From Propionispora vibrioides (GTDB taxonomy: Bacteria > Bacillota > Negativicutes > Propionisporales > Propionisporaceae), in the NCBI RefSeq assembly GCF_900110485.1, contig NZ_FODY01000004.1:124001-188000 (forward strand): DNA of 64,000 nt, written 5' to 3'. Of the stretch, positions 1 to 64,000 are shown piece by piece; position 1 is the first letter of the stretch, and the number at the start of each line of letters is the position of its first letter. Both the position numbers and the translations under genes were made by a program. The notes below the pieces were generated by a model. The model saw only the letters and a program-made list of their open reading frames with translations. It was not told the DNA's origin and did not search any database.

Positions 1-1673
1 AAATAACCAATTCCGTCTTGAAGATATCTTTCAAAGGTTTTCCGATATTGGTCTTCACTCAATCCATCAACTAGCAATGCACAGCGAGCTATAGTTTTGC
101 CTAGCTTATACTCCTGTATGCTTACCGAATCAGTATATTTAAGCAAATAGCGATATAATACTTCCCCTAGATCATCGTATTGCTTATCAATATATTCCAA
201 GGCACAAGTAAGCCATATTTCCTTATAATCTTTTATACTTTTTTCCAGAGGATAGTGCCATTTTAATAAATAATACAAAATTCCACTGCAATACACAGGC
301 AATGTGTCCAGAGTAATCATTGATGCCGCTTGCTGCGTCTTTTCTGTAATATATCCCTCATGGTCCTCGATGATCAAATCACATAGTAAGCCATATTCCT
401 GCCCAATATTCTGAAACGCCTTGGCTATGCCCAATTTTGCCTGTTCTTCACCTATTTCATTTAACTGCTTCATCAATTGGTCCAGAAAGCCATTCTTCTC
501 TTCTTCCGCAATCCAAAGGTCATAATGCGACCGCACCCCTTCATAATTATGCACTGCAAGGTATAGATAAGTAATATCTGATATATTTCTTTTTACAAGT
601 TGCACATCTGTCAACTTTTCAACACAGTCTATCGCTTTTTGATAATCCTGCCGCTCTTTATATAAACGTAGTAAATTACTATACACAATCTGCTGGCATC
701 CCAATGTATATTCAATAATCGTAACATCTTTCTCTGATTGTTTTTCTCTTTCTATCAACAGATCAAGATATTTCTCATAATAAGCAATAGCCTCATTATG
801 ATTATTTAAAAGAGCCTGCGATTCTGCATAATAATAATAAACATCTAAATAGCCGTCTTTAATTGATAATGCTTCCCGACAAACTTCCGCGACTTTTTCA
901 TATAGACTTTCATGTTGATAAACCAGAATTAAATGCAAAAGAACAAACATATAGTTTGGTGTTCGTTTTTCTGGCAGTAGAGAATATGCCTTTTCCGCAT
1001 ATTCTATCGCTTCCTTATAATCGTTGTGCATAGCATAGGTAACAGATAATTGTGTCCAATAGTAAATATTTTCGGGATCCTTTTCAAGTTCTTGCTTTAA
1101 TATTGCGCCGGTCCGCAAGAACTTCCGTTCCATTAGTTCTTTATCGGTTGCCACATAACCATAATGAAGTAAATACACCTCCGGCATGGCCAACGCCTCT
1201 CCCTTAAACTTAGCCTGGTTATGTATGGCTCCCTCAAAATGAAAATATTTATCATTTTTAAACATCCGGAAGCCTACCATGGTAGAATACGCATGGGGAT
1301 CTTCCGTATTTACTATATTTTTGGTGGTAAATGCGACAGTAGCATATTGATTGCGCTTTGGTGATTTTAAGAAATCAATTAAAGGCTGATAATTATGCAA
1401 TTCCTCATCTGCATCTATAATTAAGATCCATTCACTTTTACTGTATTTTATGGTTATGTTACGCATCTCAGAGAAGTTGTTCTGCCAAGGGTGGAAATAT
1501 ACCTGATCTGTAAATCTCTTAGCAATTTCCACTGTACTATCTTCCGACCCTGTATCTACAACAATCAGTTCCGAAGGAAAAGCATCACGCATAGGCTGGA
1601 GACTTTTTAAGCAGCGTTCCAGATTTTTTTCTTCATTTTTTACCATCATACATATACTAAGTCTTGGTTTCAT
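1..1673 (-). CDS. Family 2 glycosyltransferase with C-terminal TPR repeats (partial)
   Basis: The frame starts at ATG 1673 behind a GGGAGG Shine-Dalgarno and is open to the window edge, so the C-terminus is missing (about 557 codons seen). The N-terminus MKPRLSICMMVKNEEKNLER is the GT-A opening of the SunS/WaaE-like family 2 group. It is followed by ELIVVDTGSEDST and, near residue 90, the acidic nucleotide-sugar/metal motif LIIDADEE. From about residue 190 onward the protein is helical with TPR-like repeats (for example YYWTQLSVTYAMHNDYKEAI). Enzymes of this build glycosylate proteins or surface glycans in the cytoplasm. It lies directly downstream of flagellin on the same strand, separated by the flagellin terminator, so flagellin glycosylation is a reasonable but unproven role. 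Family call is firm; acceptor is inference. Confidence 0.85.
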   Translation of the reverse strand, partial: MKPRLSICMMVKNEEKNLERCLKSLQPMRDAFPSELIVVDTGSEDSTVEIAKRFTDQVYFHPWQNNFSEMRNITIKYSKSEWILIIDADEELHNYQPLIDFLKSPKRNQYATVAFTTKNIVNTEDPHAYSTMVGFRMFKNDKYFHFEGAIHNQAKFKGEALAMPEVYLLHYGYVATDKELMERKFLRTGAILKQELEKDPENIYYWTQLSVTYAMHNDYKEAIEYAEKAYSLLPEKRTPNYMFVLLHLILVYQHESLYEKVAEVCREALSIKDGYLDVYYYYAESQALLNNHNEAIAYYEKYLDLLIEREKQSEKDVTIIEYTLGCQQIVYSNLLRLYKERQDYQKAIDCVEKLTDVQLVKRNISDITYLYLAVHNYEGVRSHYDLWIAEEEKNGFLDQLMKQLNEIGEEQAKLGIAKAFQNIGQEYGLLCDLIIEDHEGYITEKTQQAASMITLDTLPVYCSGILYYLLKWHYPLEKSIKDYKEIWLTCALEYIDKQYDDLGEVLYRYLLKYTDSVSIQEYKLGKTIARCALLVDGLSEDQYRKTFERYLQDGIGY

Positions 1674-1772
1674 CAGTAAAGCCTCCCAATTAAACGTGAA
1701 TTGATAATAGCCTTTATACAAAACTACTATATAATTCTCTATACAGACTACAATCCCTTTGCTATCAGATTT

Positions 1773-1807
1773 AAAAAGAGACTCTGGAAGTTTCCAGAGT
1801 CTCTTTT
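1773..1807 (-). terminator. Rho-independent terminator of the flagellin gene
   Basis: A perfect 16-bp stem (1774-1789 with 1792-1807) has an AT-flanked end, so the minus-strand transcript ends in a U-run. It begins 14 bases past the flagellin stop codon. The stem is symmetric, but no plus-strand gene approaches it. Confidence 0.9.
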
Positions 1808-1820
1808 AAGTTGTAACTTC

Positions 1821-3302
1821 TTAACCTTGCAGCAATTGAAGAACTGATTGCGGTTGTTGATTGGCTTTAGCCAGCATGGCCGTAGCAGCCTGTTGCAGGA
1901 TGTTGTTTTTCTGATAAGTCATCATTTCGGAAGACATATCTACATCGCGGATACGAGCTTCGGATGCAGTAATGTTTTCATTTGAAGTATTCAAGTTGTC
2001 AATCGTATTGGTTAAGCGATTCTGATAAGCACCAAGCTGTGAACGCTGTGCCGATACCGTATTGATTGCTTTATCAATTGCAGTAATTGCCTTGTTGGCA
2101 TTATCCTGAGTACTAACATTAATACCGGCAACTACATTAGCATTAGCCGCTACATTTTTGTTATTTAGAATAGCAGCAGTTGAAACCGTTGACTTAGACA
2201 CAAAAGAAGCAGTCGAAGCCGTTGCACCCAGCTTGCTATAATCAAAGGACAAAGATACTGTCTGATCCAAATTGCTATCGCCAACAGCAGCAGCCGTATC
2301 TCCCTTATGAACAGTTACTGTTGAACCGACATTTGAGGTTCCCTGCATAAGTTGGAGAGTTGTCTGCGCAGCTTTAACACTAAAGCTATAAGTATCGCCA
2401 GCCGTAATTGTACCTGCGGCAAACTTCAAGTTAATACCATCAACTTTCACACCGGATGTAAACGTTCCATTCACCGTCGTCCAGCTTGTACCATTATCCG
2501 TTGAGTAAGTAATACTGTTAACCGCAGTACCTGCTGTATTAACGCTCGCAACTTTCACTAAGTAGTTTGCATCCGTTGTTCCAGAATAGCTGGTAACCGA
2601 GCTAATTTGTAAAGATGCGGCAGCAACAGACGCTGAATTTTTATATGTTTGCGATTTTGCAACACTTAAAGTAGCAGCAGTCTGACTAACAACCTTAACA
2701 GTATAAGAAGTTTTATCAGTTAAGCTTCTGGACACACTAGAAATGTTTAATCCAGTAGTTCCAGCTTTAACGGAAGCAGCCGTAATAATGTTGCTAGCTA
2801 CGCCCAATGTTTGCGCATCCATAGCACTAACTGAAACATCAATATTTTGGTTAGCATTGGCACCGATATGGAAAGTGTCACTCAAGCCACCAGCAAGTAG
2901 GTTCTGGGTATTGAACTCGGTCGTATTGGAGATACGACTGATTTCTTTAGCCAACTGATCCACTTCGGACTGGATTTTCTGACGGTCATCGGAAGTGTTG
3001 GTATCGGAAGCCGATTGTACTGCCAGTTCTCTCATTCTTTGCAGAATGCTATGAGTCTGGTCCAAACCGCCTTCTGCCGTTTGCAGTAAGGAAATGCCGT
3101 CCTGTGCATTGGAAGAAGCCTGTTTCAAACCGCTGATCTGGCCTCTCATTTTTTCCGAGATAGCAAGACCTGCAGCGTCATCGGAAGCACCGTTGATGCG
3201 GTAACCGGTGGACAGTTTCTGCAAGGATTTGCTGGTTGCCTGGGTATTCTTGCCCAATGCGTTTAACGTATTGATAGCGGAAAGATTGTGATTGATAATC
3301 AT
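1821..3302 (-). CDS. fliC: Flagellin, filament subunit
   Basis: A 493-residue flagellin. The N-terminal D0/D1 region (residues 1 to about 140) has the canonical MIINHNLSAINT start, the LSTGYRINGASDDAAGLAIS block and the RMRELAVQ helix. The C-terminal D1/D0 region (from about 400) has the RSQLGAYQNRL block and ends in QQPQSVLQLLQG. Between them lies a Ser/Thr/Ala-rich surface domain of about 260 residues that includes a module (about 235-312) with the core YSTDNGTSW. The same module occurs in FlgL and FlgK in this window. Start chosen at the ATG preceded by an AGGGAGGA Shine-Dalgarno. The leader carries a sigma-28-like promoter and two CsrA-type sites, so expression is probably late-class and translationally repressed by CsrA. 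It is the last gene of the flagellar run and has its own terminator. Confidence 0.98.
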   Translation of the reverse strand: MIINHNLSAINTLNALGKNTQATSKSLQKLSTGYRINGASDDAAGLAISEKMRGQISGLKQASSNAQDGISLLQTAEGGLDQTHSILQRMRELAVQSASDTNTSDDRQKIQSEVDQLAKEISRISNTTEFNTQNLLAGGLSDTFHIGANANQNIDVSVSAMDAQTLGVASNIITAASVKAGTTGLNISSVSRSLTDKTSYTVKVVSQTAATLSVAKSQTYKNSASVAAASLQISSVTSYSGTTDANYLVKVASVNTAGTAVNSITYSTDNGTSWTTVNGTFTSGVKVDGINLKFAAGTITAGDTYSFSVKAAQTTLQLMQGTSNVGSTVTVHKGDTAAAVGDSNLDQTVSLSFDYSKLGATASTASFVSKSTVSTAAILNNKNVAANANVVAGINVSTQDNANKAITAIDKAINTVSAQRSQLGAYQNRLTNTIDNLNTSNENITASEARIRDVDMSSEMMTYQKNNILQQAATAMLAKANQQPQSVLQLLQG

Positions 3303-3310
3303 GTTGATAT

Positions 3311-3350
3311 TCCTCCCTGATTTTTTATACTTTGGGCATCCATGCCCAAA
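3311..3350 (-). promoter_or_regulatory. Predicted CsrA-binding region in flagellin mRNA leader
   Basis: Two GGA motifs are seen in the leader. The first lies in the Shine-Dalgarno AGGGAGGA (3311-3318). The second is in the loop of a perfect 9-bp hairpin (3331-3339 with 3342-3350), where the RNA reads GGGCAUGGAUGCCC with GGA at the apex. In Bacillus subtilis, CsrA blocks hag translation by bridging an upstream hairpin site and the Shine-Dalgarno site, and FliW relieves this. Both proteins are encoded at 6956-7650. Binding here is inferred, not shown. Confidence 0.75.
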
Positions 3351-3360
3351 CTTTTACTAA

Positions 3361-3400
3361 GCATTCTCTAGCCACCCCGGCCGGCTGTGTTAGAGAATGC
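3361..3400 (-). other. 5'-proximal stem-loop of the flagellin leader
   Basis: A 10-bp perfect inverted repeat (GCATTCTCTA, 3361-3370, with 3391-3400) encloses a GC-rich 20-base loop that can form a further AGCC/GGCU stem. It sits just downstream of the predicted transcription start. Such 5' stems often stabilise long-lived flagellin mRNA; that role is inferred. Confidence 0.5.
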
Positions 3401-3412
3401 ATTGGTAACCCT

Positions 3413-3446
3413 ATTATAATTATCGTAATACTTATCCAGGATATTA
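3413..3446 (-). promoter_or_regulatory. Putative sigma-28 (FliA/SigD-type) promoter of flagellin
   Basis: Reading the minus strand, TAAT (3446-3443), 15 bases, then TACGATAA (3427-3420) matches the consensus TAAA-N15-GCCGATAA at 3 of 4 and 6 of 8 positions with exact spacing. The start would fall near 3413 and give a leader of about 110 bases. A palindromic ATTATAAT at 3413-3420 could also serve as a sigma-A -10, but no good -35 lies 17 bases before it. Confidence 0.55.
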
Positions 3447-3499
3447 ATAGGTAAAATGAAAAAATTTGTAGTTTCTTTGAAAAATTTGCCGGATACTGT

Positions 3500-3835
3500 T
3501 TATGTATTCCGATTCAGAAACGTACCGGTAACACTCACCATACCTTCATATGCATTAGAAATGTTTTCCCGTTTCCGCAAGCCATTAAAAACCATTTGAA
3601 ATGACATCATCATAGCTTGATTGGCTTGCTGTATATTACACAACAAAGCTCGCCCCTCAGTGGAAACGTAAAAGGGATGGTCTTCTTTTGCTGCTTGTAT
3701 TTCCTTTTGTATAGCCTCACGCTGATCCAATAGAGACAAAAACATATCCAGCTCATTTTTTTGCAGAAACTTCTTCATCTCTTCAGTTAAAAACAAGTAA
3801 TCCTGCCATTTAACCTGCAGTGCAGCATCGTTCAT
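3500..3835 (-). CDS. FliT-like flagellar export chaperone (hypothetical)
   Basis: A 111-residue, mostly helical, charged protein directly after fliS (one base between the fliS stop and this ATG). Size, position fliD-fliS-X and amphipathic helices fit the FliT group of FliD/export chaperones, but sequence conservation in that group is low and no diagnostic motif is visible. FliT-type proteins hold the filament cap protein FliD in the cytoplasm until export. It is probably cotranscribed and translationally coupled with fliS. Gene call is sure; function is from context. Confidence 0.75.
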   Translation of the reverse strand: MNDAALQVKWQDYLFLTEEMKKFLQKNELDMFLSLLDQREAIQKEIQAAKEDHPFYVSTEGRALLCNIQQANQAMMMSFQMVFNGLRKRENISNAYEGMVSVTGTFLNRNT

Positions 3836-3836
3836 T

Positions 3837-4229
3837 TTACTTGCCCACTGCTTTCGCCTGCCGCACCTGTTTGATAACCTCTACCCAGGTATCGCGAAAT
3901 TCAGTTAACAATTTCTTGGCTTCTTCTAACTGTACTACATCTTTTTGTATATTCCCCTGAATTAGCCGGTAGAGAATATACTCCTCCAGCCGCAGCCAGT
4001 CATGGGAAATATCATATTGTGTATCGGTGGAAGACATCAATTCCTTTACGATATCCTGGGCCCGCATATTCTTCTTATGGGCCCGTTCCATATCCTTTTG
4101 TCCAATCGCCTGAATGCTCTCAGTAACAAACCGGATGGCGCCGTTGTACAACATCAAAGTCAGTTCTTCCGGTGATGCCGTCATAATTTGTTGCTGCTTG
4201 TATACATTAGCCATATTGGCTGCATTCAT
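3837..4229 (-). CDS. fliS: Flagellin export chaperone FliS
   Basis: A 130-residue protein of the usual FliS length. The N-terminal ANVYKQQQIMTASPEELTLM segment is followed by LYNGAIRF, the typical FliS signature, and the helical bundle continues to the end. FliS binds the C-terminal D0 helix of flagellin in the cytoplasm, prevents premature polymerisation and delivers it to the export gate. An AAGGGGG Shine-Dalgarno precedes ATG 4229. It lies 43 bases downstream of fliD and almost abuts the fliT-like gene. Confidence 0.96.
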   Translation of the reverse strand: MNAANMANVYKQQQIMTASPEELTLMLYNGAIRFVTESIQAIGQKDMERAHKKNMRAQDIVKELMSSTDTQYDISHDWLRLEEYILYRLIQGNIQKDVVQLEEAKKLLTEFRDTWVEVIKQVRQAKAVGK

Positions 4230-4272
4230 GCCTAAAGCCCCCTTACTTCCTATTCCTCAAAAGTTCCTTGTA

Positions 4273-6468
4273 TTAGCTATTTCCTAACAAAGAAGATAAA
4301 TAGCTAGTTTGTTGGCTCAATTTGCTCAGTGCTTCTTCCATAGCATTAAACTGGGAATAGTACTGATTCTCCTGAGCAACCAACTTTTTATTCAGCGTTG
4401 TCATATTCGTTGTTAATTCTTTATTTTGTTTCCCCAATACACTGGTGGTGTCATTCGTTAAAGTTGTTGCTGTACTAGCTCCAGCCTGATCAACAATTTT
4501 CGAGCTGGCATCCTTTAAAATATTACTCAACCGGACAGCAATCCCGTTCTCGTTGGTGTTTGTCCCGGTGGTTCCAAAGATTTTATACACCACATCAGGA
4601 TCCTCTTCAAGGGCAGAGCGCAACGTATCTTCATCGACATACAGTTTCCCGTTCTCCGTCCAGTCCACCCCTGTGGCAATGCCAATACTGGCGGCACTGG
4701 TGTACTTGCCAGTCAGCCCAGAAACAGAAGCAGTAAACGCACTCCGCATGGATTCCGCCATCGGTTTAAGAATAGAGTCATTGTGCAGCAGACCGGTCTT
4801 GGCTTTTGTCGTCCAGGCCGAGATGTCCTCGTCGCTCATGGCCTTTTTCTGATCATCCGTTAACGGCTGATAGTCGGAATCATAATCCTCGCTAACTTTG
4901 GTATTGACCGAACTTAAGAGGGTATTATAGTCATCAATGAAGGTCTTAACACTGCTGATAATCTTGTCAACATCGTTGGCGATGCTCACAGTCGAGCTGC
5001 CGGTCCCTAACAAATTATAGGTAACATTGGCTACGGTAAACTTATTGGTAGACTGGGTGATCGCCACACCGTCAAGGACAGCCTGAGCGTCCTGCCCGCT
5101 CTGATTGACCAGCTTCAATGCATTCGTCATAAAGCTAAGGGCACCCGAATCGCTGCCGGATAAATCCAGTTGTTTATCACCGCTGTATGATTTGAGAGTA
5201 AACTTGCCATGTTCAAAGCTGGCAACAGCCATCTGTTTGCCGTCAGCACCGGTGAGAGAGTTAATCTGACTTAAGAAACTCTCCATCGTCGTGCTAGTTG
5301 CATCGATCGTCAGTGCCTTAGTAGTCGTACCATCAGAAACATTCAGTGTAAAGGTACTCGGCCAGCCTAATGTACTGCTCAACATAGCTTTTTGATTAAA
5401 ACCCACTGTTTCACTGCTGACAACACCGGTTTCTGTAATCGGCGTCGAAGCGTCAACACTTCCCAGCTTCAACTGGTTCTGCAAGAAGCTGATGGCCGCT
5501 GGGTCGCTGCCGGCCAGGCTGACCGGCGTAGAAGTCAACGCCTTTATGGAAAAATTGCCATTGGCATCCAAACCGGCGCTTACCGCTTGATTGCCGGAGC
5601 TGTCCTTTATGTTATTGATCTGCGTCACAATATCATTGAGTGACGTCTTGGTCGTATCCACCTGAATATTGGCCACAGCTGTACCCACACTGACTTTTAA
5701 GGTAAAGCTGCCGGCCAGTCCGCTAAACTGTCCGGCCAACGCTGCCGTATCAGAAAACCCTACCGTTCCGGCGCTGCTGACTCCGGCATTGGTAATATTA
5801 GAGACTGCGCTTAGTTTCAGATTATTGGTAATAAAGTTCAATCCCTGCTGACTGCTGCCGCTAAAATCAATCGCCGCACTGGATCCTGTAGCATTGGTAT
5901 ACAGAAAAAACCGGTCCTGGGTAGCATCATAGGTGGCGGTAACTCCCGCGTCGGCCTTATTGATAGAGCTGACCAGGTCATTAATGCTCTGCGAGGAATT
6001 GACCGTAATCGACTTACCATTAATGGTAACGCCAAAGCTGCCGCTAACACCAAACTGCGAAGCCAGCGTGCTTTTACTGTTCCCTGTAGTGATTTTGGCC
6101 GTGCTGCTCTGGGTTACACCACTGGCCAGCTGCGTGACTTTGATGCTGTGGTTTACATTTACCGCATCCCCGGTCGCCGTAACCGATGCCACAGAACTGT
6201 TGCTGGAAGTCACCGACTTCGCCGCCAGAGTGCTTTTCATCTGAAAGTTAAACACTTTCTGATTCCGAAAGGTATCAATACTGGTCGCCAACGTATTATA
6301 GGCTTCCTTTTTCCAGCCCAAAATGGTTTGCTTCTGCCCCATTTTTGTATACGGCTGGCGGGCCGCCGTCATTAACTTTTCCACCATGGAATCGACATCG
6401 ATCCCTGAACCGCTGAGACCGTAAGTACGTGTTACGCTACTGCTCGTTCCACTTACACTGCTTGACAT
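4273..6468 (-). CDS. fliD: Flagellar filament cap protein FliD
   Basis: About 731 residues, long for FliD. Start taken at ATG 6468 because AGGAGGT lies 7 bases before it; an upstream in-frame GTG (6477) abuts that site. The N-terminal D0 carries TYGLSGSGIDVDSMVEKLM and the ILGWKKEAYNTL block. The C-terminal part has the coiled-coil QENQYYSQFNAMEEALSKL segment. The middle holds three repeats of about 110 residues, each with a flagellin-IN-like beta segment (for example SFTLKVSVGTAVANIQVDTT) ending in a SLAGSD/DLSGSD-like turn, and this explains the length. FliD caps the filament and folds incoming flagellin. Cotranscribed with flaG upstream and fliS downstream. Confidence 0.96.
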   Translation of the reverse strand: MSSSVSGTSSSVTRTYGLSGSGIDVDSMVEKLMTAARQPYTKMGQKQTILGWKKEAYNTLATSIDTFRNQKVFNFQMKSTLAAKSVTSSNSSVASVTATGDAVNVNHSIKVTQLASGVTQSSTAKITTGNSKSTLASQFGVSGSFGVTINGKSITVNSSQSINDLVSSINKADAGVTATYDATQDRFFLYTNATGSSAAIDFSGSSQQGLNFITNNLKLSAVSNITNAGVSSAGTVGFSDTAALAGQFSGLAGSFTLKVSVGTAVANIQVDTTKTSLNDIVTQINNIKDSSGNQAVSAGLDANGNFSIKALTSTPVSLAGSDPAAISFLQNQLKLGSVDASTPITETGVVSSETVGFNQKAMLSSTLGWPSTFTLNVSDGTTTKALTIDATSTTMESFLSQINSLTGADGKQMAVASFEHGKFTLKSYSGDKQLDLSGSDSGALSFMTNALKLVNQSGQDAQAVLDGVAITQSTNKFTVANVTYNLLGTGSSTVSIANDVDKIISSVKTFIDDYNTLLSSVNTKVSEDYDSDYQPLTDDQKKAMSDEDISAWTTKAKTGLLHNDSILKPMAESMRSAFTASVSGLTGKYTSAASIGIATGVDWTENGKLYVDEDTLRSALEEDPDVVYKIFGTTGTNTNENGIAVRLSNILKDASSKIVDQAGASTATTLTNDTTSVLGKQNKELTTNMTTLNKKLVAQENQYYSQFNAMEEALSKLSQQTSYLSSLLGNS

Positions 6469-6501
6469 AACTTGCACCTCCTTGTATAAAAAGCCGTTTG
6501 T

Positions 6502-6909
6502 TTAGGCTTTTTTATCCAGAAAAGCACCCACCAGATCGCGAATCTTGGCCAACGTATCTAATAATTCCTTGGGCGGCGCTTCCCTGAGTACTTTATTTGT
6601 TTTAAGATCTACTACCTGCACCATCAACTGATCGGTTTTCTGGTGCAGCACAAACCGCAGATCCGTATTGATGGACTGCATGAAGTCGTTAAGGCCATCA
6701 GTAATTTCTTCCACGTTTTTTTTACTCAACCGGTCCTTGTTCTCGTCCCTGTTTGCAGCCTGTTCATTATTTGCCGCATCAGAACTGCTCACGGCGGCGA
6801 CTGCCCTGTCCAGTGTTTTTATCGTTGTAGTCACATCCTGCTGCATATTCACCATAGGCCGAACAGCCGTTGCTACAGCTGCCGCTGACGAATATCCCTT
6901 AACATCCAT
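6502..6909 (-). CDS. flaG: FlaG family flagellar protein
   Basis: About 135 residues. ATG 6909 is preferred to 6918 because GGGAGGAG lies 9 bases before it. The C-terminal half (from about residue 70) is the FlaG domain: NDFMQSINTDLRFVLHQKTD, then a conserved VVDLKTNKVLREAPPKELL block. The N-terminal half is low-complexity Ala/Asp-rich. FlaG proteins are linked to control of filament length in other bacteria, with no known enzymatic function. Position csrA-flaG-fliD is the usual Firmicute order. Confidence 0.93.
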   Translation of the reverse strand: MDVKGYSSAAAVATAVRPMVNMQQDVTTTIKTLDRAVAAVSSSDAANNEQAANRDENKDRLSKKNVEEITDGLNDFMQSINTDLRFVLHQKTDQLMVQVVDLKTNKVLREAPPKELLDTLAKIRDLVGAFLDKKA

Positions 6910-6955
6910 GATCGACATCTCCTCCCATTTAGCCCTTACTCACTCCGCATAACAG

Positions 6956-7189
6956 TTAGCCCTTTACCTGCATATCCTTAAGCACATCCATGATTTCAGT
7001 CTTAGCCGGCACGGCTGCCTGCTGATTTTCAAGGACGATGGAATCATAGATTTCACCCCGGTATATTTTCACATCCTTGGGAGCATCGACACCAATTCTG
7101 ATATTGTCCCCCTTGATGTCTACAATGGTAATCACAATATTATCACCAATGACAATCCGTTCCCCCGCCTTGCGTGTGAGAGCCAGCAT
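6956..7189 (-). CDS. csrA: Carbon storage regulator CsrA
   Basis: A 77-residue RNA-binding dimer with the MLALTRKAGERIVIGDNI start, the IRIGVDAPKDVKIYR core and a C-terminal extension of about 20 residues typical of Gram-positive-type CsrA. It recognises GGA in hairpin loops and blocks ribosome binding. The obvious target in this window is the flagellin leader at 3311-3350. AGGAGA precedes the ATG, and it lies 2 bases after fliW, whose product sequesters it, so the antagonists are co-produced. Confidence 0.97.
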   Translation of the reverse strand: MLALTRKAGERIVIGDNIVITIVDIKGDNIRIGVDAPKDVKIYRGEIYDSIVLENQQAAVPAKTEIMDVLKDMQVKG

Positions 7190-7191
7190 AC

Positions 7192-7650
7192 TTATTCACT
7201 CTCCTTGCCGGGTTGCTTGGCAAATCCGTTCGGAAAGAGCCGATGGCGGGTAGTGTATTTGGTTTTTTCCAGCACCACCTGGATCGCCTTTCTGGCCTGA
7301 CAGTTGATCACTACCGGCGCCAGCAGATTGGCCGTCATTTCCTCCGGACTGTCGGGAACGCTGACAATATTCATGATCTGCGGTGGATTCTCCTCACTGC
7401 AGCCCAGCTCCTGAACAAGCTCGTCCGGCAATTCAAATTCATAATCCTGAAAAAAAGGAAAAGGTTCCACAATAATAAAAGTCAAATCAGGTTCAGTTAC
7501 TGATTGCAAAAATGTAAACGGATTATTCTCTTGGTGAGGAAGATAAGCAAACTCCCTTTCCTCCGCAAAACCGGGCAATCCATGCGGAAAGCGAAGGACT
7601 TGTTCCTCGGAAAGCTCCATATCACCTAACCGGGTAGAACGAACCAGCAT
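7192..7650 (-). CDS. fliW: Flagellar assembly factor FliW
   Basis: About 152 residues from ATG 7650, which follows a GAGGTG Shine-Dalgarno; a longer frame reaching 7716 would overlap the upstream gene and adds unconserved residues. It has the family blocks RFPHGLPGFAEEREFAYLP and the LTFIIVEPFPFF segment. FliW binds either flagellin or CsrA. When flagellin has been exported, freed FliW takes up CsrA non-competitively and flagellin translation resumes. The fliW-csrA pair and the flagellin leader make a closed circuit here. Confidence 0.95.
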   Translation of the reverse strand: MLVRSTRLGDMELSEEQVLRFPHGLPGFAEEREFAYLPHQENNPFTFLQSVTEPDLTFIIVEPFPFFQDYEFELPDELVQELGCSEENPPQIMNIVSVPDSPEEMTANLLAPVVINCQARKAIQVVLEKTKYTTRHRLFPNGFAKQPGKESE

Positions 7651-7675
7651 ATAACTACACCTCACGTAATTTCTG

Positions 7676-8236
7676 TTATACTTCCATATCAACGCTGCTA
7701 TCGCTAACCTGCACATGCACCTGCGGGTACTGCAGCATTGTCAAATTCACACTGCCCCGTTCCAGTTCACTGTCGAAGGTGCCGTCAACAAACCGGATAG
7801 AAAGTTGCCCCGGCTCTACCTTGATCTTGGCTTCACGGGGAGTATACCGGATATCCGGTGAAGCAACCGGAGCCAAACCAAGATTCGATATCGGTGTTTT
7901 TATCGCTTCTTTAGCTAACTGCACCAACGGCTTCCCTTTATGTTCAATTTTATTCAGCATAATACCTTCCCGGGCAATCTTACCGATAAAATCCTGCAAA
8001 GCTCGCATGCCCTTTTGGGCATTTTCCCGGTCAAAATCCATAAAGTTTCTGTCGCCCCGTGAATAATTGCTGGGATACTGGTCAATCGACAGTTCACCCG
8101 GCGGCTGGCTGATGTCCAGTTTCACCGGCTCAGAGGAAATCCTGACTTGCACATCCGTAATTCTCATTTTCAAAAACGGATCCTGGATATCTAGCCGCGC
8201 CATGGCATTTTGCTGTAAAATTTTGAGTTGAAGCAT
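7676..8236 (-). CDS. DUF6470 (YviE-like) flagellar-locus protein
   Basis: A 186-residue protein between flgL and fliW, the exact place of yviE in Bacillus. It has no signal peptide or membrane segment. It starts MLQLKILQQNAMARLDIQ, has an IRYTPREAKIKVEPGQLSI beta segment in the middle and a beta-rich end (VHVQVSDSSVDMEV). GAGGAAG precedes the ATG. The function is unknown; conserved position suggests a part in late flagellar assembly or regulation. Confidence 0.9.
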   Translation of the reverse strand: MLQLKILQQNAMARLDIQDPFLKMRITDVQVRISSEPVKLDISQPPGELSIDQYPSNYSRGDRNFMDFDRENAQKGMRALQDFIGKIAREGIMLNKIEHKGKPLVQLAKEAIKTPISNLGLAPVASPDIRYTPREAKIKVEPGQLSIRFVDGTFDSELERGSVNLTMLQYPQVHVQVSDSSVDMEV

Positions 8237-8270
8237 ATAAAATCAACTTCCTCTCTCCATGACACCTTGA

Positions 8271-9839
8271 TTAACTTAGAAAATCCACCAGCGAAGGCGG
8301 CATAATCCGCCCACCTACCGCCAAAGCGGCGCGATATAAAGTTTGGCTGGTATTAAAGTCGGTAATAGCTTTGGCTATATCAATACTGCCGTTGCTGGCA
8401 ATATCTGTCTGGATAACCGAACTTTGATTCGCCATCATGCTGGCAGCCATTTCATACATCGACATCCGCGTTCCCAGGCCGGTCTGTGCTTTAAGCTGCA
8501 TATTGTGGTCGTCCAGCACATAGTTTGTCGCCACACCGGATAGCCATTTCACATCCGACTGGGTGTTCTGCGGCACCTGGAAGGAGTAAGTATTCCCAAC
8601 AGCGTTATCCGTATCGGCAGTAATATTCAGTTGAATCCCGTTGGTTAATCCAACGACTGCCGGATTTCCTGCCGTCAGCGATGGCACAGCCGTCCAGGTT
8701 GTGCCCTGATCTGTCGTAAACTCCGCACCCGTAATCTGGCCGGTGGCGTCTAACCCTGTGACACGGACACTATAATTTGTCGCTTCTGTTTTGGTATATG
8801 TACCCGTTACCGTAGCGGCTCCGCCGGCGCTATTGCTCTGCTGCACCGAGGTCGTCGCCTGGGGTACCCGGAAAGAATATACATCGCCGGTGCTGCCCAC
8901 AGTATGGGCCGTATTATCGCTGCTGGCCGCAATACTAAAGGTAACCCCCTGTCCCAGATCAATAACCGTCGGACCCGTGGCACTGCCGACGGCAAGGTTG
9001 GCCGCCGGCACACTTGTCCAGGTATTGCCTCCATCCATCGAAACAGAAGCTCCATCCACTACTCCACCGGTTACACTGTCAATACGCACATCATAACTTT
9101 GGTATCCGACCCCTGTATAGGTTCCGCCAACCTTCCCAATTCCACCGTTCGAATTACTCTGGCTTATGGTAGACGTTTTAGTAAGTTCATTTTTGATATC
9201 AAGCAAATGATTCAGCACCGACAACGTGGAACGACCAAAAGTGGTTTCCGCCGGACCGAATGCATCCACTCCCGTTAGATTTACGCTGTCCTGTGTAGGA
9301 TCGGCGGCACCATTCTTAATCGGCATGGATAATTTGGTATCATCTCCGTTATAAATAACCACTTCTTTGGTTAATCCTGATTGGGGATCTTGGATAGTCG
9401 TCCGTACAAAGGGTTGCGTCGTGTCGTTTTCTCCACCAAAGACATAGCGGTCACCTAACTGCGTATTGCCTATCTGGACCACCTGGTTGATCAGTTCATC
9501 AATCTGATGACCAATGGTATTCAGCGCATCCTGCGGCTTGGTATCATCGGCACTGACCACCAGTTCGTTGATTTTAATCATCACCGAACTTAAGTCGGAC
9601 ATAGCACCGTCCGTCGTATTCATCCAGGATTGGGCATCCTGGAGATTTTGCGTATATTGTGTGTTAATACCCAAATTAGTCTGATACCGAAGGTCACGTG
9701 AAGCTTTTACCGGATCGTCGGACGGACGGTGAATAGCTCTGCCGTCGGTCAATTGCTCTTGCAGCTTATTTTGCTGCTCCAGTGATGTATTGAGACTGTT
9801 CAGGAAATTATAGCTCATCATATTGGTAGCTATCCGCAA
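8271..9839 (-). CDS. flgL: Hook-filament junction protein FlgL (HAP3), enlarged
   Basis: 522 residues, against roughly 300 for typical FlgL. The N-terminal block MMSYNFLNSLNTSLEQQNKL and the GRAIHRPSDDPVKASRDLR motif, together with the C-terminal DFNTSQTLYRAAL block, are standard flagellin-like ends. The extra length is two tandem copies of a roughly 100-residue beta-rich module (about 225-327 and 328-424), each with a QSN-x-GG opening, a D-x-G-x-TW core and a YSF-x-VPQ end. Start is TTG 9839 with AGGAGT suitably spaced before it. FlgL joins the hook-associated FlgK ring to the filament. Confidence 0.95.
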   Translation of the reverse strand: MRIATNMMSYNFLNSLNTSLEQQNKLQEQLTDGRAIHRPSDDPVKASRDLRYQTNLGINTQYTQNLQDAQSWMNTTDGAMSDLSSVMIKINELVVSADDTKPQDALNTIGHQIDELINQVVQIGNTQLGDRYVFGGENDTTQPFVRTTIQDPQSGLTKEVVIYNGDDTKLSMPIKNGAADPTQDSVNLTGVDAFGPAETTFGRSTLSVLNHLLDIKNELTKTSTISQSNSNGGIGKVGGTYTGVGYQSYDVRIDSVTGGVVDGASVSMDGGNTWTSVPAANLAVGSATGPTVIDLGQGVTFSIAASSDNTAHTVGSTGDVYSFRVPQATTSVQQSNSAGGAATVTGTYTKTEATNYSVRVTGLDATGQITGAEFTTDQGTTWTAVPSLTAGNPAVVGLTNGIQLNITADTDNAVGNTYSFQVPQNTQSDVKWLSGVATNYVLDDHNMQLKAQTGLGTRMSMYEMAASMMANQSSVIQTDIASNGSIDIAKAITDFNTSQTLYRAALAVGGRIMPPSLVDFLS

Positions 9840-9854
9840 AGTACTTCACACTCC

Positions 9855-11642
9855 TTATCTGCCGACTGTGCCGGTACCATTGATTAATTTATCAAGCATT
9901 TCGTCCATAGCGGTCAATACCCTAGCCGCCGAACTGTAGCCTTTTTGGAACCGGATCATGTTAGTCAGTTCCTCATCGGTACTTACGCCCGAAACTGAAG
10001 CCCGCCAATTGGTCGTCTGATTTACCAGTGTCTGCTGATTGGCGGTCAGCCGCTGTGCGTTTTGGCTTTGAACTCCCAGTGCGGTAACAACGGTGGAATA
10101 ATAACCATCCAGCGACTTATTTCCCAGTAGCGCACTGGTATCGTTTTTTAAGCGCTTACTCAGGTTGACTGCATTATCGCCACTGGCCACATTACCCTTT
10201 GATAACGTAAAATTGTACTGGTCGCCGGTTTGGTTGGAAGCCGATGCCGCCACGTCCAAATCCACGGTAATACCATTAATTGTCATAGTATAAGGACCGG
10301 CGCCCGCTATATCAGTTGCCGTACCCCAGGTTTTTCCACCATCGGTCGAAGTAGAATAGGAAATTTTCGTCACAACCCCGGCAGCGACGGTAAGATTTAC
10401 CTTTACCGACGTAGCCGTATCGCCATTGGTATAGTTACCGGTCGCCGAAGTAATACTCGCTGCCCCGCCGCTGGTATTGCTTTGCGTCACCGCAATCGCG
10501 TTGGCAGATGTTTTGGCAGCAATTTTCGCCAAACCGTCTGTCGTAAACAAAGCCTGATTCACCGCGAGCCTGTCAATCCAGTCGGCTTTAGTATAAGACG
10601 CCGTAGCCGTTGCGTCACTATAATCGGTCGACGCATCGCCAAAGAAATTATTCCCGGTGCTGTTATCCGTACCATAGCCTGCTTTATGTACCTCATTAAA
10701 CTCAGTCAACAAAAACTGACTCATGGTGCTTAGATTGTTAAGATAGCTTTTTATGCCGGTCGAAGCATTATCCCTCATATCAATCATGCTGCTCAATTCG
10801 CCATTGGTAAATTTAATCACCTGTCCGGTTTGCGCATCAGCAACATTGACAAGGTTATAGCCGTAATCAGCGTCCTTGGAAGACACCGTCTTCAATTCAG
10901 TGTAGTCGGTAGCGCTAACCAAGGTCGTACTGGCGCTCTGGATAATATAGCGGCCCGAACTGTCCTCGGTGACCCGGACATCCACCATCCCCGACAGGTC
11001 GTCCACCAAAGCGTCCCGCCGGTCCCGCAAATCATTGGCATTGTCGGTGCCGCCCGCCTCGACGGCAAAAATCTGTTTGTTAAGACTGCTGATTTCCGAC
11101 GTCAATTGGTTGATGCTTTTGACTTTTGTCGTAATCGTTTCGTTAATATCGCTCACCATATCAGTCAGCTGATCGGCTGCCGTTTGAATGGCATTAGCCA
11201 AAGTCACGCCCTGCTCCCGCACGGCCATTCTCGTTCCATCGTCGGAAGCGCTGGTCGCCAGTGTCTGCCAGGAATCCCAGAAATCATTCAATACCGACTG
11301 TACGCCGGTATCGGATGTATCGTTCAGAACGGTTTCCACCTTACTTAGCGAGTCCTGCTTCGACTTGCCGGCATTCAAGGTGGAAATGCCCTCCCACATT
11401 TGCTTGTCAATTAAAAAATCACGGATCCGGGTAATAGACTGCACATTTACTCCACTGCCCTTTTGCATGGTTCCATTGTTGGAATAAAGGGTATCCGGAG
11501 TTGTCGTGACCAGATTCACCGTCTGCCGTGAATAGCCGGTTGTATTGGCATTGGAAACGTTATGACCTACCGTATCCAAGCCGGCCTGCTGAGCCGCCAG
11601 ACCGCGTATAACAGTATTCAAGCCACCAAAAGTAGAATTCAT
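9855..11642 (-). CDS. flgK: Hook-filament junction protein FlgK (HAP1)
   Basis: About 595 residues. ATG 11642 is chosen because AGGTGG precedes it and the HAP1 sequence begins there (STFGGLNTVIRGLAAQQAGL, then NVSNANTTGYSRQTV). The C-terminus has the D0/D1 block GVSTDEELTNMIRFQKGYSS and TAMDEMLDKLIN. One copy of the module shared with FlgL and flagellin lies at about 384-481, with an STDGGKTWG core. FlgK forms the first junction ring on the hook. It is 12 bases downstream of flgN, the gene for its export chaperone. Confidence 0.97.
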   Translation of the reverse strand: MNSTFGGLNTVIRGLAAQQAGLDTVGHNVSNANTTGYSRQTVNLVTTTPDTLYSNNGTMQKGSGVNVQSITRIRDFLIDKQMWEGISTLNAGKSKQDSLSKVETVLNDTSDTGVQSVLNDFWDSWQTLATSASDDGTRMAVREQGVTLANAIQTAADQLTDMVSDINETITTKVKSINQLTSEISSLNKQIFAVEAGGTDNANDLRDRRDALVDDLSGMVDVRVTEDSSGRYIIQSASTTLVSATDYTELKTVSSKDADYGYNLVNVADAQTGQVIKFTNGELSSMIDMRDNASTGIKSYLNNLSTMSQFLLTEFNEVHKAGYGTDNSTGNNFFGDASTDYSDATATASYTKADWIDRLAVNQALFTTDGLAKIAAKTSANAIAVTQSNTSGGAASITSATGNYTNGDTATSVKVNLTVAAGVVTKISYSTSTDGGKTWGTATDIAGAGPYTMTINGITVDLDVAASASNQTGDQYNFTLSKGNVASGDNAVNLSKRLKNDTSALLGNKSLDGYYSTVVTALGVQSQNAQRLTANQQTLVNQTTNWRASVSGVSTDEELTNMIRFQKGYSSAARVLTAMDEMLDKLINGTGTVGR

Positions 11643-11655
11643 GAAATAACCACCT

Positions 11656-12153
11656 CTATGCTTTCTGATCAACCAGCATCCGGGATTGAACGCTTTTCCC
11701 GGCCTGGCCCTGCGCCGCATAGACGGGACCGGTGCTGTGTTGTGTCAAAATATTTATGTTATAATCCACATAGGCCATGGCCCGCTGAATCAGCTTGGTA
11801 TTAAGCTCATTCGTCGCTTTAATTTCCTGCAGCGTAACCCTCAACTCATCGCCCAGATGGGATAACTGTTCCGCTATATCGCTACCGGCCAATTCCTTGA
11901 TTTCGGTTAGCGTCAGCTTATCCGTCTGCAGTCCGCTTTTAGCAAGAATATCCTGCGTAATGCCCTCTCTCGCCTTCTCCAGCTTGCCTGCTTGCAGAAT
12001 GAGCTGCTCCTCTTCCTTGGTAATTACCTCCAGATCATTGACTTTACCGGCCACCAAAGCGTCCTTTTTCCGTCTGCCTAGTGCCAGAATGTTGGTATAT
12101 ACCTGCAGCATATCGGTCAGAAGCACCGTTAATTTATTACACAACTCTTCCAC
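11656..12153 (-). CDS. flgN: FlgN-type export chaperone for FlgK/FlgL
   Basis: A 165-residue, almost entirely helical protein with the FlgN family pattern of a long N-terminal coiled coil (LGRRKKDALVAGKVNDLEVI, then the EEEQLILQAGKLEK stretch). Start is GTG 12153 with GGGAGAGA before it. It keeps FlgK and FlgL soluble in the cytoplasm until export. Position flgM-flgN-flgK-flgL is the usual order in Firmicutes (YvyG in Bacillus). Confidence 0.93.
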   Translation of the reverse strand: MEELCNKLTVLLTDMLQVYTNILALGRRKKDALVAGKVNDLEVITKEEEQLILQAGKLEKAREGITQDILAKSGLQTDKLTLTEIKELAGSDIAEQLSHLGDELRVTLQEIKATNELNTKLIQRAMAYVDYNINILTQHSTGPVYAAQGQAGKSVQSRMLVDQKA

Positions 12154-12183
12154 CGCTATTCTCTCCCTAACAATATTTATTGG

Positions 12184-12462
12184 CTAAAAGCCCAGCATCT
12201 TTTCGGCAACCGCCCTGGCATCCACTTCATAAGTGCCGGATTGAATCCGCTCGGACAGAGCATTCACCTTGTCCTGCCTTACGCCGGACATACTTTGCAG
12301 ACTAGACAGATACTGTCCAAACTCCTGCGCATTAGCGGAAAGAATGACTTCATCCTGCGATTTAGTCGCCTCCGACTTTTCTTGTTTAACTCCCTGATTC
12401 AGTTTGTTTTGTTCTCCATATACTTTTACGATACTTTGTACCTGTTTCCCTGAAATAATCAC
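12184..12462 (-). CDS. flgM: Anti-sigma-28 factor FlgM
   Basis: About 92 residues from GTG 12462, which is preceded by GAGGTG at correct spacing; the in-frame extension to 12495 lacks a ribosome site. It starts MIISGKQVQSIVKVYG, the conserved FlgM opening, and ends with the sigma-binding helices (LSERIQSGTYEVDARAVAEK). FlgM holds the flagellar sigma factor inactive until it is exported. The upstream 90 bases hold a CCTTGC/GCAAGG inverted repeat (12491-12524) around a GATAAT -10-like box, so flgM may head its own transcript after the terminator at 12551-12579. Confidence 0.93.
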   Translation of the reverse strand: MIISGKQVQSIVKVYGEQNKLNQGVKQEKSEATKSQDEVILSANAQEFGQYLSSLQSMSGVRQDKVNALSERIQSGTYEVDARAVAEKMLGF

Positions 12463-12550
12463 GCTAACGCACCTCGCACTCCCAATGCCTTGCATTATCT
12501 AAATACTGTAAGTAACGCAAGGTACCAGATTTTCCTCTACATAAGTATCG

Positions 12551-12579
12551 AAAAAAAAAGCAAGGATATTAATCCCTGC
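12551..12579 (-). terminator. Rho-independent terminator after the yvyF-like gene
   Basis: On the minus strand an 8-bp stem (12572-12579 with 12560-12567, one G-U pair, loop TAAT) is followed by nine T. It would separate the yvyF-like transcript from flgM or act as an attenuator between them. Confidence 0.8.
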
Positions 12580-12664
12580 CTAAAATCGTTTATCTGTCAT
12601 TTCCATCCGTTTTAAAAGATTATATCTCATTTTCTCCATGTATCACCTGAATACGGTTTTCCTT

Positions 12665-13063
12665 TTATTTTTTTTCAAGATTGCTGTACATCCGCCCGGC
12701 TTTTTTAAATTCCAGCGATTTCTGCGCTTCCTTTTCCGCTGACTGCTTCATCTGGTTGATGATATTTTTACTACAGGCCGCGCACACCCGTCCCTCCACA
12801 ATCGGAGCACCACAAGCCTCGCAAGCATAACTAATTTCAAAATCGCCCATAAACCGGCCTTTGCGCATCATGTGCAGGATAGTTCTTTCCTTTACGCCCG
12901 TGGCCTCATGAATTTCTTCGATCGAGGCGGCATTGCCGGATTCCCGCAAAAAATCAACGATTTTTATTTCGTCCCGCTCTTCCTGCTCCACGCAAGCCGG
13001 ACACATTCCGGCAGGACTATCCACAAATATTTTTCCGCATTCCGGACAATTTTTCAAGCCCAT
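12665..13063 (-). CDS. YvyF-like flagellar operon protein (TIGR03826 type), zinc ribbons plus HTH
   Basis: 132 residues from ATG 13063, which has AAGGGG before it; a longer in-frame extension runs into the palindromic element at 13096 and is not used. The N-terminal zinc ribbon is CPECGK...CPAC, the middle is a short winged-helix-like segment (IEEIHEATGVKERTILHMMR), and the second zinc ribbon is CEACG...CAAC, with a basic C-terminal tail. In Bacillus the equivalent YvyF precedes flgM and affects flagellar gene expression. DNA or RNA binding is plausible but unproven. Confidence 0.9.
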   Translation of the reverse strand: MGLKNCPECGKIFVDSPAGMCPACVEQEERDEIKIVDFLRESGNAASIEEIHEATGVKERTILHMMRKGRFMGDFEISYACEACGAPIVEGRVCAACSKNIINQMKQSAEKEAQKSLEFKKAGRMYSNLEKK

Positions 13064-13095
13064 ACTACCGACCCCTTCCCCGTTCTGGCAATTGC

Positions 13096-13259
13096 TAGAG
13101 CGTGTTTTCAAACTAACGGATAATCCATGTCGAGTGATTTTTACGCCAGACAAGTTGAATTTTTTTGAAATAGTGGCCCCTATTTCAAAAAAATTTAACG
13201 AAGTATGGCGCAAAAAGCGCCGTCAGGGAGCGTTTCGGATAGTTTGAAAACACGCTCTA
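13096..13259. repeat. Palindromic non-coding element, copy 1
   Basis: A 164-bp element bounded by a perfect 20-bp inverted repeat (13096-13115 with 13240-13259). Inside is a second perfect 16-bp inverted repeat (13158-13173 with 13180-13195, loop of 7), flanked by further complementary segments, so the whole can fold as one long hairpin. The core GATTTTTACG...AACGAAGT...GCAAAAAG recurs in the element at 22442-22604. It fills most of the 352-base divergent gap between the yvyF-like gene and the HD-GYP gene; the rest (13260-13415) holds a TTGACA at about 13309 but no clear complete promoter. It encodes no protein; mobility by a transposase in trans is possible. Confidence 0.8.
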
Positions 13260-13415
13260 ATCTGTATTCTTATTATAATGGTTTTTCCCTGCTTGTACCA
13301 GCCTGTTTTGACAGCGTCTGCACAATTCGTCAGTTTTTTTTTCAAACAAGCAGGATTATATCACTTTTTGGCTAAATTACATTATATTTGACTTTATGAG
13401 GAAAGGCAGTTTGTC

Positions 13416-14015
13416 GTGTATATGCTTACCTTAATGCACCCTCCTGAAATCTACGCGAATACAGAGACTTTGGGCGCCATGATGACCAATCTCATGCATC
13501 TGATCGAACTGAAAAGCACCAACTTATATTTGCATAGCCACCAGGTGGCCAACTATGCGGTAAGCGTTGCCGCAAAAATGCGCCTGCCCCGGGAAGAAAT
13601 TGAGCGGATCCGTTGCGCGGCTATGCTGCACGACCTGGGACAGATCACTGTGCCCAGTGCCATTCTGGCTAAAATGCCCTATCTCTCGACGCGGGAACTG
13701 AGCGTTTACAAAAACCACTGCAACGCGGGCAGCAACATGTTGGAAAACATCGCCTGCTGTCAGGAGCTCATCCCCTATATCCGTTATCATCATGAGCGTT
13801 GGGACGGCAAAGGCTACCCTAAACGGCTGAAAGGGGTTAACATTCCCCTGGGCGCCCGGATTATTGCTGTAGCCGACCATTACGACCGGTTCATCAATCC
13901 CTGTACGCAAAACTGGGCTAAGACCAAGGAAGAGGCTGTCCGGGAACTGTTGAGCCTGTCCGGCATGGCCCTTGATCCGGAAGTGGTCAGAGCCTTTATC
14001 GACGCCTTGGGCTAG
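13416..14015 (+). CDS. Stand-alone HD-GYP domain protein
   Basis: 199 residues, start GTG 13416 behind GAGGAAAGG. The whole protein is one HD-GYP domain with no receiver or membrane part: the LHSHQVANYAV first helix, MLHDLGQITVP (the HD pair), the H at NHCNAG, HHERWDGKGYP (the HH and GYP motifs) and GARIIAVADHYDRF. HD-GYP proteins hydrolyse cyclic-di-GMP to pGpG/GMP, lowering the signal and favouring motility. The usual lysine after HDIG is glutamine here (HDLGQ), so activity may be altered. Its stop overlaps the comF stop on the other strand in a shared CTAG. Confidence 0.9.
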   Translation: MYMLTLMHPPEIYANTETLGAMMTNLMHLIELKSTNLYLHSHQVANYAVSVAAKMRLPREEIERIRCAAMLHDLGQITVPSAILAKMPYLSTRELSVYKNHCNAGSNMLENIACCQELIPYIRYHHERWDGKGYPKRLKGVNIPLGARIIAVADHYDRFINPCTQNWAKTKEEAVRELLSLSGMALDPEVVRAFIDALG

Positions 14016-14674
14016 CCACCGGCCAGAGCCAAACCGCTCACCCGAACTGCGCCGGCTTGTTTTAGCGCTTGGGCGCAGGCATCCATCGTAGCGCCGCTGG
14101 TAAAAATATCGTCGACCAATAAAATATGCCGGTCTTTGACCTCCTGAGGGCGCGTTGCGGAAAACGCGCCTTTTACATTGCGCCGCCGCTCACCCAGACT
14201 CAGTTCCCACTGGGGCTGCGTATCACGCCGCCGCACCAGCAAATCCGGCCGCCAGCCTCCGGGAAAGGCCTCCCGGCACCAGGGTCCGAAAATCCGCTCC
14301 GTTTGGTTATAGCCCCGTTCTTTAAGCCGGCCGGCGGCAAGCGGCACCGGAATCACCCATTCATAAGCCGGCAGCGTTTTTCCGGCCAGAGCCTTGTTCA
14401 ACAGCCAGATGAGTGCCGCCACCTGCCGCTCGTCCCGGCGGAATTTCATATCGTGCAAAAGCCGCTTAAGGCCATAGGCATATTCGTATAAAATCAGACA
14501 TTCATCGAGCGCCCGCAGGCGTCGTACCTGCATAGCCGCCTCCAGCGGCGGCCGGCTGATGACATGGAGACAGCGGGCGCACCAGGCGCCCTGTTCGGCT
14601 ACAGGGCTGCGACAGGCCGGACACTTCGGCGGATAGACAAGATCCAGCCAGGCAATCCACAGCTTTTTCAGCAC
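14012..14674 (-). CDS. comF: ComF (ComFC) family phosphoribosyltransferase-like protein
   Basis: 220 residues. The N-terminal zinc finger is CPACRSPVAEQGAWCARC. The C-terminal type I phosphoribosyltransferase fold has VIPVPLAAGRLKERGYNQ and the PRPP loop LLVDDIFTSGATMDAC. ComFC works in DNA uptake and single-strand handling during transformation; its exact reaction is not settled. GTG 14674 overlaps the recD2 stop, so translation is coupled to recD2. No ComFA helicase gene accompanies it here. Confidence 0.93.
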   Translation of the reverse strand: MLKKLWIAWLDLVYPPKCPACRSPVAEQGAWCARCLHVISRPPLEAAMQVRRLRALDECLILYEYAYGLKRLLHDMKFRRDERQVAALIWLLNKALAGKTLPAYEWVIPVPLAAGRLKERGYNQTERIFGPWCREAFPGGWRPDLLVRRRDTQPQWELSLGERRRNVKGAFSATRPQEVKDRHILLVDDIFTSGATMDACAQALKQAGAVRVSGLALAGG

Positions 14675-16827
14675 AGGGTCTCACCCCGCAGGCGTTCGGC
14701 CAGCAGCGAGTAACGTTTCTTAGTCCGGTCATTGGCCAGCGCGGTATGAAGCGCCGCCTTGGTCCCCAACAGTACCACCCGCTCTTTGGCCCGGGTCACC
14801 GCCGTATACAAGAGGTTGCGCTGCAGCATGATATGATGACCCGGCACCAACGGCATTACCACTACCGGATATTCGCTGCCTTGACTTTTATGCACACTCA
14901 TCGCATAGGACAGCTTAAGCTCGTCCACCTCGCCGTGCTCATACACCACCTCATGTTCCGGGTAGCGCACCCGTACCCGGCCCTCCTCCACTGCCGCCAC
15001 ATAGCCGATGTCGCCGTTAAACACACCCTTGATATAGTTATTGCGGGTTTGCATCACCTTGTCACCTTCCCGGATGGATTGATGCAAACCGTTGATTTCT
15101 TCTTTTCCCTCCTGCCGGGGATTCAGCGCCTGCTGCAACAGCTTGTTTAAATTTTCCACGCCGCAGTCCAGGCGGTGCATAGGTGCCAGAACCTGCACCT
15201 CCTGCAGCGCATCGTAGCCTTCTTCCGGCAATTGTCGGCAGCATAGATCAACTATTTTTTGCGCCGTCAACTCACTTGATGCCATTTCAATAAACTGAAA
15301 CTCCAGGCTGCTCGTCACATCCGGCGGCTGTCCCTTGTTAATCCGGTGAGCGTTTAACACAATCATGCTTTCGCCAGCCTGCCGGAACACCTCGGTCAGC
15401 CGGACCACCGGCACACTGCCGGAACGCAGAATATCTTTCAACACCGAGCCGGGGCCTACCGCCGGCAGTTGGTCAACATCACCGACCAGAATAACCCGGC
15501 AGCCGTCAGGCACTGCTCTTAGGAAATACCCCATCAGCGCAATGTCCATCATCGATACCTCGTCAATAATGACCACATCGGCATCCAAAGGATTGTCCTC
15601 ATCGCGGGCAAACAGCGGTGCTCCCTCGGCACCACCGGTCGCCTCCAGCAGCCGGTGCACGGTGGAAGCCTCCCGTCCGGTCGTTTCCGCCAGCCGCTTG
15701 GCCGCCCTGCCGGTTGGCGCCCCCAGCAGGATTTTAAACCCGGCTTGCTCCAAAACAGCCAGAATCCCCTTGACCACCGTGGTTTTCCCCGTCCCCGGAC
15801 CGCCGGTCAGCGTCAGCACGCCGTGCTCCAGCGCCGCCTCGATAGCCTGCCGCTGGGCAGGGGCCAGTTGGATGGCGGCGGCCGACTCCCAGTCGGTAAC
15901 AATTTGACTGAAATCACTGTGAGGAGCCTGTTTGGCCTTGTCCTTTAGTTCCAGCAGACGCGCGGCAACCCGCTTTTCAGCATAGTACAAATACTGAGGA
16001 TAGATGAGCACCATGCCGTGAAAATCCTCGGTACACAGACGGCCTCCTTTAATCAGCGAAGCCAGATGGACGGCAATTTCAGCACTGTCCGCCAGCAACA
16101 GCTTGGCCGTTTCCTGCACCAGCAGTTCCTCCGGCACACAGCAGTGACCGGCCTGGGCCGTCTGTAGCAGGGCAAAGTCAATCCCCGCCGTCAACCGGTC
16201 GGTGTGATTTTTCTCCACCCCCAGCGACCGGGCGATCTGATCGGCGGTGCGGAAGCCAATGCCGTCCACTTCGGCCGCCAAACGATAAGGATTGTCCTGC
16301 AGCACTTCCACCGAGAAGGAACCGTACTGGGCATAAATCTTTGCCGCATAAGCACCGGTGACGCCATGGCTTTCCAGGAACAGCATCAGTTCCCGCATTT
16401 CAGACTGCTCGCCAAACGAAGCCCGGATCATCTCGGCCTTCTTGCTGCCAATGCCCTCGACTTCCACCAGCCGGTGCGGTGCAAACTCAATGACTTCCAG
16501 CACCTTCAAGCCAAAACTCTTGACCAGCCGGGCCGCCATAGCCGGACCAATGCCTTTGATGGCACCGGAAGCCAGAAAACGCTCCAGTCCCTTAACATCG
16601 GTCGGTGCAACCCGCTTGCAGGAACCTACCTTGAACTGCCGGCCAAACCGGGCGTGCTCCACCCACTCGCCGCTCAGTTCCAATTGTTCACCCACTAGCG
16701 GCGACGAAATAGCTCCCACCACGGCGACGGTCGTGCGGCCCTCCAGCGGCTTAAGCTTCAGTACGCTAAAGCTGCCGTCCTCGCTCTGAAATGTTATGGT
16801 TTCAACAATACCTTCGAGTTTTTCCAC
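14668..16827 (-). CDS. recD2: ATP-dependent helicase RecD2
   Basis: About 719 residues. GTG 16827 is chosen because AGGAG lies 7 bases before it and the family sequence begins there (LEGIVETITFQSEDGSFSVL); upstream in-frame ATGs at 16833 and 16863 have poor spacing. Domains: N-terminal OB-like region, tandem helix-hairpin-helix segments at about 80-200 (AIKGIGPAMAARLV and VDGIGFRTADQIA), then a superfamily 1B helicase core with Walker A TGGPGTGKTT, Walker B VVIIDEVSMMD, GDVDQLPAVGPG and a C-terminal SYAMSVHKSQGSEY UvrD-like motif. RecD2 is a 5'-3' helicase of RecBC-independent repair. Operon with comF. Confidence 0.96.
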   Translation of the reverse strand: MEKLEGIVETITFQSEDGSFSVLKLKPLEGRTTVAVVGAISSPLVGEQLELSGEWVEHARFGRQFKVGSCKRVAPTDVKGLERFLASGAIKGIGPAMAARLVKSFGLKVLEVIEFAPHRLVEVEGIGSKKAEMIRASFGEQSEMRELMLFLESHGVTGAYAAKIYAQYGSFSVEVLQDNPYRLAAEVDGIGFRTADQIARSLGVEKNHTDRLTAGIDFALLQTAQAGHCCVPEELLVQETAKLLLADSAEIAVHLASLIKGGRLCTEDFHGMVLIYPQYLYYAEKRVAARLLELKDKAKQAPHSDFSQIVTDWESAAAIQLAPAQRQAIEAALEHGVLTLTGGPGTGKTTVVKGILAVLEQAGFKILLGAPTGRAAKRLAETTGREASTVHRLLEATGGAEGAPLFARDEDNPLDADVVIIDEVSMMDIALMGYFLRAVPDGCRVILVGDVDQLPAVGPGSVLKDILRSGSVPVVRLTEVFRQAGESMIVLNAHRINKGQPPDVTSSLEFQFIEMASSELTAQKIVDLCCRQLPEEGYDALQEVQVLAPMHRLDCGVENLNKLLQQALNPRQEGKEEINGLHQSIREGDKVMQTRNNYIKGVFNGDIGYVAAVEEGRVRVRYPEHEVVYEHGEVDELKLSYAMSVHKSQGSEYPVVVMPLVPGHHIMLQRNLLYTAVTRAKERVVLLGTKAALHTALANDRTKKRYSLLAERLRGETLC

Positions 16828-16853
16828 ACCCATACTCCTATTGCATCTAAAGC

Positions 16854-16910
16854 ATGTCTTCAAACGATCAAAATCACCAGCTATTAACCATTCTGCTAAT
16901 TTGAAGACAT
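16854..16910. repeat. Short inverted repeat upstream of recD2
   Basis: A perfect 11-bp inverted repeat (16854-16864 with 16900-16910) has a 35-base spacer. Its end GCATGTCTTCAAAC resembles the end GCGTGTTTTCAAAC of the element at 13096-13259, so it may be a truncated relative. It lies in the recD2 leader. The remaining gap to 17136 carries no gene; a TTGACC near 17000 has no matching -10, and the GC-rich stretch 17045-17110 is unexplained. Confidence 0.5.
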
Positions 16911-17136
16911 ACCCCAGTTAATCATTATGGTCTACTATTCGCAGGTTCTTGGAAAAAATCCTGCCCATAAACGGAACATATGTACTAACCAGCTATTTGA
17001 CCCTATTGCGGGAATACCGGCGAAGGGTTAGAATAAATCTATATGTTTCTCCTGCTGCGCCGCCAGAAGCCGAATCACCGTGCCCGGCCGGCAAGCGCCA
17101 GGAAACGTCATTTCCCAATAGAAAGGATTTCTCATT

Positions 17137-17406
17137 ATGTTCACTTATCAGACCGCCGGCGTTTGCTCCACGGCCATCTCCTTCGACATTAAGGATAACC
17201 GGCTCAGCCAGGTATCCTTCACCCGCGGCTGTCCCGGCAATCTCCAGGCCATAGCCAAACTGGTCGAAGGCATGGAGCTGGAGGAAGTCATCACCCGCCT
17301 GAAAGGCATCCGCTGTGGCAATAAAACGACCTCCTGCGCCGATCAGTTGGTCAGTGCCCTGGAAGAGCATATAAAGACTGCGGGCCAAAGTAAAGAGACT
17401 GCCTAA
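17137..17406 (+). CDS. TSCPD domain protein (TIGR03905 type)
   Basis: An 89-residue protein with the TSCPD-family pattern FTRGCPGNLQAIAKLVEGM and the downstream Cys motif IRCGNKTTSCADQL. The two Cys-containing loops suggest metal or nucleotide binding, as in the C-terminal domain of B12-dependent ribonucleotide reductases; the function of the stand-alone form is unknown. AAAGGA precedes the ATG. It is monocistronic, and its own terminator overlaps the last codons. Confidence 0.9.
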   Translation: MFTYQTAGVCSTAISFDIKDNRLSQVSFTRGCPGNLQAIAKLVEGMELEEVITRLKGIRCGNKTTSCADQLVSALEEHIKTAGQSKETA

Positions 17407-17428
17407 CACGGCAGTCTCTTTACTTTTA
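17390..17428 (+). terminator. Terminator overlapping the end of the TSCPD gene
   Basis: A perfect 14-bp stem (17390-17403 with 17410-17423, loop of 6 containing the TAA stop) is followed by TTTTATT. The stop codon is inside the hairpin loop. Confidence 0.93.
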
Positions 17429-17468
17429 TTCCGGCATACACAGCACGATTGCCCTTGTCAACCATGCT

Positions 17469-17615
17469 CTACTGTTTTAGGGCTGTCAGGGTATTTGACA
17501 AATCCTGAATGCTGACGGCAAGCTTCTCCAGCTTGGTTTCGATACGAATCAGCAAATACATGCTGATCACCATCGGGAAGCCATAATTTGCCGCATAACC
17601 AAGCAATTGTTCCAT
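17469..17615 (-). CDS. YvrJ family small protein
   Basis: 48 residues from ATG 17615, preceded by AGGGGG. The protein begins MEQLLGYAANYGFPMVISMY, a short membrane-spanning helix, then RIETKLEKLAVSIQDLSNTL, a basic-to-amphipathic coiled helix. This is the full pattern of the YvrJ family, which has no known function. It is the last gene of a sigma factor-DUF1659-DUF2922-YvrJ cassette. A longer frame in the same place on the same strand (17458-17661) is rejected because it lacks family similarity. Confidence 0.88.
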   Translation of the reverse strand: MEQLLGYAANYGFPMVISMYLLIRIETKLEKLAVSIQDLSNTLTALKQ

Positions 17616-17661
17616 AGTGCCCCCTTTCCGGGAATAAGCGACTTATCCCTGTCCCCTGCAA

Positions 17662-17874
17662 TTAGCTCAAGGTTACGGTATCACTGGTCCGGATGCGAGC
17701 CTCCACTGCTTCGGCAAAATCGCCGTTTTTAGTCGTAAAAATATCCCGGACCACTATGTCCTGCATTACCGTTTGCACTTCCGCCAGGCTCAATCCCTCC
17801 CGGGGATCAGCCAGACTTAGTGTAGTCTCTTTGCCGGTTTCGGTACGAAATACCATTTCCAAAGTCGTAGCCAT
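17662..17874 (-). CDS. DUF2922 family protein
   Basis: 70 residues with the family features: an N-terminal TTLEMVFRTETGKETTLSL strand pair, ADPREGLSLAEVQTVMQDIV helix and C-terminal EAVEARIRTSDTVTL strand. GAAAGGAGG lies upstream of the ATG. No function is known. DUF2922, DUF1659 and YvrJ genes travel together in many Firmicutes; here they follow a sigma factor gene. Confidence 0.92.
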   Translation of the reverse strand: MATTLEMVFRTETGKETTLSLADPREGLSLAEVQTVMQDIVVRDIFTTKNGDFAEAVEARIRTSDTVTLS

Positions 17875-17917
17875 TGCCCACCCTCCTTTCGTTTAGTTTT
17901 GTTGGAACCAGCCAGTC

Positions 17918-18144
17918 TTACTGACTGATCAGCTGGGCATCATCCTGCCTGCTGATACTGGCTACCGGATGCTGCTGCAGAGCGGCCAGGGCCTGACCGA
18001 CGGCATGTACACATCGGCATCGGCGGCGTCCGGCTTCAGATTGCTGTACGAACGCACTTTATAGGCAGTCTGTCCACTTGTGGTCGTGCCGCTCTCCACT
18101 TTGATCTGCAGGCGGCTGGTTTGCGGTACTTTGGTTATTGCCAT
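17918..18144 (-). pseudogene. DUF1659 family gene with a frameshift
   Basis: The frame from ATG 18144 (GAGGGGG before it) gives MAITKVPQTSRLQIKVESG and continues to DADVY, a normal DUF1659 N-terminus of about 46 residues. It then leaves the family sequence and stops at 17964. In a shifted frame just past 18003-18009 the expected ending resumes (AVGQALAALQQHPVASISR) and reaches a stop at 17918. The full span is 227 bases, so either two bases (AT) were inserted or one was lost. There is no homopolymer at the site. Either a real disruption, a recoding event or an assembly error. Confidence 0.8.
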
Positions 18145-18148
18145 ATTT

Positions 18149-18742
18149 TCACCCCCTCTCACTGCCATACATTCCTTCATAAGCCTTTTTTAAACGGGCT
18201 AAGCCGCGGCGGCGCAAATTATGCACCGCCTGAGCCGTTATGCCCAGTTCCCGGGCCACCGCCGTAAGCTGTCTGCCTTCCAGCAAAGTAGCGGCGATGA
18301 CCTGGCGCTGCCGCTCCGGCAATCCGGCCAGCCAGCCGGCCAAAACTCCGGCAAACAAGCTGTCCTCCACTTCGGCCGCCACAATGGCAGGACCGGGCAG
18401 CCGTTCCAGCAGTTGGCCTTCTTTCTCCTCGTCCTCCTCCGCCAGCTTTTCCAGCACCGTTTCCCGCTGCCAACGCCGCCGTTCCCGCTTAAACAGGTTC
18501 CATACGGCAAATTTCACCTGACTCTCCACATAGCCTGCCAGCGGAACTCCCAGCTTGGCATCAAAAGTACGAACAGCCCTTACCACGGCCAGCCAGCCTT
18601 CGGCCTCCGCTTCTTCGGCGATAGACCGCACATGAGACTGCCAGGCATAACGTTTCACCAGGCCGGTAAACTGCCGGCACAAGAGAGAAAACGCCTTTTC
18701 ATCGCCCTGCCGGGCCCGCTCCGTCAATTCCCTAAATTCCAT
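18149..18742 (-). CDS. Sigma-70 family RNA polymerase sigma factor
   Basis: 197 residues from ATG 18742 with AGGTGAGAAG before it; the longer frame to 18856 is not supported. Region 2 has ARQGDEKAFSLLCRQFTGLV and YVESQVKFAVWNLFKRERRR. Region 4 has the helix-turn-helix LPERQRQVIAATLLEGRQ then VARELGITAQAVHNLRRRG. No region 1.1 or 3, so it is a short alternative factor resembling those of the YvrI or phage-like type. It lies 4 bases before the DUF1659 start and probably heads that cassette; whether it drives it is not visible. Confidence 0.9.
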   Translation of the reverse strand: MEFRELTERARQGDEKAFSLLCRQFTGLVKRYAWQSHVRSIAEEAEAEGWLAVVRAVRTFDAKLGVPLAGYVESQVKFAVWNLFKRERRRWQRETVLEKLAEEDEEKEGQLLERLPGPAIVAAEVEDSLFAGVLAGWLAGLPERQRQVIAATLLEGRQLTAVARELGITAQAVHNLRRRGLARLKKAYEGMYGSERG

Positions 18743-18816
18743 ATTCTTCTCACCTTTATGTGAGAAACCGGTTTCTCTGATGATTCGCGCTGGCTTTACT
18801 CTACCATGGTAATTCT

Positions 18817-18866
18817 GTAAAAACAAAAGCCAGCCTGGCACAAGTATCTGTGTCAAGCTGGCTTAA
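18817..18866 (-). terminator. Terminator of the ABC-F gene
   Basis: On the minus strand an imperfect stem with AAGCCAGC/GCTGGCTT at its base (18827-18834 with 18857-18864) is followed by TTTTGTTTTT. It lies about 70 bases past the stop codon at 18935. Confidence 0.85.
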
Positions 18867-18934
18867 GTCAGCAGGCAATTAGAGGCAGCGGGGCCGGCAA
18901 AGGTCGGCCGTCTGCTTCGGCTCCGCCGCAGTCG

Positions 18935-20824
18935 TCATGTATATGATTGCAATTCCATCCACTCTTCATATTTAGCAGCCAAAGCGGCCTCTGCCTCACT
19001 ATAACGGGCCGACAACTCATGACTGACGGCCGGATCGGTATGGCTGGCCGGATCATTCAACTGAATTTCCAGCACTTTCAATTCGGCTTCCAACCCGGCG
19101 ATTTCCTCTTCCAGTTTGCGGGCCAGCCGCTCGGTATCCTGAGGCCGGCGCGTCCGTTCGGTCTTTTTAGCCGCCGGTTTTTCATTCTTGTCCGGTTTTA
19201 CCGGCTGAACGGTTGGACCAGACTGTTCAGCCGCTTTTTTCTCACGGTAATAGCTGTAATTTCCCGCGTATTCCGTCAAGGCCCCATCAGTCAGTTCTAC
19301 GACACAATTGGCCACCTTATCTAAGAAATAGCGGTCATGGGACACCGCAAAAAAAGTGCCGGGGAAGGCACAAATAGCCTCTTCCACCGCTTCCTTAGCC
19401 GGAATATCCAAATGATTGGTCGGTTCATCAAGGATAAGAAAATTTGCCCCGGTCAGCATGAGCTTTAAAAAGGCCAGACGGGCTTTTTCACCGCCACTTA
19501 AATCGCCAATGATTTTAAACACATCGTCACCGGTAAATAAAAAGGCTCCCAGGTAATGGCGGGCCCGCTCTTCGCCCAGACCATATTCCAGCATGATTTC
19601 GTCCAACACCCGGTTCAGCGGATTCAGGCCCTCGTGTTCCTGAGAAAAATAGCCGATTTTTACCCGGCTGCCCAGCTTGACCCGTCCGCCGGCAACCGGC
19701 AGCTCGCCGGTCAGCAGTTTAAGCAGCGTAGTTTTGCCGGCACCGTTGGGTCCGACCAATGCCACTCCGTCGCCGCGACGGATGAGCAGCGACACCTTTT
19801 CAAAAACAACCCGGGAACCATAGGCCGCTGTAGCCTCCAGCAGCTCCGCCACCCGCTCACCGCACTCGGTCGGCGGATTAAAGGCAAAATAATCGAACCG
19901 CGCCTCATGACCGGGCAATATAATCCGCTCCAGGCGATCCAGCTGCGATTGACGGCCGCGGGCCTGCTTGGCCTTGATGCCGGCCTTATAACGGCGGATG
20001 TATTCCTCGGTCCGGGCAATATGGGCCTGCTGTTTGGCATAGGCACCGGCCAACGAGGCCGTCCGTTCGGCCTTCTGCGCCAAATAGCCGGTATAATTGG
20101 CTTTGTAAACGGTAACGCTCTGATGCTCCAATTCAAAAATCCGGTCCACGACCCGATCCAGGAAGTAACGGTCATGGGAAATGATGAGAACCCCGCCGCT
20201 GTAGCTTGTCAAATAGTCCTCCAGCCATTCCACCATGCCGATATCCAGATGATTGGTTGGCTCGTCCAAAAACAGGAAATCGGGCTGCCGAATCAAAGCC
20301 CGGGCCAGAAAAATCCGTGTCTTCTGCCCACCGGAAAATGTTGTAAGCGGCCGGGAAAAATCCTCTTCTGTAAAGCCCAAACCAAAGGCCACCCGCCGGA
20401 CCCGGCTTTCGTACTCATAACCACCGCCCTGCTCAAACCGCTCCAATGTGCGGGAGTAAGCGGCCATCAATGTCTCTTGCGCCGCCCCATCCTGTTCAGC
20501 GGCTATATCCTGCTCCAGCCGGCGCAAATCGGCCTGCCAGGCAATCACTTCCTGATAAGCCGAGCACAGCTCCTCATACAGCGTACCTTCACCTAGCTGT
20601 GCGTCCTGCTCCACATAGCTGATGGTCTCGCCCGGCGGCAGCAGCACACTGCCGTCGTCAGCCTTCTCCCGGCCAAGCAAACAGCGCAGCAAGGTTGTCT
20701 TGCCGGCCCCGTTACCGCCGATCAGACCGGCCTTCTCGCCGCGCCGCAATTCAAAACTGACTTCTTTAAACAGGGTTTCCACACCAAATGCCTTGGAAAG
20801 CCTGTCTACCCGTAAAACTCCCAT
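18935..20824 (-). CDS. ABC-F family ATPase (ribosome-associated, YdiF/Uup-like)
   Basis: 629 residues with two ABC domains and no membrane segments. Domain 1: Walker A GGNGAGKTT, signature FSGGQKTR, Walker B FLFLDEPTNHLD. A linker of about 80 residues (YAKQQAHIARTEEYIRRYKA, charged helices) is the ABC-F P-site interaction region. Domain 2: GPNGAGKTT, LSGGEKAR, FLILDEPTNHLD. The C-terminal tail is a Lys/Glu-rich coiled coil. ABC-F proteins bind the ribosomal E site and relieve stalled translation or, in some, antibiotic binding; which class is not decidable by eye. The gene starts at 20824 and is followed by its own terminator. Confidence 0.95.
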   Translation of the reverse strand: MGVLRVDRLSKAFGVETLFKEVSFELRRGEKAGLIGGNGAGKTTLLRCLLGREKADDGSVLLPPGETISYVEQDAQLGEGTLYEELCSAYQEVIAWQADLRRLEQDIAAEQDGAAQETLMAAYSRTLERFEQGGGYEYESRVRRVAFGLGFTEEDFSRPLTTFSGGQKTRIFLARALIRQPDFLFLDEPTNHLDIGMVEWLEDYLTSYSGGVLIISHDRYFLDRVVDRIFELEHQSVTVYKANYTGYLAQKAERTASLAGAYAKQQAHIARTEEYIRRYKAGIKAKQARGRQSQLDRLERIILPGHEARFDYFAFNPPTECGERVAELLEATAAYGSRVVFEKVSLLIRRGDGVALVGPNGAGKTTLLKLLTGELPVAGGRVKLGSRVKIGYFSQEHEGLNPLNRVLDEIMLEYGLGEERARHYLGAFLFTGDDVFKIIGDLSGGEKARLAFLKLMLTGANFLILDEPTNHLDIPAKEAVEEAICAFPGTFFAVSHDRYFLDKVANCVVELTDGALTEYAGNYSYYREKKAAEQSGPTVQPVKPDKNEKPAAKKTERTRRPQDTERLARKLEEEIAGLEAELKVLEIQLNDPASHTDPAVSHELSARYSEAEAALAAKYEEWMELQSYT

Positions 20825-20859
20825 TCATTCACCCCGTAATTCTAATAAAACATAACACA

Positions 20860-20887
20860 AAAAAACTCTATCATTACTGATAGAGTT
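20860..20887 (-). terminator. Terminator of the small zinc-ribbon gene
   Basis: A perfect 10-bp stem (20864-20873 with 20878-20887, loop of 4) is followed on the minus strand by seven T. It starts 13 bases past the stop codon at 20900. Confidence 0.9.
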
Positions 20888-20899
20888 CGCTGCCACTCC

Positions 20900-21112
20900 T
20901 CACTCTCCTGCTTCCAGCCTGCAGGCAGCTTCATCACAGGGCATTCCACAATACGGGCAGCCAATGGTCAAGCCGGCTTGAACCGTAAATATCCCGCCGC
21001 AACGACTGCATTTATAATACTGTTCGATCGTCTCAGACATCTCAGACCCAGTTTCCACAGTGGCTCGCCTCCCCAGCACCTCATTCAGCGAAAACCCGGT
21101 ACTATACTCCAT
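20900..21112 (-). CDS. Small zinc-ribbon protein
   Basis: Up to 70 residues. The last 46, from ATG 21040, form a compact zinc ribbon: YKCSRCGGIF, then IGCPYCGMPCDEAAC, with four or more Cys for one metal. The 24 residues before it (from ATG 21112) look unconserved, and neither start has a strong ribosome site, so the true start may be 21040. Rubredoxin/zinc-ribbon proteins of this size bind Zn or Fe; function unknown. It is a single-gene unit between the ABC-F gene and the divergent ComK-like gene. Confidence 0.7.
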   Translation of the reverse strand: MEYSTGFSLNEVLGRRATVETGSEMSETIEQYYKCSRCGGIFTVQAGLTIGCPYCGMPCDEAACRLEAGE

Positions 21113-21230
21113 AATTCCGCCGGATAAGGAACTACCTTGTCACAGCATATGCAGCTTATGGCAATATTATGCATCTCTTAACCGATGAACCCCTATCGAC
21201 TGATGTCGAACTATGTAACATGATTCGCTC

Positions 21231-21259
21231 TTGTCAGACAAGATAATTTCTGTTAGTAT
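21231..21259 (+). promoter_or_regulatory. Sigma-A-type promoter of the ComK-like gene
   Basis: TTGTCA (21231-21236), a 17-base spacer, then TAGTAT (21254-21259). The -35 lies in a small dyad CTTGTCAGACAAG that could be an operator. The start codon is about 40 bases downstream. Confidence 0.6.
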
Positions 21260-21301
21260 AGAAGCAACCGAACATACGTTCTATATCAAAGGAGTCTTAT
21301 C

Positions 21302-21904
21302 ATGCTTACCTACCTCTCCGCACCGGAAACCATTGCCGCGCTGATCCCGGAATATACCGACACCGGTGATCATACTGTCCTCTATACAGCAGCAGGCGGC
21401 AAAACCGTTACCTCCTTCCGGACTTCCACACTGATCCGCCAATTGGCCCGTACCTGGGCCATTGACCTGGCAGCACTAAAAAAGCAGACAGCTCTGGCTA
21501 CTCAGCGCGTTATTCTCCAGCCGCTGCCGATCTGCCCATCACTCACCCTGGTGCCGGTAAAGGTCCGGCTGCCCCGGGTGCCTGGCGACAGCAGTATCGG
21601 CTATGTCAACTCCTATTGTGTTGCCGGGCTCGAAGCCTGCAAGCCGGTCGATAGCCCGGCTGCACCAAAATCCCTGATCTGCCTGCAAGGAGGGGCAAGT
21701 ATTCCTTGCCTTTGGACAAGCACTACCGTCCGCAAAACTTTGCAACAGGCCCGGCTGTTCACCAGTTACTCCCAGACGGCAAGACACTGCCGGCCTTTAA
21801 AAGAATCAACCGTAGCCTATGATCCTCACCTGGAACCGATTGCCCAAAAACTAGTTGAGGTATTTTACGATATACTCCGTCTCAAGCAGCATCCTTCCGA
21901 CTAA
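21302..21904 (+). CDS. Hypothetical protein, possibly ComK-like
   Basis: 200 residues behind GGAG. No signal peptide or membrane helix. Size and layout recall the competence regulator ComK (about 190 residues). In ComK a P-x(n)-P strand is followed by FPTxSxxxPxCxWIS, then an nG-x-x-x-x-lPxS segment and a basic helix. Here the order is QPLPICPSLTLVPVKVRLPR, GYVNSYCV, LQGGASIPCLWTSTTVRKT and ARLFTSYSQ. The match is by eye and weak in identity. The locus also carries comF and a DegU-like gene, neighbours of competence control in Bacillus. If ComK-like it would bind DNA and activate uptake genes. The gene is firm, the function speculative. Confidence 0.6.
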   Translation: MLTYLSAPETIAALIPEYTDTGDHTVLYTAAGGKTVTSFRTSTLIRQLARTWAIDLAALKKQTALATQRVILQPLPICPSLTLVPVKVRLPRVPGDSSIGYVNSYCVAGLEACKPVDSPAAPKSLICLQGGASIPCLWTSTTVRKTLQQARLFTSYSQTARHCRPLKESTVAYDPHLEPIAQKLVEVFYDILRLKQHPSD

Positions 21905-21908
21905 TTGA

Positions 21909-22388
21909 CTAGTATTCACCCCAGCGTCCCGTCCGGCCGCCCTCATATTGTCTAAGCAAAGAGCCGGTCACTCCGGCAAAACGCTCGGCAGTCAGCCGGG
22001 AGCCAATATCCAGAATATGTACCACGTCGCCGCGACACAGGGGTAGTGCCTCGGCCACTGACAGTACGGTGTCGGAGGCATGCACCACCCGCAGCATGGG
22101 ATTCTGGTCTGCCAGCCTGTCTAAAATCGCCGGCGTCAAATCTCTTGACTGCCGGTCAAGAATCACAATATCGCAATCCGCGTCGGCCAGCTCCACCTTT
22201 TGCACCAGTTCCCGGAGCAGGCTCTCCACCTGCTGTTCCGCATCGCGGGTAACAACCAGAAAAGAAACGCTGACCCCCTGCGCCAATTGCGGCATCACAG
22301 CCCACAGCCACAGCTCCCGGATCAGACAATAGAGCCCATACAGAGCAAGTGATATCAATACCACACTGACCGGATATGACAACAACAA
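21909..22388 (-). CDS. Membrane-anchored, truncated family 2 glycosyltransferase-like protein
   Basis: 159 residues starting at one of three tandem TTG codons (22388), five bases after AGGA. An N-terminal transmembrane helix (SVVLISLALYGLYCLI) is followed by a GT-A-like half domain: SVSFLVVTRDAEQQVESLL, DIVILDRQSRDLT and a DVVHILDIGSRL segment in place of the usual DADD metal site. With no catalytic C-terminal half it is probably not an active transferase. It ends 4 bases from the convergent ComK-like gene. A hairpin that includes the ribosome site lies just upstream. Confidence 0.75.
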   Translation of the reverse strand: MLLSYPVSVVLISLALYGLYCLIRELWLWAVMPQLAQGVSVSFLVVTRDAEQQVESLLRELVQKVELADADCDIVILDRQSRDLTPAILDRLADQNPMLRVVHASDTVLSVAEALPLCRGDVVHILDIGSRLTAERFAGVTGSLLRQYEGGRTGRWGEY

Positions 22389-22390
22389 AA

Positions 22391-22420
22391 TATCCTACCC
22401 CCTTTTCCTGGGATAGGATA
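22391..22420 (-). promoter_or_regulatory. Hairpin covering the ribosome-binding site of the GT-like gene
   Basis: TATCCTACCC (22391-22400) pairs with GGG-A-TAGGATA (22410-22420) with one bulged base. On the minus-strand RNA the 3' arm contains GGGGGUAGGAU, the only Shine-Dalgarno of the downstream TTG start, so the fold would hide it. No ligand-binding domain is evident. Confidence 0.45.
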
Positions 22421-22441
22421 GCTTATGCCAGATTGGCGGCG

Positions 22442-22604
22442 AGTGCTCCACCAACTTTGAAATTGCAAATTACATTTGCGGGGATTTTTTCGTAAGGCAA
22501 GGCGGAGGAGGTGCGCCTATCGAACATAGGTAAGCCGAACGACAACGAAGTCTTACGGAAAAAGGTCCGTGAAGAAATTGTGGGTTCAGAGTCGGTGGAG
22601 CACT
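22442..22604. repeat. Palindromic non-coding element, copy 2
   Basis: A 163-bp element bounded by a perfect 11-bp inverted repeat (22442-22452 with 22594-22604) extended by imperfect pairing. The apex is CCTAT-CGAAC-ATAGG (22516-22530). The core arms GATTTTTTCGTAAGGCAAG and AACGAAGTCTTACGGAAAAA correspond to those of copy 1 at 13096-13259 while ends and apex differ. It lies between the DegU-like gene and the GT-like gene and encodes nothing. Confidence 0.8.
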
Positions 22605-22621
22605 AGGGTGACTGCCCGGCA

Positions 22622-23296
22622 TTAATCACCAGGCAGTTCCACTATTTTGTGTTTTAAAGCGTACAGAACGGCCTGTGTACGGTCAGTCACATTGATTTTG
22701 CGGAAAATATTGGTCAGATGGTTCTTCACCGTCTTTTCACTTAAAAACAGCTTCTGAGCAATCGCCAGATTGCTTAAACCCTGACAGGTATAGTAGAGCA
22801 CTTCCTTTTCCCGCCCGGTCAGGCGTTCCTCGCTTGGCAGATCGGCGATCTTCAGGGATTCGGCCCTTCTGATCTCCTGACCGCGCATCTGGTTGAACAG
22901 GCGCTTGGCCAAGGTAGGATAAATAAACGAATCGCCGCCGTGGACACAGCGGATGGCCTGCACCAGCATCCGCGGCTCCACGTCCTTCAATAAATAGCCG
23001 GACGCGCCGGACCGGATTACTTCCACTATGTAACTATCATCATCATGAATGGTTAAAATCACGATTTTAGTGTGGCCTGAGTCTCCCAACCGTCTGGCCA
23101 CCTCCAAACCGTTCAGCCGCGGCATATTAATATCCAGCAGCAGTACGTCAGGATTCAATTTTTTAACCTTCTCTATGGTTTCTTCGCCATCACCGGCTTC
23201 ACCAATTACACGAAAATCCGGCTCCAACTCCAAAGCGTTTTTGATTCCCTGCCTGAGCAGGGCATGATCATCGGCAACCAAAATTGTAATAACCAT
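22622..23296 (-). CDS. NarL/FixJ-type response regulator (DegU-like)
   Basis: 224 residues from ATG 23296, preceded by GGGGTG at 6 bases. The receiver domain has the acidic pair ADDHALLRQG, phospho-Asp at LLLDINMPRLNG, switch Thr at ILTIHDD and Lys at YLLKDVEP. The C-terminal LuxR-type HTH is LTGREKEVLYYTCQGLSNLA then LFLSEKTVKNHLTNIFRKI. In Bacillus degU sits next to the comF-flg-hag region, as here, and coordinates motility, competence and exoenzymes. No DegS-like kinase is adjacent, so it is an orphan or is phosphorylated in trans. Confidence 0.92.
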   Translation of the reverse strand: MVITILVADDHALLRQGIKNALELEPDFRVIGEAGDGEETIEKVKKLNPDVLLLDINMPRLNGLEVARRLGDSGHTKIVILTIHDDDSYIVEVIRSGASGYLLKDVEPRMLVQAIRCVHGGDSFIYPTLAKRLFNQMRGQEIRRAESLKIADLPSEERLTGREKEVLYYTCQGLSNLAIAQKLFLSEKTVKNHLTNIFRKINVTDRTQAVLYALKHKIVELPGD

Positions 23297-23467
23297 AACT
23301 ATCACCCCATTTTAACTACGACCACAATTCATTGTCAGCATCACAAAGAGACACCAATAGCACAAAGGAAACCATTCATCTTACGGATCTCTGTCACCGC
23401 CCCTCTGTACTTTGTGTCCTTTGGTATGTAAAACTTTCTCAGACATAATTTCTACAAAAAATAAGAT

Positions 23468-23491
23468 AATCCTGTCCTCTCGGACAGGATT
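23468..23491 (-). terminator. Terminator downstream of pgi
   Basis: A perfect 10-bp stem AATCCTGTCC/GGACAGGATT with a 4-base loop lies 28 bases past the pgi stop. The minus strand continues ATCTTATTTTTTG; the plus strand also has a T-run, so it can work in both directions. Confidence 0.8.
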
Positions 23492-23518
23492 ATTTTTTTA
23501 CAGCTTTTATATCTTTGC

Positions 23519-24997
23519 TTATTGCTTCAGTGCTTTCAGACGGGGTCCCATAATTCGCTTATAGGCCTCTACGCCGGGTTGATCAAAACCGTCGACATTA
23601 GCCAGCTCACCTTCATAGGCAATGGAAAGAGCCAACAGATAGAGAATCTCCCCTAAATGGTAAGCATCCAGCTTCGGCAGGACAAAGGTCGCATTAAACC
23701 GATTTTCACTGATCAACGCCGCCGCGTTGGATTCCCGGGCTACATCCAGGGCCTGGCTGAGCCGTAAGCCGGAAATTTCCGACAGCTTAGCCGCCGAAGG
23801 GAATGCATCGGGAATGACCGGGTCATTTTCCCATTCGGCAATTTTGACAAATTGAACGACTTTGTCCTTCTTGCCTTCCTGGTGCTGCTGAGTCTGGGCA
23901 TGCATATCGGTCGTACCGACAGCCACAATCGGGGTGCGTCCGTAAAATACCTCCCCGCCTTCCCGGTCATAACGCTTGCCGAGTGACTCGGCCAATAGCT
24001 GTACATACCATTCAGCCAGCGACTTCAGGTAATCGGCATAAGGCATAAATACTTCCACATCCCGGTCATGATTAACGGCAGCCAGATATTTTAAGACTGC
24101 ATTCAGCATAGCCGGATTTTGCCAGATATCCGGTGTCCGGCAAACTTCATCCATATCTTTGGCGCCAGCCAGGAAAGCATCAATATCAACACCCAGGCAA
24201 ACCGCCGTAACCAAGCCCACTTCCGAAAAAATGCTAAACCGACCACCTACGCCATCGGGTATGCTAAAGGTATTCCAACCCTGTTCATCGGCCAGGCGTT
24301 TTAACAGCGTCGCCTTGTCGCCGCCGGCCGGATCGGTTACAGCAACAACTTCTACCTCCATGCCGGGTTCCTGTTTTAACGCTTCATAAACAACCATGAA
24401 GGTTGACATGGTATCCAGCGTACCGCCTGATTTGGACATAACGATCAAGAGCACTTTATAGGGAGTCGTTTCGCCATGCACTTTTTTGATCTGGGCCTCG
24501 GTCCTCAACTGCTGGATCATATCCGTAGTACGGCGTGCATCAATATTGTTACCGTTAAAGTACAGCTTCGGATAACCGTTGCGTTCTTTCTGCGACTTGC
24601 TGTTCCAAAACTCACCGGCACAGGCATCAAAGAATACTTTGTTGCCCAGGAAAGAACCGCCAATCCCGAAGGATACCACGCTGTCTACCTTGTAGCGTAA
24701 GGACTCGCCAAAGTCCTTTAGTCGCTTAATCGAAGCCGGTGAGTTTAAATTACCTTCCACCACATAGGGTAGTTGAGAAAATAACACCCGTTCCGGCGCA
24801 CCATCCTTCGACAGATGGCCCCGCACTTCACCGGTAGCCCGCATATGCTCCACCGCCCGGTGAGCCAGACGAATCCGGTCGGCCAACGCCTCAATATCGG
24901 CGTCGGATACTTTTCCTGCTCCATACAGATTTTCATAATCAAAGACAAACCCGGAGTTTAATTTCAGACAGCCTTTTGTTGCGGACACATCCATCAT
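23519..24997 (-). CDS. pgi: Glucose-6-phosphate isomerase
   Basis: About 492 residues. Conserved parts are SVVSFGIGGSFLGNKVFFDA (substrate phosphate loop), IVMSKSGGTLDTM, the SIPDGVGGRFSIFSEVGLV active-site stretch and GTTDMHAQTQQHQEGKKDK. It interconverts glucose-6-phosphate and fructose-6-phosphate in the cytoplasm and links glycolysis to the sugar-nucleotide genes next to it. The start is uncertain: GAGAGG is followed by ATG 24997, ATG 24994 and GTG 24988, and an upstream GTG at 25024 overlaps galU. It follows galU closely and ends at a terminator. Confidence 0.96.
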   Translation of the reverse strand: MMDVSATKGCLKLNSGFVFDYENLYGAGKVSDADIEALADRIRLAHRAVEHMRATGEVRGHLSKDGAPERVLFSQLPYVVEGNLNSPASIKRLKDFGESLRYKVDSVVSFGIGGSFLGNKVFFDACAGEFWNSKSQKERNGYPKLYFNGNNIDARRTTDMIQQLRTEAQIKKVHGETTPYKVLLIVMSKSGGTLDTMSTFMVVYEALKQEPGMEVEVVAVTDPAGGDKATLLKRLADEQGWNTFSIPDGVGGRFSIFSEVGLVTAVCLGVDIDAFLAGAKDMDEVCRTPDIWQNPAMLNAVLKYLAAVNHDRDVEVFMPYADYLKSLAEWYVQLLAESLGKRYDREGGEVFYGRTPIVAVGTTDMHAQTQQHQEGKKDKVVQFVKIAEWENDPVIPDAFPSAAKLSEISGLRLSQALDVARESNAAALISENRFNATFVLPKLDAYHLGEILYLLALSIAYEGELANVDGFDQPGVEAYKRIMGPRLKALKQ

Positions 24998-25013
24998 CCT
25001 CTCATCTATTATG

Positions 25014-25919
25014 CTAATCTTCACAATCGCCGGTTAGCACCGGTCCTATGGTTTTTGCTAAATAACGTAAAAAAGGTTCCCGCAAGTCGGCCCGTTTCAG
25101 GGCAAACTCGACTGTGGCCTCCAAATATCCCTGCTTGTCACCGATATCGTACCGCCTCCCCTCAAAGTGATAGGCATATACATCCTTTTGAACCGCCAAT
25201 TGTCGCAGCGCATCGGTCAACTGAATTTCACCGCCGCTGCCGGGCGGAGTATTTTCCAAAAGGGAGAAAATTTCGGGTTCAATGATATAGCGTCCCAGTA
25301 CAGCCAGCCGTGAAGGAGCCTGATTAAGGGTTGGTTTTTCTACCAGATCGACAGCCCGGTACAGATGGTGCTTAATCAGCTCCGGCTTGACGATGCCATA
25401 GCTGGACACCTTGGCGGGCGCCACCTCCTGGACTCCCAGGATGCTGCCAGGCCGGTCTTCATATACATCAATGAGCTGCTTTAGACAGGGGACTGCAGAA
25501 TCAATAATATCGTCACCTAAGAGGACCGCAAAGGGTTCCTGCCCGACAAATTGCTTGGCGCAGAGGACGGCATGGCCCAGTCCCCGCGCTTCCTTTTGCC
25601 GCACATAGTGGATGGTGACGGCCGACAGCTCCTCGATCATCCCGAGAAGGTCATATTTCCCCTGCTCTTTGAGCGTCATTTCCAGTTCCACCGCCCGGTC
25701 GAAGTGATCTTCAATCGCCCGCTTATTGCGGCCGGTAATAATCAGAATCTCTTCAATACCTGACTGCACCGCTTCTTCAATAATATACTGAATAGCCGGT
25801 TTATCAACAATCGGCAACATTTCCTTCGGCTGCGCCTTGGTGGCCGGCAAAAAGCGGGTTCCCAGCCCCGCCGCCGGAATCACAGCTTTCCGTATTTTAC
25901 TCTTATGTGTGTTTGGCAT
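25014..25919 (-). CDS. galU: UTP-glucose-1-phosphate uridylyltransferase
   Basis: 301 residues. The nucleotidyltransferase start KAVIPAAGLGTRFLPATKAQ is followed by KEMLPIVDKPAIQYIIEEAV, the LLGDDII acidic site and VEKPTLNQAPSRLAVLGRYI. It makes UDP-glucose from glucose-1-phosphate and UTP, the precursor for Ugd (60985-62304) and for glycan transferases. AAGGTGG precedes the ATG. It overlaps or abuts pgi downstream. The 224 bases upstream (25920-26143) show no gene; a CCAACTGGTTGG dyad near 26095-26106 may terminate the YdcF gene. Confidence 0.97.
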   Translation of the reverse strand: MPNTHKSKIRKAVIPAAGLGTRFLPATKAQPKEMLPIVDKPAIQYIIEEAVQSGIEEILIITGRNKRAIEDHFDRAVELEMTLKEQGKYDLLGMIEELSAVTIHYVRQKEARGLGHAVLCAKQFVGQEPFAVLLGDDIIDSAVPCLKQLIDVYEDRPGSILGVQEVAPAKVSSYGIVKPELIKHHLYRAVDLVEKPTLNQAPSRLAVLGRYIIEPEIFSLLENTPPGSGGEIQLTDALRQLAVQKDVYAYHFEGRRYDIGDKQGYLEATVEFALKRADLREPFLRYLAKTIGPVLTGDCED

Positions 25920-26143
25920 AGCTACACCACCTTGTATTCATTATCCCCGGGGATATACTACTCTAACCTTACTTTCTAATCCGGTCAGGGTACTAGGCTT
26001 AATAGACGAAGAGGCCCGGCTTCTACCTCGGACATCAGAATGTACTTTTTAATGTATTTAAAAAACAATTCGCCCATTTACTGAAAAATCCTGCCAACCA
26101 GTTGGTAAAAACCGGGTTAAATTATTCACAAGCGGGCTGCTGG

Positions 26144-26899
26144 CTACCGGAGTTTTACCGCTGCAATACCCAGATATTCATGGATGGCGATATAGGAACT
26201 ACGCAGGCCATCGGCTGACGGCACCAGCTTATTCAGGTAAACGGAATTGCCGCCGATACTGACCCAATAGTCTGAGGGATAGGGAGTAACGTCAACACCC
26301 TCCTGGGCAAAATTGAGCACCGATCGCTCCATGTGAAAAGCCGAAGTTACCAGAATAGGATGCCTAAAGCCCTGGGTTTCCAAAATTTCCCGGACATTGC
26401 GGGCATTCTGTTCGGTATTCAGACTGGTGTCGTCAATAAAAACTTCATTTGCCGGGACACCGATGCCGGTAAGAATGCGCTTGCCAATAACCGCCTCCCG
26501 GCCGGAATCATCAAATACCTGTCCACCGGACAGGATCACCGGTATTCCCAGTCTTTTTTGCAGCCTGGCGGCGGTCAGCAGACGGTTGGCCGCATTACCG
26601 CTAAGCTGTCCCGTTCCGTCAATGTCAGGCGTGCCAAAGGTTGCACCGCCTCCCAGCATAACAATCACGTCACCGGCAGGGTTTTCCGGCGGCACAAACC
26701 GTGCTTCCAATGTTCTGACCAGCAAATCGCCTACATAGGGAGTCGACAGCAAATAAAACACAAATGTCAACAAGCCTAACCACTTGGCTATTCGTTCCCG
26801 CTTTCTAGCTAAATGAACGGTCATACACAGCAGGGCAACAATAAAAATTCCCGGCGGCATGATAAAACTTACCAAAAATTTGTAAATATATATAAACAA
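26144..26899 (-). CDS. YdcF family (DUF218) membrane protein
   Basis: 251 residues, start TTG 26899 with GAGGG 7 bases before it. Two N-terminal transmembrane helices (ending IFIVALLCMTVHLARKRERI, then WLGLLTFVFYLLSTPYVGDLL) precede a DUF218 domain: DVIVMLGGGATFG, IPVILSGGQVFDDSGRE, TSLNTEQNARNVREI and PILVTSAFHMERSV. This is the ElyC/SanA/YdcF fold, tied in enterobacteria to envelope and polysaccharide integrity. The catalytic role is unknown. It follows a secreted protein gene on the same strand by 27 bases. Confidence 0.92.
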   Translation of the reverse strand: MFIYIYKFLVSFIMPPGIFIVALLCMTVHLARKRERIAKWLGLLTFVFYLLSTPYVGDLLVRTLEARFVPPENPAGDVIVMLGGGATFGTPDIDGTGQLSGNAANRLLTAARLQKRLGIPVILSGGQVFDDSGREAVIGKRILTGIGVPANEVFIDDTSLNTEQNARNVREILETQGFRHPILVTSAFHMERSVLNFAQEGVDVTPYPSDYWVSIGGNSVYLNKLVPSADGLRSSYIAIHEYLGIAAVKLR

Positions 26900-26926
26900 T
26901 GCTATACCCTCACATTTTCCCGGTCT

Positions 26927-27664
26927 TTACTGAAACCACAGAGTGTTCAGATTATCAGTGCCGTATTTTTGCCGGGCCAACTCCTTCACACCGGACAGTG
27001 TTTGCGGCAAGCCTTCTACACCGGCAGCGGACGAGTCGGTCAGCTTCCAGCCATCCCGCTTGCGGCTAAGAGTAAACTGCAGGGCCGCTATATTCTCGCC
27101 ATCTTTCAAATCCATACTGCCGGGAAGCTCCCGGGTATAGATGCAGAAGCCGGTTATCGTGGTGGAATCAGCGCTCCCAATATTCACATATCGCAGCGTA
27201 AAGTTGGTATAGCTGCCGAGCCAGTCCATAAATTGCTGGGGCAGCAGCCCCTTGGACTGACTATCCACGTCCTGCAGCTTCACCAAATCTTTTTGATTAA
27301 ACGCCTCCAGCCGTTTACCGAGCAAATAGATGGCTGTGCGCTCCGCATCCGATAAGGAACCGTTAAGATTCTCCATTGTTTTGATTTCAATCACTTTTCC
27401 CCACATCACTGACGTAAACATGTCCTCGCGAGGCCAAGCAATAAATTTGACTAACGTACCATCCTTGCGGTACTGATGCGGCAAATTAGTCGGCTGGTAC
27501 TTCACACCGTCATCACCGAGAATACCATAAAAACCGCCGGCCAGTTCCACATGAACAACCCGTCCGGTCCGCTGCAGTTCCGCATCCGCCGCCCAGGCCG
27601 GCACCGCAGCAACGATCACCAGTAGTATGACGAGCAAATAGAGGCTTGTACTTTTTATTTTCAT
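26927..27664 (-). CDS. Secreted hypothetical protein
   Basis: About 245 residues from ATG 27664, behind GAGGAGG. The signal peptide is clear: MKIKSTSLYLLVILLVIVAA then VPAWA-ADAEL. The mature part starts with a beta-rich region (RTGRVVHVELAGGFYGIL, then KYQPTNLPHQYRKDG) and continues with an alpha/beta region of about 120 residues with charged helices. No catalytic motif, Cys pairs or cell-wall binding repeats are recognisable. Probably periplasmic or extracellular and cotranscribed with the YdcF gene. Function unknown. Confidence 0.88.
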   Translation of the reverse strand: MKIKSTSLYLLVILLVIVAAVPAWAADAELQRTGRVVHVELAGGFYGILGDDGVKYQPTNLPHQYRKDGTLVKFIAWPREDMFTSVMWGKVIEIKTMENLNGSLSDAERTAIYLLGKRLEAFNQKDLVKLQDVDSQSKGLLPQQFMDWLGSYTNFTLRYVNIGSADSTTITGFCIYTRELPGSMDLKDGENIAALQFTLSRKRDGWKLTDSSAAGVEGLPQTLSGVKELARQKYGTDNLNTLWFQ

Positions 27665-27721
27665 CCCGTTCCTCCTCACCATTCCATTCTACCTTATTAT
27701 ACCAAGTTCTTGCCGCAAAAC

Positions 27722-27755
27722 AAAATAAAAGAACAGATAGAGGTTCTCCCCTATC
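27722..27755 (-). terminator. Terminator of the phosphohexomutase gene
   Basis: A stem GATAGAGG/CCCCTATC (27736-27743 with 27748-27755) overlaps the stop codon. The minus strand continues TGTTCTTTTATTTTG. Confidence 0.7.
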
Positions 27756-29121
27756 CGTTAATGATCGCCAGCAGCTCTTCTGTCTTTTGCTGCATCAGCG
27801 CTGCGTCACCCCGTGATTCCACGTTCAGCCTAAGCAGTGGTTCGGTATTTGATAAGCGGACATTGAACCGCCATGTTTTATATTCAATGCTGAGTCCGTC
27901 GATATTATCCACCCGCACCGCCCCCGGTGCACACAGCGCCTCCAGTTTGGCAAGAACAGCCGGCCCGTCGGCCACCCGGCTGTTGATTTCACCACTGGCC
28001 GGATAACGTTCAATCCGTTCGGCCAGCAGCGCACTCAAAGGGTTGCCGCTACAGCAAAGAATCTCCAGTACCAGTAGCCACGGTATCATCCCGCTGTCAC
28101 AGTAAAAGAAATCCTTAAAGTAATGATGGGCTGACATTTCCCCACCATAGACGGCCTCCTCCTGCCGCATCCGGTCTTTAATAAAGACATGACCTGTTTT
28201 GCAGGGCAGCGGAATCCCCCCGGCCGCCTTTACCACTTCCACTGTATTCCAGGTCAATCGCGGATCATAAAGAATTTTCGCGCCTGAATGCCGCTTTAAA
28301 AAAACTTGGGCCAAAAAACCGACAATATAGTAGCCTTCGATAAAATTCCCCTGTTCATCAAAGAAAAAGCAACGGTCAAAATCCCCGTCCCAGGCAATCC
28401 CCACATCGGCACCAGCCTGTCTGACCGCCTGCGCCGTAGCTTCCCGATTGTCCGGCAGCAGCGGGTTGGGGACACCTTGCGGAAAGTTGCCGTCCGGCTC
28501 ATGGTTAATTTTAATAAATTGAAAAGGCAGATATTTTCCCAGCGCATCAAGCACACCACCGGCACCACCGTTTCCTGCGTTGACTACCACCTTCAGCGGC
28601 TTTAACGCAGCCCTGTCGATATAGGTAAGCAGGTGCTGTACATAGTCATTCATAATATCAATAACCGTCACCGAACCAGGCTTGCCGGTATATTGTTTAC
28701 TTACCGTACCAGTTACTACCCGTTCTTCAATCTCACGCAGCCCGTTTTCCGCACCGACAGGCCGTGACTCGTGACCTACCAGTTTCATGCCGTTATAGTC
28801 TTTGGGGTTGTGGCTGGCTGTAATCATGAGACCGCCGTCCAGTTTAAGATGGCTGACGACAAAATAAATTTGTTCCGTTCCGCACAGGCCGATATCCAGC
28901 ACATCACAGCCCCGTTCTGTCAGGCCCCTCACCAGGGCATCACGAAACGCCGGCCCGGTCAACCGGATATCATAACCCACTGCCACTTTTTTCGCGCCCA
29001 ATACGTCCACATAGGCTTTACCGATGCGATAGACAACTTCCTCATTCAATTCATCGGGCACTCTGCCCCGGATATCGTAAGCCTTAAAGGCTTTGCGACT
29101 TATTAGCAAACCACATCCCAC
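27751..29121 (-). CDS. Phosphomannomutase/phosphoglucomutase
   Basis: About 456 residues. Family motifs in order: KAYDIRGRVP start, phosphoserine loop MITASHNPKDYNGMK, metal site AWDGDFDRCFFFD, sugar loop YGGEMSAHHYF and a C-terminal phosphate-binding segment RLSNTEPLLRLNVESRG. The enzyme swaps the phosphate between C6 and C1 of mannose or glucose and so feeds both ManC and GalU. The start is uncertain: GTG 29121 abuts AGGAG, while TTG 29109 has better spacing. It lies 12 bases after manC, clearly one operon with it. Confidence 0.95.
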   Translation of the reverse strand: MGCGLLISRKAFKAYDIRGRVPDELNEEVVYRIGKAYVDVLGAKKVAVGYDIRLTGPAFRDALVRGLTERGCDVLDIGLCGTEQIYFVVSHLKLDGGLMITASHNPKDYNGMKLVGHESRPVGAENGLREIEERVVTGTVSKQYTGKPGSVTVIDIMNDYVQHLLTYIDRAALKPLKVVVNAGNGGAGGVLDALGKYLPFQFIKINHEPDGNFPQGVPNPLLPDNREATAQAVRQAGADVGIAWDGDFDRCFFFDEQGNFIEGYYIVGFLAQVFLKRHSGAKILYDPRLTWNTVEVVKAAGGIPLPCKTGHVFIKDRMRQEEAVYGGEMSAHHYFKDFFYCDSGMIPWLLVLEILCCSGNPLSALLAERIERYPASGEINSRVADGPAVLAKLEALCAPGAVRVDNIDGLSIEYKTWRFNVRLSNTEPLLRLNVESRGDAALMQQKTEELLAIING

Positions 29122-29133
29122 TCCTTCTATCCA

Positions 29134-30516
29134 TTAACAACGTCCGTACTTATCCTCAAAACGAACAATATCGTCCTCTTCCAGATAGCAGCCGTTCTGC
29201 ACCTCGATAATTTCCAGCAGTACCCTACCGGGGTTTTCCATATAGTGTTTAGCGCACTGGGGCACGAAAATGCTTTTATTCTCCGGTACCATATATTCCT
29301 GTCCGTCGATATGCACTTTGGCCGTACCACTAATGACCACCCAGTGTTCGCTGCGGTGGTAATGCATCTGCAGACTAAGCCGCTGTCCGGGATTGACGGT
29401 GATTTTTTTTATTTTATAGCCAGGGCCTTCACCCAGCACCGTCCAGCTTCCCCATGGCCGGTAGCCAGTAGTATGCTCTTCCGCTTCCCGGCGACCCTTT
29501 TCCTTGAGTACATTGACCAGTTCTTTCACTTGCTGTGACTCGCCCCGTTTAGCTACTACAATGACATCATCGGTTTCCACAATCAGAAGGTCTTCCAGGC
29601 CAATGCCGGCGATCAGGCGGCTACGTCCCATCATCAATGTATTGCTGCAAGCAAGCGGCAGGCAATCACCCTGCAGGGCATTGCCGTCGGCATCCTTATC
29701 CAATACATCATAGATGGCATCCCAGGAGCCAATGTCATTCCAGTACGCTGTAAAGGGCAGCATCACTACCTGCTGCGATTTTTCCGCTACGGCATAGTCG
29801 ATGGAAATGCCGGGCATGCTTTCAAACTCCGCCAAAAGCAGTTCTAACGGCTGCTGGCTTAAAGCAAATATCTCCGGTTGGAATTTCTGCAGTTCCTGTT
29901 GAAAAGTGCCGACAGTAAAGCCAAACATGCCGGAATTCCAATAGTAATTGCCGGCTGCCAGATATTGTTCAGCAGTCTCCTTATCAGGTTTCTCCTTAAA
30001 GGAACTGACCTTAAACCCGGCCTCATAAGGCTCACCGGCCTGAATATAGCCGTAACCCGTTTCGGCCTGCTGCGGTTTGATCCCACAGGTTACCACATGC
30101 CCTTTCGTTGCCAGCTTTTCTACCTGACGCACCGTCTCCACAAAGAGCCCTACAGGCCGGATAATATGGTCGGAAGGCGTGACGAACAGCACTTCCGTTG
30201 GGTCAACTCCCAATTCTTCCCCGCAATAGTTGGCCGCCAGGGCAATGGCCGGCGCCGTATTGCGTCCTACCGGTTCCAGTACGACATGGGCCGCTTCGGC
30301 ACCACAGGCAAACAGCTCATTTTTTACATGATGGACATATTCTTTATTGGTAACCACAACAATATCCGCCGGTTTAACCAGCGGCAGAAAACGCTGAACC
30401 GTCTGCGTAAATAAAGATTCCTTACCTTCCAGCTTCAAAAACTGTTTCGGATACTTTGTCCGTGATAAAGGGAACAACCGGGTTCCCCCGCCACCGGCTA
30501 ATATGATAATCTTCAT
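29134..30516 (-). CDS. manC: Mannose-1-phosphate guanylyltransferase/mannose-6-phosphate isomerase
   Basis: 460 residues in two domains. The N-terminal nucleotidyltransferase (1 to about 340) starts IILAGGGGTRLFPLSRTKYP with KQFLKL, and has TPSDHI and FKEKPDKETAEQYL. The C-terminal cupin (about 350-460) has RPWGSWTVLGEGPGYKIK, the LSLQMHYHRSEHWVV metal site and FVPQCAKHYMENPG. It makes GDP-mannose. Together with the downstream phosphohexomutase this is the complete route from fructose-6-phosphate. Confidence 0.96.
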   Translation of the reverse strand: MKIIILAGGGGTRLFPLSRTKYPKQFLKLEGKESLFTQTVQRFLPLVKPADIVVVTNKEYVHHVKNELFACGAEAAHVVLEPVGRNTAPAIALAANYCGEELGVDPTEVLFVTPSDHIIRPVGLFVETVRQVEKLATKGHVVTCGIKPQQAETGYGYIQAGEPYEAGFKVSSFKEKPDKETAEQYLAAGNYYWNSGMFGFTVGTFQQELQKFQPEIFALSQQPLELLLAEFESMPGISIDYAVAEKSQQVVMLPFTAYWNDIGSWDAIYDVLDKDADGNALQGDCLPLACSNTLMMGRSRLIAGIGLEDLLIVETDDVIVVAKRGESQQVKELVNVLKEKGRREAEEHTTGYRPWGSWTVLGEGPGYKIKKITVNPGQRLSLQMHYHRSEHWVVISGTAKVHIDGQEYMVPENKSIFVPQCAKHYMENPGRVLLEIIEVQNGCYLEEDDIVRFEDKYGRC

Positions 30517-30544
30517 TGGTTTTATACCCTCGCTTCCCGTTCCG

Positions 30545-31390
30545 TTATACCTTTCTGTTCAGTTCTAGTTGTATGTACTCAGCCAAAGCCTCTTGCCAGG
30601 AACGCATGGGATCGCCTACCGTCATGCGCAGCATGTAGTTATCCAGCACGGAATAGGCCGGCCGTTTCGCCGGCCGGGGAAATTCAGCCGTAGTGACCGG
30701 CAGTACCTGAACCTGCTTCCCGGCCTGCCGGAATATTTCGCAGGCAAAATCGTACCAGGAACACTGGCCCTGGCACGAAGCATGATAGGTCCCATAGGCA
30801 TCGCTGTCTAAGAGACGATAGATCGCCCGCGCCACATCTACCGTAGAGGTAGGTGTGCCCACCTGATCGGCCACTACCCTTAATGTATGCTGCTTTTCCG
30901 CCAACTGCAGCATGGTCCGGACAAAATTCTTTCCCTCGCCATACAGCCATGCTGTCCGGACAACATAATGACGGCCGAGAATTTGCCGCACCAGTTCTTC
31001 TCCCTGCCATTTTGTCTGACCATATACCGTCTGAGGATTAACGGAATCAAACTCCCGGTATAAACCCTGCTTCGTACCGTCAAAGACATAATCAGTACTG
31101 ACATAGACCAGCCGCGCCCCTGTCTCTAGGCAACCAGCCGCCATGTTCTGTGCCCCAACGGCGTTCACCTGGAAAGCTCCGTCCTCATCAGACTCGGCTC
31201 CGTCTACATTGGTGTAGGCCGCGCAATGAATCACAGCATCAGGTTTAACCTCCCGCAAGCAAGAAGAAACCTGCCAGGCATCGGTGATATCCAAATCCTC
31301 TCGTCCGGCTAATATTAAATCGTGCTCACCGCTCTGTTTCGCCACCTCAATGCCAAGCTGTCCCTTGGCACCGGTAACCAGTATTTTCAT
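30545..31390 (-). CDS. rfbD: dTDP-4-dehydrorhamnose reductase
   Basis: 281 residues. NADPH loop KILVTGAKGQLG, then VIHCAAYTNVDGAESDE, the catalytic VYVSTDYVFDG segment and YGQTKWQGEELV (Tyr-Lys pair). It performs the last step of dTDP-L-rhamnose synthesis. GGAAAGG precedes the ATG. The other three rhamnose genes (34044-36578) lie 3 kb away beyond an inserted LTA-synthase-like gene. The 330 bases upstream carry a 17-bp dyad and a decayed rfbC copy, so rfbC-rfbD were once adjacent here. Confidence 0.96.
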   Translation of the reverse strand: MKILVTGAKGQLGIEVAKQSGEHDLILAGREDLDITDAWQVSSCLREVKPDAVIHCAAYTNVDGAESDEDGAFQVNAVGAQNMAAGCLETGARLVYVSTDYVFDGTKQGLYREFDSVNPQTVYGQTKWQGEELVRQILGRHYVVRTAWLYGEGKNFVRTMLQLAEKQHTLRVVADQVGTPTSTVDVARAIYRLLDSDAYGTYHASCQGQCSWYDFACEIFRQAGKQVQVLPVTTAEFPRPAKRPAYSVLDNYMLRMTVGDPMRSWQEALAEYIQLELNRKV

Positions 31391-31446
31391 ATTTACTCTA
31401 TCCTTTCCAACTCATGTACCTATCATACCACAGGATAGTGGCTTCA

Positions 31447-31494
31447 ATAAATAGTGGAGAGGCAGTCCCCTAGAACCGCCTCTCCACTATTTAT
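31447..31494. repeat. Perfect 17-bp inverted repeat upstream of rfbD
   Basis: ATAAATAGTGGAGAGGC (31447-31463) is exactly complementary to 31478-31494, with a 14-base loop. There is no T-run on either side, so it is not a standard terminator. It sits between the rfbC remnant and rfbD, where it could be a small transposable remnant or a leader hairpin. Confidence 0.6.
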
Positions 31495-31499
31495 ATGCC

Positions 31500-31710
31500 G
31501 GAAGTCTTTCAGCCGCCATATCCCTCAGCATGGATATACTTTATCCTTTACTGAAAAAATGACCTCCTACAGCGGCCAGTCAATCCCATATTAGGATCGT
31601 TCCAGAGAATACCACCTTCAATCGCAGGGATATATATTATCGGTACATTTAAAACCCATGGACAAATCCAGGCTAGAACCATAACTGACGATAACTTTCC
31701 CAGATAAATA
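31500..31710 (-). pseudogene. Decayed C-terminal fragment of a second rfbC
   Basis: The sequence aligns along its length with the 3' part of the intact rfbC (about 34075-34300): shared words include TGGATATACTTTATC, CGGCCAG, CAATCCCA, ATCGGTACATTTA, CCATGG-CAAATCC and CCATAACTG. About 35 bases are missing after the CGGTACATTTA word, and many substitutions and small indels break the frame. No start region remains. It directly precedes rfbD in transcription order, the natural rmlC-rmlD order. Confidence 0.85.
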
Positions 31711-31720
31711 GCTTACGCCC

Positions 31721-33691
31721 CTAATTAATTTTATTTCCCTTCATGACCTGCCACCAGGATAAACCACGCATGGCATCCGTCATTTTCTTTATTTCACCTA
31801 AGTCAGGTTTTGAGTTATCCTCTGTTGATAACGGCGATTTCTCATAATTACTATCGCCGTGCATGCCTATATAATTGCCATACATCCAGGTGTCCAGGTT
31901 GACCCCTAAGGTTCGCCCTTTTGTTAAACTTTCTCCCAATGAATAATAAATAAATCCCTTGGGAGCAATCAACTCAATTAACGTAGGACCAATGTTAATT
32001 TGGGCTCCTGATGTATTTGCCGGGAGTATTCCTTTATTCACACCTTTGCCGTAAATAATTAAGGGTATTGAATATCTTTCAAACAACGTGGGATTTGAGA
32101 TATATCGTATATTACCGCCAACATGGTCTCCCGTAATAATAAACAGACTGTCGGGATACTGGGCTTTAACCGTTTCAATAAATTCAGTTATAACCTTATC
32201 ACTATACCAAAAGTGCCCCAACATTTTTACCATTTCGGCATCTTGCTTGACAGCAGCAGGAAAATTATTATAAGTTGTTGTATTAAAAAAACCTGCCTTT
32301 TCCAAATCGATCGAATACGGTGGATGGTTGGAAACTGTCAAAATCACATTAAAACTTGGCTGATCATCAGTCATTTTAGCTGATACATACCTTAGAAATA
32401 CTCCATCATCGATTCCCCACGTATTTCCATTCGGGGATATTAGGTCTCCACATGAGAAAAAATCCTCAAATCCCTGTGCTAATGTAAATTTTTCAACATT
32501 CTGCCATGAGCCATATCCGCCATACCAGAAGTTTGTTTTATATCCTAAATTTTTCATTTGAGCAGCCAGTGCTGTAGGATATGCCTCAGTAAGCGATTTC
32601 TTCTGATAGTTCGGGTATACTTTCACTTCTGACAATCCTGTGACAACTCCATTTACCGCCCCAATGGTAAAATTCCCATTCGATAGAAATGACGTCAGGT
32701 ATACAGCTTCTTCTTTATTCGCGATTGATTTCAAACCGGAAGCAATATTTAAATTTTCGTATGCAGGCATGAGCGGCCATTGTGAATAGCTTTCTGCAAC
32801 AATAAGAAAGATATGCCTGGGCTTGGGCAGTTTTGCCCCTTGCGCACTCTTTCTAAAATAATCATACATATCATTAGATTCTGTTACCTCTCCTGAAAGC
32901 ATCCTGCCAAATTCAGCTACTTTACCTGGATTAAGATCCAGATTTCTAGCTTTAGCTAGAACCTCGTGGGTATCATAGGCCCTGGATAATGCCTGGAAAT
33001 CATCTAATATAGCTTCATTCAACAATAGCTGATTGGTTTTCGCCGCATTGGTCCATCTGACCGAGTTCTCGGTTAAACCGCCGCCAAAACGAACAAATCG
33101 CCAAAAAGTATATGAAAATAGCAGTAAAAATATTAGAAACGCTACCGTATAATATGGCTTTGAAAATTTAGGAAAATCAAGAACTTTAGTTTCTAAACAT
33201 CTTTTAAGGGTTTTGCAGAGCAAAAAACAAATAGGTATTAGTAAAATTATACCAAGTGGCACATAGTGAAGCGAAGAATAAAATAAAGCTCTTGTGTCAT
33301 CGCGGAAAGTATTAAATATGAATTGATTAAAGCCGGAATCAAACTCACGATAATACGGTATTCTTACAAGAAATAACAGCGTAATAATAAAAACATAGAT
33401 ATAACCCATTGAAACACGTATTTTATGCAGATATTTCTCAGATGTTATTACCAATCCGGCCATTGTACAAAAAAGAAATGTACTAAGTGCCAAAACTCCG
33501 GTACTTTTTAAACTAAGTCTGGCACCATAATAAAGTGAAACCCATATGCCGCTCAGATTATCCAAGATAGTTTCCGTCGGAAACATGATAATAATAAAGC
33601 TAAGTCTAAATATAGTGAAAACAATCCAGAAAAACAAAAAAAACTTAAGATCCTGCTGCATGCCTTTATAAAAGCGATTTATCCTTAACAA
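31721..33691 (-). CDS. LTA synthase-like sulfatase family membrane protein
   Basis: 656 residues. Five N-terminal transmembrane helices (about 17-195) are followed by an extracytoplasmic sulfatase/alkaline-phosphatase fold. Visible parts are HIFLIVAESYSQWPL (metal Glu), a likely nucleophile Thr in VVTGLSEVK, and LFIITGDHVGG (metal Asp/His). Such enzymes move glycerol phosphate from phosphatidylglycerol to a glycan or lipid acceptor at the outer face of the inner membrane. TTG 33691 has GGAAGG before it. It interrupts the rhamnose gene cluster and is flanked by remnants on both sides, which points to later insertion. In a diderm, a periplasmic-glucan or LPS phosphoglycerol transferase is an alternative. 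Confidence 0.9.
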   Translation of the reverse strand: MLRINRFYKGMQQDLKFFLFFWIVFTIFRLSFIIIMFPTETILDNLSGIWVSLYYGARLSLKSTGVLALSTFLFCTMAGLVITSEKYLHKIRVSMGYIYVFIITLLFLVRIPYYREFDSGFNQFIFNTFRDDTRALFYSSLHYVPLGIILLIPICFLLCKTLKRCLETKVLDFPKFSKPYYTVAFLIFLLLFSYTFWRFVRFGGGLTENSVRWTNAAKTNQLLLNEAILDDFQALSRAYDTHEVLAKARNLDLNPGKVAEFGRMLSGEVTESNDMYDYFRKSAQGAKLPKPRHIFLIVAESYSQWPLMPAYENLNIASGLKSIANKEEAVYLTSFLSNGNFTIGAVNGVVTGLSEVKVYPNYQKKSLTEAYPTALAAQMKNLGYKTNFWYGGYGSWQNVEKFTLAQGFEDFFSCGDLISPNGNTWGIDDGVFLRYVSAKMTDDQPSFNVILTVSNHPPYSIDLEKAGFFNTTTYNNFPAAVKQDAEMVKMLGHFWYSDKVITEFIETVKAQYPDSLFIITGDHVGGNIRYISNPTLFERYSIPLIIYGKGVNKGILPANTSGAQINIGPTLIELIAPKGFIYYSLGESLTKGRTLGVNLDTWMYGNYIGMHGDSNYEKSPLSTEDNSKPDLGEIKKMTDAMRGLSWWQVMKGNKIN

Positions 33692-33716
33692 TATACCTTC
33701 CCCCCCGTAAACAATG

Positions 33717-33893
33717 CTAAGATTTTAATTCAGTACTAGCCAATATCACCTTCCATATTTTAGAAATTTCTTCATAACCAGCATAAAAAAACGCCGAACA
33801 TTGAAATTCGCCGCTACACAAGCTCTCGTACAGCTCAGTTCGTTCTATTGATATTTTAATAGCTGGTCTTATTTGGTTATATTTTCTAGGGTT
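33717..33893 (-). pseudogene. Possible C-terminal remnant of an unknown gene
   Basis: A frame of 58 codons is open between TAG (33896-33894) and TAG (33719-33717). It has no start codon with a ribosome site but protein-like content (NPRKYNQIRPAIKISIERTE, then GYEEISKIWKVIL). It ends 25 bases before the LTA-synthase-like start in the same direction. It resembles the tail of a helical domain, but no family is recognised. It could be chance. Confidence 0.35.
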
Positions 33894-33924
33894 CTACTCT
33901 TCTTTTGAAAAACCTTTGATTTTT

Positions 33925-33991
33925 TTAGAATAAATGTAAAAAACTGCTGAAAGATATATATTCTCCAACAGTCTTTTTACATTTATTCTAA
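33925..33991 (-). terminator. Large hairpin downstream of rfbC, probable terminator
   Basis: A perfect 18-bp AT-rich stem (33925-33942 with 33974-33991) carries an inner ACTG/CAGT stem followed on the minus strand by a T-run within the fold. It lies 53 bases past the rfbC stop and ends the rfbBAC unit. The rest of the 352-base gap holds only the gene remnant at 33717-33893. A transposon-like hairpin is an alternative. Confidence 0.6.
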
Positions 33992-34043
33992 ATTTTCATT
34001 CCTGAATAGTCTATTGTCGATCATGTTAGCTGGATTCATCATG

Positions 34044-34595
34044 CTAATATACTGGAAGTTTCTCTGATTCCACTTCTTTTAGCCGTGGATATACTTTATC
34101 TTTATCCGAAAGAATGACTTCCTGCAACGGCCAGGCAATCCCAATATCCGGATCATTCCATAGGATGCCCCTCTCAGTTAAAGGGTTATATACATCGGTA
34201 CATTTATACATAAAATAAGCCGTATCACTTAAGACGCAAAAACCATGGGCAAATCCTGCTGGTACCCATAACTGCCGATGATTCTCATCGGATAAATGAA
34301 CGCCTTCCCACTGACCAAAGGTAGGAGAACCTGCCCGGATATCCACTGCTACATCAAAAACTTCGCCCTGAATTACAGATACTAATTTCCCCTGCGCGTT
34401 AGGATTTTGATAGTGAAGCCCTCTTAATACGCCACGGGTAGAAAAAGACAGGTTATCCTGCACAAAGGTTCCCTTTATGCCAAATTTTTCATACCTTTCT
34501 TTCTGCCATGTCTCCTGAAAAAATCCACGGGAATCACCAAATACTTTAGGTTCCACAATGACTACACCAGGAAGTGTTGTTTCTATTACTTTCAT
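34044..34595 (-). CDS. rfbC: dTDP-4-dehydrorhamnose 3,5-epimerase
   Basis: 183 residues, the usual RmlC length. Motifs: GVVIVEPKVFGDSRGFFQET, QDNLSFSTRGVLRGLHYQ with the catalytic His, a GEVFDVAVDIRAGSPTFGQW strand pair and LWVPAGFAHGFCVLSD. It epimerises C3 and C5 of the 4-keto sugar in dTDP-L-rhamnose synthesis. Last gene of the rfbB-rfbA-rfbC run, 18 bases after rfbA. A decayed copy of its 3' half lies at 31500-31710. Confidence 0.97.
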   Translation of the reverse strand: MKVIETTLPGVVIVEPKVFGDSRGFFQETWQKERYEKFGIKGTFVQDNLSFSTRGVLRGLHYQNPNAQGKLVSVIQGEVFDVAVDIRAGSPTFGQWEGVHLSDENHRQLWVPAGFAHGFCVLSDTAYFMYKCTDVYNPLTERGILWNDPDIGIAWPLQEVILSDKDKVYPRLKEVESEKLPVY

Positions 34596-34613
34596 TACTT
34601 TCCCCCTACATAT

Positions 34614-35498
34614 CTATACACCTTTTTCTTCCAATAACTGCTGGAGATATTGTCCATAGCTATTCTTTTTCATAACACTGCCTAATTGAATAAGTTTTTC
34701 CTGTGATATATATCCCATCCGATAAGCAATCTCTTCCGGACAAGCCACCATTAGCCCTTGCCGTTCCTGGATAGTCGCTATATAGTTTGACGCCTGAAGC
34801 AGTGATTCATGCGTCCCAGTGTCCAACCAAGCAAATCCTCTACCCAGAATCTCTACCTTTAGGCTATTCTCTTCCAAATAGAAGCGATTCAGATCAGTAA
34901 TTTCCAATTCACCTCTGGCAGAAGGTTTCAAGGACTTCGCATAATCCACCACTTTATTATCGTAAAAATAAAGACCAGTTACAGCATAGTTAGATTTAGG
35001 TTTAAGAGGCTTTTCCTCTAAACTAATTGCTCTTCCAGCAGCATTAAACTCTACCACACCATACCGTTCCGGATCCTTTACCCAATAAGCAAAAACCGTA
35101 GCTCCGCTATCCTGACAGGCTGCACTTTGCAGCATCTGACTGAAACTATATCCATAAAAAATGTTGTCCCCTAAAATAAGAGCACAGTTCTCCTTACCAA
35201 TAAAAGATTCACCGATAATAAAGGCTTGGGCCAATCCACCCGGGTTAGGCTGCACCACATAGGACAATTGAATATCCCATTGTTCACCATTATCTAATAG
35301 CTGTTGAAAACCTTCCTTATCTGCCGGAGTAGTAATAATTAGAATATCGCGAATACCGGCTAACATTAACGTTGTTAACGGATAATAAATCATAGGTTTA
35401 TCATATACAGGCATAAGTTGCTTACTAGTCGCTTTAGTAGCTGGATAGAGGCGGGTGCCTGAACCACCTGCCAGAATAATGCCTCTTTTTACCGCCAC
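34614..35498 (-). CDS. rfbA: Glucose-1-phosphate thymidylyltransferase
   Basis: 294 residues. [20 protein letters not shown] and [20 protein letters not shown] are the RmlA signature. Further motifs are [10 protein letters not shown] (metal and sugar site), [16 protein letters not shown] and [16 protein letters not shown]. It makes dTDP-glucose, the first step to dTDP-L-rhamnose, and is normally feedback-inhibited by the end product. It is 12 bases after rfbB. Confidence 0.97.
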
Positions 35499-35510
35499 AG
35501 GTCCTCCTCC

Positions 35511-36578
35511 TCACACGTCCCTACTCTTCAATCCTAGCCGTTCTCTCCGATAGCTCCCATCGGTAATTCGTTGACACCAATCTAAGTTATTAAGATACCA
35601 GTCAACTGTTTTCACAATGCCTGTTGCAAAAGTTTCCTGAGGAACCCATCCAAGATCCCCTTTTATTTTAGAAGCATCAATAGCATATCTCATATCATGG
35701 CCGGGACGATCCTTCACAAAAGTAATCTGCTCCCGATAAGATTTCCCGTCAACGCGAGGTTTCTTCTGATCTAGAATATCACATAACGTGTGAATAATAT
35801 CTATATTGGTCTTTTCATTATGACCGCCAATATTGTATTTCTCTCCCGGCCTCCCTTTCTCTAATACAGCCAATAAAGCCCGGCAATGATCTTCTACATA
35901 TAGCCAATCCCTTACATTTAAACCTGTACCATAGACTGGTAGCGACTTTCCTTCCAATGCATTTAAGATCATAAGTGGAATCAGTTTTTCCGGAAACTGA
36001 TAAGGACCATAATTGTTGGAACAGTTGGTAATGATCGTAGGTAATCTATAGGTATGATAATAGGCCCGAACTAAATGGTCAGAGGATGCCTTTGAGGCAG
36101 AATAAGGAGAATTGGGCGCATAAGGTGTTTCTTCGGTAAAATAGCCCGTTTCACCAAGAGAGCCATATACCTCATCTGTTGATATATGAAGAAACCGGAA
36201 TTGGTCCTTCTTTTCATCGCTTAGCTCTCGCCAATACTTTCTTGCCGCCCCTAAAAGCGAGAAAGTACCATTAATGTTTGTTTTAATAAACTCGGCCGGT
36301 CCATCTATTGACCGATCCACATGGGATTCCGCTGCAAAATGAACAATCTGATCAATAGAATATTCTTCCAAAAGATCATTGACAATTGTCTGATCACAAA
36401 TATCTCTCTGAACAAACCGATAGTCAGGACAATTATTAATACTCTTTAAGGAAGCGAGGTTTCCTGCGTAAGTTAATTTATCAAGATTAATAATCTTCAG
36501 TTTTTTATTTTGTTGCATAAAGCGAATAAAGTTACTGCCAATAAATCCTGCTCCACCTGTGACTAATATTGTCCTCAT
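35511..36578 (-). CDS. rfbB: dTDP-glucose 4,6-dehydratase
   Basis: 355 residues. NAD loop [16 protein letters not shown], then [15 protein letters not shown], catalytic [15 protein letters not shown] and [15 protein letters not shown], and the [20 protein letters not shown] block. It forms dTDP-4-keto-6-deoxyglucose. First gene of rfbB-A-C. Upstream, a small inverted-repeat element (36655-36789) separates it from the glycosyltransferase genes, so readthrough from the polysaccharide operon would have to cross that element. Confidence 0.98.
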
Positions 36579-36654
36579 TTTTCTACCTCAATACAAATAA
36601 TCATATTTATAATAAATTTATGAGAGTTAATCGTTGGTTATGCCCATAAAGTAA

Positions 36655-36789
36655 AATAAAGTTTGCAAAAGAAAAAGCCATCGATAGCTCCAAAAGATAA
36701 ATAACAATCCTAGGAGTATAAATCGATGACATATATTAGCAGGAAATACTAGCCTTTCGTAAACGCAATGATTGTTGCAAACTTTTATT
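36655..36789. mobile_element. MITE-like element with terminal inverted repeats
   Basis: AATAAAGTTTGCAA (36655-36668) is mirrored by TTGCAAACTTTTATT (36775-36789), identical except for one extra T. The 135-bp unit holds CATCGATAG near one end and a ribosome-site-like AGGAGTATAAATCGATG with a plus-strand frame of only eight codons (MTYISRKY, stop). It reads as a deletion derivative of an insertion sequence that kept both ends and the start of its transposase. No target duplication is obvious. Confidence 0.55.
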
Positions 36790-36793
36790 GTCA

Positions 36794-37942
36794 CTATCTA
36801 TTTGATCGGAAGTTCGCTGTTGTATATTTATGTAAATTAATTAGTTCAATACATTCCCTAAACTCCTTTTGAAAACGTGATATACTAAATCTCTCAGCAT
36901 TAATACGACAACATTCACTAGAAATACTATATATTTCAAATTCCTGTACAGCCTTTATCAAAGAGCCGCTTACCTGTTCTTTAAAGAATATTCCTGTAGC
37001 CTTATTACTGTTATCATCAATACCAATGACAGTTTCTAAAGCCCCTCCCTTGCCAAATGCAATAACAGGCGTACCACAGGCTTGCGCTTCTACCGGTGTA
37101 ATGCCAAAGTCTTCTTCCGCTGCAAAAACAAAGGCCTTTGCCCGCTGCATATAATCCTTTAATACCCCAAAAGACTGATATCCTAATAACTGCACATTCT
37201 TTCCTGCTTTAGCTTTAATCTTTGGGAAATCGGGTCCGTCACCAATAACAATGAGTCTCTTATCTGGCATGTCAGCGAATGCTTCAACAATTAAATCCAT
37301 CCTTTTATAAGGTACCATTCTTGATGCAGTTAAATAAAAGTCTTCCTTATCTTCTTTTAAAGTAAACGATTCAATATCTACCGGTGGATAAATCACTTTA
37401 GCCTCACGGCGGTATACTTTCCAAATACGCCGGGCAATGAATTGAGAGTTAGCAATAAAATGGTCAACACCGTTTGCGGTACGTAGATCCCACATACGCA
37501 TATAATGCAATATCGCTTTTGCGGCCCACCCTTTTACACCTTTAGTCAACCCGGCTTCACGTAAATATTGATGCTGCAGATCCCAGGCATAGCGAATAGG
37601 AGAGTGAACGTAAGAAATATGAATTTGATCAGGTCCGGTCAAAATTCCTTTAGCTACTGCATGGGAACTTGAAATAACCAGATCATATCCTGATACATCC
37701 AGTTGTTCTATAGCTAGAGGCATTAACGGAAGATACTGCCGGTATTTTTTTCTTGCTTTTGGCAATTTCTGAATAAAAGTTGTTGTAGTTGATTTATTTA
37801 ACAAAAACTCTCTCTCTCCTATGTTAATAAAATCAACTACACTGAATAAATCAGCCTCGGGAAACAGCTGCAATAATTGTTCGAGTACACGTTCCGCCCC
37901 AGCATAAGTAACCAGCCAATCACAAACAATAGCCACCTTCAT
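36794..37942 (-). CDS. Family 4 glycosyltransferase
   Basis: 382 residues, GT-B fold. KVAIVCDWLVTYAGAERVLE opens the N-terminal domain, with IHISYVHSPIRYAWDLQHQY typical of the WbaZ-like mannosyltransferase group. The C-terminal donor domain has YLTASRMVPYKRMDLIVEAF, LIVIGDGPD and the EEDFGITPVEAQACGTPVI motif. It probably adds mannose or a related sugar to the undecaprenyl-linked repeat unit in the cytoplasm, but the sugar is a guess from similarity. AGAGGT precedes the ATG. It is the promoter-distal gene of the AT-rich transferase series. Confidence 0.93.
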   Translation of the reverse strand: MKVAIVCDWLVTYAGAERVLEQLLQLFPEADLFSVVDFINIGEREFLLNKSTTTTFIQKLPKARKKYRQYLPLMPLAIEQLDVSGYDLVISSSHAVAKGILTGPDQIHISYVHSPIRYAWDLQHQYLREAGLTKGVKGWAAKAILHYMRMWDLRTANGVDHFIANSQFIARRIWKVYRREAKVIYPPVDIESFTLKEDKEDFYLTASRMVPYKRMDLIVEAFADMPDKRLIVIGDGPDFPKIKAKAGKNVQLLGYQSFGVLKDYMQRAKAFVFAAEEDFGITPVEAQACGTPVIAFGKGGALETVIGIDDNSNKATGIFFKEQVSGSLIKAVQEFEIYSISSECCRINAERFSISRFQKEFRECIELINLHKYTTANFRSNR

Positions 37943-37943
37943 A

Positions 37944-39062
37944 CTAATACCTCTTCCTATCCAACACGTCCTGATAAACTTTTTCTACTTTTTCCGCCAT
38001 AACTTCAACTGAAAAATTTTGCTCATATTCACGTTTTGCATTTAAAGACACTTCCCGATACACCGTTGGGGTATTAAATCGATGTAGATAACTACAAGCC
38101 TGCTCAATATTACCTAATGGATAAAGATACCCATTATACCCATGTCGAACAGCATCTCGATTTCCAGTAACATCGCTAGCAACAACCGGTAATCCAGCAG
38201 ACATAGCCTCTAATAAACCAAGTGACAAACCTTCCCATCTTGAAGTTGATAAAACTATATCCGAAGCTGCAATATAGTCCTTCACATTGTCCACAAAACC
38301 TGTAAAAAAAATATTATTTATATTCTCTTTTAAACATAAACCTTCCAACGCAATCCTATCCGAACCATCCCCGACCCATATGAACATCATGTGGGTCATC
38401 TTTTTAGCAACGCTCAGGGATTCTTGCATATTCTTTTGATAATCGAAACGACTTATTGATAAAACAACTTGTACATCATCACCAATGCCAAGCAGTTTCC
38501 TTATATTAGCTCTAATCATCTGATTTTTCTCAACTGCACATACACCATTTAAAATAACAAGATGTTTACTTTTAGGCCAAATGGTATATTGTTCTGAAAT
38601 TGATTGTTCTGATGGAGATACAAAAATGATTTTATCTATATATCTTGAGAAGAAATACTCATATGATATATAGAGTCTCTTCATTATAGCGTTATATTTT
38701 CCGATATGAATACCATGAGGGGTATGGATAGATGGAATACCTGCAAATAAAGTTAGAAACCGCCCGTACAACCCCGCACCTTTACCATGAGTATGAATGA
38801 TGTCTATTTTATTATCTTTCATATACACAATTAATTTATATAAACAGCTAAAAGAAAGTTTTCGGTGTGGGATTTCTATCAAATTTCCTTCGCCTACTAC
38901 ATCAGAATACTTATTCCAATATGGTCTTTCCTTAGGACATGCGATAAAATTTACACATTTATCATTTAATTGATTAATAAGTTGATAGACGTGTTCCGGC
39001 CCACCACCGTAATCTGCTCGAACAGTAATATGCAGTATCTTTTTTTTTATATTTTTATTCAA
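37944..39062 (-). CDS. Family 4 glycosyltransferase
   Basis: About 372 residues. TTG 39062 is preferred: GGTAGG lies 8 bases before it and the sequence then begins with basic residues and KKILHITVRADYGGGPEHVY. A frame to 39092 would overlap the upstream gene. Donor-site motifs are VVLSISRFDYQKNMQESLSV, FIWVGDGSD and the STSRWEGLSLGLLEAMSAGL block. Acceptor side has DIIHTHGKGAGLYGR. Cytoplasmic transferase for repeat-unit assembly; donor unknown. Confidence 0.92.
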   Translation of the reverse strand: MNKNIKKKILHITVRADYGGGPEHVYQLINQLNDKCVNFIACPKERPYWNKYSDVVGEGNLIEIPHRKLSFSCLYKLIVYMKDNKIDIIHTHGKGAGLYGRFLTLFAGIPSIHTPHGIHIGKYNAIMKRLYISYEYFFSRYIDKIIFVSPSEQSISEQYTIWPKSKHLVILNGVCAVEKNQMIRANIRKLLGIGDDVQVVLSISRFDYQKNMQESLSVAKKMTHMMFIWVGDGSDRIALEGLCLKENINNIFFTGFVDNVKDYIAASDIVLSTSRWEGLSLGLLEAMSAGLPVVASDVTGNRDAVRHGYNGYLYPLGNIEQACSYLHRFNTPTVYREVSLNAKREYEQNFSVEVMAEKVEKVYQDVLDRKRY

Positions 39063-39072
39063 ACACAACAAC

Positions 39073-40140
39073 CTACCTTTTATTATTTGCAACTAATTCA
39101 CTATACACCTGTTGCTGCCTTGCAATAATATTTTGTAAAGGCATATAATGATACTTCTTTGAACTTTCTATATTTTTATTGCCAATATCATCCAGTTGAT
39201 CAATTATCCTCAATCCACATGCTAAATACTCATTAACTTTGGTAGGTGATGCAACAAAATTTATAATATCCTCTTTGCGAATAATAATTCCAGCATCTGC
39301 AGCATTTAAATATTTTCCCACTTCAGAATACTCAACCGACATAATTATAATATTCTCTTTGATCGAATGCCTATGGCAAAATTCTTTGATATCCTGCGGA
39401 TTTTTAACAAGCATTAAAAGAAAAATAGTTTTATCTTTTGAAGAAGCTTCTTTAAACTTCATTAAGATCTTATCAATATTTTGCCAATAATCCGTTCCAC
39501 CACAATACACATAGACAAATTTATCTGTAATATTTAATTTTTTACGCATTTTATTTCGTAAAGAATCTGATGAAAAAAAGTATGTTTCATCAACTATTGT
39601 CGGAAAAACTTCGCTCTTATCAATTGAAATATCATATTTATCCGAATAGTACTTTTTCATATTAAAAGAAACAAAAAAGAAAAAATCCGCATAGCTAAAA
39701 ACAAATCTCTCCAAAACAACGGCTTGGTTTGCATAATATCGAGCCAGAATACTATTTTTATTTTTTAATTCATCTACAATCGCCCCACGAATATCAGCAA
39801 TAATTGGTATGGAAAACTTATATTTTCTTTTTAAATATATTGCTATTGCTGCAGAAACATGTCCACGACAATGAATGATATCAACACTGTTAAATAAATT
39901 ACTATTTATTAATTTTGCATTATATAAATTTATTATAGGAATAAAGGCCTTAGGTAATCTCAACGCTTTTCGCAAAGAATACTGAGCATTAGACCGTCCA
40001 CTTTTATGATATTCCTTAATACCGCTCAAAGCTAATAAAGTAACTACATTCCTCTGAGCATGGTAGTTGCAAAGAGTATGAACTTGACTATCAAAAACTG
40101 ACAAATTAACAAAGCCATCCGAAATATAGAGTATCCGCAT
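39073..40140 (-). CDS. Glycosyltransferase, GT-B type (family 4-like)
   Basis: About 355 residues from ATG 40140, with GAGGG before it; the in-frame extension to 40170 overlaps the heparinase-like gene and is not needed. MRILYISDGF is the N-terminal strand; IHCRGHVSAAIAIYLKRKYK and ADIRGAIVDELKNK follow. The C-terminal domain has FVYVYCGGTDYWQNIDKI and VASPTKVNEYLACGLRIIDQ, a divergent donor-site helix. Less typical than its neighbours, so the family is inferred from the fold order. Strongly AT-rich. Confidence 0.85.
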   Translation of the reverse strand: MRILYISDGFVNLSVFDSQVHTLCNYHAQRNVVTLLALSGIKEYHKSGRSNAQYSLRKALRLPKAFIPIINLYNAKLINSNLFNSVDIIHCRGHVSAAIAIYLKRKYKFSIPIIADIRGAIVDELKNKNSILARYYANQAVVLERFVFSYADFFFFVSFNMKKYYSDKYDISIDKSEVFPTIVDETYFFSSDSLRNKMRKKLNITDKFVYVYCGGTDYWQNIDKILMKFKEASSKDKTIFLLMLVKNPQDIKEFCHRHSIKENIIIMSVEYSEVGKYLNAADAGIIIRKEDIINFVASPTKVNEYLACGLRIIDQLDDIGNKNIESSKKYHYMPLQNIIARQQQVYSELVANNKR

Positions 40141-40166
40141 TTTTCCCTCTTTCACTTTATAATAGT

Positions 40167-42392
40167 TCAATTCTTACAACTCACTAACTTACCGTACCCA
40201 TTTGAATACTTTTCAAAAAATCCATTGTTTAAATGATCCATGCTATAATCTGAAATTATTATAGCACTGGAAGCTAGCTGCACCATACGATAAACATTTG
40301 TACCAAAACCCGAATGCCGACCAATAAATCCCTTACTATCAAATAGTAATACTTCAGACTGAACCACCCTGTCGAGCCCAAATAAACCCACTTGTCCAGA
40401 AAACCAGGTACTTTGTTCCTTACCCTGGACTTGAGGTGTGAAATGCACTTCGGTAGAACGGAATTTATTCCTGCTATCTGGTAATGGTGTGTATATATAT
40501 GTGCCAGGATCACGCACTACTTCTTGATCATCTATGCATAATTCTATGCTTAGCTGATCATTATGCCCGTGCCCCCCATTACCATTTTGTCCGACATTAC
40601 CGCATCGTATCGCCAAGTATAAGTCTTTAGACTTATATAAATATAAACCAAAATCTGGATAACTAAAAACCTGTAATCCATCAATAAGATCATTGTTATT
40701 TAAGCTGCTAAAAATTGATACTACAGGTTGACCATAATTTTTTTGCAAGTAAGTCTCCCATTGCTCAAAATTTTTATTAGATAAAATAAAACGATTAAAA
40801 GCATCAGACTGTATCAAGTTCCCTCTAATATGATAGGAAGGTATTCTTATGCCATTCAAGATTTTATTAACTACATATTTCTCCAAGTTATTACTATCAA
40901 CTTTTTGCAAAAAATCTTGACGATTGAACAGTATTCCACCAACGGCCAGGATATGCTGGTGATCGAGAATATTCTCGTCATAATATGTTGCGTCTACAGA
41001 TAAATCTTGATACCCCTTCAAGTTCTCGTATTTATCTACAGCTTGCCCAACTGTCATTTTGGTATATGAAGGCCATAGCTTTAAAAAACGTCCACTGTCA
41101 TTATCACCAAATTGAGGAATCGCCCCATGGGGTTTGGTAATATGCAAAGTAAATTCGCAGGCTTTTTCTAGACGGACCCAGAACCAATCAGGAAATAACT
41201 GCTTATTACTAATATCATACAATTGTTCTGAGACTAGATTAAGTTTCGGTTTTATCCAATGCCCTATATTAGAATAACTGACCAAAGCTTTTTTCTTTTC
41301 CTCTGGCAAACTCAAACAAAGGATAGAGCAATATAGCATAATTTCTGTCGACAAACGATGATAACTCGTTGAAGCTTCAAAATTACTGCCGTCAGGATGA
41401 AATTCATGTTTCATTTCACTGATTAATTCTTGTACAGAAAAGGCTAGCCACGAATCAATTTCCTTAGTAGATTTTAAATATACTGAAACAAATAATAATC
41501 CGGCAATATCAGAAAGATAATGATTAGAACGCAAAGAAGGCGTATATTCCAAATTATTTATAATATGAAAACCGTGATCATAAACAGAAGAAGCAATTAT
41601 GTCTTCGAACTCATTGTCAAACTCCACACCAGCCGCTTTAAATAAGTCATACGCTATTAACCAATTGGCAACTCTGATCCCAACATCCATCGTACACCGC
41701 CAATTAACCCCAAAACGTGGCGGATTGTTAGCGATGAAATCCAAAATTTGATTCCGGTACTCACACAAATACTTATTACGATCGCCCACATTCGTAATCA
41801 TATATGCATATGCTAGCATCACCAAATGTTGCATCCTGGACAATTCCCAGGGTATTTTAATATCTACACCCGGTTTATGCCCATACTTGATATTCATATA
41901 CCAATTTTTTTCCGACCAACGATAGCCTGATTTAAAATCTAATTGCCAATCAATCGGCTCATAATTAACATCAATTAGCGATGCTATTTTTTGTGCTTGT
42001 TTCAAATTGTTTCGAGTAATTCTATTTTTTAAATTCTTTTTATGGCTCAACTTACTATCAGTGTAACAGTAGCCTTCTAAGCCTCTTACCTTTATGCCAT
42101 AAAATACTTTAGTCCATCCAGAACCAAGTAAATCAAAATAATGTTTGTAATAATAATCAGAAATATCCAAAATCATTTTTTTATGATTTTTTAATTCATT
42201 GAGTTCTATTGCAGAAAAATTAAACTTGTTTATATTAATTTTATTATCTTTCTTTATATATGTTGAAAATAATTGATCTTTAAAAAAAAATTTCCTTACC
42301 TTAATATTTCGCCACAATAAATTTATAGCTTTCAGTAATGCTATTTGAAACGGTAATTTTCTCGCTTTATGAATATAATAAAAAAACTTCAT
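40167..42392 (-). CDS. Heparinase II/III family protein
   Basis: About 741 residues from ATG 42392 (AGGTG before it). The N-terminal two thirds form an alpha-helical toroid-like domain (NWRCTMDVGIRVANWLIAYD, then HEFHPDGSNFEASTSYHRLS with the expected His/Tyr). The C-terminal beta domain has GHGHNDQLSIELCIDDQEVV and RDPGTYIYTP. Heparinase II/III enzymes cleave uronic-acid-containing chains by elimination. No signal peptide is seen, so the substrate would be met in the cytoplasm or the protein leaves by another route. It is embedded among glycosyltransferase genes, where such enzymes may trim or control a uronate-containing polymer. Confidence 0.9.
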   Translation of the reverse strand: MKFFYYIHKARKLPFQIALLKAINLLWRNIKVRKFFFKDQLFSTYIKKDNKININKFNFSAIELNELKNHKKMILDISDYYYKHYFDLLGSGWTKVFYGIKVRGLEGYCYTDSKLSHKKNLKNRITRNNLKQAQKIASLIDVNYEPIDWQLDFKSGYRWSEKNWYMNIKYGHKPGVDIKIPWELSRMQHLVMLAYAYMITNVGDRNKYLCEYRNQILDFIANNPPRFGVNWRCTMDVGIRVANWLIAYDLFKAAGVEFDNEFEDIIASSVYDHGFHIINNLEYTPSLRSNHYLSDIAGLLFVSVYLKSTKEIDSWLAFSVQELISEMKHEFHPDGSNFEASTSYHRLSTEIMLYCSILCLSLPEEKKKALVSYSNIGHWIKPKLNLVSEQLYDISNKQLFPDWFWVRLEKACEFTLHITKPHGAIPQFGDNDSGRFLKLWPSYTKMTVGQAVDKYENLKGYQDLSVDATYYDENILDHQHILAVGGILFNRQDFLQKVDSNNLEKYVVNKILNGIRIPSYHIRGNLIQSDAFNRFILSNKNFEQWETYLQKNYGQPVVSIFSSLNNNDLIDGLQVFSYPDFGLYLYKSKDLYLAIRCGNVGQNGNGGHGHNDQLSIELCIDDQEVVRDPGTYIYTPLPDSRNKFRSTEVHFTPQVQGKEQSTWFSGQVGLFGLDRVVQSEVLLFDSKGFIGRHSGFGTNVYRMVQLASSAIIISDYSMDHLNNGFFEKYSNGYGKLVSCKN

Positions 42393-42449
42393 TTTATTCA
42401 CCTTTACTAATTTTCCCATTTTAGAGTACAAATCGAAATTGAATTAATA

Positions 42450-43673
42450 CTAACTATTATAGTTATATTTCAGCTCATTTAAAATACGTAAAACATGTTG
42501 TTCCCAAGTGTAATATCTTGAAACATATTCTCTAGCTTTGAGTCCCATTTTATTTCGTAGCGCTTCATCCTCAACCAAAACCTTAATTCCCTCAGCAATC
42601 TGAATAATATTTCCTGGTTCAGTTAAATATCCAGTTTCATTATGGCTTAAAATTTCTCCAATTTGTTCCAAGTCAGAAGCTACAATCCCCTTTGCCATAG
42701 CCATATATTCAAACAATTTTGTTGGACTGCCGAAAAATTTTGTCCCATCGGGATTTTGGATATGTGGTGAAACCAAAATATCACATGCATCCAGATAACT
42801 TACTGCTTCCTGCTGAGGAACTAAGCCGGTAAAGATTACCTTATCTGCAAGACTATCTTTAGCTATAATACTTTTTGTTTTCGCTAACAAGACACCATCT
42901 CCGACTAAAAGAAATTTAACTTTTTCTTGTAAATGTCGATTATGTTTATAAAAATAACTTATAGCACGAGCTAGCTCCAAAACACCATGCCATTGTCCAA
43001 AAGTTCCTATAAAGCCAACTACAATCTTACTGCCTAAACCATACTTTTCTTTAATTTCCATTCCCTGTTTATTAGAAGAAAAATGTTTTATATCAACTCC
43101 ATTGGGATTAACTAAAATTTTACTAGAGTTAACACCTGATAGAATCAAATCTTCTTTTAATACTTCTGATACCACCACTATAATATCCGCATATTTTAGA
43201 TTATAATGTTCGACAAACTTAACAAGTGGCAATTGTATAATCTTTTTGTATAAATATTTTACAATACTAAATAAAAATGATTTCGGCTGTACATTCCAAT
43301 TTTTTATTTTCCAAACATCAGATGAATTGAATTCCAAAACAAACGGAATATGATATTTCTTGGCTAAGTATGCTCCTATAAAAGATCCCCCTGAATATCT
43401 TTGGTAAATAAAGTCACTCTTTATTTCCTTCAAATTTAAAATAAGCTTAAAATTATATAATAGCTCTCGGATATGTAAAGGGAAAAAATTACTTAGCGAA
43501 CTACTAGGACGTATAATCTGAATATCTTCTTTGACTCCTATCAAATTGTCATTAGAAATAACATGTAGTTCAATATATTTTCGTAACGAGTTTATTACTC
43601 CAGCAGTATGACCAACAGACCCTCCCGCTGCTAAATTAAACCAGAACACAGTTCTTAGATATAATCCTTGCAT
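42450..43673 (-). CDS. Family 4 glycosyltransferase
   Basis: 407 residues. VFWFNLAAGGSVGHTAGVIN is the acceptor-side loop, then IPFVLEFNSSDVWKIKN. Donor side: VVGFIGTFGQWHGVLELARA, FLLVGDGVLL and FGSPTKLFEYMAMAKGIVAS with the conserved Glu. It transfers a sugar from a nucleotide donor in the cytoplasm; specificity unknown. AAGGGAA precedes the ATG. Two bases separate it from the upstream deacetylase gene. Confidence 0.93.
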   Translation of the reverse strand: MQGLYLRTVFWFNLAAGGSVGHTAGVINSLRKYIELHVISNDNLIGVKEDIQIIRPSSSLSNFFPLHIRELLYNFKLILNLKEIKSDFIYQRYSGGSFIGAYLAKKYHIPFVLEFNSSDVWKIKNWNVQPKSFLFSIVKYLYKKIIQLPLVKFVEHYNLKYADIIVVVSEVLKEDLILSGVNSSKILVNPNGVDIKHFSSNKQGMEIKEKYGLGSKIVVGFIGTFGQWHGVLELARAISYFYKHNRHLQEKVKFLLVGDGVLLAKTKSIIAKDSLADKVIFTGLVPQQEAVSYLDACDILVSPHIQNPDGTKFFGSPTKLFEYMAMAKGIVASDLEQIGEILSHNETGYLTEPGNIIQIAEGIKVLVEDEALRNKMGLKAREYVSRYYTWEQHVLRILNELKYNYNS

Positions 43674-43675
43674 GT

Positions 43676-44635
43676 TTATATGTTCCCTTTACCCATTATA
43701 TTATCAAATCTACGCCGTAATACAGCACCCCAATGGCCGCCTTGTCTAATATGGACTAAAAAGTCATCGTATTGTTCATCAAGATTAATATCTGAAAATG
43801 AACAAAAGACACAGTCCTCATTTTGCTTAATGCCTTGCAGAACCTTATGATATTCTTCAATTAATTTATCATTAATGGTAATCTCACCATATTTTTTCGT
43901 CCGGAAGTTATACGGTATCTTTAGAAAATTAAAGCTATGTAAAAAAAGTACGATCACTGAATCCAGAGGCATGCGAGATATTACCGAAAGTATTTCCTGT
44001 GCAGTAGAGCCATATCTGAAGTCTAACTTCTGGTAATATTTTCTACTTATCATCGGCCAGTAAATTGTATCACGCCGATATACGGTTATCGGAATTTCTA
44101 TTATACCATTAACCAGAAATGGTGCATTATAGCGACCATCTCTGTATAAACACGCCTCATTTCCCTGCAAATAAGATGTATCAATAATAATACCTTCACT
44201 TTCCAACACCTTAAATGTATCGCGGTTTATTCCATAACCACCTGCCCGATGAACCTTAGTTTCATATCCTGTCCACTCATATATTTTTTTCTTTCCAAAC
44301 GAAATAATTTTTTGCTGCTCTTTTTCATTATATTGATGCAGATATCTTCGTCTAAGGTTAAATTTCCTTGAAGGATGTGTGTGTAATTCTATCTTATGTC
44401 CGTTTTCCATAATTGAACTGCATAATGCAGCAAATTTTTTATCTCCAATAGTTTCACATGGATAGACATCAACAAAGTGAGTAACAATGGCCTTATATTC
44501 ATTGGCAATTTCATTAATGAATGTATACCCGACTGTTTTGCTAAGGACGTTACCCTCAATAAATATTTCAAAAGCATTATCTATATTCGTTAATTCCCCT
44601 ATTTCGGTATCACAAGTTACCAATATTCTTTTCAT
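43676..44635 (-). CDS. Polysaccharide deacetylase-like protein
   Basis: 319 residues with a carbohydrate esterase 4 layout: KRILVTCDTEIG (the TFDD-equivalent with Asp), GHKIELHTHPSRKF (the metal His pair), KVHRAGGYGINRDTFKVLE and a late VIVLFLHSFNFL motif with a catalytic His. No signal peptide. Enzymes of this build remove N- or O-acetyl groups from amino sugars; here the likely target is a lipid-linked repeat unit or nucleotide sugar, which is inference. The start overlaps the methyltransferase end by 26 bases, so the genes are translationally coupled. Confidence 0.88.
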   Translation of the reverse strand: MKRILVTCDTEIGELTNIDNAFEIFIEGNVLSKTVGYTFINEIANEYKAIVTHFVDVYPCETIGDKKFAALCSSIMENGHKIELHTHPSRKFNLRRRYLHQYNEKEQQKIISFGKKKIYEWTGYETKVHRAGGYGINRDTFKVLESEGIIIDTSYLQGNEACLYRDGRYNAPFLVNGIIEIPITVYRRDTIYWPMISRKYYQKLDFRYGSTAQEILSVISRMPLDSVIVLFLHSFNFLKIPYNFRTKKYGEITINDKLIEEYHKVLQGIKQNEDCVFCSFSDINLDEQYDDFLVHIRQGGHWGAVLRRRFDNIMGKGNI

Positions 44636-45371
44636 TTAAGTCCTCTTTCTTAGCAATAACTAGTATTTCTCTATGTTCAAACCATATATCACAAGCACCT
44701 TCCCCTAATATTTTAAAAAAGAGTCGTAACATCTTTAACAAGATTGGCCGAACAAATCCAAAGATAATTTTTTGTTTTAATGTATTAAGAAAAATATATG
44801 AGGCCGGTACTACTTCTACTTGGTCACCTGAAAAATATAGCCGATACATATCAGCTAAACTTTCCCGAGTATACCCTATCTCATGTGTAAAGTCCATATA
44901 CCGTTCATGATTGCTAAACATCCAATCCATGTTGGGGACTTGCACCAAAGCAACCCCTCCCGGCTGGAGTGCATCATATACTCTCTTAACAAACTCTTCC
45001 TGCCTATCTTTAGGGATGTGTTCCATGACATCCTTTGAAATAATCACATCATATTTTCTATTGCCATCTAAATGATCAAACACATTTGTACTCTCAGCAC
45101 AAAAACCCATATCTTTAGCCATTTTTATATCTTCTAAAGATAAATCAATTCCTTCTACATTAGTAAAGCCATATTTCCGCAAAGCGGAGAGCATATATCC
45201 ACGATTGCACCCGATCTCCAAGATTCCCTCCTCCTTTTTGCGGGAAATATGCGGAAGATAGTGGGTTTTAAATAGATTATCAATAAAATTATTCCGTTGA
45301 TCCCTATTTTCATATAAAAAATCACTTCGTATTGCTTTATATGACTTAAAAATTTTATCTTGTGTATTCAT
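44610..45371 (-). CDS. Class I SAM-dependent methyltransferase
   Basis: About 253 residues from ATG 45371, with GGTGGAGG before it. Motif I is GILEIGCNRGYMLSALRKYG, followed by VEGIDLSLEDIKMAKDMGF, VIISKDVMEHIPKDRQEEFV and LQPGGVALVQVPNMDW. These mark a UbiE/Methyltransf_11-type enzyme acting on a small molecule or sugar hydroxyl. In this setting it probably O-methylates a residue of the glycan. The start overlaps the acyltransferase stop by 4 bases. Confidence 0.93.
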   Translation of the reverse strand: MNTQDKIFKSYKAIRSDFLYENRDQRNNFIDNLFKTHYLPHISRKKEEGILEIGCNRGYMLSALRKYGFTNVEGIDLSLEDIKMAKDMGFCAESTNVFDHLDGNRKYDVIISKDVMEHIPKDRQEEFVKRVYDALQPGGVALVQVPNMDWMFSNHERYMDFTHEIGYTRESLADMYRLYFSGDQVEVVPASYIFLNTLKQKIIFGFVRPILLKMLRLFFKILGEGACDIWFEHREILVIAKKEDLNEKNIGNL

Positions 45372-46339
45372 TGAATACGCCTCCACCAATTAAGCAATGA
45401 GTTTTTCATACTATTTAGTATTAGCTGTCCCCCAAAAAAACTATTAATCGTACCCCCAAAACGGGTTTTAAACAAGCTAACACCTCTTTCCTTGCTGCCA
45501 GTTGGGGCATCAAGTATGATACCTCCAAAATCATAATATAATATATTTTCCCTTTTAAATTTTTTTATTATTTCCCAGTGCAATAGATTTGCCGACCCTG
45601 GTATTGGTTTGTTTTTTGAAGCTCCATGCCAATAAACTGCGTTGTTTTTCGACACTAACATAAAAGCAGCCGCTTGAAAGCATCCTTGATGTACTGCAAA
45701 AAATATACGGCAATTTCCTGTAGCTGCTAATGCCTGATAATGATGTATCAACTCTTGTTTAGCTACACCGGGAATATTAGAACGAGCATACGTTTCCTGA
45801 GATAGATCAAAATATGTGCTTATGGCTTCTACTGACGTATCTTCTACTATCTGTACCCCTTCTTTTACCGCTTTTCGTATAACATTTCTATGTTTAGAAT
45901 GAACCCCTTCAAATAGCTCTTCTTCACTTTTAGTCAAATCTATAATACTACTGCCATACTCATAAATTGGACAGAAACCCAAATCATACAATATCTTTCG
46001 ATTAGTAAATCTTGATAAAGTAATAGAGTAGAATTCAAATTTAAATGGTCTAAACTTTTTTATTATTTCTTTCACCGCAAGGTCTATATATTCTAGATTA
46101 CAATTTGTTGGTTCAGCATTAGCTTGTATATAACCAAAACATTTATATCCTCGATAAAAAACAAGCCACCTAAATACAACTACATTATCTTTTATTATTT
46201 CTATAAAAACAGGCGTCACTTTAGTAGATACTGCAAATGCAGCCTCATACAACTGGGCAGGATTGCCGGTTTTCTGTAAAACGTCATGATTCCAAATAGA
46301 ACTATCTACGTCCATACTTGATTTTAAACAACAATTCAC
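45368..46339 (-). CDS. FemAB/GNAT-like acyltransferase
   Basis: 323 residues with the double-GNAT FemAB pattern: the first half includes VVVFRWLVFYRGYKCFGYIQ, and the second half has HSKHRNVIRKAVKEGVQIVE and a final VYWHGASKNKPIPGSANLLH then YYDFGGI block. FemAB proteins use aminoacyl-tRNA for peptidoglycan bridges; relatives in polysaccharide loci use acyl donors to modify sugars. Here it follows an aminotransferase gene, so acylation of an amino sugar is plausible. GTG 46339 overlaps the aminotransferase stop in GTGA, with GGAG upstream. Confidence 0.88.
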   Translation of the reverse strand: MNCCLKSSMDVDSSIWNHDVLQKTGNPAQLYEAAFAVSTKVTPVFIEIIKDNVVVFRWLVFYRGYKCFGYIQANAEPTNCNLEYIDLAVKEIIKKFRPFKFEFYSITLSRFTNRKILYDLGFCPIYEYGSSIIDLTKSEEELFEGVHSKHRNVIRKAVKEGVQIVEDTSVEAISTYFDLSQETYARSNIPGVAKQELIHHYQALAATGNCRIFFAVHQGCFQAAAFMLVSKNNAVYWHGASKNKPIPGSANLLHWEIIKKFKRENILYYDFGGIILDAPTGSKERGVSLFKTRFGGTINSFFGGQLILNSMKNSLLNWWRRIQ

Positions 46340-47400
46340 AATAGCTTCTCCAGTTTAATTATTTTTTCATCAGTAATAAAATCTAAATCAACTAATAATA
46401 AATGATTTTTAAGATATTCTATATTGCTATTATATTGTCCACTCCACATTGGTTGAAAAGCAGGCCATACTCTACGAGTTTTAATATTAATTTTTCTAAA
46501 TATATCTTCTAGTTTACAAACATTGCTATGCTTGACTACATATTGGGTAAATGTATTACCTTCAAAATCTCGTAAATAAGCTGGTATGATTTTATCTAGT
46601 TTAGAAGCTATCATTTGTCTCTTTTGAATAATATTTTGCAAATTATTTATGGAACTTTCAATATAATTCTTTTGTTTTACAGTCATTCTTGTATCAAAAA
46701 CGGGATAACTACCCTTATTTTGATTATCCATAATTTTGTAAAAATGATTGGGAATGTATATTTTTAATTCCTTTAAAATTTTTATAAAAATCCTAGAGAA
46801 ATATAAATGATAATGAAACATCTTGTCTTCGACATTATTCCGATCTTTTGTAATGGCTGATAAATATTTAAATGTTTCATAGTCGTTAATAAATGAATGG
46901 AAAAAGTTTTTATGTTGTTCCTGGAGCTCATTTGCATGTTCTTTTAACGACAAATCACGAAAATAAATAGCACCTCCGGCGGGATTGTTTAATGATTTTG
47001 AGAAAGAAAATATTGCAATATCTCCAGTATATCCTACTTGTCTACTATTGTCTGTTGCCCCTAGAGAATGAGCACAATCTTCTATATGAATTAGACCGGC
47101 ATTAGTCGAAATCTCTTGTATTTCATAAACACTTTTATTAAACGAACCAAAGTAATGATGTGAAATAATTGCTATTACATCTTTATCTAGCTTAGATTTT
47201 AAATCATTTGTATCTATACCTAAATTGCTTAAATTGACGTTAACAAATAGTGGATATCCACCTGCTTGGACAATCGCTGACGGCACTGTAGTATTACAAG
47301 TAAAGGCTGGCAGTATAACTTTTTTACCTTGAACCCCGATAGATAGCAAAGCTAAATAGAGAGCCGTTCGCCCATATGATGTTAATATAGAATTATTCAT
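46336..47400 (-). CDS. DegT/DnrJ/EryC1/StrS aminotransferase
   Basis: 354 residues. The start MNNSILTSYGRTALYLALLS, ILPAFTCNTTVPSAIVQAGG (PLP phosphate region), IEDCAHSLGA (Asp contact) and the internal aldimine motif FSFSKSLNNPAGG with the PLP Lys are typical. These enzymes aminate keto-sugars bound to nucleotides. The partner dehydratase is not next to it, so the substrate is unclear. Together with the acyltransferase it likely makes an N-acylated amino sugar. Very AT-rich. Confidence 0.92.
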   Translation of the reverse strand: MNNSILTSYGRTALYLALLSIGVQGKKVILPAFTCNTTVPSAIVQAGGYPLFVNVNLSNLGIDTNDLKSKLDKDVIAIISHHYFGSFNKSVYEIQEISTNAGLIHIEDCAHSLGATDNSRQVGYTGDIAIFSFSKSLNNPAGGAIYFRDLSLKEHANELQEQHKNFFHSFINDYETFKYLSAITKDRNNVEDKMFHYHLYFSRIFIKILKELKIYIPNHFYKIMDNQNKGSYPVFDTRMTVKQKNYIESSINNLQNIIQKRQMIASKLDKIIPAYLRDFEGNTFTQYVVKHSNVCKLEDIFRKINIKTRRVWPAFQPMWSGQYNSNIEYLKNHLLLVDLDFITDEKIIKLEKLL

Positions 47401-48641
47401 TGTATGCCTCTTTTAATCAATTTCTCATATTTTACTTTATACAAATAAAGAGCATATAGCATCGAAATAAAACATGCTGTTGCTGCGCCGTATTTACCAA
47501 AGATCGGAGTTAAAAGTATATTGGAGAGTAAACTTACTGCCGTCATCTGGTATGCCATCTTTTTTTGCAGTACTCCATGCCCATTACTTGTCAGCCAAGA
47601 ATTATAAGGTTTATAACCTGCTTGGCACGAGACAGCAGCTACCAAAATGAGTAAAACTATAAAACTTTCTTTAAAATCTCCGCCTAAATAAAAATGAGTA
47701 ATAATAAATCCACCGGAAACCGCAGCTATTACAGAAACAATAATACCATAGTAATTAAAGTTCAAAACTTTTCTTGAAATTTCCTCACTTCCAGCAAAAT
47801 CTCTGAACTTCGAAGAAGCCAAGGCTGTTGAGAAGCTATTTACAGGATTAGCTATAGAAAAAGCCATTGAATATATTCCAACCTCTTTAGCTCCTGCAAA
47901 AAACGATACTAACATTTTATCAATTTGATAAGCAGCCACATCGACAATTCTTCCTAAATACAAGTGTTTCCCGTAGCATTGATTTTCTTGATGTATTCTC
48001 TTTAAATTAATAATTAAATTAGTGAATTTTGGACGTTTCCATAAAACACATCCTAGAAAGGCTGCTAAACACGTACAAGAAAACATCATAGATACCCATA
48101 GCGGTGTTAATTGGTTAATAAAATATAAAACAAAAATGGCAAAAAGAAATAACAACCTCCATAAAACATTGAATACAGACAGTGTTAGAATTCTATTGCA
48201 ACCTTTCATAACCAATTCAAAAAAGAAAGGTAATATAAAAGAAAATGAAACAATGGAAAGAACGCGTAAAATATCACCAATTTTGTCTTGAAAAACTTGA
48301 TCTATAACAAAAGAGATAATAATAATAGTTAAAATATAGACCAACGAAATTAAGCCAGCAATAACCATCAATGCTCCAATAAGTTCTTCTTCCCTATCTT
48401 TTTCTTTGTTTTCCGCTAAAAGTTTAGATCCACTAGCAAAATACCCAAATTCAAAAAATATAGCACAAAAACTCAAGACTGCTGCTGTAAAAGAATAAAG
48501 ACCGAATGCCTGAACACCCATATTCTTTGCTAAAATCATATTGGATACAAATCCAGAGACTAAACCTAGGATTTGCGATATAAATAAACACGCTGTTTGA
48601 CGTGGAGTTTTATTACTTAAAAGCATTTTTATTTTTTCCAC
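47397..48641 (-). CDS. wzx: Wzx-type polysaccharide flippase
   Basis: 414 residues, about 12 hydrophobic helices, of the MATE/MviN-like Polysacc_synt family. The opening LSNKTPRQTACLFISQILGL and first pair of helices (GFVSNMILAKNMGVQAFGLY) are characteristic. It moves undecaprenyl-diphosphate-linked repeat units across the inner membrane. GTG 48641 with GGTGA before it is the likely start (ATG 48626 has none). The stop overlaps the DegT gene start by 4 bases. With Wzy (56505-57695) and the WbaP-like protein it defines a Wzx/Wzy pathway; no Wzz is seen in the window. Confidence 0.9.
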   Translation of the reverse strand: MEKIKMLLSNKTPRQTACLFISQILGLVSGFVSNMILAKNMGVQAFGLYSFTAAVLSFCAIFFEFGYFASGSKLLAENKEKDREEELIGALMVIAGLISLVYILTIIIISFVIDQVFQDKIGDILRVLSIVSFSFILPFFFELVMKGCNRILTLSVFNVLWRLLFLFAIFVLYFINQLTPLWVSMMFSCTCLAAFLGCVLWKRPKFTNLIINLKRIHQENQCYGKHLYLGRIVDVAAYQIDKMLVSFFAGAKEVGIYSMAFSIANPVNSFSTALASSKFRDFAGSEEISRKVLNFNYYGIIVSVIAAVSGGFIITHFYLGGDFKESFIVLLILVAAVSCQAGYKPYNSWLTSNGHGVLQKKMAYQMTAVSLLSNILLTPIFGKYGAATACFISMLYALYLYKVKYEKLIKRGIQ

Positions 48642-48645
48642 TTAA

Positions 48646-50097
48646 TCACCGCTCAACATGCCCAATCCAAGCGGGATGTGGCATAAACTTCAAATTAACA
48701 CTTTTATAATCAATTATGTTTTCCTGATCATTACATATTACATTTAGTTTTGCTTCATCAAACTGTAACTCTGGTCTCCGCATAAGAGCTGAGACTAATT
48801 TCAACTTATTAGGATCAAATCCCATCTGCCAGATACACACATAATCAACAGCAAAGGGGTTTTCTCCACATGCAATATATCCAACATGCTTTTCCAGCGG
48901 CTCCATGGGACCATCACCTTCACCAGCAACGATTCCATCGACTACGGAAAAATAACGCTTCTGTTGCTTATTACGAAGAACGCCCGTTTTATCGCAAAAT
49001 AATAATATGTAGTTTAAATCTAGACACATACGCCAAGTAGTATCATTACCATACCAATCTCCATGCTCTATCAAATTAGCACCTGTTGCTCGGCAATATA
49101 TCTTACGCATCAAAGAAAAAGGTTTGTTGAAAATTTTAAAAAGTCTACGCCCACAAAGAGTATTGGGAGCTAACAACTTATCTCTGGAATAGCGATCCCA
49201 CCAATATAAAATATTAACTACAATACTTTCATTAAAAGGATGCTCATCTCCCCCTTTCACAGAACTGCCTATCCGGTAGTGAGCTAAATAATTCTTATTA
49301 CCATTAATACCAACTAAATTCTTCATATTAATAGTTACACCAGTTTTTTTATGAGTTTTTAACTTGGGAACACTTATGATAACATCAGCTTTAATAGCAG
49401 ACCCAGAAATGAGGTACTTATGACCTTGCATATGATTTTCCACAATAAATCCTCGATCATAATCCGACCCATACAGGCGTTCAATTCCTGATATATTATT
49501 TAAAAAACTCTTATCTTCTAAATCCACAAGTTTATATCCATTCGGATCTCCAGCAATTCCCGTATATGTTTCATCCACAAAACCACTAGGTCCAGATCCA
49601 TAAACATACTTACGAAAATCATATAAAGATACTGGATATCCTTGCGCCTGATACCACTCCACTAATTCTTTCAAACCGTTATAACGTACTATTTTATCAA
49701 AATCAGCATTCCCGTGCGGAGCATCCCCCACAATAATTTCTCCAAGCCCTTTTAAAGCCAATAAAGTATAGTCAACGATTGGACGAATTACTGATCCATG
49801 GGTTACAACGGCCTGAATATTTTCACTATTACCATTATAGTGCAACACTAAATTAGGCTTTATTAAAACAACATTTCCCGGCTTGATAAAATCTCCAAAG
49901 GGATTCCATACATCACTACCAAAATTTTCTCTATCCAATTGTAAATTTTTTATACATTCACGCACGTGTGCGTATATAAGATTAGAGGTATCTATCATGC
50001 TTTTTTTTTCAAATTCAGGGAATATTTCCGGAGGATTAAACGGAGCATTAAAACAGTATTTTACTTGAGGGTTAATATTAACTGATATATTATTCAC
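48646..50097 (-). CDS. DUF362 domain protein in the polysaccharide operon
   Basis: 483 residues. DUF362 features: VVLIKPNLVLHYNGNS near residue 78, VVTHGSVIRPIVDYTLLALK, IIVGDAPHGNADFDKIVRYN, and PKLKTHKKTGVTINMKNLVG near residue 255. The family core usually carries, or is fused to, a ferredoxin cluster; here no C-x2-C-x2-C set is visible. GTG 50097 overlaps the PaaK-like gene. Function is unknown in this setting; a metal- or substrate-binding partner of the PaaK-like enzyme is a guess. Located between that enzyme and Wzx. Confidence 0.85.
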   Translation of the reverse strand: MNNISVNINPQVKYCFNAPFNPPEIFPEFEKKSMIDTSNLIYAHVRECIKNLQLDRENFGSDVWNPFGDFIKPGNVVLIKPNLVLHYNGNSENIQAVVTHGSVIRPIVDYTLLALKGLGEIIVGDAPHGNADFDKIVRYNGLKELVEWYQAQGYPVSLYDFRKYVYGSGPSGFVDETYTGIAGDPNGYKLVDLEDKSFLNNISGIERLYGSDYDRGFIVENHMQGHKYLISGSAIKADVIISVPKLKTHKKTGVTINMKNLVGINGNKNYLAHYRIGSSVKGGDEHPFNESIVVNILYWWDRYSRDKLLAPNTLCGRRLFKIFNKPFSLMRKIYCRATGANLIEHGDWYGNDTTWRMCLDLNYILLFCDKTGVLRNKQQKRYFSVVDGIVAGEGDGPMEPLEKHVGYIACGENPFAVDYVCIWQMGFDPNKLKLVSALMRRPELQFDEAKLNVICNDQENIIDYKSVNLKFMPHPAWIGHVER

Positions 50098-51406
50098 CTT
50101 TGCACCTTCTCACTATATAAAGAGATTTACCCCGGGGACTCTTGACTAAATCCTCGACTTGTTGAACTTTGAACTTTATCAAACCAGCAGAGCGAAATGT
50201 TGCTTCCGCCATCATTTTTTCTTTACGTTGTTTAGAAAGCTTATCCTCACAAATTACTTTAATGATTGCTTCTCCTGGAATCTCTTGATAGTATTGAAAC
50301 CCCAAAACCTCATCAAATGCATCTGAGTGACTATTAATTGCAGCTATAGTAATGTGTTGCCCATCACGCCCCAATAAATACTCGTGAGTCCGTCCAACAA
50401 TATTTTCTATAACTCTGTGATTGCGTCCACACAAACACTTTTCTTTTCCAAGCTCAACTATGTCATCGGTTTTATATCTAATTAATACAGTAGCCTTATT
50501 AACAAAACTTGTGCTAACTAAGTTAGCAATTCCTTCCGTTACGGGGTTATTATCATCATCAAGATATTCTGTATAACTATACTCTTCAAATTCATGTAAT
50601 CTACCTAATTCACACTGACCAATAATGGTCGCCTGTTCACAATTTCCATATTTATTAAACACTTTTACACCTGAAAAAGCTTGGGATATTACCTCTTTTT
50701 GCTCCATGGACACAGTTTCAGATGATAAAAAAATAGCTTTCAAATTAGGCAATATCGGTTTTAAAGAATTATTAATTATCCATTTTGCTAAAAAAAGAAT
50801 AGCAGATGGATATGCTTCGATAAAATTGGGGCAAAAGCTCTCAAGTAACCGGACATATTCTACTGCATTCTTTTCTATCAAATGAAATGCTGATAAAAAT
50901 AATGTATCTGATGTTTTTTGAAATATTCCCTTCTGAATCACTAAGCCTCTTATCCGAGCACGCTTATCAAAAAAATTTATCCTACCCCAATTATATTGTC
51001 TCCACTCATAAGCATAAGTAAGTGGATATGTTACATTTTTTTGTAAATAGAAACCTAGCGGAGTTCCTGTAGAGCCACCAGTTGTAACATACTCTAACTG
51101 ACTAGATTTCATTTTTTTTGAAGTCAAGCCAGCTAGATTATTTCGAACTATCTCCTTTGTTAAAAAAGGAAGACACTTAATTTGGTCGAAATAACGTAAA
51201 CGTTCAGGGTTAAAACCAGTTTGATTAAATATCTCTCTATAGTACCCGCAATTTTCATACGCATATATACACAAATCTTGTAATCTTTTCATTTTTAATG
51301 ACTGTAATTGATCTTGCGAATATTTCTCAGAGCGTTTCAGCAAAAATCTTTCTTTAATAAATACAGGATTTACTAAAAATTTAACTACTGGATTTATTCT
51401 AATCAA
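50090..51406 (-). CDS. PaaK/CapK-like adenylate-forming enzyme
   Basis: 438 residues. The phenylacetate-CoA ligase fold is shown by LEYVTTGGSTGTPLGFYLQ (ATP loop), FLSSETVSMEQKEVISQAF, FNKYGNCEQATIIGQCE and VLIRYKTDDIVEL. The CapK branch occurs in capsule loci and presumably activates a carboxylic acid that is attached to the glycan. TTG 51406 has GGGTGA before it. It overlaps the DUF362 gene by 8 bases, so the two are produced together. Substrate unknown. Confidence 0.9.
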   Translation of the reverse strand: MIRINPVVKFLVNPVFIKERFLLKRSEKYSQDQLQSLKMKRLQDLCIYAYENCGYYREIFNQTGFNPERLRYFDQIKCLPFLTKEIVRNNLAGLTSKKMKSSQLEYVTTGGSTGTPLGFYLQKNVTYPLTYAYEWRQYNWGRINFFDKRARIRGLVIQKGIFQKTSDTLFLSAFHLIEKNAVEYVRLLESFCPNFIEAYPSAILFLAKWIINNSLKPILPNLKAIFLSSETVSMEQKEVISQAFSGVKVFNKYGNCEQATIIGQCELGRLHEFEEYSYTEYLDDDNNPVTEGIANLVSTSFVNKATVLIRYKTDDIVELGKEKCLCGRNHRVIENIVGRTHEYLLGRDGQHITIAAINSHSDAFDEVLGFQYYQEIPGEAIIKVICEDKLSKQRKEKMMAEATFRSAGLIKFKVQQVEDLVKSPRGKSLYIVRRCKGE

Positions 51407-51412
51407 ATGTTT

Positions 51413-53572
51413 TCACCCAATTTCATTGGATTTCAACCTTAATTTTGCCTCTACCTCAAATGCAATTTCCATTGCTTGTACTTGCTGCCACAAAGGTATC
51501 GGCCATTCGCCGCCACTCCGGATAGTTTTCGCCAATATTTCAACTTCTTCATATTGGCCTTTTTCACTTAACTTTGTTTGTAAAGAGTTAATTTTAGTGC
51601 CTACCGCTTGCAATGATTTATAATCATCCATAACCAATACTTTCCCATCAAAAAAGACTTCCATTTGTTCCTTCGGATAATCCTTTGCCCCCAACGCCGT
51701 ATAGGTCAATGTTGCTACAGAACCATCCTCATAAGACACAGTAGCAACAAAATTGTCACTAGGACTGTAATACGCCGTCACAGGCACTATGGATTGTGCC
51801 TGAACATCCCGCACCTTACTATTCGTGAGGAAGTTAAATAAATCATAAATATGACAGGCTTCACCGATATTGCGCCCGCCCCCTTCTTCGGTATGAACCC
51901 AATGATTCAGCGGAATATGCCCTGCATTCATTCGATAGTTAATCATCAGGGGATTTGTCCGCCCCGAAGTCAGTTGATACATCGCTTGAGCATAACGCGA
52001 GAAACGACGATTAAATCCCGTCAATAAAACAGGAGCTGTTTTGTCAGTTGGTAAGGATTCATAAAAGTTTTTAATCTTAACCAATTCTTCATTTGATAGC
52101 GCAAGAGGTTTCTCGACCAATACATGTTTTCCCGCTCTCAATGCCTGCAATGCCATATTCGTATGTAAATTATGCCGGGTAGCAATAACAATTAAATCAA
52201 TATTCGAATCATTTAATAACTCTTGATAATCTGTGGTTGAATATTCTGCTTCAAATTGACTGGCGACTGCTTTCGCGTTATGCCCAGTCCGACTCATAAT
52301 CGCTTTTAAATGAAAATAGTCTGACAACGATTTTATATTAGGTAAATGCATTCCTTTCGCAAAACCACCTGCTCCAGCCAATGCAACCCCTATCTTACCT
52401 TCTACTTTACCTTTTGCTAAAAGATTATAAACTTTTCTGCTAGTAGCCAACTTCTCCCTTGGATACTCTAACAATACGATCATGGGCCTATCCTGACCGC
52501 TTTTTAAAGCTTCATATGCCTCAGTAGCCTGTTCAATCGAATAAGTTTTTTGAATTAGTAGATTAACCTGGATTTTTCCTTCCGAAACAAGCTTTAAATA
52601 TTCCACCATATTACGATTTTCGGTCCAACGGACATATCCAATGGGGTAATCCAATCCCTTTTCTTCATAGTTTTCATCATAGCGCCCCGGACCGTAGGAA
52701 GAAGAAATAAAAAAATCCAGTTCTTTCTGATAGAAGTCAGCACGGTTTAAGTGCAAACCAACGTCACCAACCAGCACGACCCGCCCCTTTCGACGGCACA
52801 TCTTGAAAGCAGTAGACACTACTGTATCTGAAAGGGTCGCTGCTGTTATAATAACACCGTCGGCACCATTTCCATCCGTCAGGCGATGTACCTGCTCAAT
52901 ATCTAAACCATCCTCAGGATGTAATCCATAATCCAAACCCAATTGACAGGCTAGATCAATTCTATTGTGATCTATTTCAACTCCAATAACACGGCAGCCA
53001 TTGGCTTTCAGTAACTGAACTGTCAATTGTCCAATAATCCCCAGTCCAATGACTACAAAAGTCTCTCCCAATGTGGGACTACCTCGACGCACTCCCTGCA
53101 TAGCGATAGCACCAAGTGTCACCGTACTAGCTTTGTCTGAATCCAAACTATCAGGAATTTTCACGACTAAGTTGCGTGGGACAGATATATATTCCGCATG
53201 AAAAGCACACTGTGCACCAGCACAAGCCACATAGTCACCTGGCTTAAGATCGCAAACCCCCTCTCCGCATTCCACAATTACACCAGCTGCGGAATACCCG
53301 GTAGGATTGCCGCTAGAAAGCTTTCCAGCTACTACACTTTTCGTTTTTTCAATTCCCTGTGACATAACCATGTCAAAGACTTTTTTTACTTTTTCCGGCT
53401 GCTGCAAGGCTTTCTTCCATAAAGGTATGCCGCTTCCCTTTACCCCACTTATTTCAGTACCGGCTGAAATGCAAGAATACTCAACTCTGACTAAAACAGT
53501 ACCTGCTGACGCCTGTGGTGCCGGAACCTCTTCTACTACAACTTGCCCTTGTTTTACAATAACTTGTTTCAT
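51413..53572 (-). CDS. Bidomain oxidoreductase: zinc alcohol dehydrogenase plus Gfo/Idh/MocA
   Basis: About 719 residues. Residues 1 to about 375 are a medium-chain dehydrogenase: VLVRVEYSCISAGTEISGVK, GLGIIGQLTVQLLKANGC (NAD loop), VVLVGDVGLH. Residues about 393-719 are a Gfo/Idh/MocA domain: IGVALAGAGGFAKGMHLPNI and HVLVEKPLALSNEELVKIKN. Such fusions recur in polysaccharide loci with heparinase II/III genes; the joint reaction is unknown but implies two redox steps on one nucleotide sugar. ATG 53572 overlaps the wecC stop in ATGA; the frame to 53578 is equally open but starts inside wecC. Confidence 0.93.
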   Translation of the reverse strand: MKQVIVKQGQVVVEEVPAPQASAGTVLVRVEYSCISAGTEISGVKGSGIPLWKKALQQPEKVKKVFDMVMSQGIEKTKSVVAGKLSSGNPTGYSAAGVIVECGEGVCDLKPGDYVACAGAQCAFHAEYISVPRNLVVKIPDSLDSDKASTVTLGAIAMQGVRRGSPTLGETFVVIGLGIIGQLTVQLLKANGCRVIGVEIDHNRIDLACQLGLDYGLHPEDGLDIEQVHRLTDGNGADGVIITAATLSDTVVSTAFKMCRRKGRVVLVGDVGLHLNRADFYQKELDFFISSSYGPGRYDENYEEKGLDYPIGYVRWTENRNMVEYLKLVSEGKIQVNLLIQKTYSIEQATEAYEALKSGQDRPMIVLLEYPREKLATSRKVYNLLAKGKVEGKIGVALAGAGGFAKGMHLPNIKSLSDYFHLKAIMSRTGHNAKAVASQFEAEYSTTDYQELLNDSNIDLIVIATRHNLHTNMALQALRAGKHVLVEKPLALSNEELVKIKNFYESLPTDKTAPVLLTGFNRRFSRYAQAMYQLTSGRTNPLMINYRMNAGHIPLNHWVHTEEGGGRNIGEACHIYDLFNFLTNSKVRDVQAQSIVPVTAYYSPSDNFVATVSYEDGSVATLTYTALGAKDYPKEQMEVFFDGKVLVMDDYKSLQAVGTKINSLQTKLSEKGQYEEVEILAKTIRSGGEWPIPLWQQVQAMEIAFEVEAKLRLKSNEIG

Positions 53573-54840
53573 TGCCACATACCTCGAGTATCGATAATAA
53601 ATTTCTCTTTAAGCATAGTCAAATCCACATCAGAAAAAGCTTTATGATTGACTAGCAGCACAACAATATCGGCCTCATGAATAGCGGTCATCGTTGAAGA
53701 AAGCTGAACATTTTCATTCTCTCTAAGTTGTTCTGGTAATTGCGTAACATGGGGCTCAACAATCAAAATCCGATAGGAAAGATTTTCAGACAACTTGGTA
53801 ACAATTTGAACCGCAGGACTCTCCCTTAAATCATCAACATCCGGTTTAAATGCCAAGCCCAAACATGCAATAACCGGCTTTTTAAATCTATCACTTAAAG
53901 TTATAATTTTATTAACAACATGCTGAGGCTTAAAATCGTTCACTTCTCTAGCCGTACGTATTAACTTTGATTTTTGTGGCACTGCATCCACAATAAACCA
54001 CGGATCAACAGCAATACAATGCCCACCTACACCTGGACCGGGTTGCAATATATTTACTCTTGGATGACGATTGGCTAGTTTAATAAGTTCCCATACGTTA
54101 ATATCCATATCCTCGCAAATAAGCGAAAGCTCATTGGCAAAGGCAATATTCACATCACGAAAGGCATTCTCCGTTAATTTAGACATTTCCGCTGTGCGTG
54201 AATCAGTTAACAATAATTCACCTTTTACAAACTTCTGATACAGCTCTTTAGTTTTTTGAGCCGACCTTTTTTCGATTCCCCCGATAATACGGTCATTCTC
54301 AACTAGCTCACGCAAAATCTGTCCTGGAAGTACACGTTCCGGACAATGGGCTAGATATACAGTTTGATTCTGCTCACCATTTAATACAACGCCTCGATTG
54401 GCAATACATAAATCGGGACGAATTTCTCTTAACCACTCACCAATTCTTTCAGTGGTTCCTACCGGACTGGTTGACTCCAAAATGATTAAATTGCCTAATT
54501 CCATCAAAGGAGCAATTGTTCTTACGGCATGCTGAATATACGATAAGTCCGGTTTATGCCCATCTGTAAAAGGTGTCGGAACAGCTATAATAAAAACATC
54601 AGCCCTTTGAGGTTCGTAAAAGGCTCTTAACCTACCACTTTGTACCGCCGCCTTTACCATTACATCAAGATCTGGTTCATAGATGTGAACCCGTCCACGA
54701 TTAATCATGTCTACAGTTTGTTCATTTACATCTACACCATATACCTCAAATCCTTTTGTCGCTAATAAGCTTGCTGTTGGCAACCCTATATATCCTAAAC
54801 CAATCACACATATTTTTTCTGTGTATAACTTTGTATTCAT
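53569..54840 (-). CDS. wecC: UDP-N-acetyl-D-mannosamine dehydrogenase
   Basis: About 423 residues. ICVIGLGYIGLPTASLLATK is the NAD loop. The stretch LAHCPERVLPGQILRELVEN, then SRTAEMSKLTENAFRDVNIA and NILQPGPGVGGHCIAVDPWF with the catalytic Cys, follows enterobacterial WecC almost word for word. It oxidises UDP-ManNAc to UDP-ManNAcA. The epimerase WecB that makes UDP-ManNAc is not in the window. ATG 54840 has TAGGTTG before it. It lies between the WbaP-like gene and the bidomain dehydrogenase. Confidence 0.95.
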   Translation of the reverse strand: MNTKLYTEKICVIGLGYIGLPTASLLATKGFEVYGVDVNEQTVDMINRGRVHIYEPDLDVMVKAAVQSGRLRAFYEPQRADVFIIAVPTPFTDGHKPDLSYIQHAVRTIAPLMELGNLIILESTSPVGTTERIGEWLREIRPDLCIANRGVVLNGEQNQTVYLAHCPERVLPGQILRELVENDRIIGGIEKRSAQKTKELYQKFVKGELLLTDSRTAEMSKLTENAFRDVNIAFANELSLICEDMDINVWELIKLANRHPRVNILQPGPGVGGHCIAVDPWFIVDAVPQKSKLIRTAREVNDFKPQHVVNKIITLSDRFKKPVIACLGLAFKPDVDDLRESPAVQIVTKLSENLSYRILIVEPHVTQLPEQLRENENVQLSSTMTAIHEADIVVLLVNHKAFSDVDLTMLKEKFIIDTRGMWQ

Positions 54841-54872
54841 ACAAATCAACCTATCTATTTTATTTAATATGC

Positions 54873-56348
54873 TTAATAAGCACCTTTACGTTTTAACACA
54901 ATACCTACCGTTTTTATTAATAAGATAATATCCAACCATAACGACCAATTGCGAACATACCAAGAATCCATCTCAACCCGTTCAGAATACCCTACGTCAT
55001 TCCGGCCACTCACTTGCCATATGCCGGTAATACCCGGACGTACCAAATAATAATCGTTAATATACTTTCCATATCGTTCTACTTCAACATCAACTATTGG
55101 ACGCGGACCAACCAGACTCATTTCACCTTTTAACACATTAAGAAATTGTGGCAATTCGTCTAAACTGGTTTTCCGCAAAAACCGCCCTATTTTAGTAACA
55201 CGTGGGTCGTCTTTTAACTTAAAGTCCCGTTCCCATTCTTCCCGTGCTGCAGGATTATCCCGAAGGTATTGTTCTAGTACCTCGCGTGAATTATTCACCA
55301 TTGTCCTAAATTTATAACAAGGAAATTTTTTCCCTTTATACCCTACGCGCTTATGGGCAAAAATTACCGGACCAGGTGAATCTAGATAGATAATTACACC
55401 TATCAAAAAACAAAGCGGCGCAACCAAAGCAACGCCAATAATAGTGCAGAAACAATCAAATAGCAATTTTAAAGCTCGATTATGGATTTGACTCAAATTG
55501 TTTTTTATTCTTAACAAGACAGTTTTTTCATTAAACAGTGTATCCAATTCCATACTTCCTACCGGTACACCCAACAAATCCGGTACAAAGGTAACATGAT
55601 TAACATAGGGTTGCAAACGATATACCAAATCCAGTAATTCTTCCCGTATTAATCCAGGAGCCGCAATCAACACATGTTTGACGCCTGCATTTTGTACGAT
55701 TGTCTCTGCTTGCGCAAAAGTACCGAGAACCGGATATCGTCCTGCCACACAGCTCTTTTGTGGTTGGTCTTCTATCAGTCCTACAATTTTATATCCCGAG
55801 CCGCCATTTTTTCTAAAAGATTCTAATAAAAGTTCTGCTGTTTTACCTGCTCCAACAAGAATAGTCGGCGCTTGCAGTGCTCCAATATTCATAACCATTT
55901 TTTTAAAGAAATAACGTCCAATTGCCAAATATCCGAAGCTAAAAAACCATAGCAACACAGTAAAAATGCGAGATACCTCTTTGACCGATCCACTAAAAAA
56001 CAATACAACCAAGGTCAGTAACATAGCATACAAGCTCGCTTTAAATAACCGAGCCGCCTGCTGCCAAAAATATAATTTGTTAATATATTTTCTATCAAAA
56101 TGCAAAAACAGCATAAACGCTGCTGGAATAATAACATAAATAAATACGTCAGGCACTATAAGATTGTCGTGAAGCAGAGGAATCAACTTGGCTCTTATGA
56201 AGAAAGCTGTCAAAGCAGCAGCAACAATCGCCAAGTAATCCATTAAGATAAAAGCCACTGATATAAAAAAAGATCTTAAATTATCCCAGGAAAGGGAACT
56301 CATCATTGACGGATTTACTCTAATAGTCGTATAACTTTGGTTATCCAT
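54873..56348 (-). CDS. WbaP-like undecaprenyl-phosphate sugar phosphotransferase
   Basis: 491 residues. Four to five N-terminal helices (about 30-135), a nucleotide-binding-like middle domain (IGALQAPTILVGAGKTAELL), a re-entrant helix near 290-330 and the C-terminal bacterial sugar transferase domain: KRVGYKGKKFPCYKFRTM, DDPRVTKIGRFLRKTSLDEL, GEMSLVGPRPIVDVEVERYG, YLVRPGITGIWQVSGRND. It starts the repeat unit by moving a sugar-1-phosphate (often galactose or glucose) onto undecaprenyl phosphate. GGGAG precedes the ATG. First gene after the 156-base gap behind wzy; a leader with a TTATTG-N17-TATAAA promoter-like pair is visible. Confidence 0.94.
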   Translation of the reverse strand: MDNQSYTTIRVNPSMMSSLSWDNLRSFFISVAFILMDYLAIVAAALTAFFIRAKLIPLLHDNLIVPDVFIYVIIPAAFMLFLHFDRKYINKLYFWQQAARLFKASLYAMLLTLVVLFFSGSVKEVSRIFTVLLWFFSFGYLAIGRYFFKKMVMNIGALQAPTILVGAGKTAELLLESFRKNGGSGYKIVGLIEDQPQKSCVAGRYPVLGTFAQAETIVQNAGVKHVLIAAPGLIREELLDLVYRLQPYVNHVTFVPDLLGVPVGSMELDTLFNEKTVLLRIKNNLSQIHNRALKLLFDCFCTIIGVALVAPLCFLIGVIIYLDSPGPVIFAHKRVGYKGKKFPCYKFRTMVNNSREVLEQYLRDNPAAREEWERDFKLKDDPRVTKIGRFLRKTSLDELPQFLNVLKGEMSLVGPRPIVDVEVERYGKYINDYYLVRPGITGIWQVSGRNDVGYSERVEMDSWYVRNWSLWLDIILLIKTVGIVLKRKGAY

Positions 56349-56504
56349 GTTATTCGCTCCCTATCAACAAAATTGGACAAAATACTTTATAATTAACTTC
56401 GACAGAAACAATAACTTCCCTCCTGAAAAATATATATTCCAAAATATTCTCCAATAATTCCATATAACTCCAAATAGCAATTATTCTTAATTTGTATATA
56501 TATT

Positions 56505-57695
56505 CTACTTACTTAATTCATCCTTTTTTGCTAGGAAATCTAAATTTATCCCCGAACAACTAAGCCCTAAAAGGAACCAGTACATACGGGTTACCGCGGA
56601 ATTACCCGCGTTATACTCGGTGAAACCTTGTAATAAAAGACTAATAGTAACTAAAAAAATTGCTAATCCCCATAAATCTTTACGCTTAGAATAGCAGGTA
56701 TGGGCATAAAACAAAATATACCCAAATAAATATGTGAAACCCAAAAAGCCAACAATCCCTCTATCAGCCAAAACCTGCAAAAAATTATTATGTGCATGGC
56801 TTAATTTGGGTTCTTTAGCGTTCGGAGATATATATTGTTCTTTGTAGGCCTTCTCATAGTTACCGAGCCCCACTCCGGTGATAGGATGATCCAAAAACAT
56901 ATTCCATGCACTATGCCATATCAATAATCGCTCTGCATTAGATTGAAATTTATCGTCGTCAATAGTATCGATTCTATGTTTTAAAGAAGGACTGTGAAAA
57001 GCGATTATTCCTATAATCACGAATAAGGTAAACATTCCAAGTAGAATCTTGGGTTTTTTCTTGATATTAAGAAATCCGTAGAACAATAATGTTAATATAA
57101 CAGCAATCCACGCTCCTCTTGTCCCGTTATAGATTAAAGCAACTGTGGAAAAAATTAGAGCCATCCCAAAAACGATACGCCATCTCTTAGAAACCTCTCG
57201 ATCTTCAACAAAAAAAACCAGGATTAAAGGTATCATTTGCAATAAATATCCGGCTAAAGTCATTGGATGTTCACTAAATGCAAGCGCCCTATAATTACCA
57301 TGTATGCCTTGCCACATCGCACACACATCGGCAATAAACAAAGAAATAACCATAGCAATAAGTATATTGAATAATTGCCGTCGTTCCTTGACAAAACCTA
57401 TTACCAGAACAAATGGAAGCACCATACGTAATAACAAGGTTACTAATTCACCAATACCATTAAATGGCTGCACCGAAAAAGGTATTGACAAAAAGCCCGT
57501 CAGGAAAAACAGAATAATTGCCCTCTTTAATTTTGGATCTACAGTAAAAAGCAAAGGTTGCTTAACATGACGGATAATCGCACATAGAGCTGCAATGTAC
57601 AAAAATCCCGCTCCTATTTCCTTAAAAGTACTTGAGAACAGCGCATAAAATAACAATAGGTAATAAGCTGCATTATCTATGGTTGTAATCTTCAC
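56505..57695 (-). CDS. O-antigen polymerase/ligase family protein (Wzy-like)
   Basis: 396 residues with about 10-11 transmembrane helices. The Wzy_C/WaaL signature lies in ILVFFVEDREVSKRWRIVFG then VALIYNGTRGAWIAVILTLL, followed by the large periplasmic loop with FLDHPITGVGLGNYEKAY and the SHAHNNFLQVLADRGIVGFL motif. It either polymerises the flipped repeat units (Wzy) or ligates glycan to lipid A core (WaaL); the place next to the initiating transferase favours Wzy. GTG 57695 has AGAGGAGT before it. The 156 bases to the WbaP-like gene contain an unused GGAGGG site. Confidence 0.92.
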   Translation of the reverse strand: MKITTIDNAAYYLLLFYALFSSTFKEIGAGFLYIAALCAIIRHVKQPLLFTVDPKLKRAIILFFLTGFLSIPFSVQPFNGIGELVTLLLRMVLPFVLVIGFVKERRQLFNILIAMVISLFIADVCAMWQGIHGNYRALAFSEHPMTLAGYLLQMIPLILVFFVEDREVSKRWRIVFGMALIFSTVALIYNGTRGAWIAVILTLLFYGFLNIKKKPKILLGMFTLFVIIGIIAFHSPSLKHRIDTIDDDKFQSNAERLLIWHSAWNMFLDHPITGVGLGNYEKAYKEQYISPNAKEPKLSHAHNNFLQVLADRGIVGFLGFTYLFGYILFYAHTCYSKRKDLWGLAIFLVTISLLLQGFTEYNAGNSAVTRMYWFLLGLSCSGINLDFLAKKDELSK

Positions 57696-57751
57696 GTGAT
57701 AAACTCCTCTTACAAGTTAAGAATTGTATCAATTTTATCAGATAATTCGAA

Positions 57752-58831
57752 TCAAAGATTATCTCTGGCACTTTCATAAACATTACGAGTTTTTGTTACC
57801 ATTTCTTGAATATCATATTTCTTTGCATGCTGAATTCCACCTGCCTTTAATCGTACAGCCAGTTCAGTATTGCTCAATCCCCTAATTACAGCCTGAGCCA
57901 ATTTCTCCGGATCTTGTGGAGGAACTAAAAGACCTGTTTCTTCATCGGTAATGATTTCGGCAGTCCCCCCCGAATTAGCTGCTACAACAACCGCGCCCGC
58001 TGCCATGGCTTCCACTGTTACTAGACCAAAAGGTTCATTTAACGATGCCATGACAAAAACATCCAAGTCTTTCATGATTTCCGGGATATTGTTACGTTTG
58101 CCCAAAAAATGTACAGGCGCATTCGTTTTCTTTAATTGCGTAACATATTCACCGTCTCCAACAATAACAAAAACCACATCAGGACATTGGGATACTATTG
58201 CCGGAATACTTTCCAGAAAAGTAGCATGTCCCTTGCTAGGATGCACGCGTCCGACCATACCGACAATTTTGGTTGCTGGGGAAAGATTTAGCTCTTTCCC
58301 CAGCATACCCGGCTTTGCTGCATAAAATACATTTATATCTATGCCATTATGAATCACAGTTATCTTCTCTGACGGAAAAACCGAAATTCTACTTTTTACG
58401 GCTTGAGACACGGAAATAACCCGGTCTATTTTTTTATACAACCACCGGTGCAAAAGAGTCTCTTTTAACGGACTTAAAATATGCCTGGTGATGATCACCT
58501 TTAGATTAGGATAAAAACACTTAGCCAGAACTGCTATCCAATAATCCCGCCCATTATGTGCATGTATGATATCAACCGAATGTTCCCGACAATAATTAGC
58601 TATTCTCCAGGCACTTTTTATATCAATGGCTCCCTTGAGCGGTAAATTTAAAACCGGAATCTGTTCCTCCTTCGCCCTTTGATCAATAGCACTGCCGGAA
58701 CGGCATGCCAGCACCACGCTGTCTCCCAGTGCAAGCAATTGTTTGCAGAGCAGCAAGACATGAACTTCACCGCCCCCCCACATATTCATGGAGTTCATCT
58801 GCAGTACCTTTATTGATTTCGTCCGTCCCAC
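57752..58831 (-). CDS. Family 4 glycosyltransferase
   Basis: About 359 residues from GTG 58831; AGGAGG lies 8 bases before it, whereas ATG 58852 lacks a site. Acceptor side has VLQMNSMNMWGGGEVHVLLL and IIHAHNGRDYWIAVLAK. Donor side has TKIVGMVGRVHPSKGHATFL, VFVIVGDGEY and VMASLNEPFGLVTVEAMAAG with the two conserved Glu. Typical LPS or EPS transferase in the cytoplasm. It lies between the GT9 gene and wzy with a GC content like the flanks rather than the AT-rich middle. Confidence 0.94.
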   Translation of the reverse strand: MGRTKSIKVLQMNSMNMWGGGEVHVLLLCKQLLALGDSVVLACRSGSAIDQRAKEEQIPVLNLPLKGAIDIKSAWRIANYCREHSVDIIHAHNGRDYWIAVLAKCFYPNLKVIITRHILSPLKETLLHRWLYKKIDRVISVSQAVKSRISVFPSEKITVIHNGIDINVFYAAKPGMLGKELNLSPATKIVGMVGRVHPSKGHATFLESIPAIVSQCPDVVFVIVGDGEYVTQLKKTNAPVHFLGKRNNIPEIMKDLDVFVMASLNEPFGLVTVEAMAAGAVVVAANSGGTAEIITDEETGLLVPPQDPEKLAQAVIRGLSNTELAVRLKAGGIQHAKKYDIQEMVTKTRNVYESARDNL

Positions 58832-58885
58832 AAGTACTCCTCCTGTAATCAAGCATCATGTATACAACAGCCACTTTGCTCTATT

Positions 58886-59893
58886 TTAAATCCCCAGATC
58901 ATTAAAGGCAATATTGGTAGCTTCCAAAACCTGTTCCACACGAATATCCTGAATCAGGTTTCCACTTTGCGGCCTTACAGCCCATTCCGGATGTTGATAT
59001 GGTCCAATTCTTTTATAATTGGTAGGACCGACAAGCATTACGGTTCTTTTACCCGCTGCCAGCGCCGCATGCATTAACCCGGTATCTCCGCCAACTACAA
59101 CGGATGCCAAGGAAGCTAATCCAACAGAAGTAACAAAGTCAGCTTCTCCGGCAGCAACCGGGTAACGCCCGGCCACGTTGCTTAATTTTTCTCTTTCTGC
59201 AGGCCCTCCGCCAAAAATAATCTGCATTCCCCGTTCGTTCCAATAATCCGCGAGAGCCTCATAACATTCCAACGGCCATATCTTGCCGGCTACACCGTTA
59301 CCGGTAAAGGGCTGAATAAATAGCGTAGGCTTTTGCACCGAAAGTCCCCATTGCTGAAATAGCCTAGTAGCCTTGTTCATATTTTCCTGTGGAATAACAT
59401 ACTGATTTTTGACCGGAAAGCGGGTTAAGCCGCCCTTTTCCAAAAGCATCAAGTGCTGATCAATCAGATGAGTATCCTCCAGTTCTCTTATAAAGTAATT
59501 CGTATAAAACCATTGCCGTAACGGTTTTGGAGTTTTTATCGATCCCCAGCGATGCGGTATGCCGCTTAACCAAAGAAAAAAAGCATGCTCGCCATGACCG
59601 ACAAAATCAATAGCTAATTGGTAATGGTTCTGTTGGACCGTACGGTACAAATCTGAACTCATTTTCCATAGCTGGGAGATGCGCTTTGAAGCAAGATCTC
59701 TCTTTTTTATAATTAGAACCTGATCAAGCCCGGGAAAACCTTTTAGTACCTCGGCATAATTGTCCTTGACTAAAAAGCTGATTTTGCTGTTAGGGAAATT
59801 AGCCTTAAGCATATAAAAAGCAGGAAGAGTAAAAATAATGTCCCCAATAGCACCACGCCTGATCATCAAGATATTTTGTATACTGTCTTTCAC
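58886..59893 (-). CDS. Family 9 glycosyltransferase (heptosyltransferase-like)
   Basis: 335 residues, GTG 59893 behind AAGGAG. GT9 motifs: NILMIRRGAIGDIIFTLPAF, then TLFIQPFTGNGVAGKIWP and VVGGDTGLMHAALAAGKRTV with a following VGPTNYKRIGPY. The group includes WaaC/WaaF/WaaQ, which add heptose to LPS core, so this gene is the best hint in the window for an LPS-containing outer membrane. No heptose synthesis genes are visible, so the donor may be another sugar. Confidence 0.94.
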   Translation of the reverse strand: MKDSIQNILMIRRGAIGDIIFTLPAFYMLKANFPNSKISFLVKDNYAEVLKGFPGLDQVLIIKKRDLASKRISQLWKMSSDLYRTVQQNHYQLAIDFVGHGEHAFFLWLSGIPHRWGSIKTPKPLRQWFYTNYFIRELEDTHLIDQHLMLLEKGGLTRFPVKNQYVIPQENMNKATRLFQQWGLSVQKPTLFIQPFTGNGVAGKIWPLECYEALADYWNERGMQIIFGGGPAEREKLSNVAGRYPVAAGEADFVTSVGLASLASVVVGGDTGLMHAALAAGKRTVMLVGPTNYKRIGPYQHPEWAVRPQSGNLIQDIRVEQVLEATNIAFNDLGI

Positions 59894-59928
59894 AATAACA
59901 ATCTCCTTAATTTCAACATTAAAGCCAT

Positions 59929-60963
59929 CTATCTTATTTGATAATATTTACAATACCAATCAGTAAATTTTTGCAAACCTTCCTCAATTGTTGTAGCTGG
60001 CTTAAAGCCTATGGCCTGATACAATAAATCGGTTGAAGCATACGTGGCAGGCACATCGCCAGGTTTCATCGGCTCAAACTTCTTTTTAAATACAACCTCT
60101 TTGCCCATGGACTTACTCAGGCATTTTTCCAATGTTGTAATAAACACCATTAACTTTTCCGGCTGGTTATTACCAATATTAAAAACCCGATGCAGTGCGG
60201 CATTTTTACCATCAGGTGGATTAGCCAAAAGCCGTTCTATTCCTTCCACAATATCATCAATATACGTAAAATCCCGGTAGAGATCATTCGCTAAATCACC
60301 ATTGTTAAAAACCTGAATCGCTTCACCGGCAAAATATTTTTGGGCAAAGCCAAAATAAGCCATATCCGGACGGCCCAATGGTCCATAGACAGTAAAAAAG
60401 CGAAGGCCGGTCGCCGGAATATGGTACAGATGGCTGTAGGTGTAGGCCATTAGCTCATTTGACTTTTTAGTCGCCGCATAGAGGGAAACAGGATGATCGA
60501 CTGAATCCGCTTCCTCAAAGGGCACCTTTTTATTTGCACCATAAACGGAACTGGACGATGCATAGACAAGGTGTTCTACCGAGTGAAACCGGCAGGCCTC
60601 AAGAATATGAAAAAAACCTACCACATTGCTCTGGATATAGGCGTCAGGATTTTCGAGAGAATAGCGCACACCGGCTTGAGCTGCCAGGTTAACTACAATA
60701 TCAGGCTTATATTTTTCAAATACTTGAGAAACTGCCGTCTTGTCGGAAATATCTCCCTCGACAAACACAAACTTACTAAAAGCTTTTAGTTCTTCCAGGC
60801 GAGTATACTTTAGTTTAACATCGTAGTAATCATTGATATTGTCAATGCCGATTACCCGGCAGCCTTGCGTCAGCAGTTTCCGGGATAAAAAATATCCGAT
60901 AAATCCTGCCGCGCCAGTAATTAGATACGTTTTATCTGTATTTAATGGTTGGTATGTTGGCAT
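59929..60963 (-). CDS. UDP-glucuronate 4-epimerase-like SDR enzyme
   Basis: About 344 residues. ATG 60963 preceded by GGAG; an upstream TTG at 60969 is also possible. NAD loop YLITGAAGFIGYFLSRKLL, VVNLAAQAGVRYSLENP, YASSSSVYGANKKVPF and YAATKKSNELMAYTYSHLYH, then TVYGPLGRPDMAYFGFAQ, which is diagnostic of the GAE/CapI group. It interconverts UDP-glucuronate and UDP-galacturonate. Its substrate comes from the Ugd encoded 22 bases upstream, so the pair supplies uronic acids to the glycan. Confidence 0.93.
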   Translation of the reverse strand: MPTYQPLNTDKTYLITGAAGFIGYFLSRKLLTQGCRVIGIDNINDYYDVKLKYTRLEELKAFSKFVFVEGDISDKTAVSQVFEKYKPDIVVNLAAQAGVRYSLENPDAYIQSNVVGFFHILEACRFHSVEHLVYASSSSVYGANKKVPFEEADSVDHPVSLYAATKKSNELMAYTYSHLYHIPATGLRFFTVYGPLGRPDMAYFGFAQKYFAGEAIQVFNNGDLANDLYRDFTYIDDIVEGIERLLANPPDGKNAALHRVFNIGNNQPEKLMVFITTLEKCLSKSMGKEVVFKKKFEPMKPGDVPATYASTDLLYQAIGFKPATTIEEGLQKFTDWYCKYYQIR

Positions 60964-60984
60964 ATACAACTCGCTCCTTTTAGC

Positions 60985-62304
60985 CTATTTCCTGCCAACG
61001 GAATAATATTCTACCCCGGCTTCCTTCATTGTGCTAACTTCATATAGGTTTCTGCCATCATAAACCAGAGGGGTTCTCATCTTGGCCTTATACTCTGCAG
61101 GTTTAACAGCCTTTATTTCACCCCATTCAGTAAAGATAAAGCAGACATTGGCACCATTTAGCGCTTCTTCCGGGCCATTGACATACGTAATGCTGCCGCT
61201 GCCGTTTGCTGCTCCTTCGGGGTATTTCCGCTTAAAGTTGTCCATTCCAACAGGATCATAGGCATAAATATCGGCTCCCTGTTCCAGTAATAACGGTATA
61301 TTTTCCAAGGAAGGAGCCTCTCGCAGGTCATCTGTTCCCGGTTTAAATGTCAAGCCCAGAACTGCTACCTTCAATCCATGAAAGGTAATGAGTCTTCTAC
61401 TTGCCTTTTTAAACAATAGTGTCTTTTGATCCGCATTAACCTCAATGGCAGCCTTCACTGTCCGGAATTCATACCCGTTCTGCCGGGCCAGATATTCCAA
61501 TGCCTTGGTATCCTTAGGAAAACAGGAACCACCATAACCAATCCCCGCATTAAGGAACTTACTGCCAATACGGTCATCAAAACTCATGCCTTTTGCAACA
61601 TCTTGAATATCGGCCCCCACCAGTTCGCAAAGGTTGGCAATATCATTCATATAAGAAATTTTCAGTGCCAGAAAATCATTGGACGCATATTTAATCATTT
61701 CCGCCGAACGCCGGTTGACAGACACGATCGGCAGCTTAAACGGCTCATATATCTGCATGAGCATATTCTCAGCCCACTTGCTTTCCGTGCCGATAATAAT
61801 CCTTTTTGCATGCAAGGTGTCATACACTGCAGTTCCCTGCGCCAAAAACTCAGGGTTGGACGCTACTTCAACCTTGACATCATTCACCAGAAAATCGTTG
61901 ATAAATTGTTCCACTTTGTCATTCGTTCCCACAGGGACAGTGGATTTAACTACCACCAGACAATCTTTTTCAATGTTTTCCGCAATCTGCCTTGCTACCG
62001 TTGCAATATAGGATAAATTAGCAGAACCATCCGGCTGCTCGGGAGTCCCCACACCGATAAAAATAGCGTCGGCTGCTTTATAAGCTGAAACATAGTCTGT
62101 GGTGTAATCCAGTCTGCCTGCCTTATAATTCTTGCGCATTAATTCTTCCAGTCCGGCTTCAAAAATAGGAGAAATTCCTTGCTTCATCATTTTTACTTTA
62201 TGATCGTCAATATCAACACAAATTACCTGATGACCGACCTCAGCGAAACAAACTCCTGCCACCAGGCCCACATACCCGGTTCCCGCCACCGCTATTTTAA
62301 ACAT
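60985..62304 (-). CDS. ugd: UDP-glucose 6-dehydrogenase
   Basis: About 439 residues from ATG 62304 (GGGGAG 9 bases before). FKIAVAGTGYVGLVAGVCFA is the NAD loop; IFIGVGTPEQPDGSANLSYI, VEVASNPEFLAQGTAV and GIGYGGSCFPKDTKALEYLA with the catalytic Cys follow. It oxidises UDP-glucose (from GalU) twice to UDP-glucuronate. First gene of the minus-strand run ugd-GAE-GT9-GT4-wzy, and divergent from the plus-strand GT4 across 169 bases. Confidence 0.97.
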   Translation of the reverse strand: MFKIAVAGTGYVGLVAGVCFAEVGHQVICVDIDDHKVKMMKQGISPIFEAGLEELMRKNYKAGRLDYTTDYVSAYKAADAIFIGVGTPEQPDGSANLSYIATVARQIAENIEKDCLVVVKSTVPVGTNDKVEQFINDFLVNDVKVEVASNPEFLAQGTAVYDTLHAKRIIIGTESKWAENMLMQIYEPFKLPIVSVNRRSAEMIKYASNDFLALKISYMNDIANLCELVGADIQDVAKGMSFDDRIGSKFLNAGIGYGGSCFPKDTKALEYLARQNGYEFRTVKAAIEVNADQKTLLFKKASRRLITFHGLKVAVLGLTFKPGTDDLREAPSLENIPLLLEQGADIYAYDPVGMDNFKRKYPEGAANGSGSITYVNGPEEALNGANVCFIFTEWGEIKAVKPAEYKAKMRTPLVYDGRNLYEVSTMKEAGVEYYSVGRK

Positions 62305-62473
62305 ATTTACCATCTCCCCTTATTTTACGAAAGAGCTTTATTTCTTTAGATGATGACTTTTCCAACATTGTGTAACTATATTAGAATTTGATAACATATC
62401 AAATTTTTTTTGATATACATCCCGTATTGACTATGTTAATATATCCTTGTAACTTTACTCTGGAGGTTCACAA

Positions 62474-63628
62474 ATGCACATTTGTATGATAGTAACCAGT
62501 TATAAAGAACCAGGAAGAACCCATACCGGAGCAGAACTGCAAGCTGATACGCAGCTTCGCGCCCTACAGGCTTTAGGACATTCTATTACGGTTATTGCCA
62601 AAAAGAAAACAAAAACAAGTAAATTCTATGAAACGATAGACGGAATAGATGTCTATCGGGTATGGCCTACTGGGTTTCGCAGTATCCTGACTGCTTTTTT
62701 ATTATGGAAAAAAAGAAAACAATTTGATATTGTCCACCTTCACGGCCAGCATGTATTCACCGCCCTGGCCGCTTGGATCTGTAAACTGTTAGCTATTCCT
62801 TCTGTAATGAAAATTACCATTAGCAAGCAAGTTTTTGCTCCTACCTCAATCGATAAGATTTTACCAAAAAAATCCATTCCCTTTCGGAAATGCATCAACT
62901 GGCTTTCCCGGCAATCTTCCGCTGTTATTACCATAAGCCAGGAAATTGCGGCAGAGCTAATTGACTGTCATTTTACTCCGGAAAAAATTCAACATATTAC
63001 AAACGGCGTTAATATGAGTAAGTTTCAGCCTATTTCACCGGATGAACAGTCCGCGCTGCGGAGGGAATTGGGCCTGCCGGAAGATAAAATCCTTGCCTTA
63101 TTTTGCAGCCGCCTGATTCATCGCAAGGGCTTTGATCTAATCATTAACACCTGGCCCGAAATATGGAAAAACCATCAAGACTTACATCTGGTAATAGTGG
63201 GTGACGGCAACGCAGAAGCGCAGGCTCATATTCAAAAGCTTACACAACAGACTTCACCGTCTGCGATTACCGTAGTTGGTCAAGTAGCCAACTCGGCACC
63301 GTACATGCAGGCTGCCGATATTTTCTTATTTCCCTCACGAAAAGAAGGCTTGCCCAATGCACTCATCGAGGCTATGTCCTGCGGCTGCGCCTGTATTGCC
63401 TCTGATATTGGCGGCAACACTGACCTGATATCCCCTGAAAAAGCAGGACTCTTGTTCGCCAGCGGTGATTATCAGGATTTCAGCCGGCAGCTTAATGAAC
63501 TGCTAACCGAGAAGGATAACATCGCCGAACTAGGACGGAAAGCAGCTTCGTATATGAAAGCTCATTATGATATTAAAATCATTGCCGCAAAGCTTGCGCA
63601 GCTATATCAAAACCTTTTATCCAAATAA
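62474..63628 (+). CDS. Family 4 glycosyltransferase
   Basis: 384 residues behind GGAGG. Acceptor domain: MHICMIVTSYKEPGRTHTGA, FDIVHLHGQHVFTALAAWI. Donor domain: ILALFCSRLIHRKGFDLIIN, LVIVGDGNAEAQAHIQ and FLFPSRKEGLPNALIEAMSC with conserved Glu residues. It is the only plus-strand gene of the right half and so has its own promoter; TTGACT near 62429 followed 17 bases later by TAACTT is a possible weak one. Probably adds a sugar to LPS core or the surface glycan; specificity unknown. Confidence 0.94.
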   Translation: MHICMIVTSYKEPGRTHTGAELQADTQLRALQALGHSITVIAKKKTKTSKFYETIDGIDVYRVWPTGFRSILTAFLLWKKRKQFDIVHLHGQHVFTALAAWICKLLAIPSVMKITISKQVFAPTSIDKILPKKSIPFRKCINWLSRQSSAVITISQEIAAELIDCHFTPEKIQHITNGVNMSKFQPISPDEQSALRRELGLPEDKILALFCSRLIHRKGFDLIINTWPEIWKNHQDLHLVIVGDGNAEAQAHIQKLTQQTSPSAITVVGQVANSAPYMQAADIFLFPSRKEGLPNALIEAMSCGCACIASDIGGNTDLISPEKAGLLFASGDYQDFSRQLNELLTEKDNIAELGRKAASYMKAHYDIKIIAAKLAQLYQNLLSK

Positions 63629-63640
63629 TTCAAAAACGCC

Positions 63641-64000
63641 TTATACGTAACGCAACAACCACCAGAGGAATTTATTTTTAGACTTGACCGCCCTGCACTT
63701 CAACCGATGACTGAATTTTAACCTGGTCACATCCAGCTTTTCCATGGTAAGCATATTTTCTTGGTCATCCATTAATTCTATTGCTTCTTTTTCATAGCCG
63801 TTTTTAATCATTCGCCATATTAGTTTATATAAATTGAAAGCCTCACGGGCAGCCAGATCATATGCCAGTTGTGTTTTGTTATAATGGCCAAGTTCTTGTT
63901 CCAAAATGAACTTGGCTGATCGGCGAAAAGCATAAACCCCGTGAATATGTTTCTGCCAGTTCCATTTAGCCCTTATGGCCGACCCGGTGCGAATCCGGTA
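63641..64000 (-). CDS. Family 2 glycosyltransferase, C-terminal part (partial)
   Basis: The minus-strand frame is open from the window edge to a stop at 63641 (119 residues seen). The piece starts YRIRTGSAIRAKWNWQKHIH, matching the hYR-x-R-x-GS...W block near the end of GT2 domains of the WaaE/glycan type, and ends with helices and a basic, aromatic tail (FLWWLLRYV). An internal TTG at 63904 is not the start. It converges with the plus-strand GT4, 12 bases apart. Most of the gene lies outside the window, so donor-site motifs cannot be checked. Confidence 0.7.
   Translation of the reverse strand, partial: YRIRTGSAIRAKWNWQKHIHGVYAFRRSAKFILEQELGHYNKTQLAYDLAAREAFNLYKLIWRMIKNGYEKEAIELMDDQENMLTMEKLDVTRLKFSHRLKCRAVKSKNKFLWWLLRYV

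Follow-up and report, generated by a model that had tools for sequence, protein, structure and literature searches.

A ligase and a DUF362 protein with likeness to lactate racemase as a recurring gene pair of bacterial polysaccharide loci

Background

In lactate racemase (LarA) the nickel-pincer nucleotide (NPN) is carried by Lys184 and the nickel is bound by His200. Equivalents of these two residues have been described in LarA_Sp, and LarA enzymes with a single histidine are known (PMC12611868). A survey of genomes found larB, larE and larC in the absence of larA in about 15% of cases, and the users of the NPN made in these organisms are still being sought (PMC11796402). The Pfam clan CL0471 unites DUF362 with DUF2088/LarA, but in the one paper found in the open literature that names both NPN and DUF362 the latter serves merely as an outgroup (PMC11770544), and a search for literature on DUF362 together with PaaK or heparinase found none. 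The wider fold class is already known; for a DUF362 group with NPN residues, a run of lar genes and an adenylating partner in polysaccharide loci, no description was found in the open literature. A precedent for a 2-hydroxy acid as a glycan substituent is provided by the tetronate of Vibrio cholerae O1 (PMC3441752).

The polysaccharide operon

The window analysed here is a stretch of 64,000 nucleotides from Propionispora vibrioides, and its minus strand carries, between approximately 34 and 62 kb, a Wzx/Wzy-type polysaccharide operon. An earlier note on this DNA had pointed to three overlapping or abutting genes within the operon, and all three reading frames are confirmed on the minus strand: a DUF362 protein of 483 aa (48646..50097; PF04015, 8.8e-29), a PaaK/CapK-like adenylate-forming ligase of 438 aa (50090..51406), hereafter CapK, and a bidomain oxidoreductase of 721 aa (51413..53578; Zn-type MDR domain PF00107, 1.9e-20, and GFO_IDH_MocA PF01408, 1.9e-25). 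The span of 48646-53572 given for them was right at its start, whilst the bidomain reading frame runs 6 bp further, to 53578. The DUF362 and CapK genes overlap by 8 bp, CapK is separated from the bidomain gene by 6 bp, the bidomain gene overlaps that of a WecC-like UDP-ManNAc dehydrogenase (53569..54849) by 10 bp and the gap between DUF362 and a Wzx-type flippase (47397..48641) is 4 bp. Those related loci from Negativicutes that were read have the dehydrogenase gene too. On the same strand there follow genes for a WbaP-type initiating sugar-phosphate transferase (54873..56348) and a Wzy-type polymerase/ligase with a Wzy_C domain (56505..57695), and on the other side of the flippase lie those for a DegT-type sugar aminotransferase (46336..47400), a FemAB/GNAT-type acyl or aminoacyl transferase (45368..46339) and, as had also been noted, a heparinase II/III-like protein (40167..42431; PF16889 and PF07940) in which a signal peptide is not evident. 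Several GT4 glycosyltransferases, a methyltransferase, a polysaccharide deacetylase-like protein and rml-type genes are also present in the operon.

CapK has no Pfam match, and the NCBIfam models for PaaK and F390 synthetase match it below their cut-offs; its best relative in the PDB is the PaaK-like 4r1l (3.4e-25) and its predicted structure has the PaaK fold. The adenylation site is whole, with the P-loop, Tyr-Gly-x-x-Glu, Arg-Tyr...Asp and the C-terminal Lys427, and residues T109, G111, Y253, E257, R310, Y311, D315 and K427 are each shared by 90% or more of the sequences aligned at that position. Since the structural relatives are a mixture of CoA ligases, including the PaaK-like 2-hydroxyisobutyryl-CoA ligase, and other PaaK-family AMP ligases, the acceptor of CapK is not readable from sequence.

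Linkage of the genes across phyla

An alignment of the window DUF362 protein was used to scan 84,980 genomes, which yielded 80 loci; each of these was then searched with profiles built from the window genes. The loci come from Planctomycetota, Myxococcota, Bacteroidota/Ignavibacteria, Chloroflexota, Acidobacteriota, Pseudomonadota, Verrucomicrobia, Nitrospirota and others, and the closest named relatives are Mitsuokella and Selenomonas. CapK is present in 69 of the 80 and adjoins DUF362 in 66 of these 69, compared with about 15 expected if it were placed randomly among the neighbouring genes. It stands after DUF362 in 35 cases and before it in 30, and with the two orders about equally common the pairing does not go back to a single fixed gene order. 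Across 43 loci the pairwise identities of DUF362 are correlated with those of CapK (r=0.85, equalled in none of 2000 permutations), a figure to which shared ancestry contributes. Four more distant DUF362 relatives have no CapK in their loci, most of which are again glycan loci. CapK and DUF362 are thus a core pair and form a cassette seen repeatedly in many phyla.

The situation is different for the bidomain gene, which was found in 33 of the 80 loci and is a frequent but optional neighbour of the pair. The earlier note had regarded the three genes as one tight unit, and such a unit, with the heparinase, might be read as a single dedicated module that makes and attaches one unusual acid. All three genes are contiguous, in two orders, in 16 of the 80 loci, and the identities of DUF362 and the bidomain protein are closely correlated (r=0.97, 18 loci), both of which speak for such a module. 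Against this, the bidomain gene is missing from 47 loci, six loci have DUF362 and the bidomain gene without CapK, and CapK occurs with the bidomain gene but without DUF362 in L143, L144 and, with one gene between them, L145. In the window's class, six of 180 genomes have close relatives of the bidomain protein; CapK adjoins it or lies one gene away in five of the six, and two of the five also have a member of the DUF362 subfamily; a further locus (L147) has CapK and neither of the other two. None of the nine Negativicutes loci of this kind that were read lacks the heparinase gene, but it occurs in only 15 of the 80 loci overall. The three genes associate beyond chance, yet they are not one obligatory trio; the distribution of genes already weakens the idea of a three-gene module, which is considered improbable. 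Whether the genes are distributed independently, the check that the earlier note had put forward, has a divided answer: the bidomain gene and heparinase are, whilst CapK and DUF362 are linked.

It is proposed that the bidomain protein, the UDP-ManNAc dehydrogenase and the heparinase-like protein serve separate functions of the same operon. In the MDR domain of the bidomain protein conserved serines (S35 and S38) occupy the expected positions of zinc ligands and so the domain is probably zinc-free, and the Gfo/Idh/MocA domain has a conserved EKP motif (489-491) and a conserved His576.

A replacement in the same genus

An informative case is provided by a second genome of the window's genus (G009, locus L146), in which the operon is syntenic, with 82-84% DNA identity across two long blocks. 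Homology breaks off and resumes at 48708 and 51459 of the window, and in place of 48709..51458, which comprises CapK and nearly all of DUF362, there is a single gene whose product has GATase and Asn_synthase domains. Before Wzx a remnant of around 60 bp from the 3' terminus of DUF362 persists, which implies that in this genus the operon with DUF362 came first, and CapK and DUF362 were thus lost as a pair. The genes for the bidomain protein, the dehydrogenase, the flippase, the transferase and the heparinase-like protein were retained, a further observation against a three-gene module. Elsewhere, DUF362 adjoins an AsnB-CapK fusion protein in two loci (L023 and L039), an AsnB gene at the contig edge in two more (L060 and L030), an Asn_synthase-domain protein in L015 and a TupA-like ATP-grasp protein in L014, the last two being among the distant relatives without CapK. 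Carboxylate-activating enzymes are consequently recurring partners of DUF362.

These observations lend real support to an alternative in which the pair modifies the polymer's own uronic carboxyl group, for example that of ManNAcA. CapK would produce a uronyl-adenylate, whereupon DUF362, whether or not it carries NPN, would help to form a substituted amide or ester, as a counterpart of amidation of the asparagine-synthase type. It is in keeping with this that an AsnB-type gene replaces exactly CapK and DUF362 in an operon that retains the UDP-ManNAc dehydrogenase, that the other partners of DUF362 named above all activate carboxylates and that the minimal locus of Selenomonas ruminis (L018) has the UDP-ManNAc dehydrogenase and no other acid-making or acyltransferase gene. 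However, a UDPG_MGDP-type dehydrogenase occurs within 10 kb in only about six of the 80 loci, a ring uronate has no free 2-hydroxyl for LarA chemistry, and the fusion of AsnB to CapK argues against the two being simple alternatives. This explanation is regarded as rather unlikely.

The DUF362 protein and lactate racemase

The AlphaFold (AF2) model of the DUF362 protein has a pLDDT of 93.4, and its best 17 Foldseek matches in the PDB are all LarA-type NPN enzymes (E 6e-6 to 2.5e-2, the next, unrelated, match being at 0.04), the top ones being single-histidine LarA-like enzymes released in 2025. TM-scores against the LarA-type structures are low, at 0.2-0.3, as would follow from a different orientation of the two domains, and so the match is a statement about fold and not a fine superposition. 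Sequence searches of the PDB gave nothing credible for the window protein and no match for a DUF2088-like protein (L110), whilst the Lar_N/DUF2088 model does not match the window DUF362, for which PF04015 is the sole match at E<0.01. In comparisons of hidden Markov models the subfamily matches LarA directly at an E-value of 0.011, but it matches the ferredoxin-type DUF362 proteins at 1.9e-30 and these in turn match LarA at 1e-5, with His174 and Lys184 in register with a conserved histidine and lysine. Given the weak direct match and the low TM-scores, the case for homology between DUF362 and LarA is carried by the intermediate family together with the 3Di matches and the Pfam clan.

Among 67 sequences of the subfamily 35 positions are invariant, including K245, K247, H249, K251, K259, K268 and H273. 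Three of these residues, H249, K259 and H273, each kept in 67 of 67 relatives, correspond to the catalytic His174, the NPN-binding Lys184 and the nickel ligand His200 of LarA, the first two through the register given by the ferredoxin-type DUF362 proteins and the third by spacing only. The spacing is H174-10-K184-16-H200 in LarA and H-10-K-14 to 16-H in the DUF362 types, three other types having a similar arrangement. The position of His108, the other catalytic histidine of LarA, is occupied by glutamine in 55 of the 67 relatives and by histidine in the window protein and four others, so that both catalytic histidines are not present together in most of them. Taken together, the predicted structure and the residue pattern suggest that the DUF362 protein is a relative of the nickel enzyme LarA. 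This likeness, which is the most informative point to have emerged, was absent from the earlier note. A ferredoxin role for the subfamily was also considered and rejected, as there are no CxxCxxC clusters.

Association with lar genes

In a metagenome-assembled genome (MAG) of Sulfuritalea (L029), larE (7606-8421), larB (8463-9131), larC (9124-9945), DUF362 (to 11455) and CapK (11475-12857) form a run in one direction. The three lar genes each score above the NCBIfam cut-off, although LarC is short with no detectable C-terminal domain, and the genome has no Lar_N (LarA) match and no second LarC. Among 399 genomes of the order of Sulfuritalea no second one with a member of the DUF362 subfamily was found, which suggests that larEBC, DUF362 and CapK may have arrived together. 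It is the sole case, and from a MAG, as no lar genes were seen near the other DUF362 loci read. A DUF362 protein with the cofactor lysine and the nickel histidine, encoded beside larEBC in a genome that gave no LarA match, is a direct candidate for an NPN user.

At the level of whole genomes, LarC is present in 13 of the 15 DUF362-carrying genomes without a LarA match, and Synechococcus elongatus and Haloferax volcanii, among 14 control genomes, have LarC and DUF362 with no Lar_N match. In the class sample DUF362 of any type and LarC occur together in 137 genomes, DUF362 alone in 15, LarC alone in 8 and neither in 20 (Fisher p 3e-11). LarC was found in 29 of 35 DUF362 genomes, but it is no commoner there than in Planctomycetota at large (156 of 197, 79%). 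Genome-wide co-occurrence with LarC was rejected as proof, being confounded by kinship and by LarA itself in addition to this equally high baseline.

A second alternative is that DUF362 has the LarA fold without NPN and serves the adenylate formed by CapK in some other way, through redox chemistry, by binding or as a scaffold. In its favour are the loss of His108 from most of the subfamily and a planctomycete with a 6.5-Mb single contig (G200) that has DUF362 with the triad and no LarC, and the ferredoxin domains of many DUF362 proteins suggest some other chemistry for the wider family. Against the alternative stand a lysine and two histidines that are invariant in the subfamily and similarly spaced in three other types, and larEBC in one run with DUF362 where LarA gave no match; it is judged to have a small chance of being correct. 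It seems fairly likely that DUF362 proteins as a family are nickel-pincer enzymes, some of them the sought non-LarA users of NPN where a genome makes the cofactor but has no LarA, and that the subfamily brings organonickel chemistry to the synthesis of surface polysaccharides. If this is true, a very widespread family without an assigned function gains a cofactor and polysaccharide tailoring gains an unexpected chemistry.

Proposed function of the gene pair

It is probable that CapK and DUF362 act jointly to make an unusual acid ready for a surface polysaccharide. To make and attach an unusual acid was also the role suggested in the earlier note, and it still appears the best class of function, albeit not as the job of one three-gene unit. 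In the reading preferred here, to which a probability of roughly 45% is given, the pair is a tailoring cassette in which DUF362, as an NPN enzyme, isomerises a 2-hydroxy acid or sugar acid that CapK activates for the polysaccharide. The linkage, the fold prediction, the conserved triad and the larEBC run of one relative are observations; that NPN is bound, which reaction and substrate are involved and where the acid is attached are inferred from them as follows. Lys259 would bond the NPN, His273 would complete the nickel site and His249 would act as acid/base, with hydride moved on and off the alpha carbon of the acid so as to set its stereochemistry. CapK would then turn the acid into an acyl-adenylate, and perhaps a thioester, and the activated acid would be joined through an ester or amide bond either to the glycan itself or to a precursor of it. 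Against this reading stands the minimal Selenomonas ruminis locus, where no acyltransferase or amino-sugar gene is obvious.

Comparison with known systems

The tetronate pathway of V. cholerae O1 (WbeL) resembles the proposed cassette in its way of working, as a hydroxy acid is likewise activated to acylate a surface sugar, but no DUF362 or LarA-like partner has been described for it and membership is not claimed. With the PaaK family, which includes phenylacetate-CoA ligase, enzymes of the AjiA1/NatL2/ClxA type and 2-hydroxyisobutyryl-CoA ligase, CapK shares the fold, the adenylation motifs, conserved Cys and His residues and the C-terminal lysine, but identity is around 20% and the context is that of polysaccharide synthesis. 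The AsnB-type amidotransferases of O-antigen and polysaccharide loci are found at the corresponding place of the operon in the sister genome, and they are sometimes fused to CapK; they differ from the cassette in having another fold and in using glutamine nitrogen. The LarA superfamily (DUF2088/Lar_N), comprising lactate, malate and gluconate racemases and epimerases, has in common with the window DUF362 the predicted fold, the equivalents of the NPN lysine, the nickel-ligand histidine and His174, the Pfam clan and, in one DUF362 case, encoding together with larE, larB and larC. The window protein nevertheless belongs to a different Pfam family and its subfamily is found in polysaccharide operons beside an adenylating ligase, and in keeping the equivalent of His174 and losing His108 the DUF362 proteins show the reverse of the pattern in LarA_Sp (9q3k) and LarA_Bw (9q3j).

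In a genome of the same genus, the operon (L146, G009:C23:20001-40000) is syntenic with that of the window except that an asparagine-synthase-type gene (8437-10413) stands in place of CapK and DUF362, and a DUF362 remnant of about 60 bp persists. At two other loci, AsnB and CapK are fused into a single polypeptide (L023:11461-14622 and L039:5342-8827) adjoining DUF362.

A larE-larB-larC-DUF362-capK run occupies positions 7606-12857 of L029, from a Sulfuritalea MAG in whose genome no LarA match was found. The Planctomycete G200 (CP070782.1, locus L063), a single contig of 6.5 Mb, carries a window-type DUF362; its genome matches LarA, whereas LarC gave no match there. Because all other DUF362 types compared (L111, L113, L114, L116 and L150-L166; two with ferredoxin clusters and one without) keep the LarA-like His-Lys-His spacing, these sequences suggest that NPN binding may extend to the whole family.

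The heparinase II/III-like protein (window 40167-42431) is encoded within the biosynthetic operon, lacks an evident signal peptide and has a counterpart gene in each of the nine related loci read from Negativicutes; it may act in the cytoplasm as a lyase or epimerase.

A conserved protein of about 540 aa, with no Pfam match (L037:11410-12984 and relatives), recurs in some 8-10 DUF362-CapK loci. Exosortase (EpsH) and DUF3485 genes (L059:18129-18902, L089:15563-16477) lie close to several such loci, which ties some of them to PEP-CTERM/exosortase polysaccharide systems.
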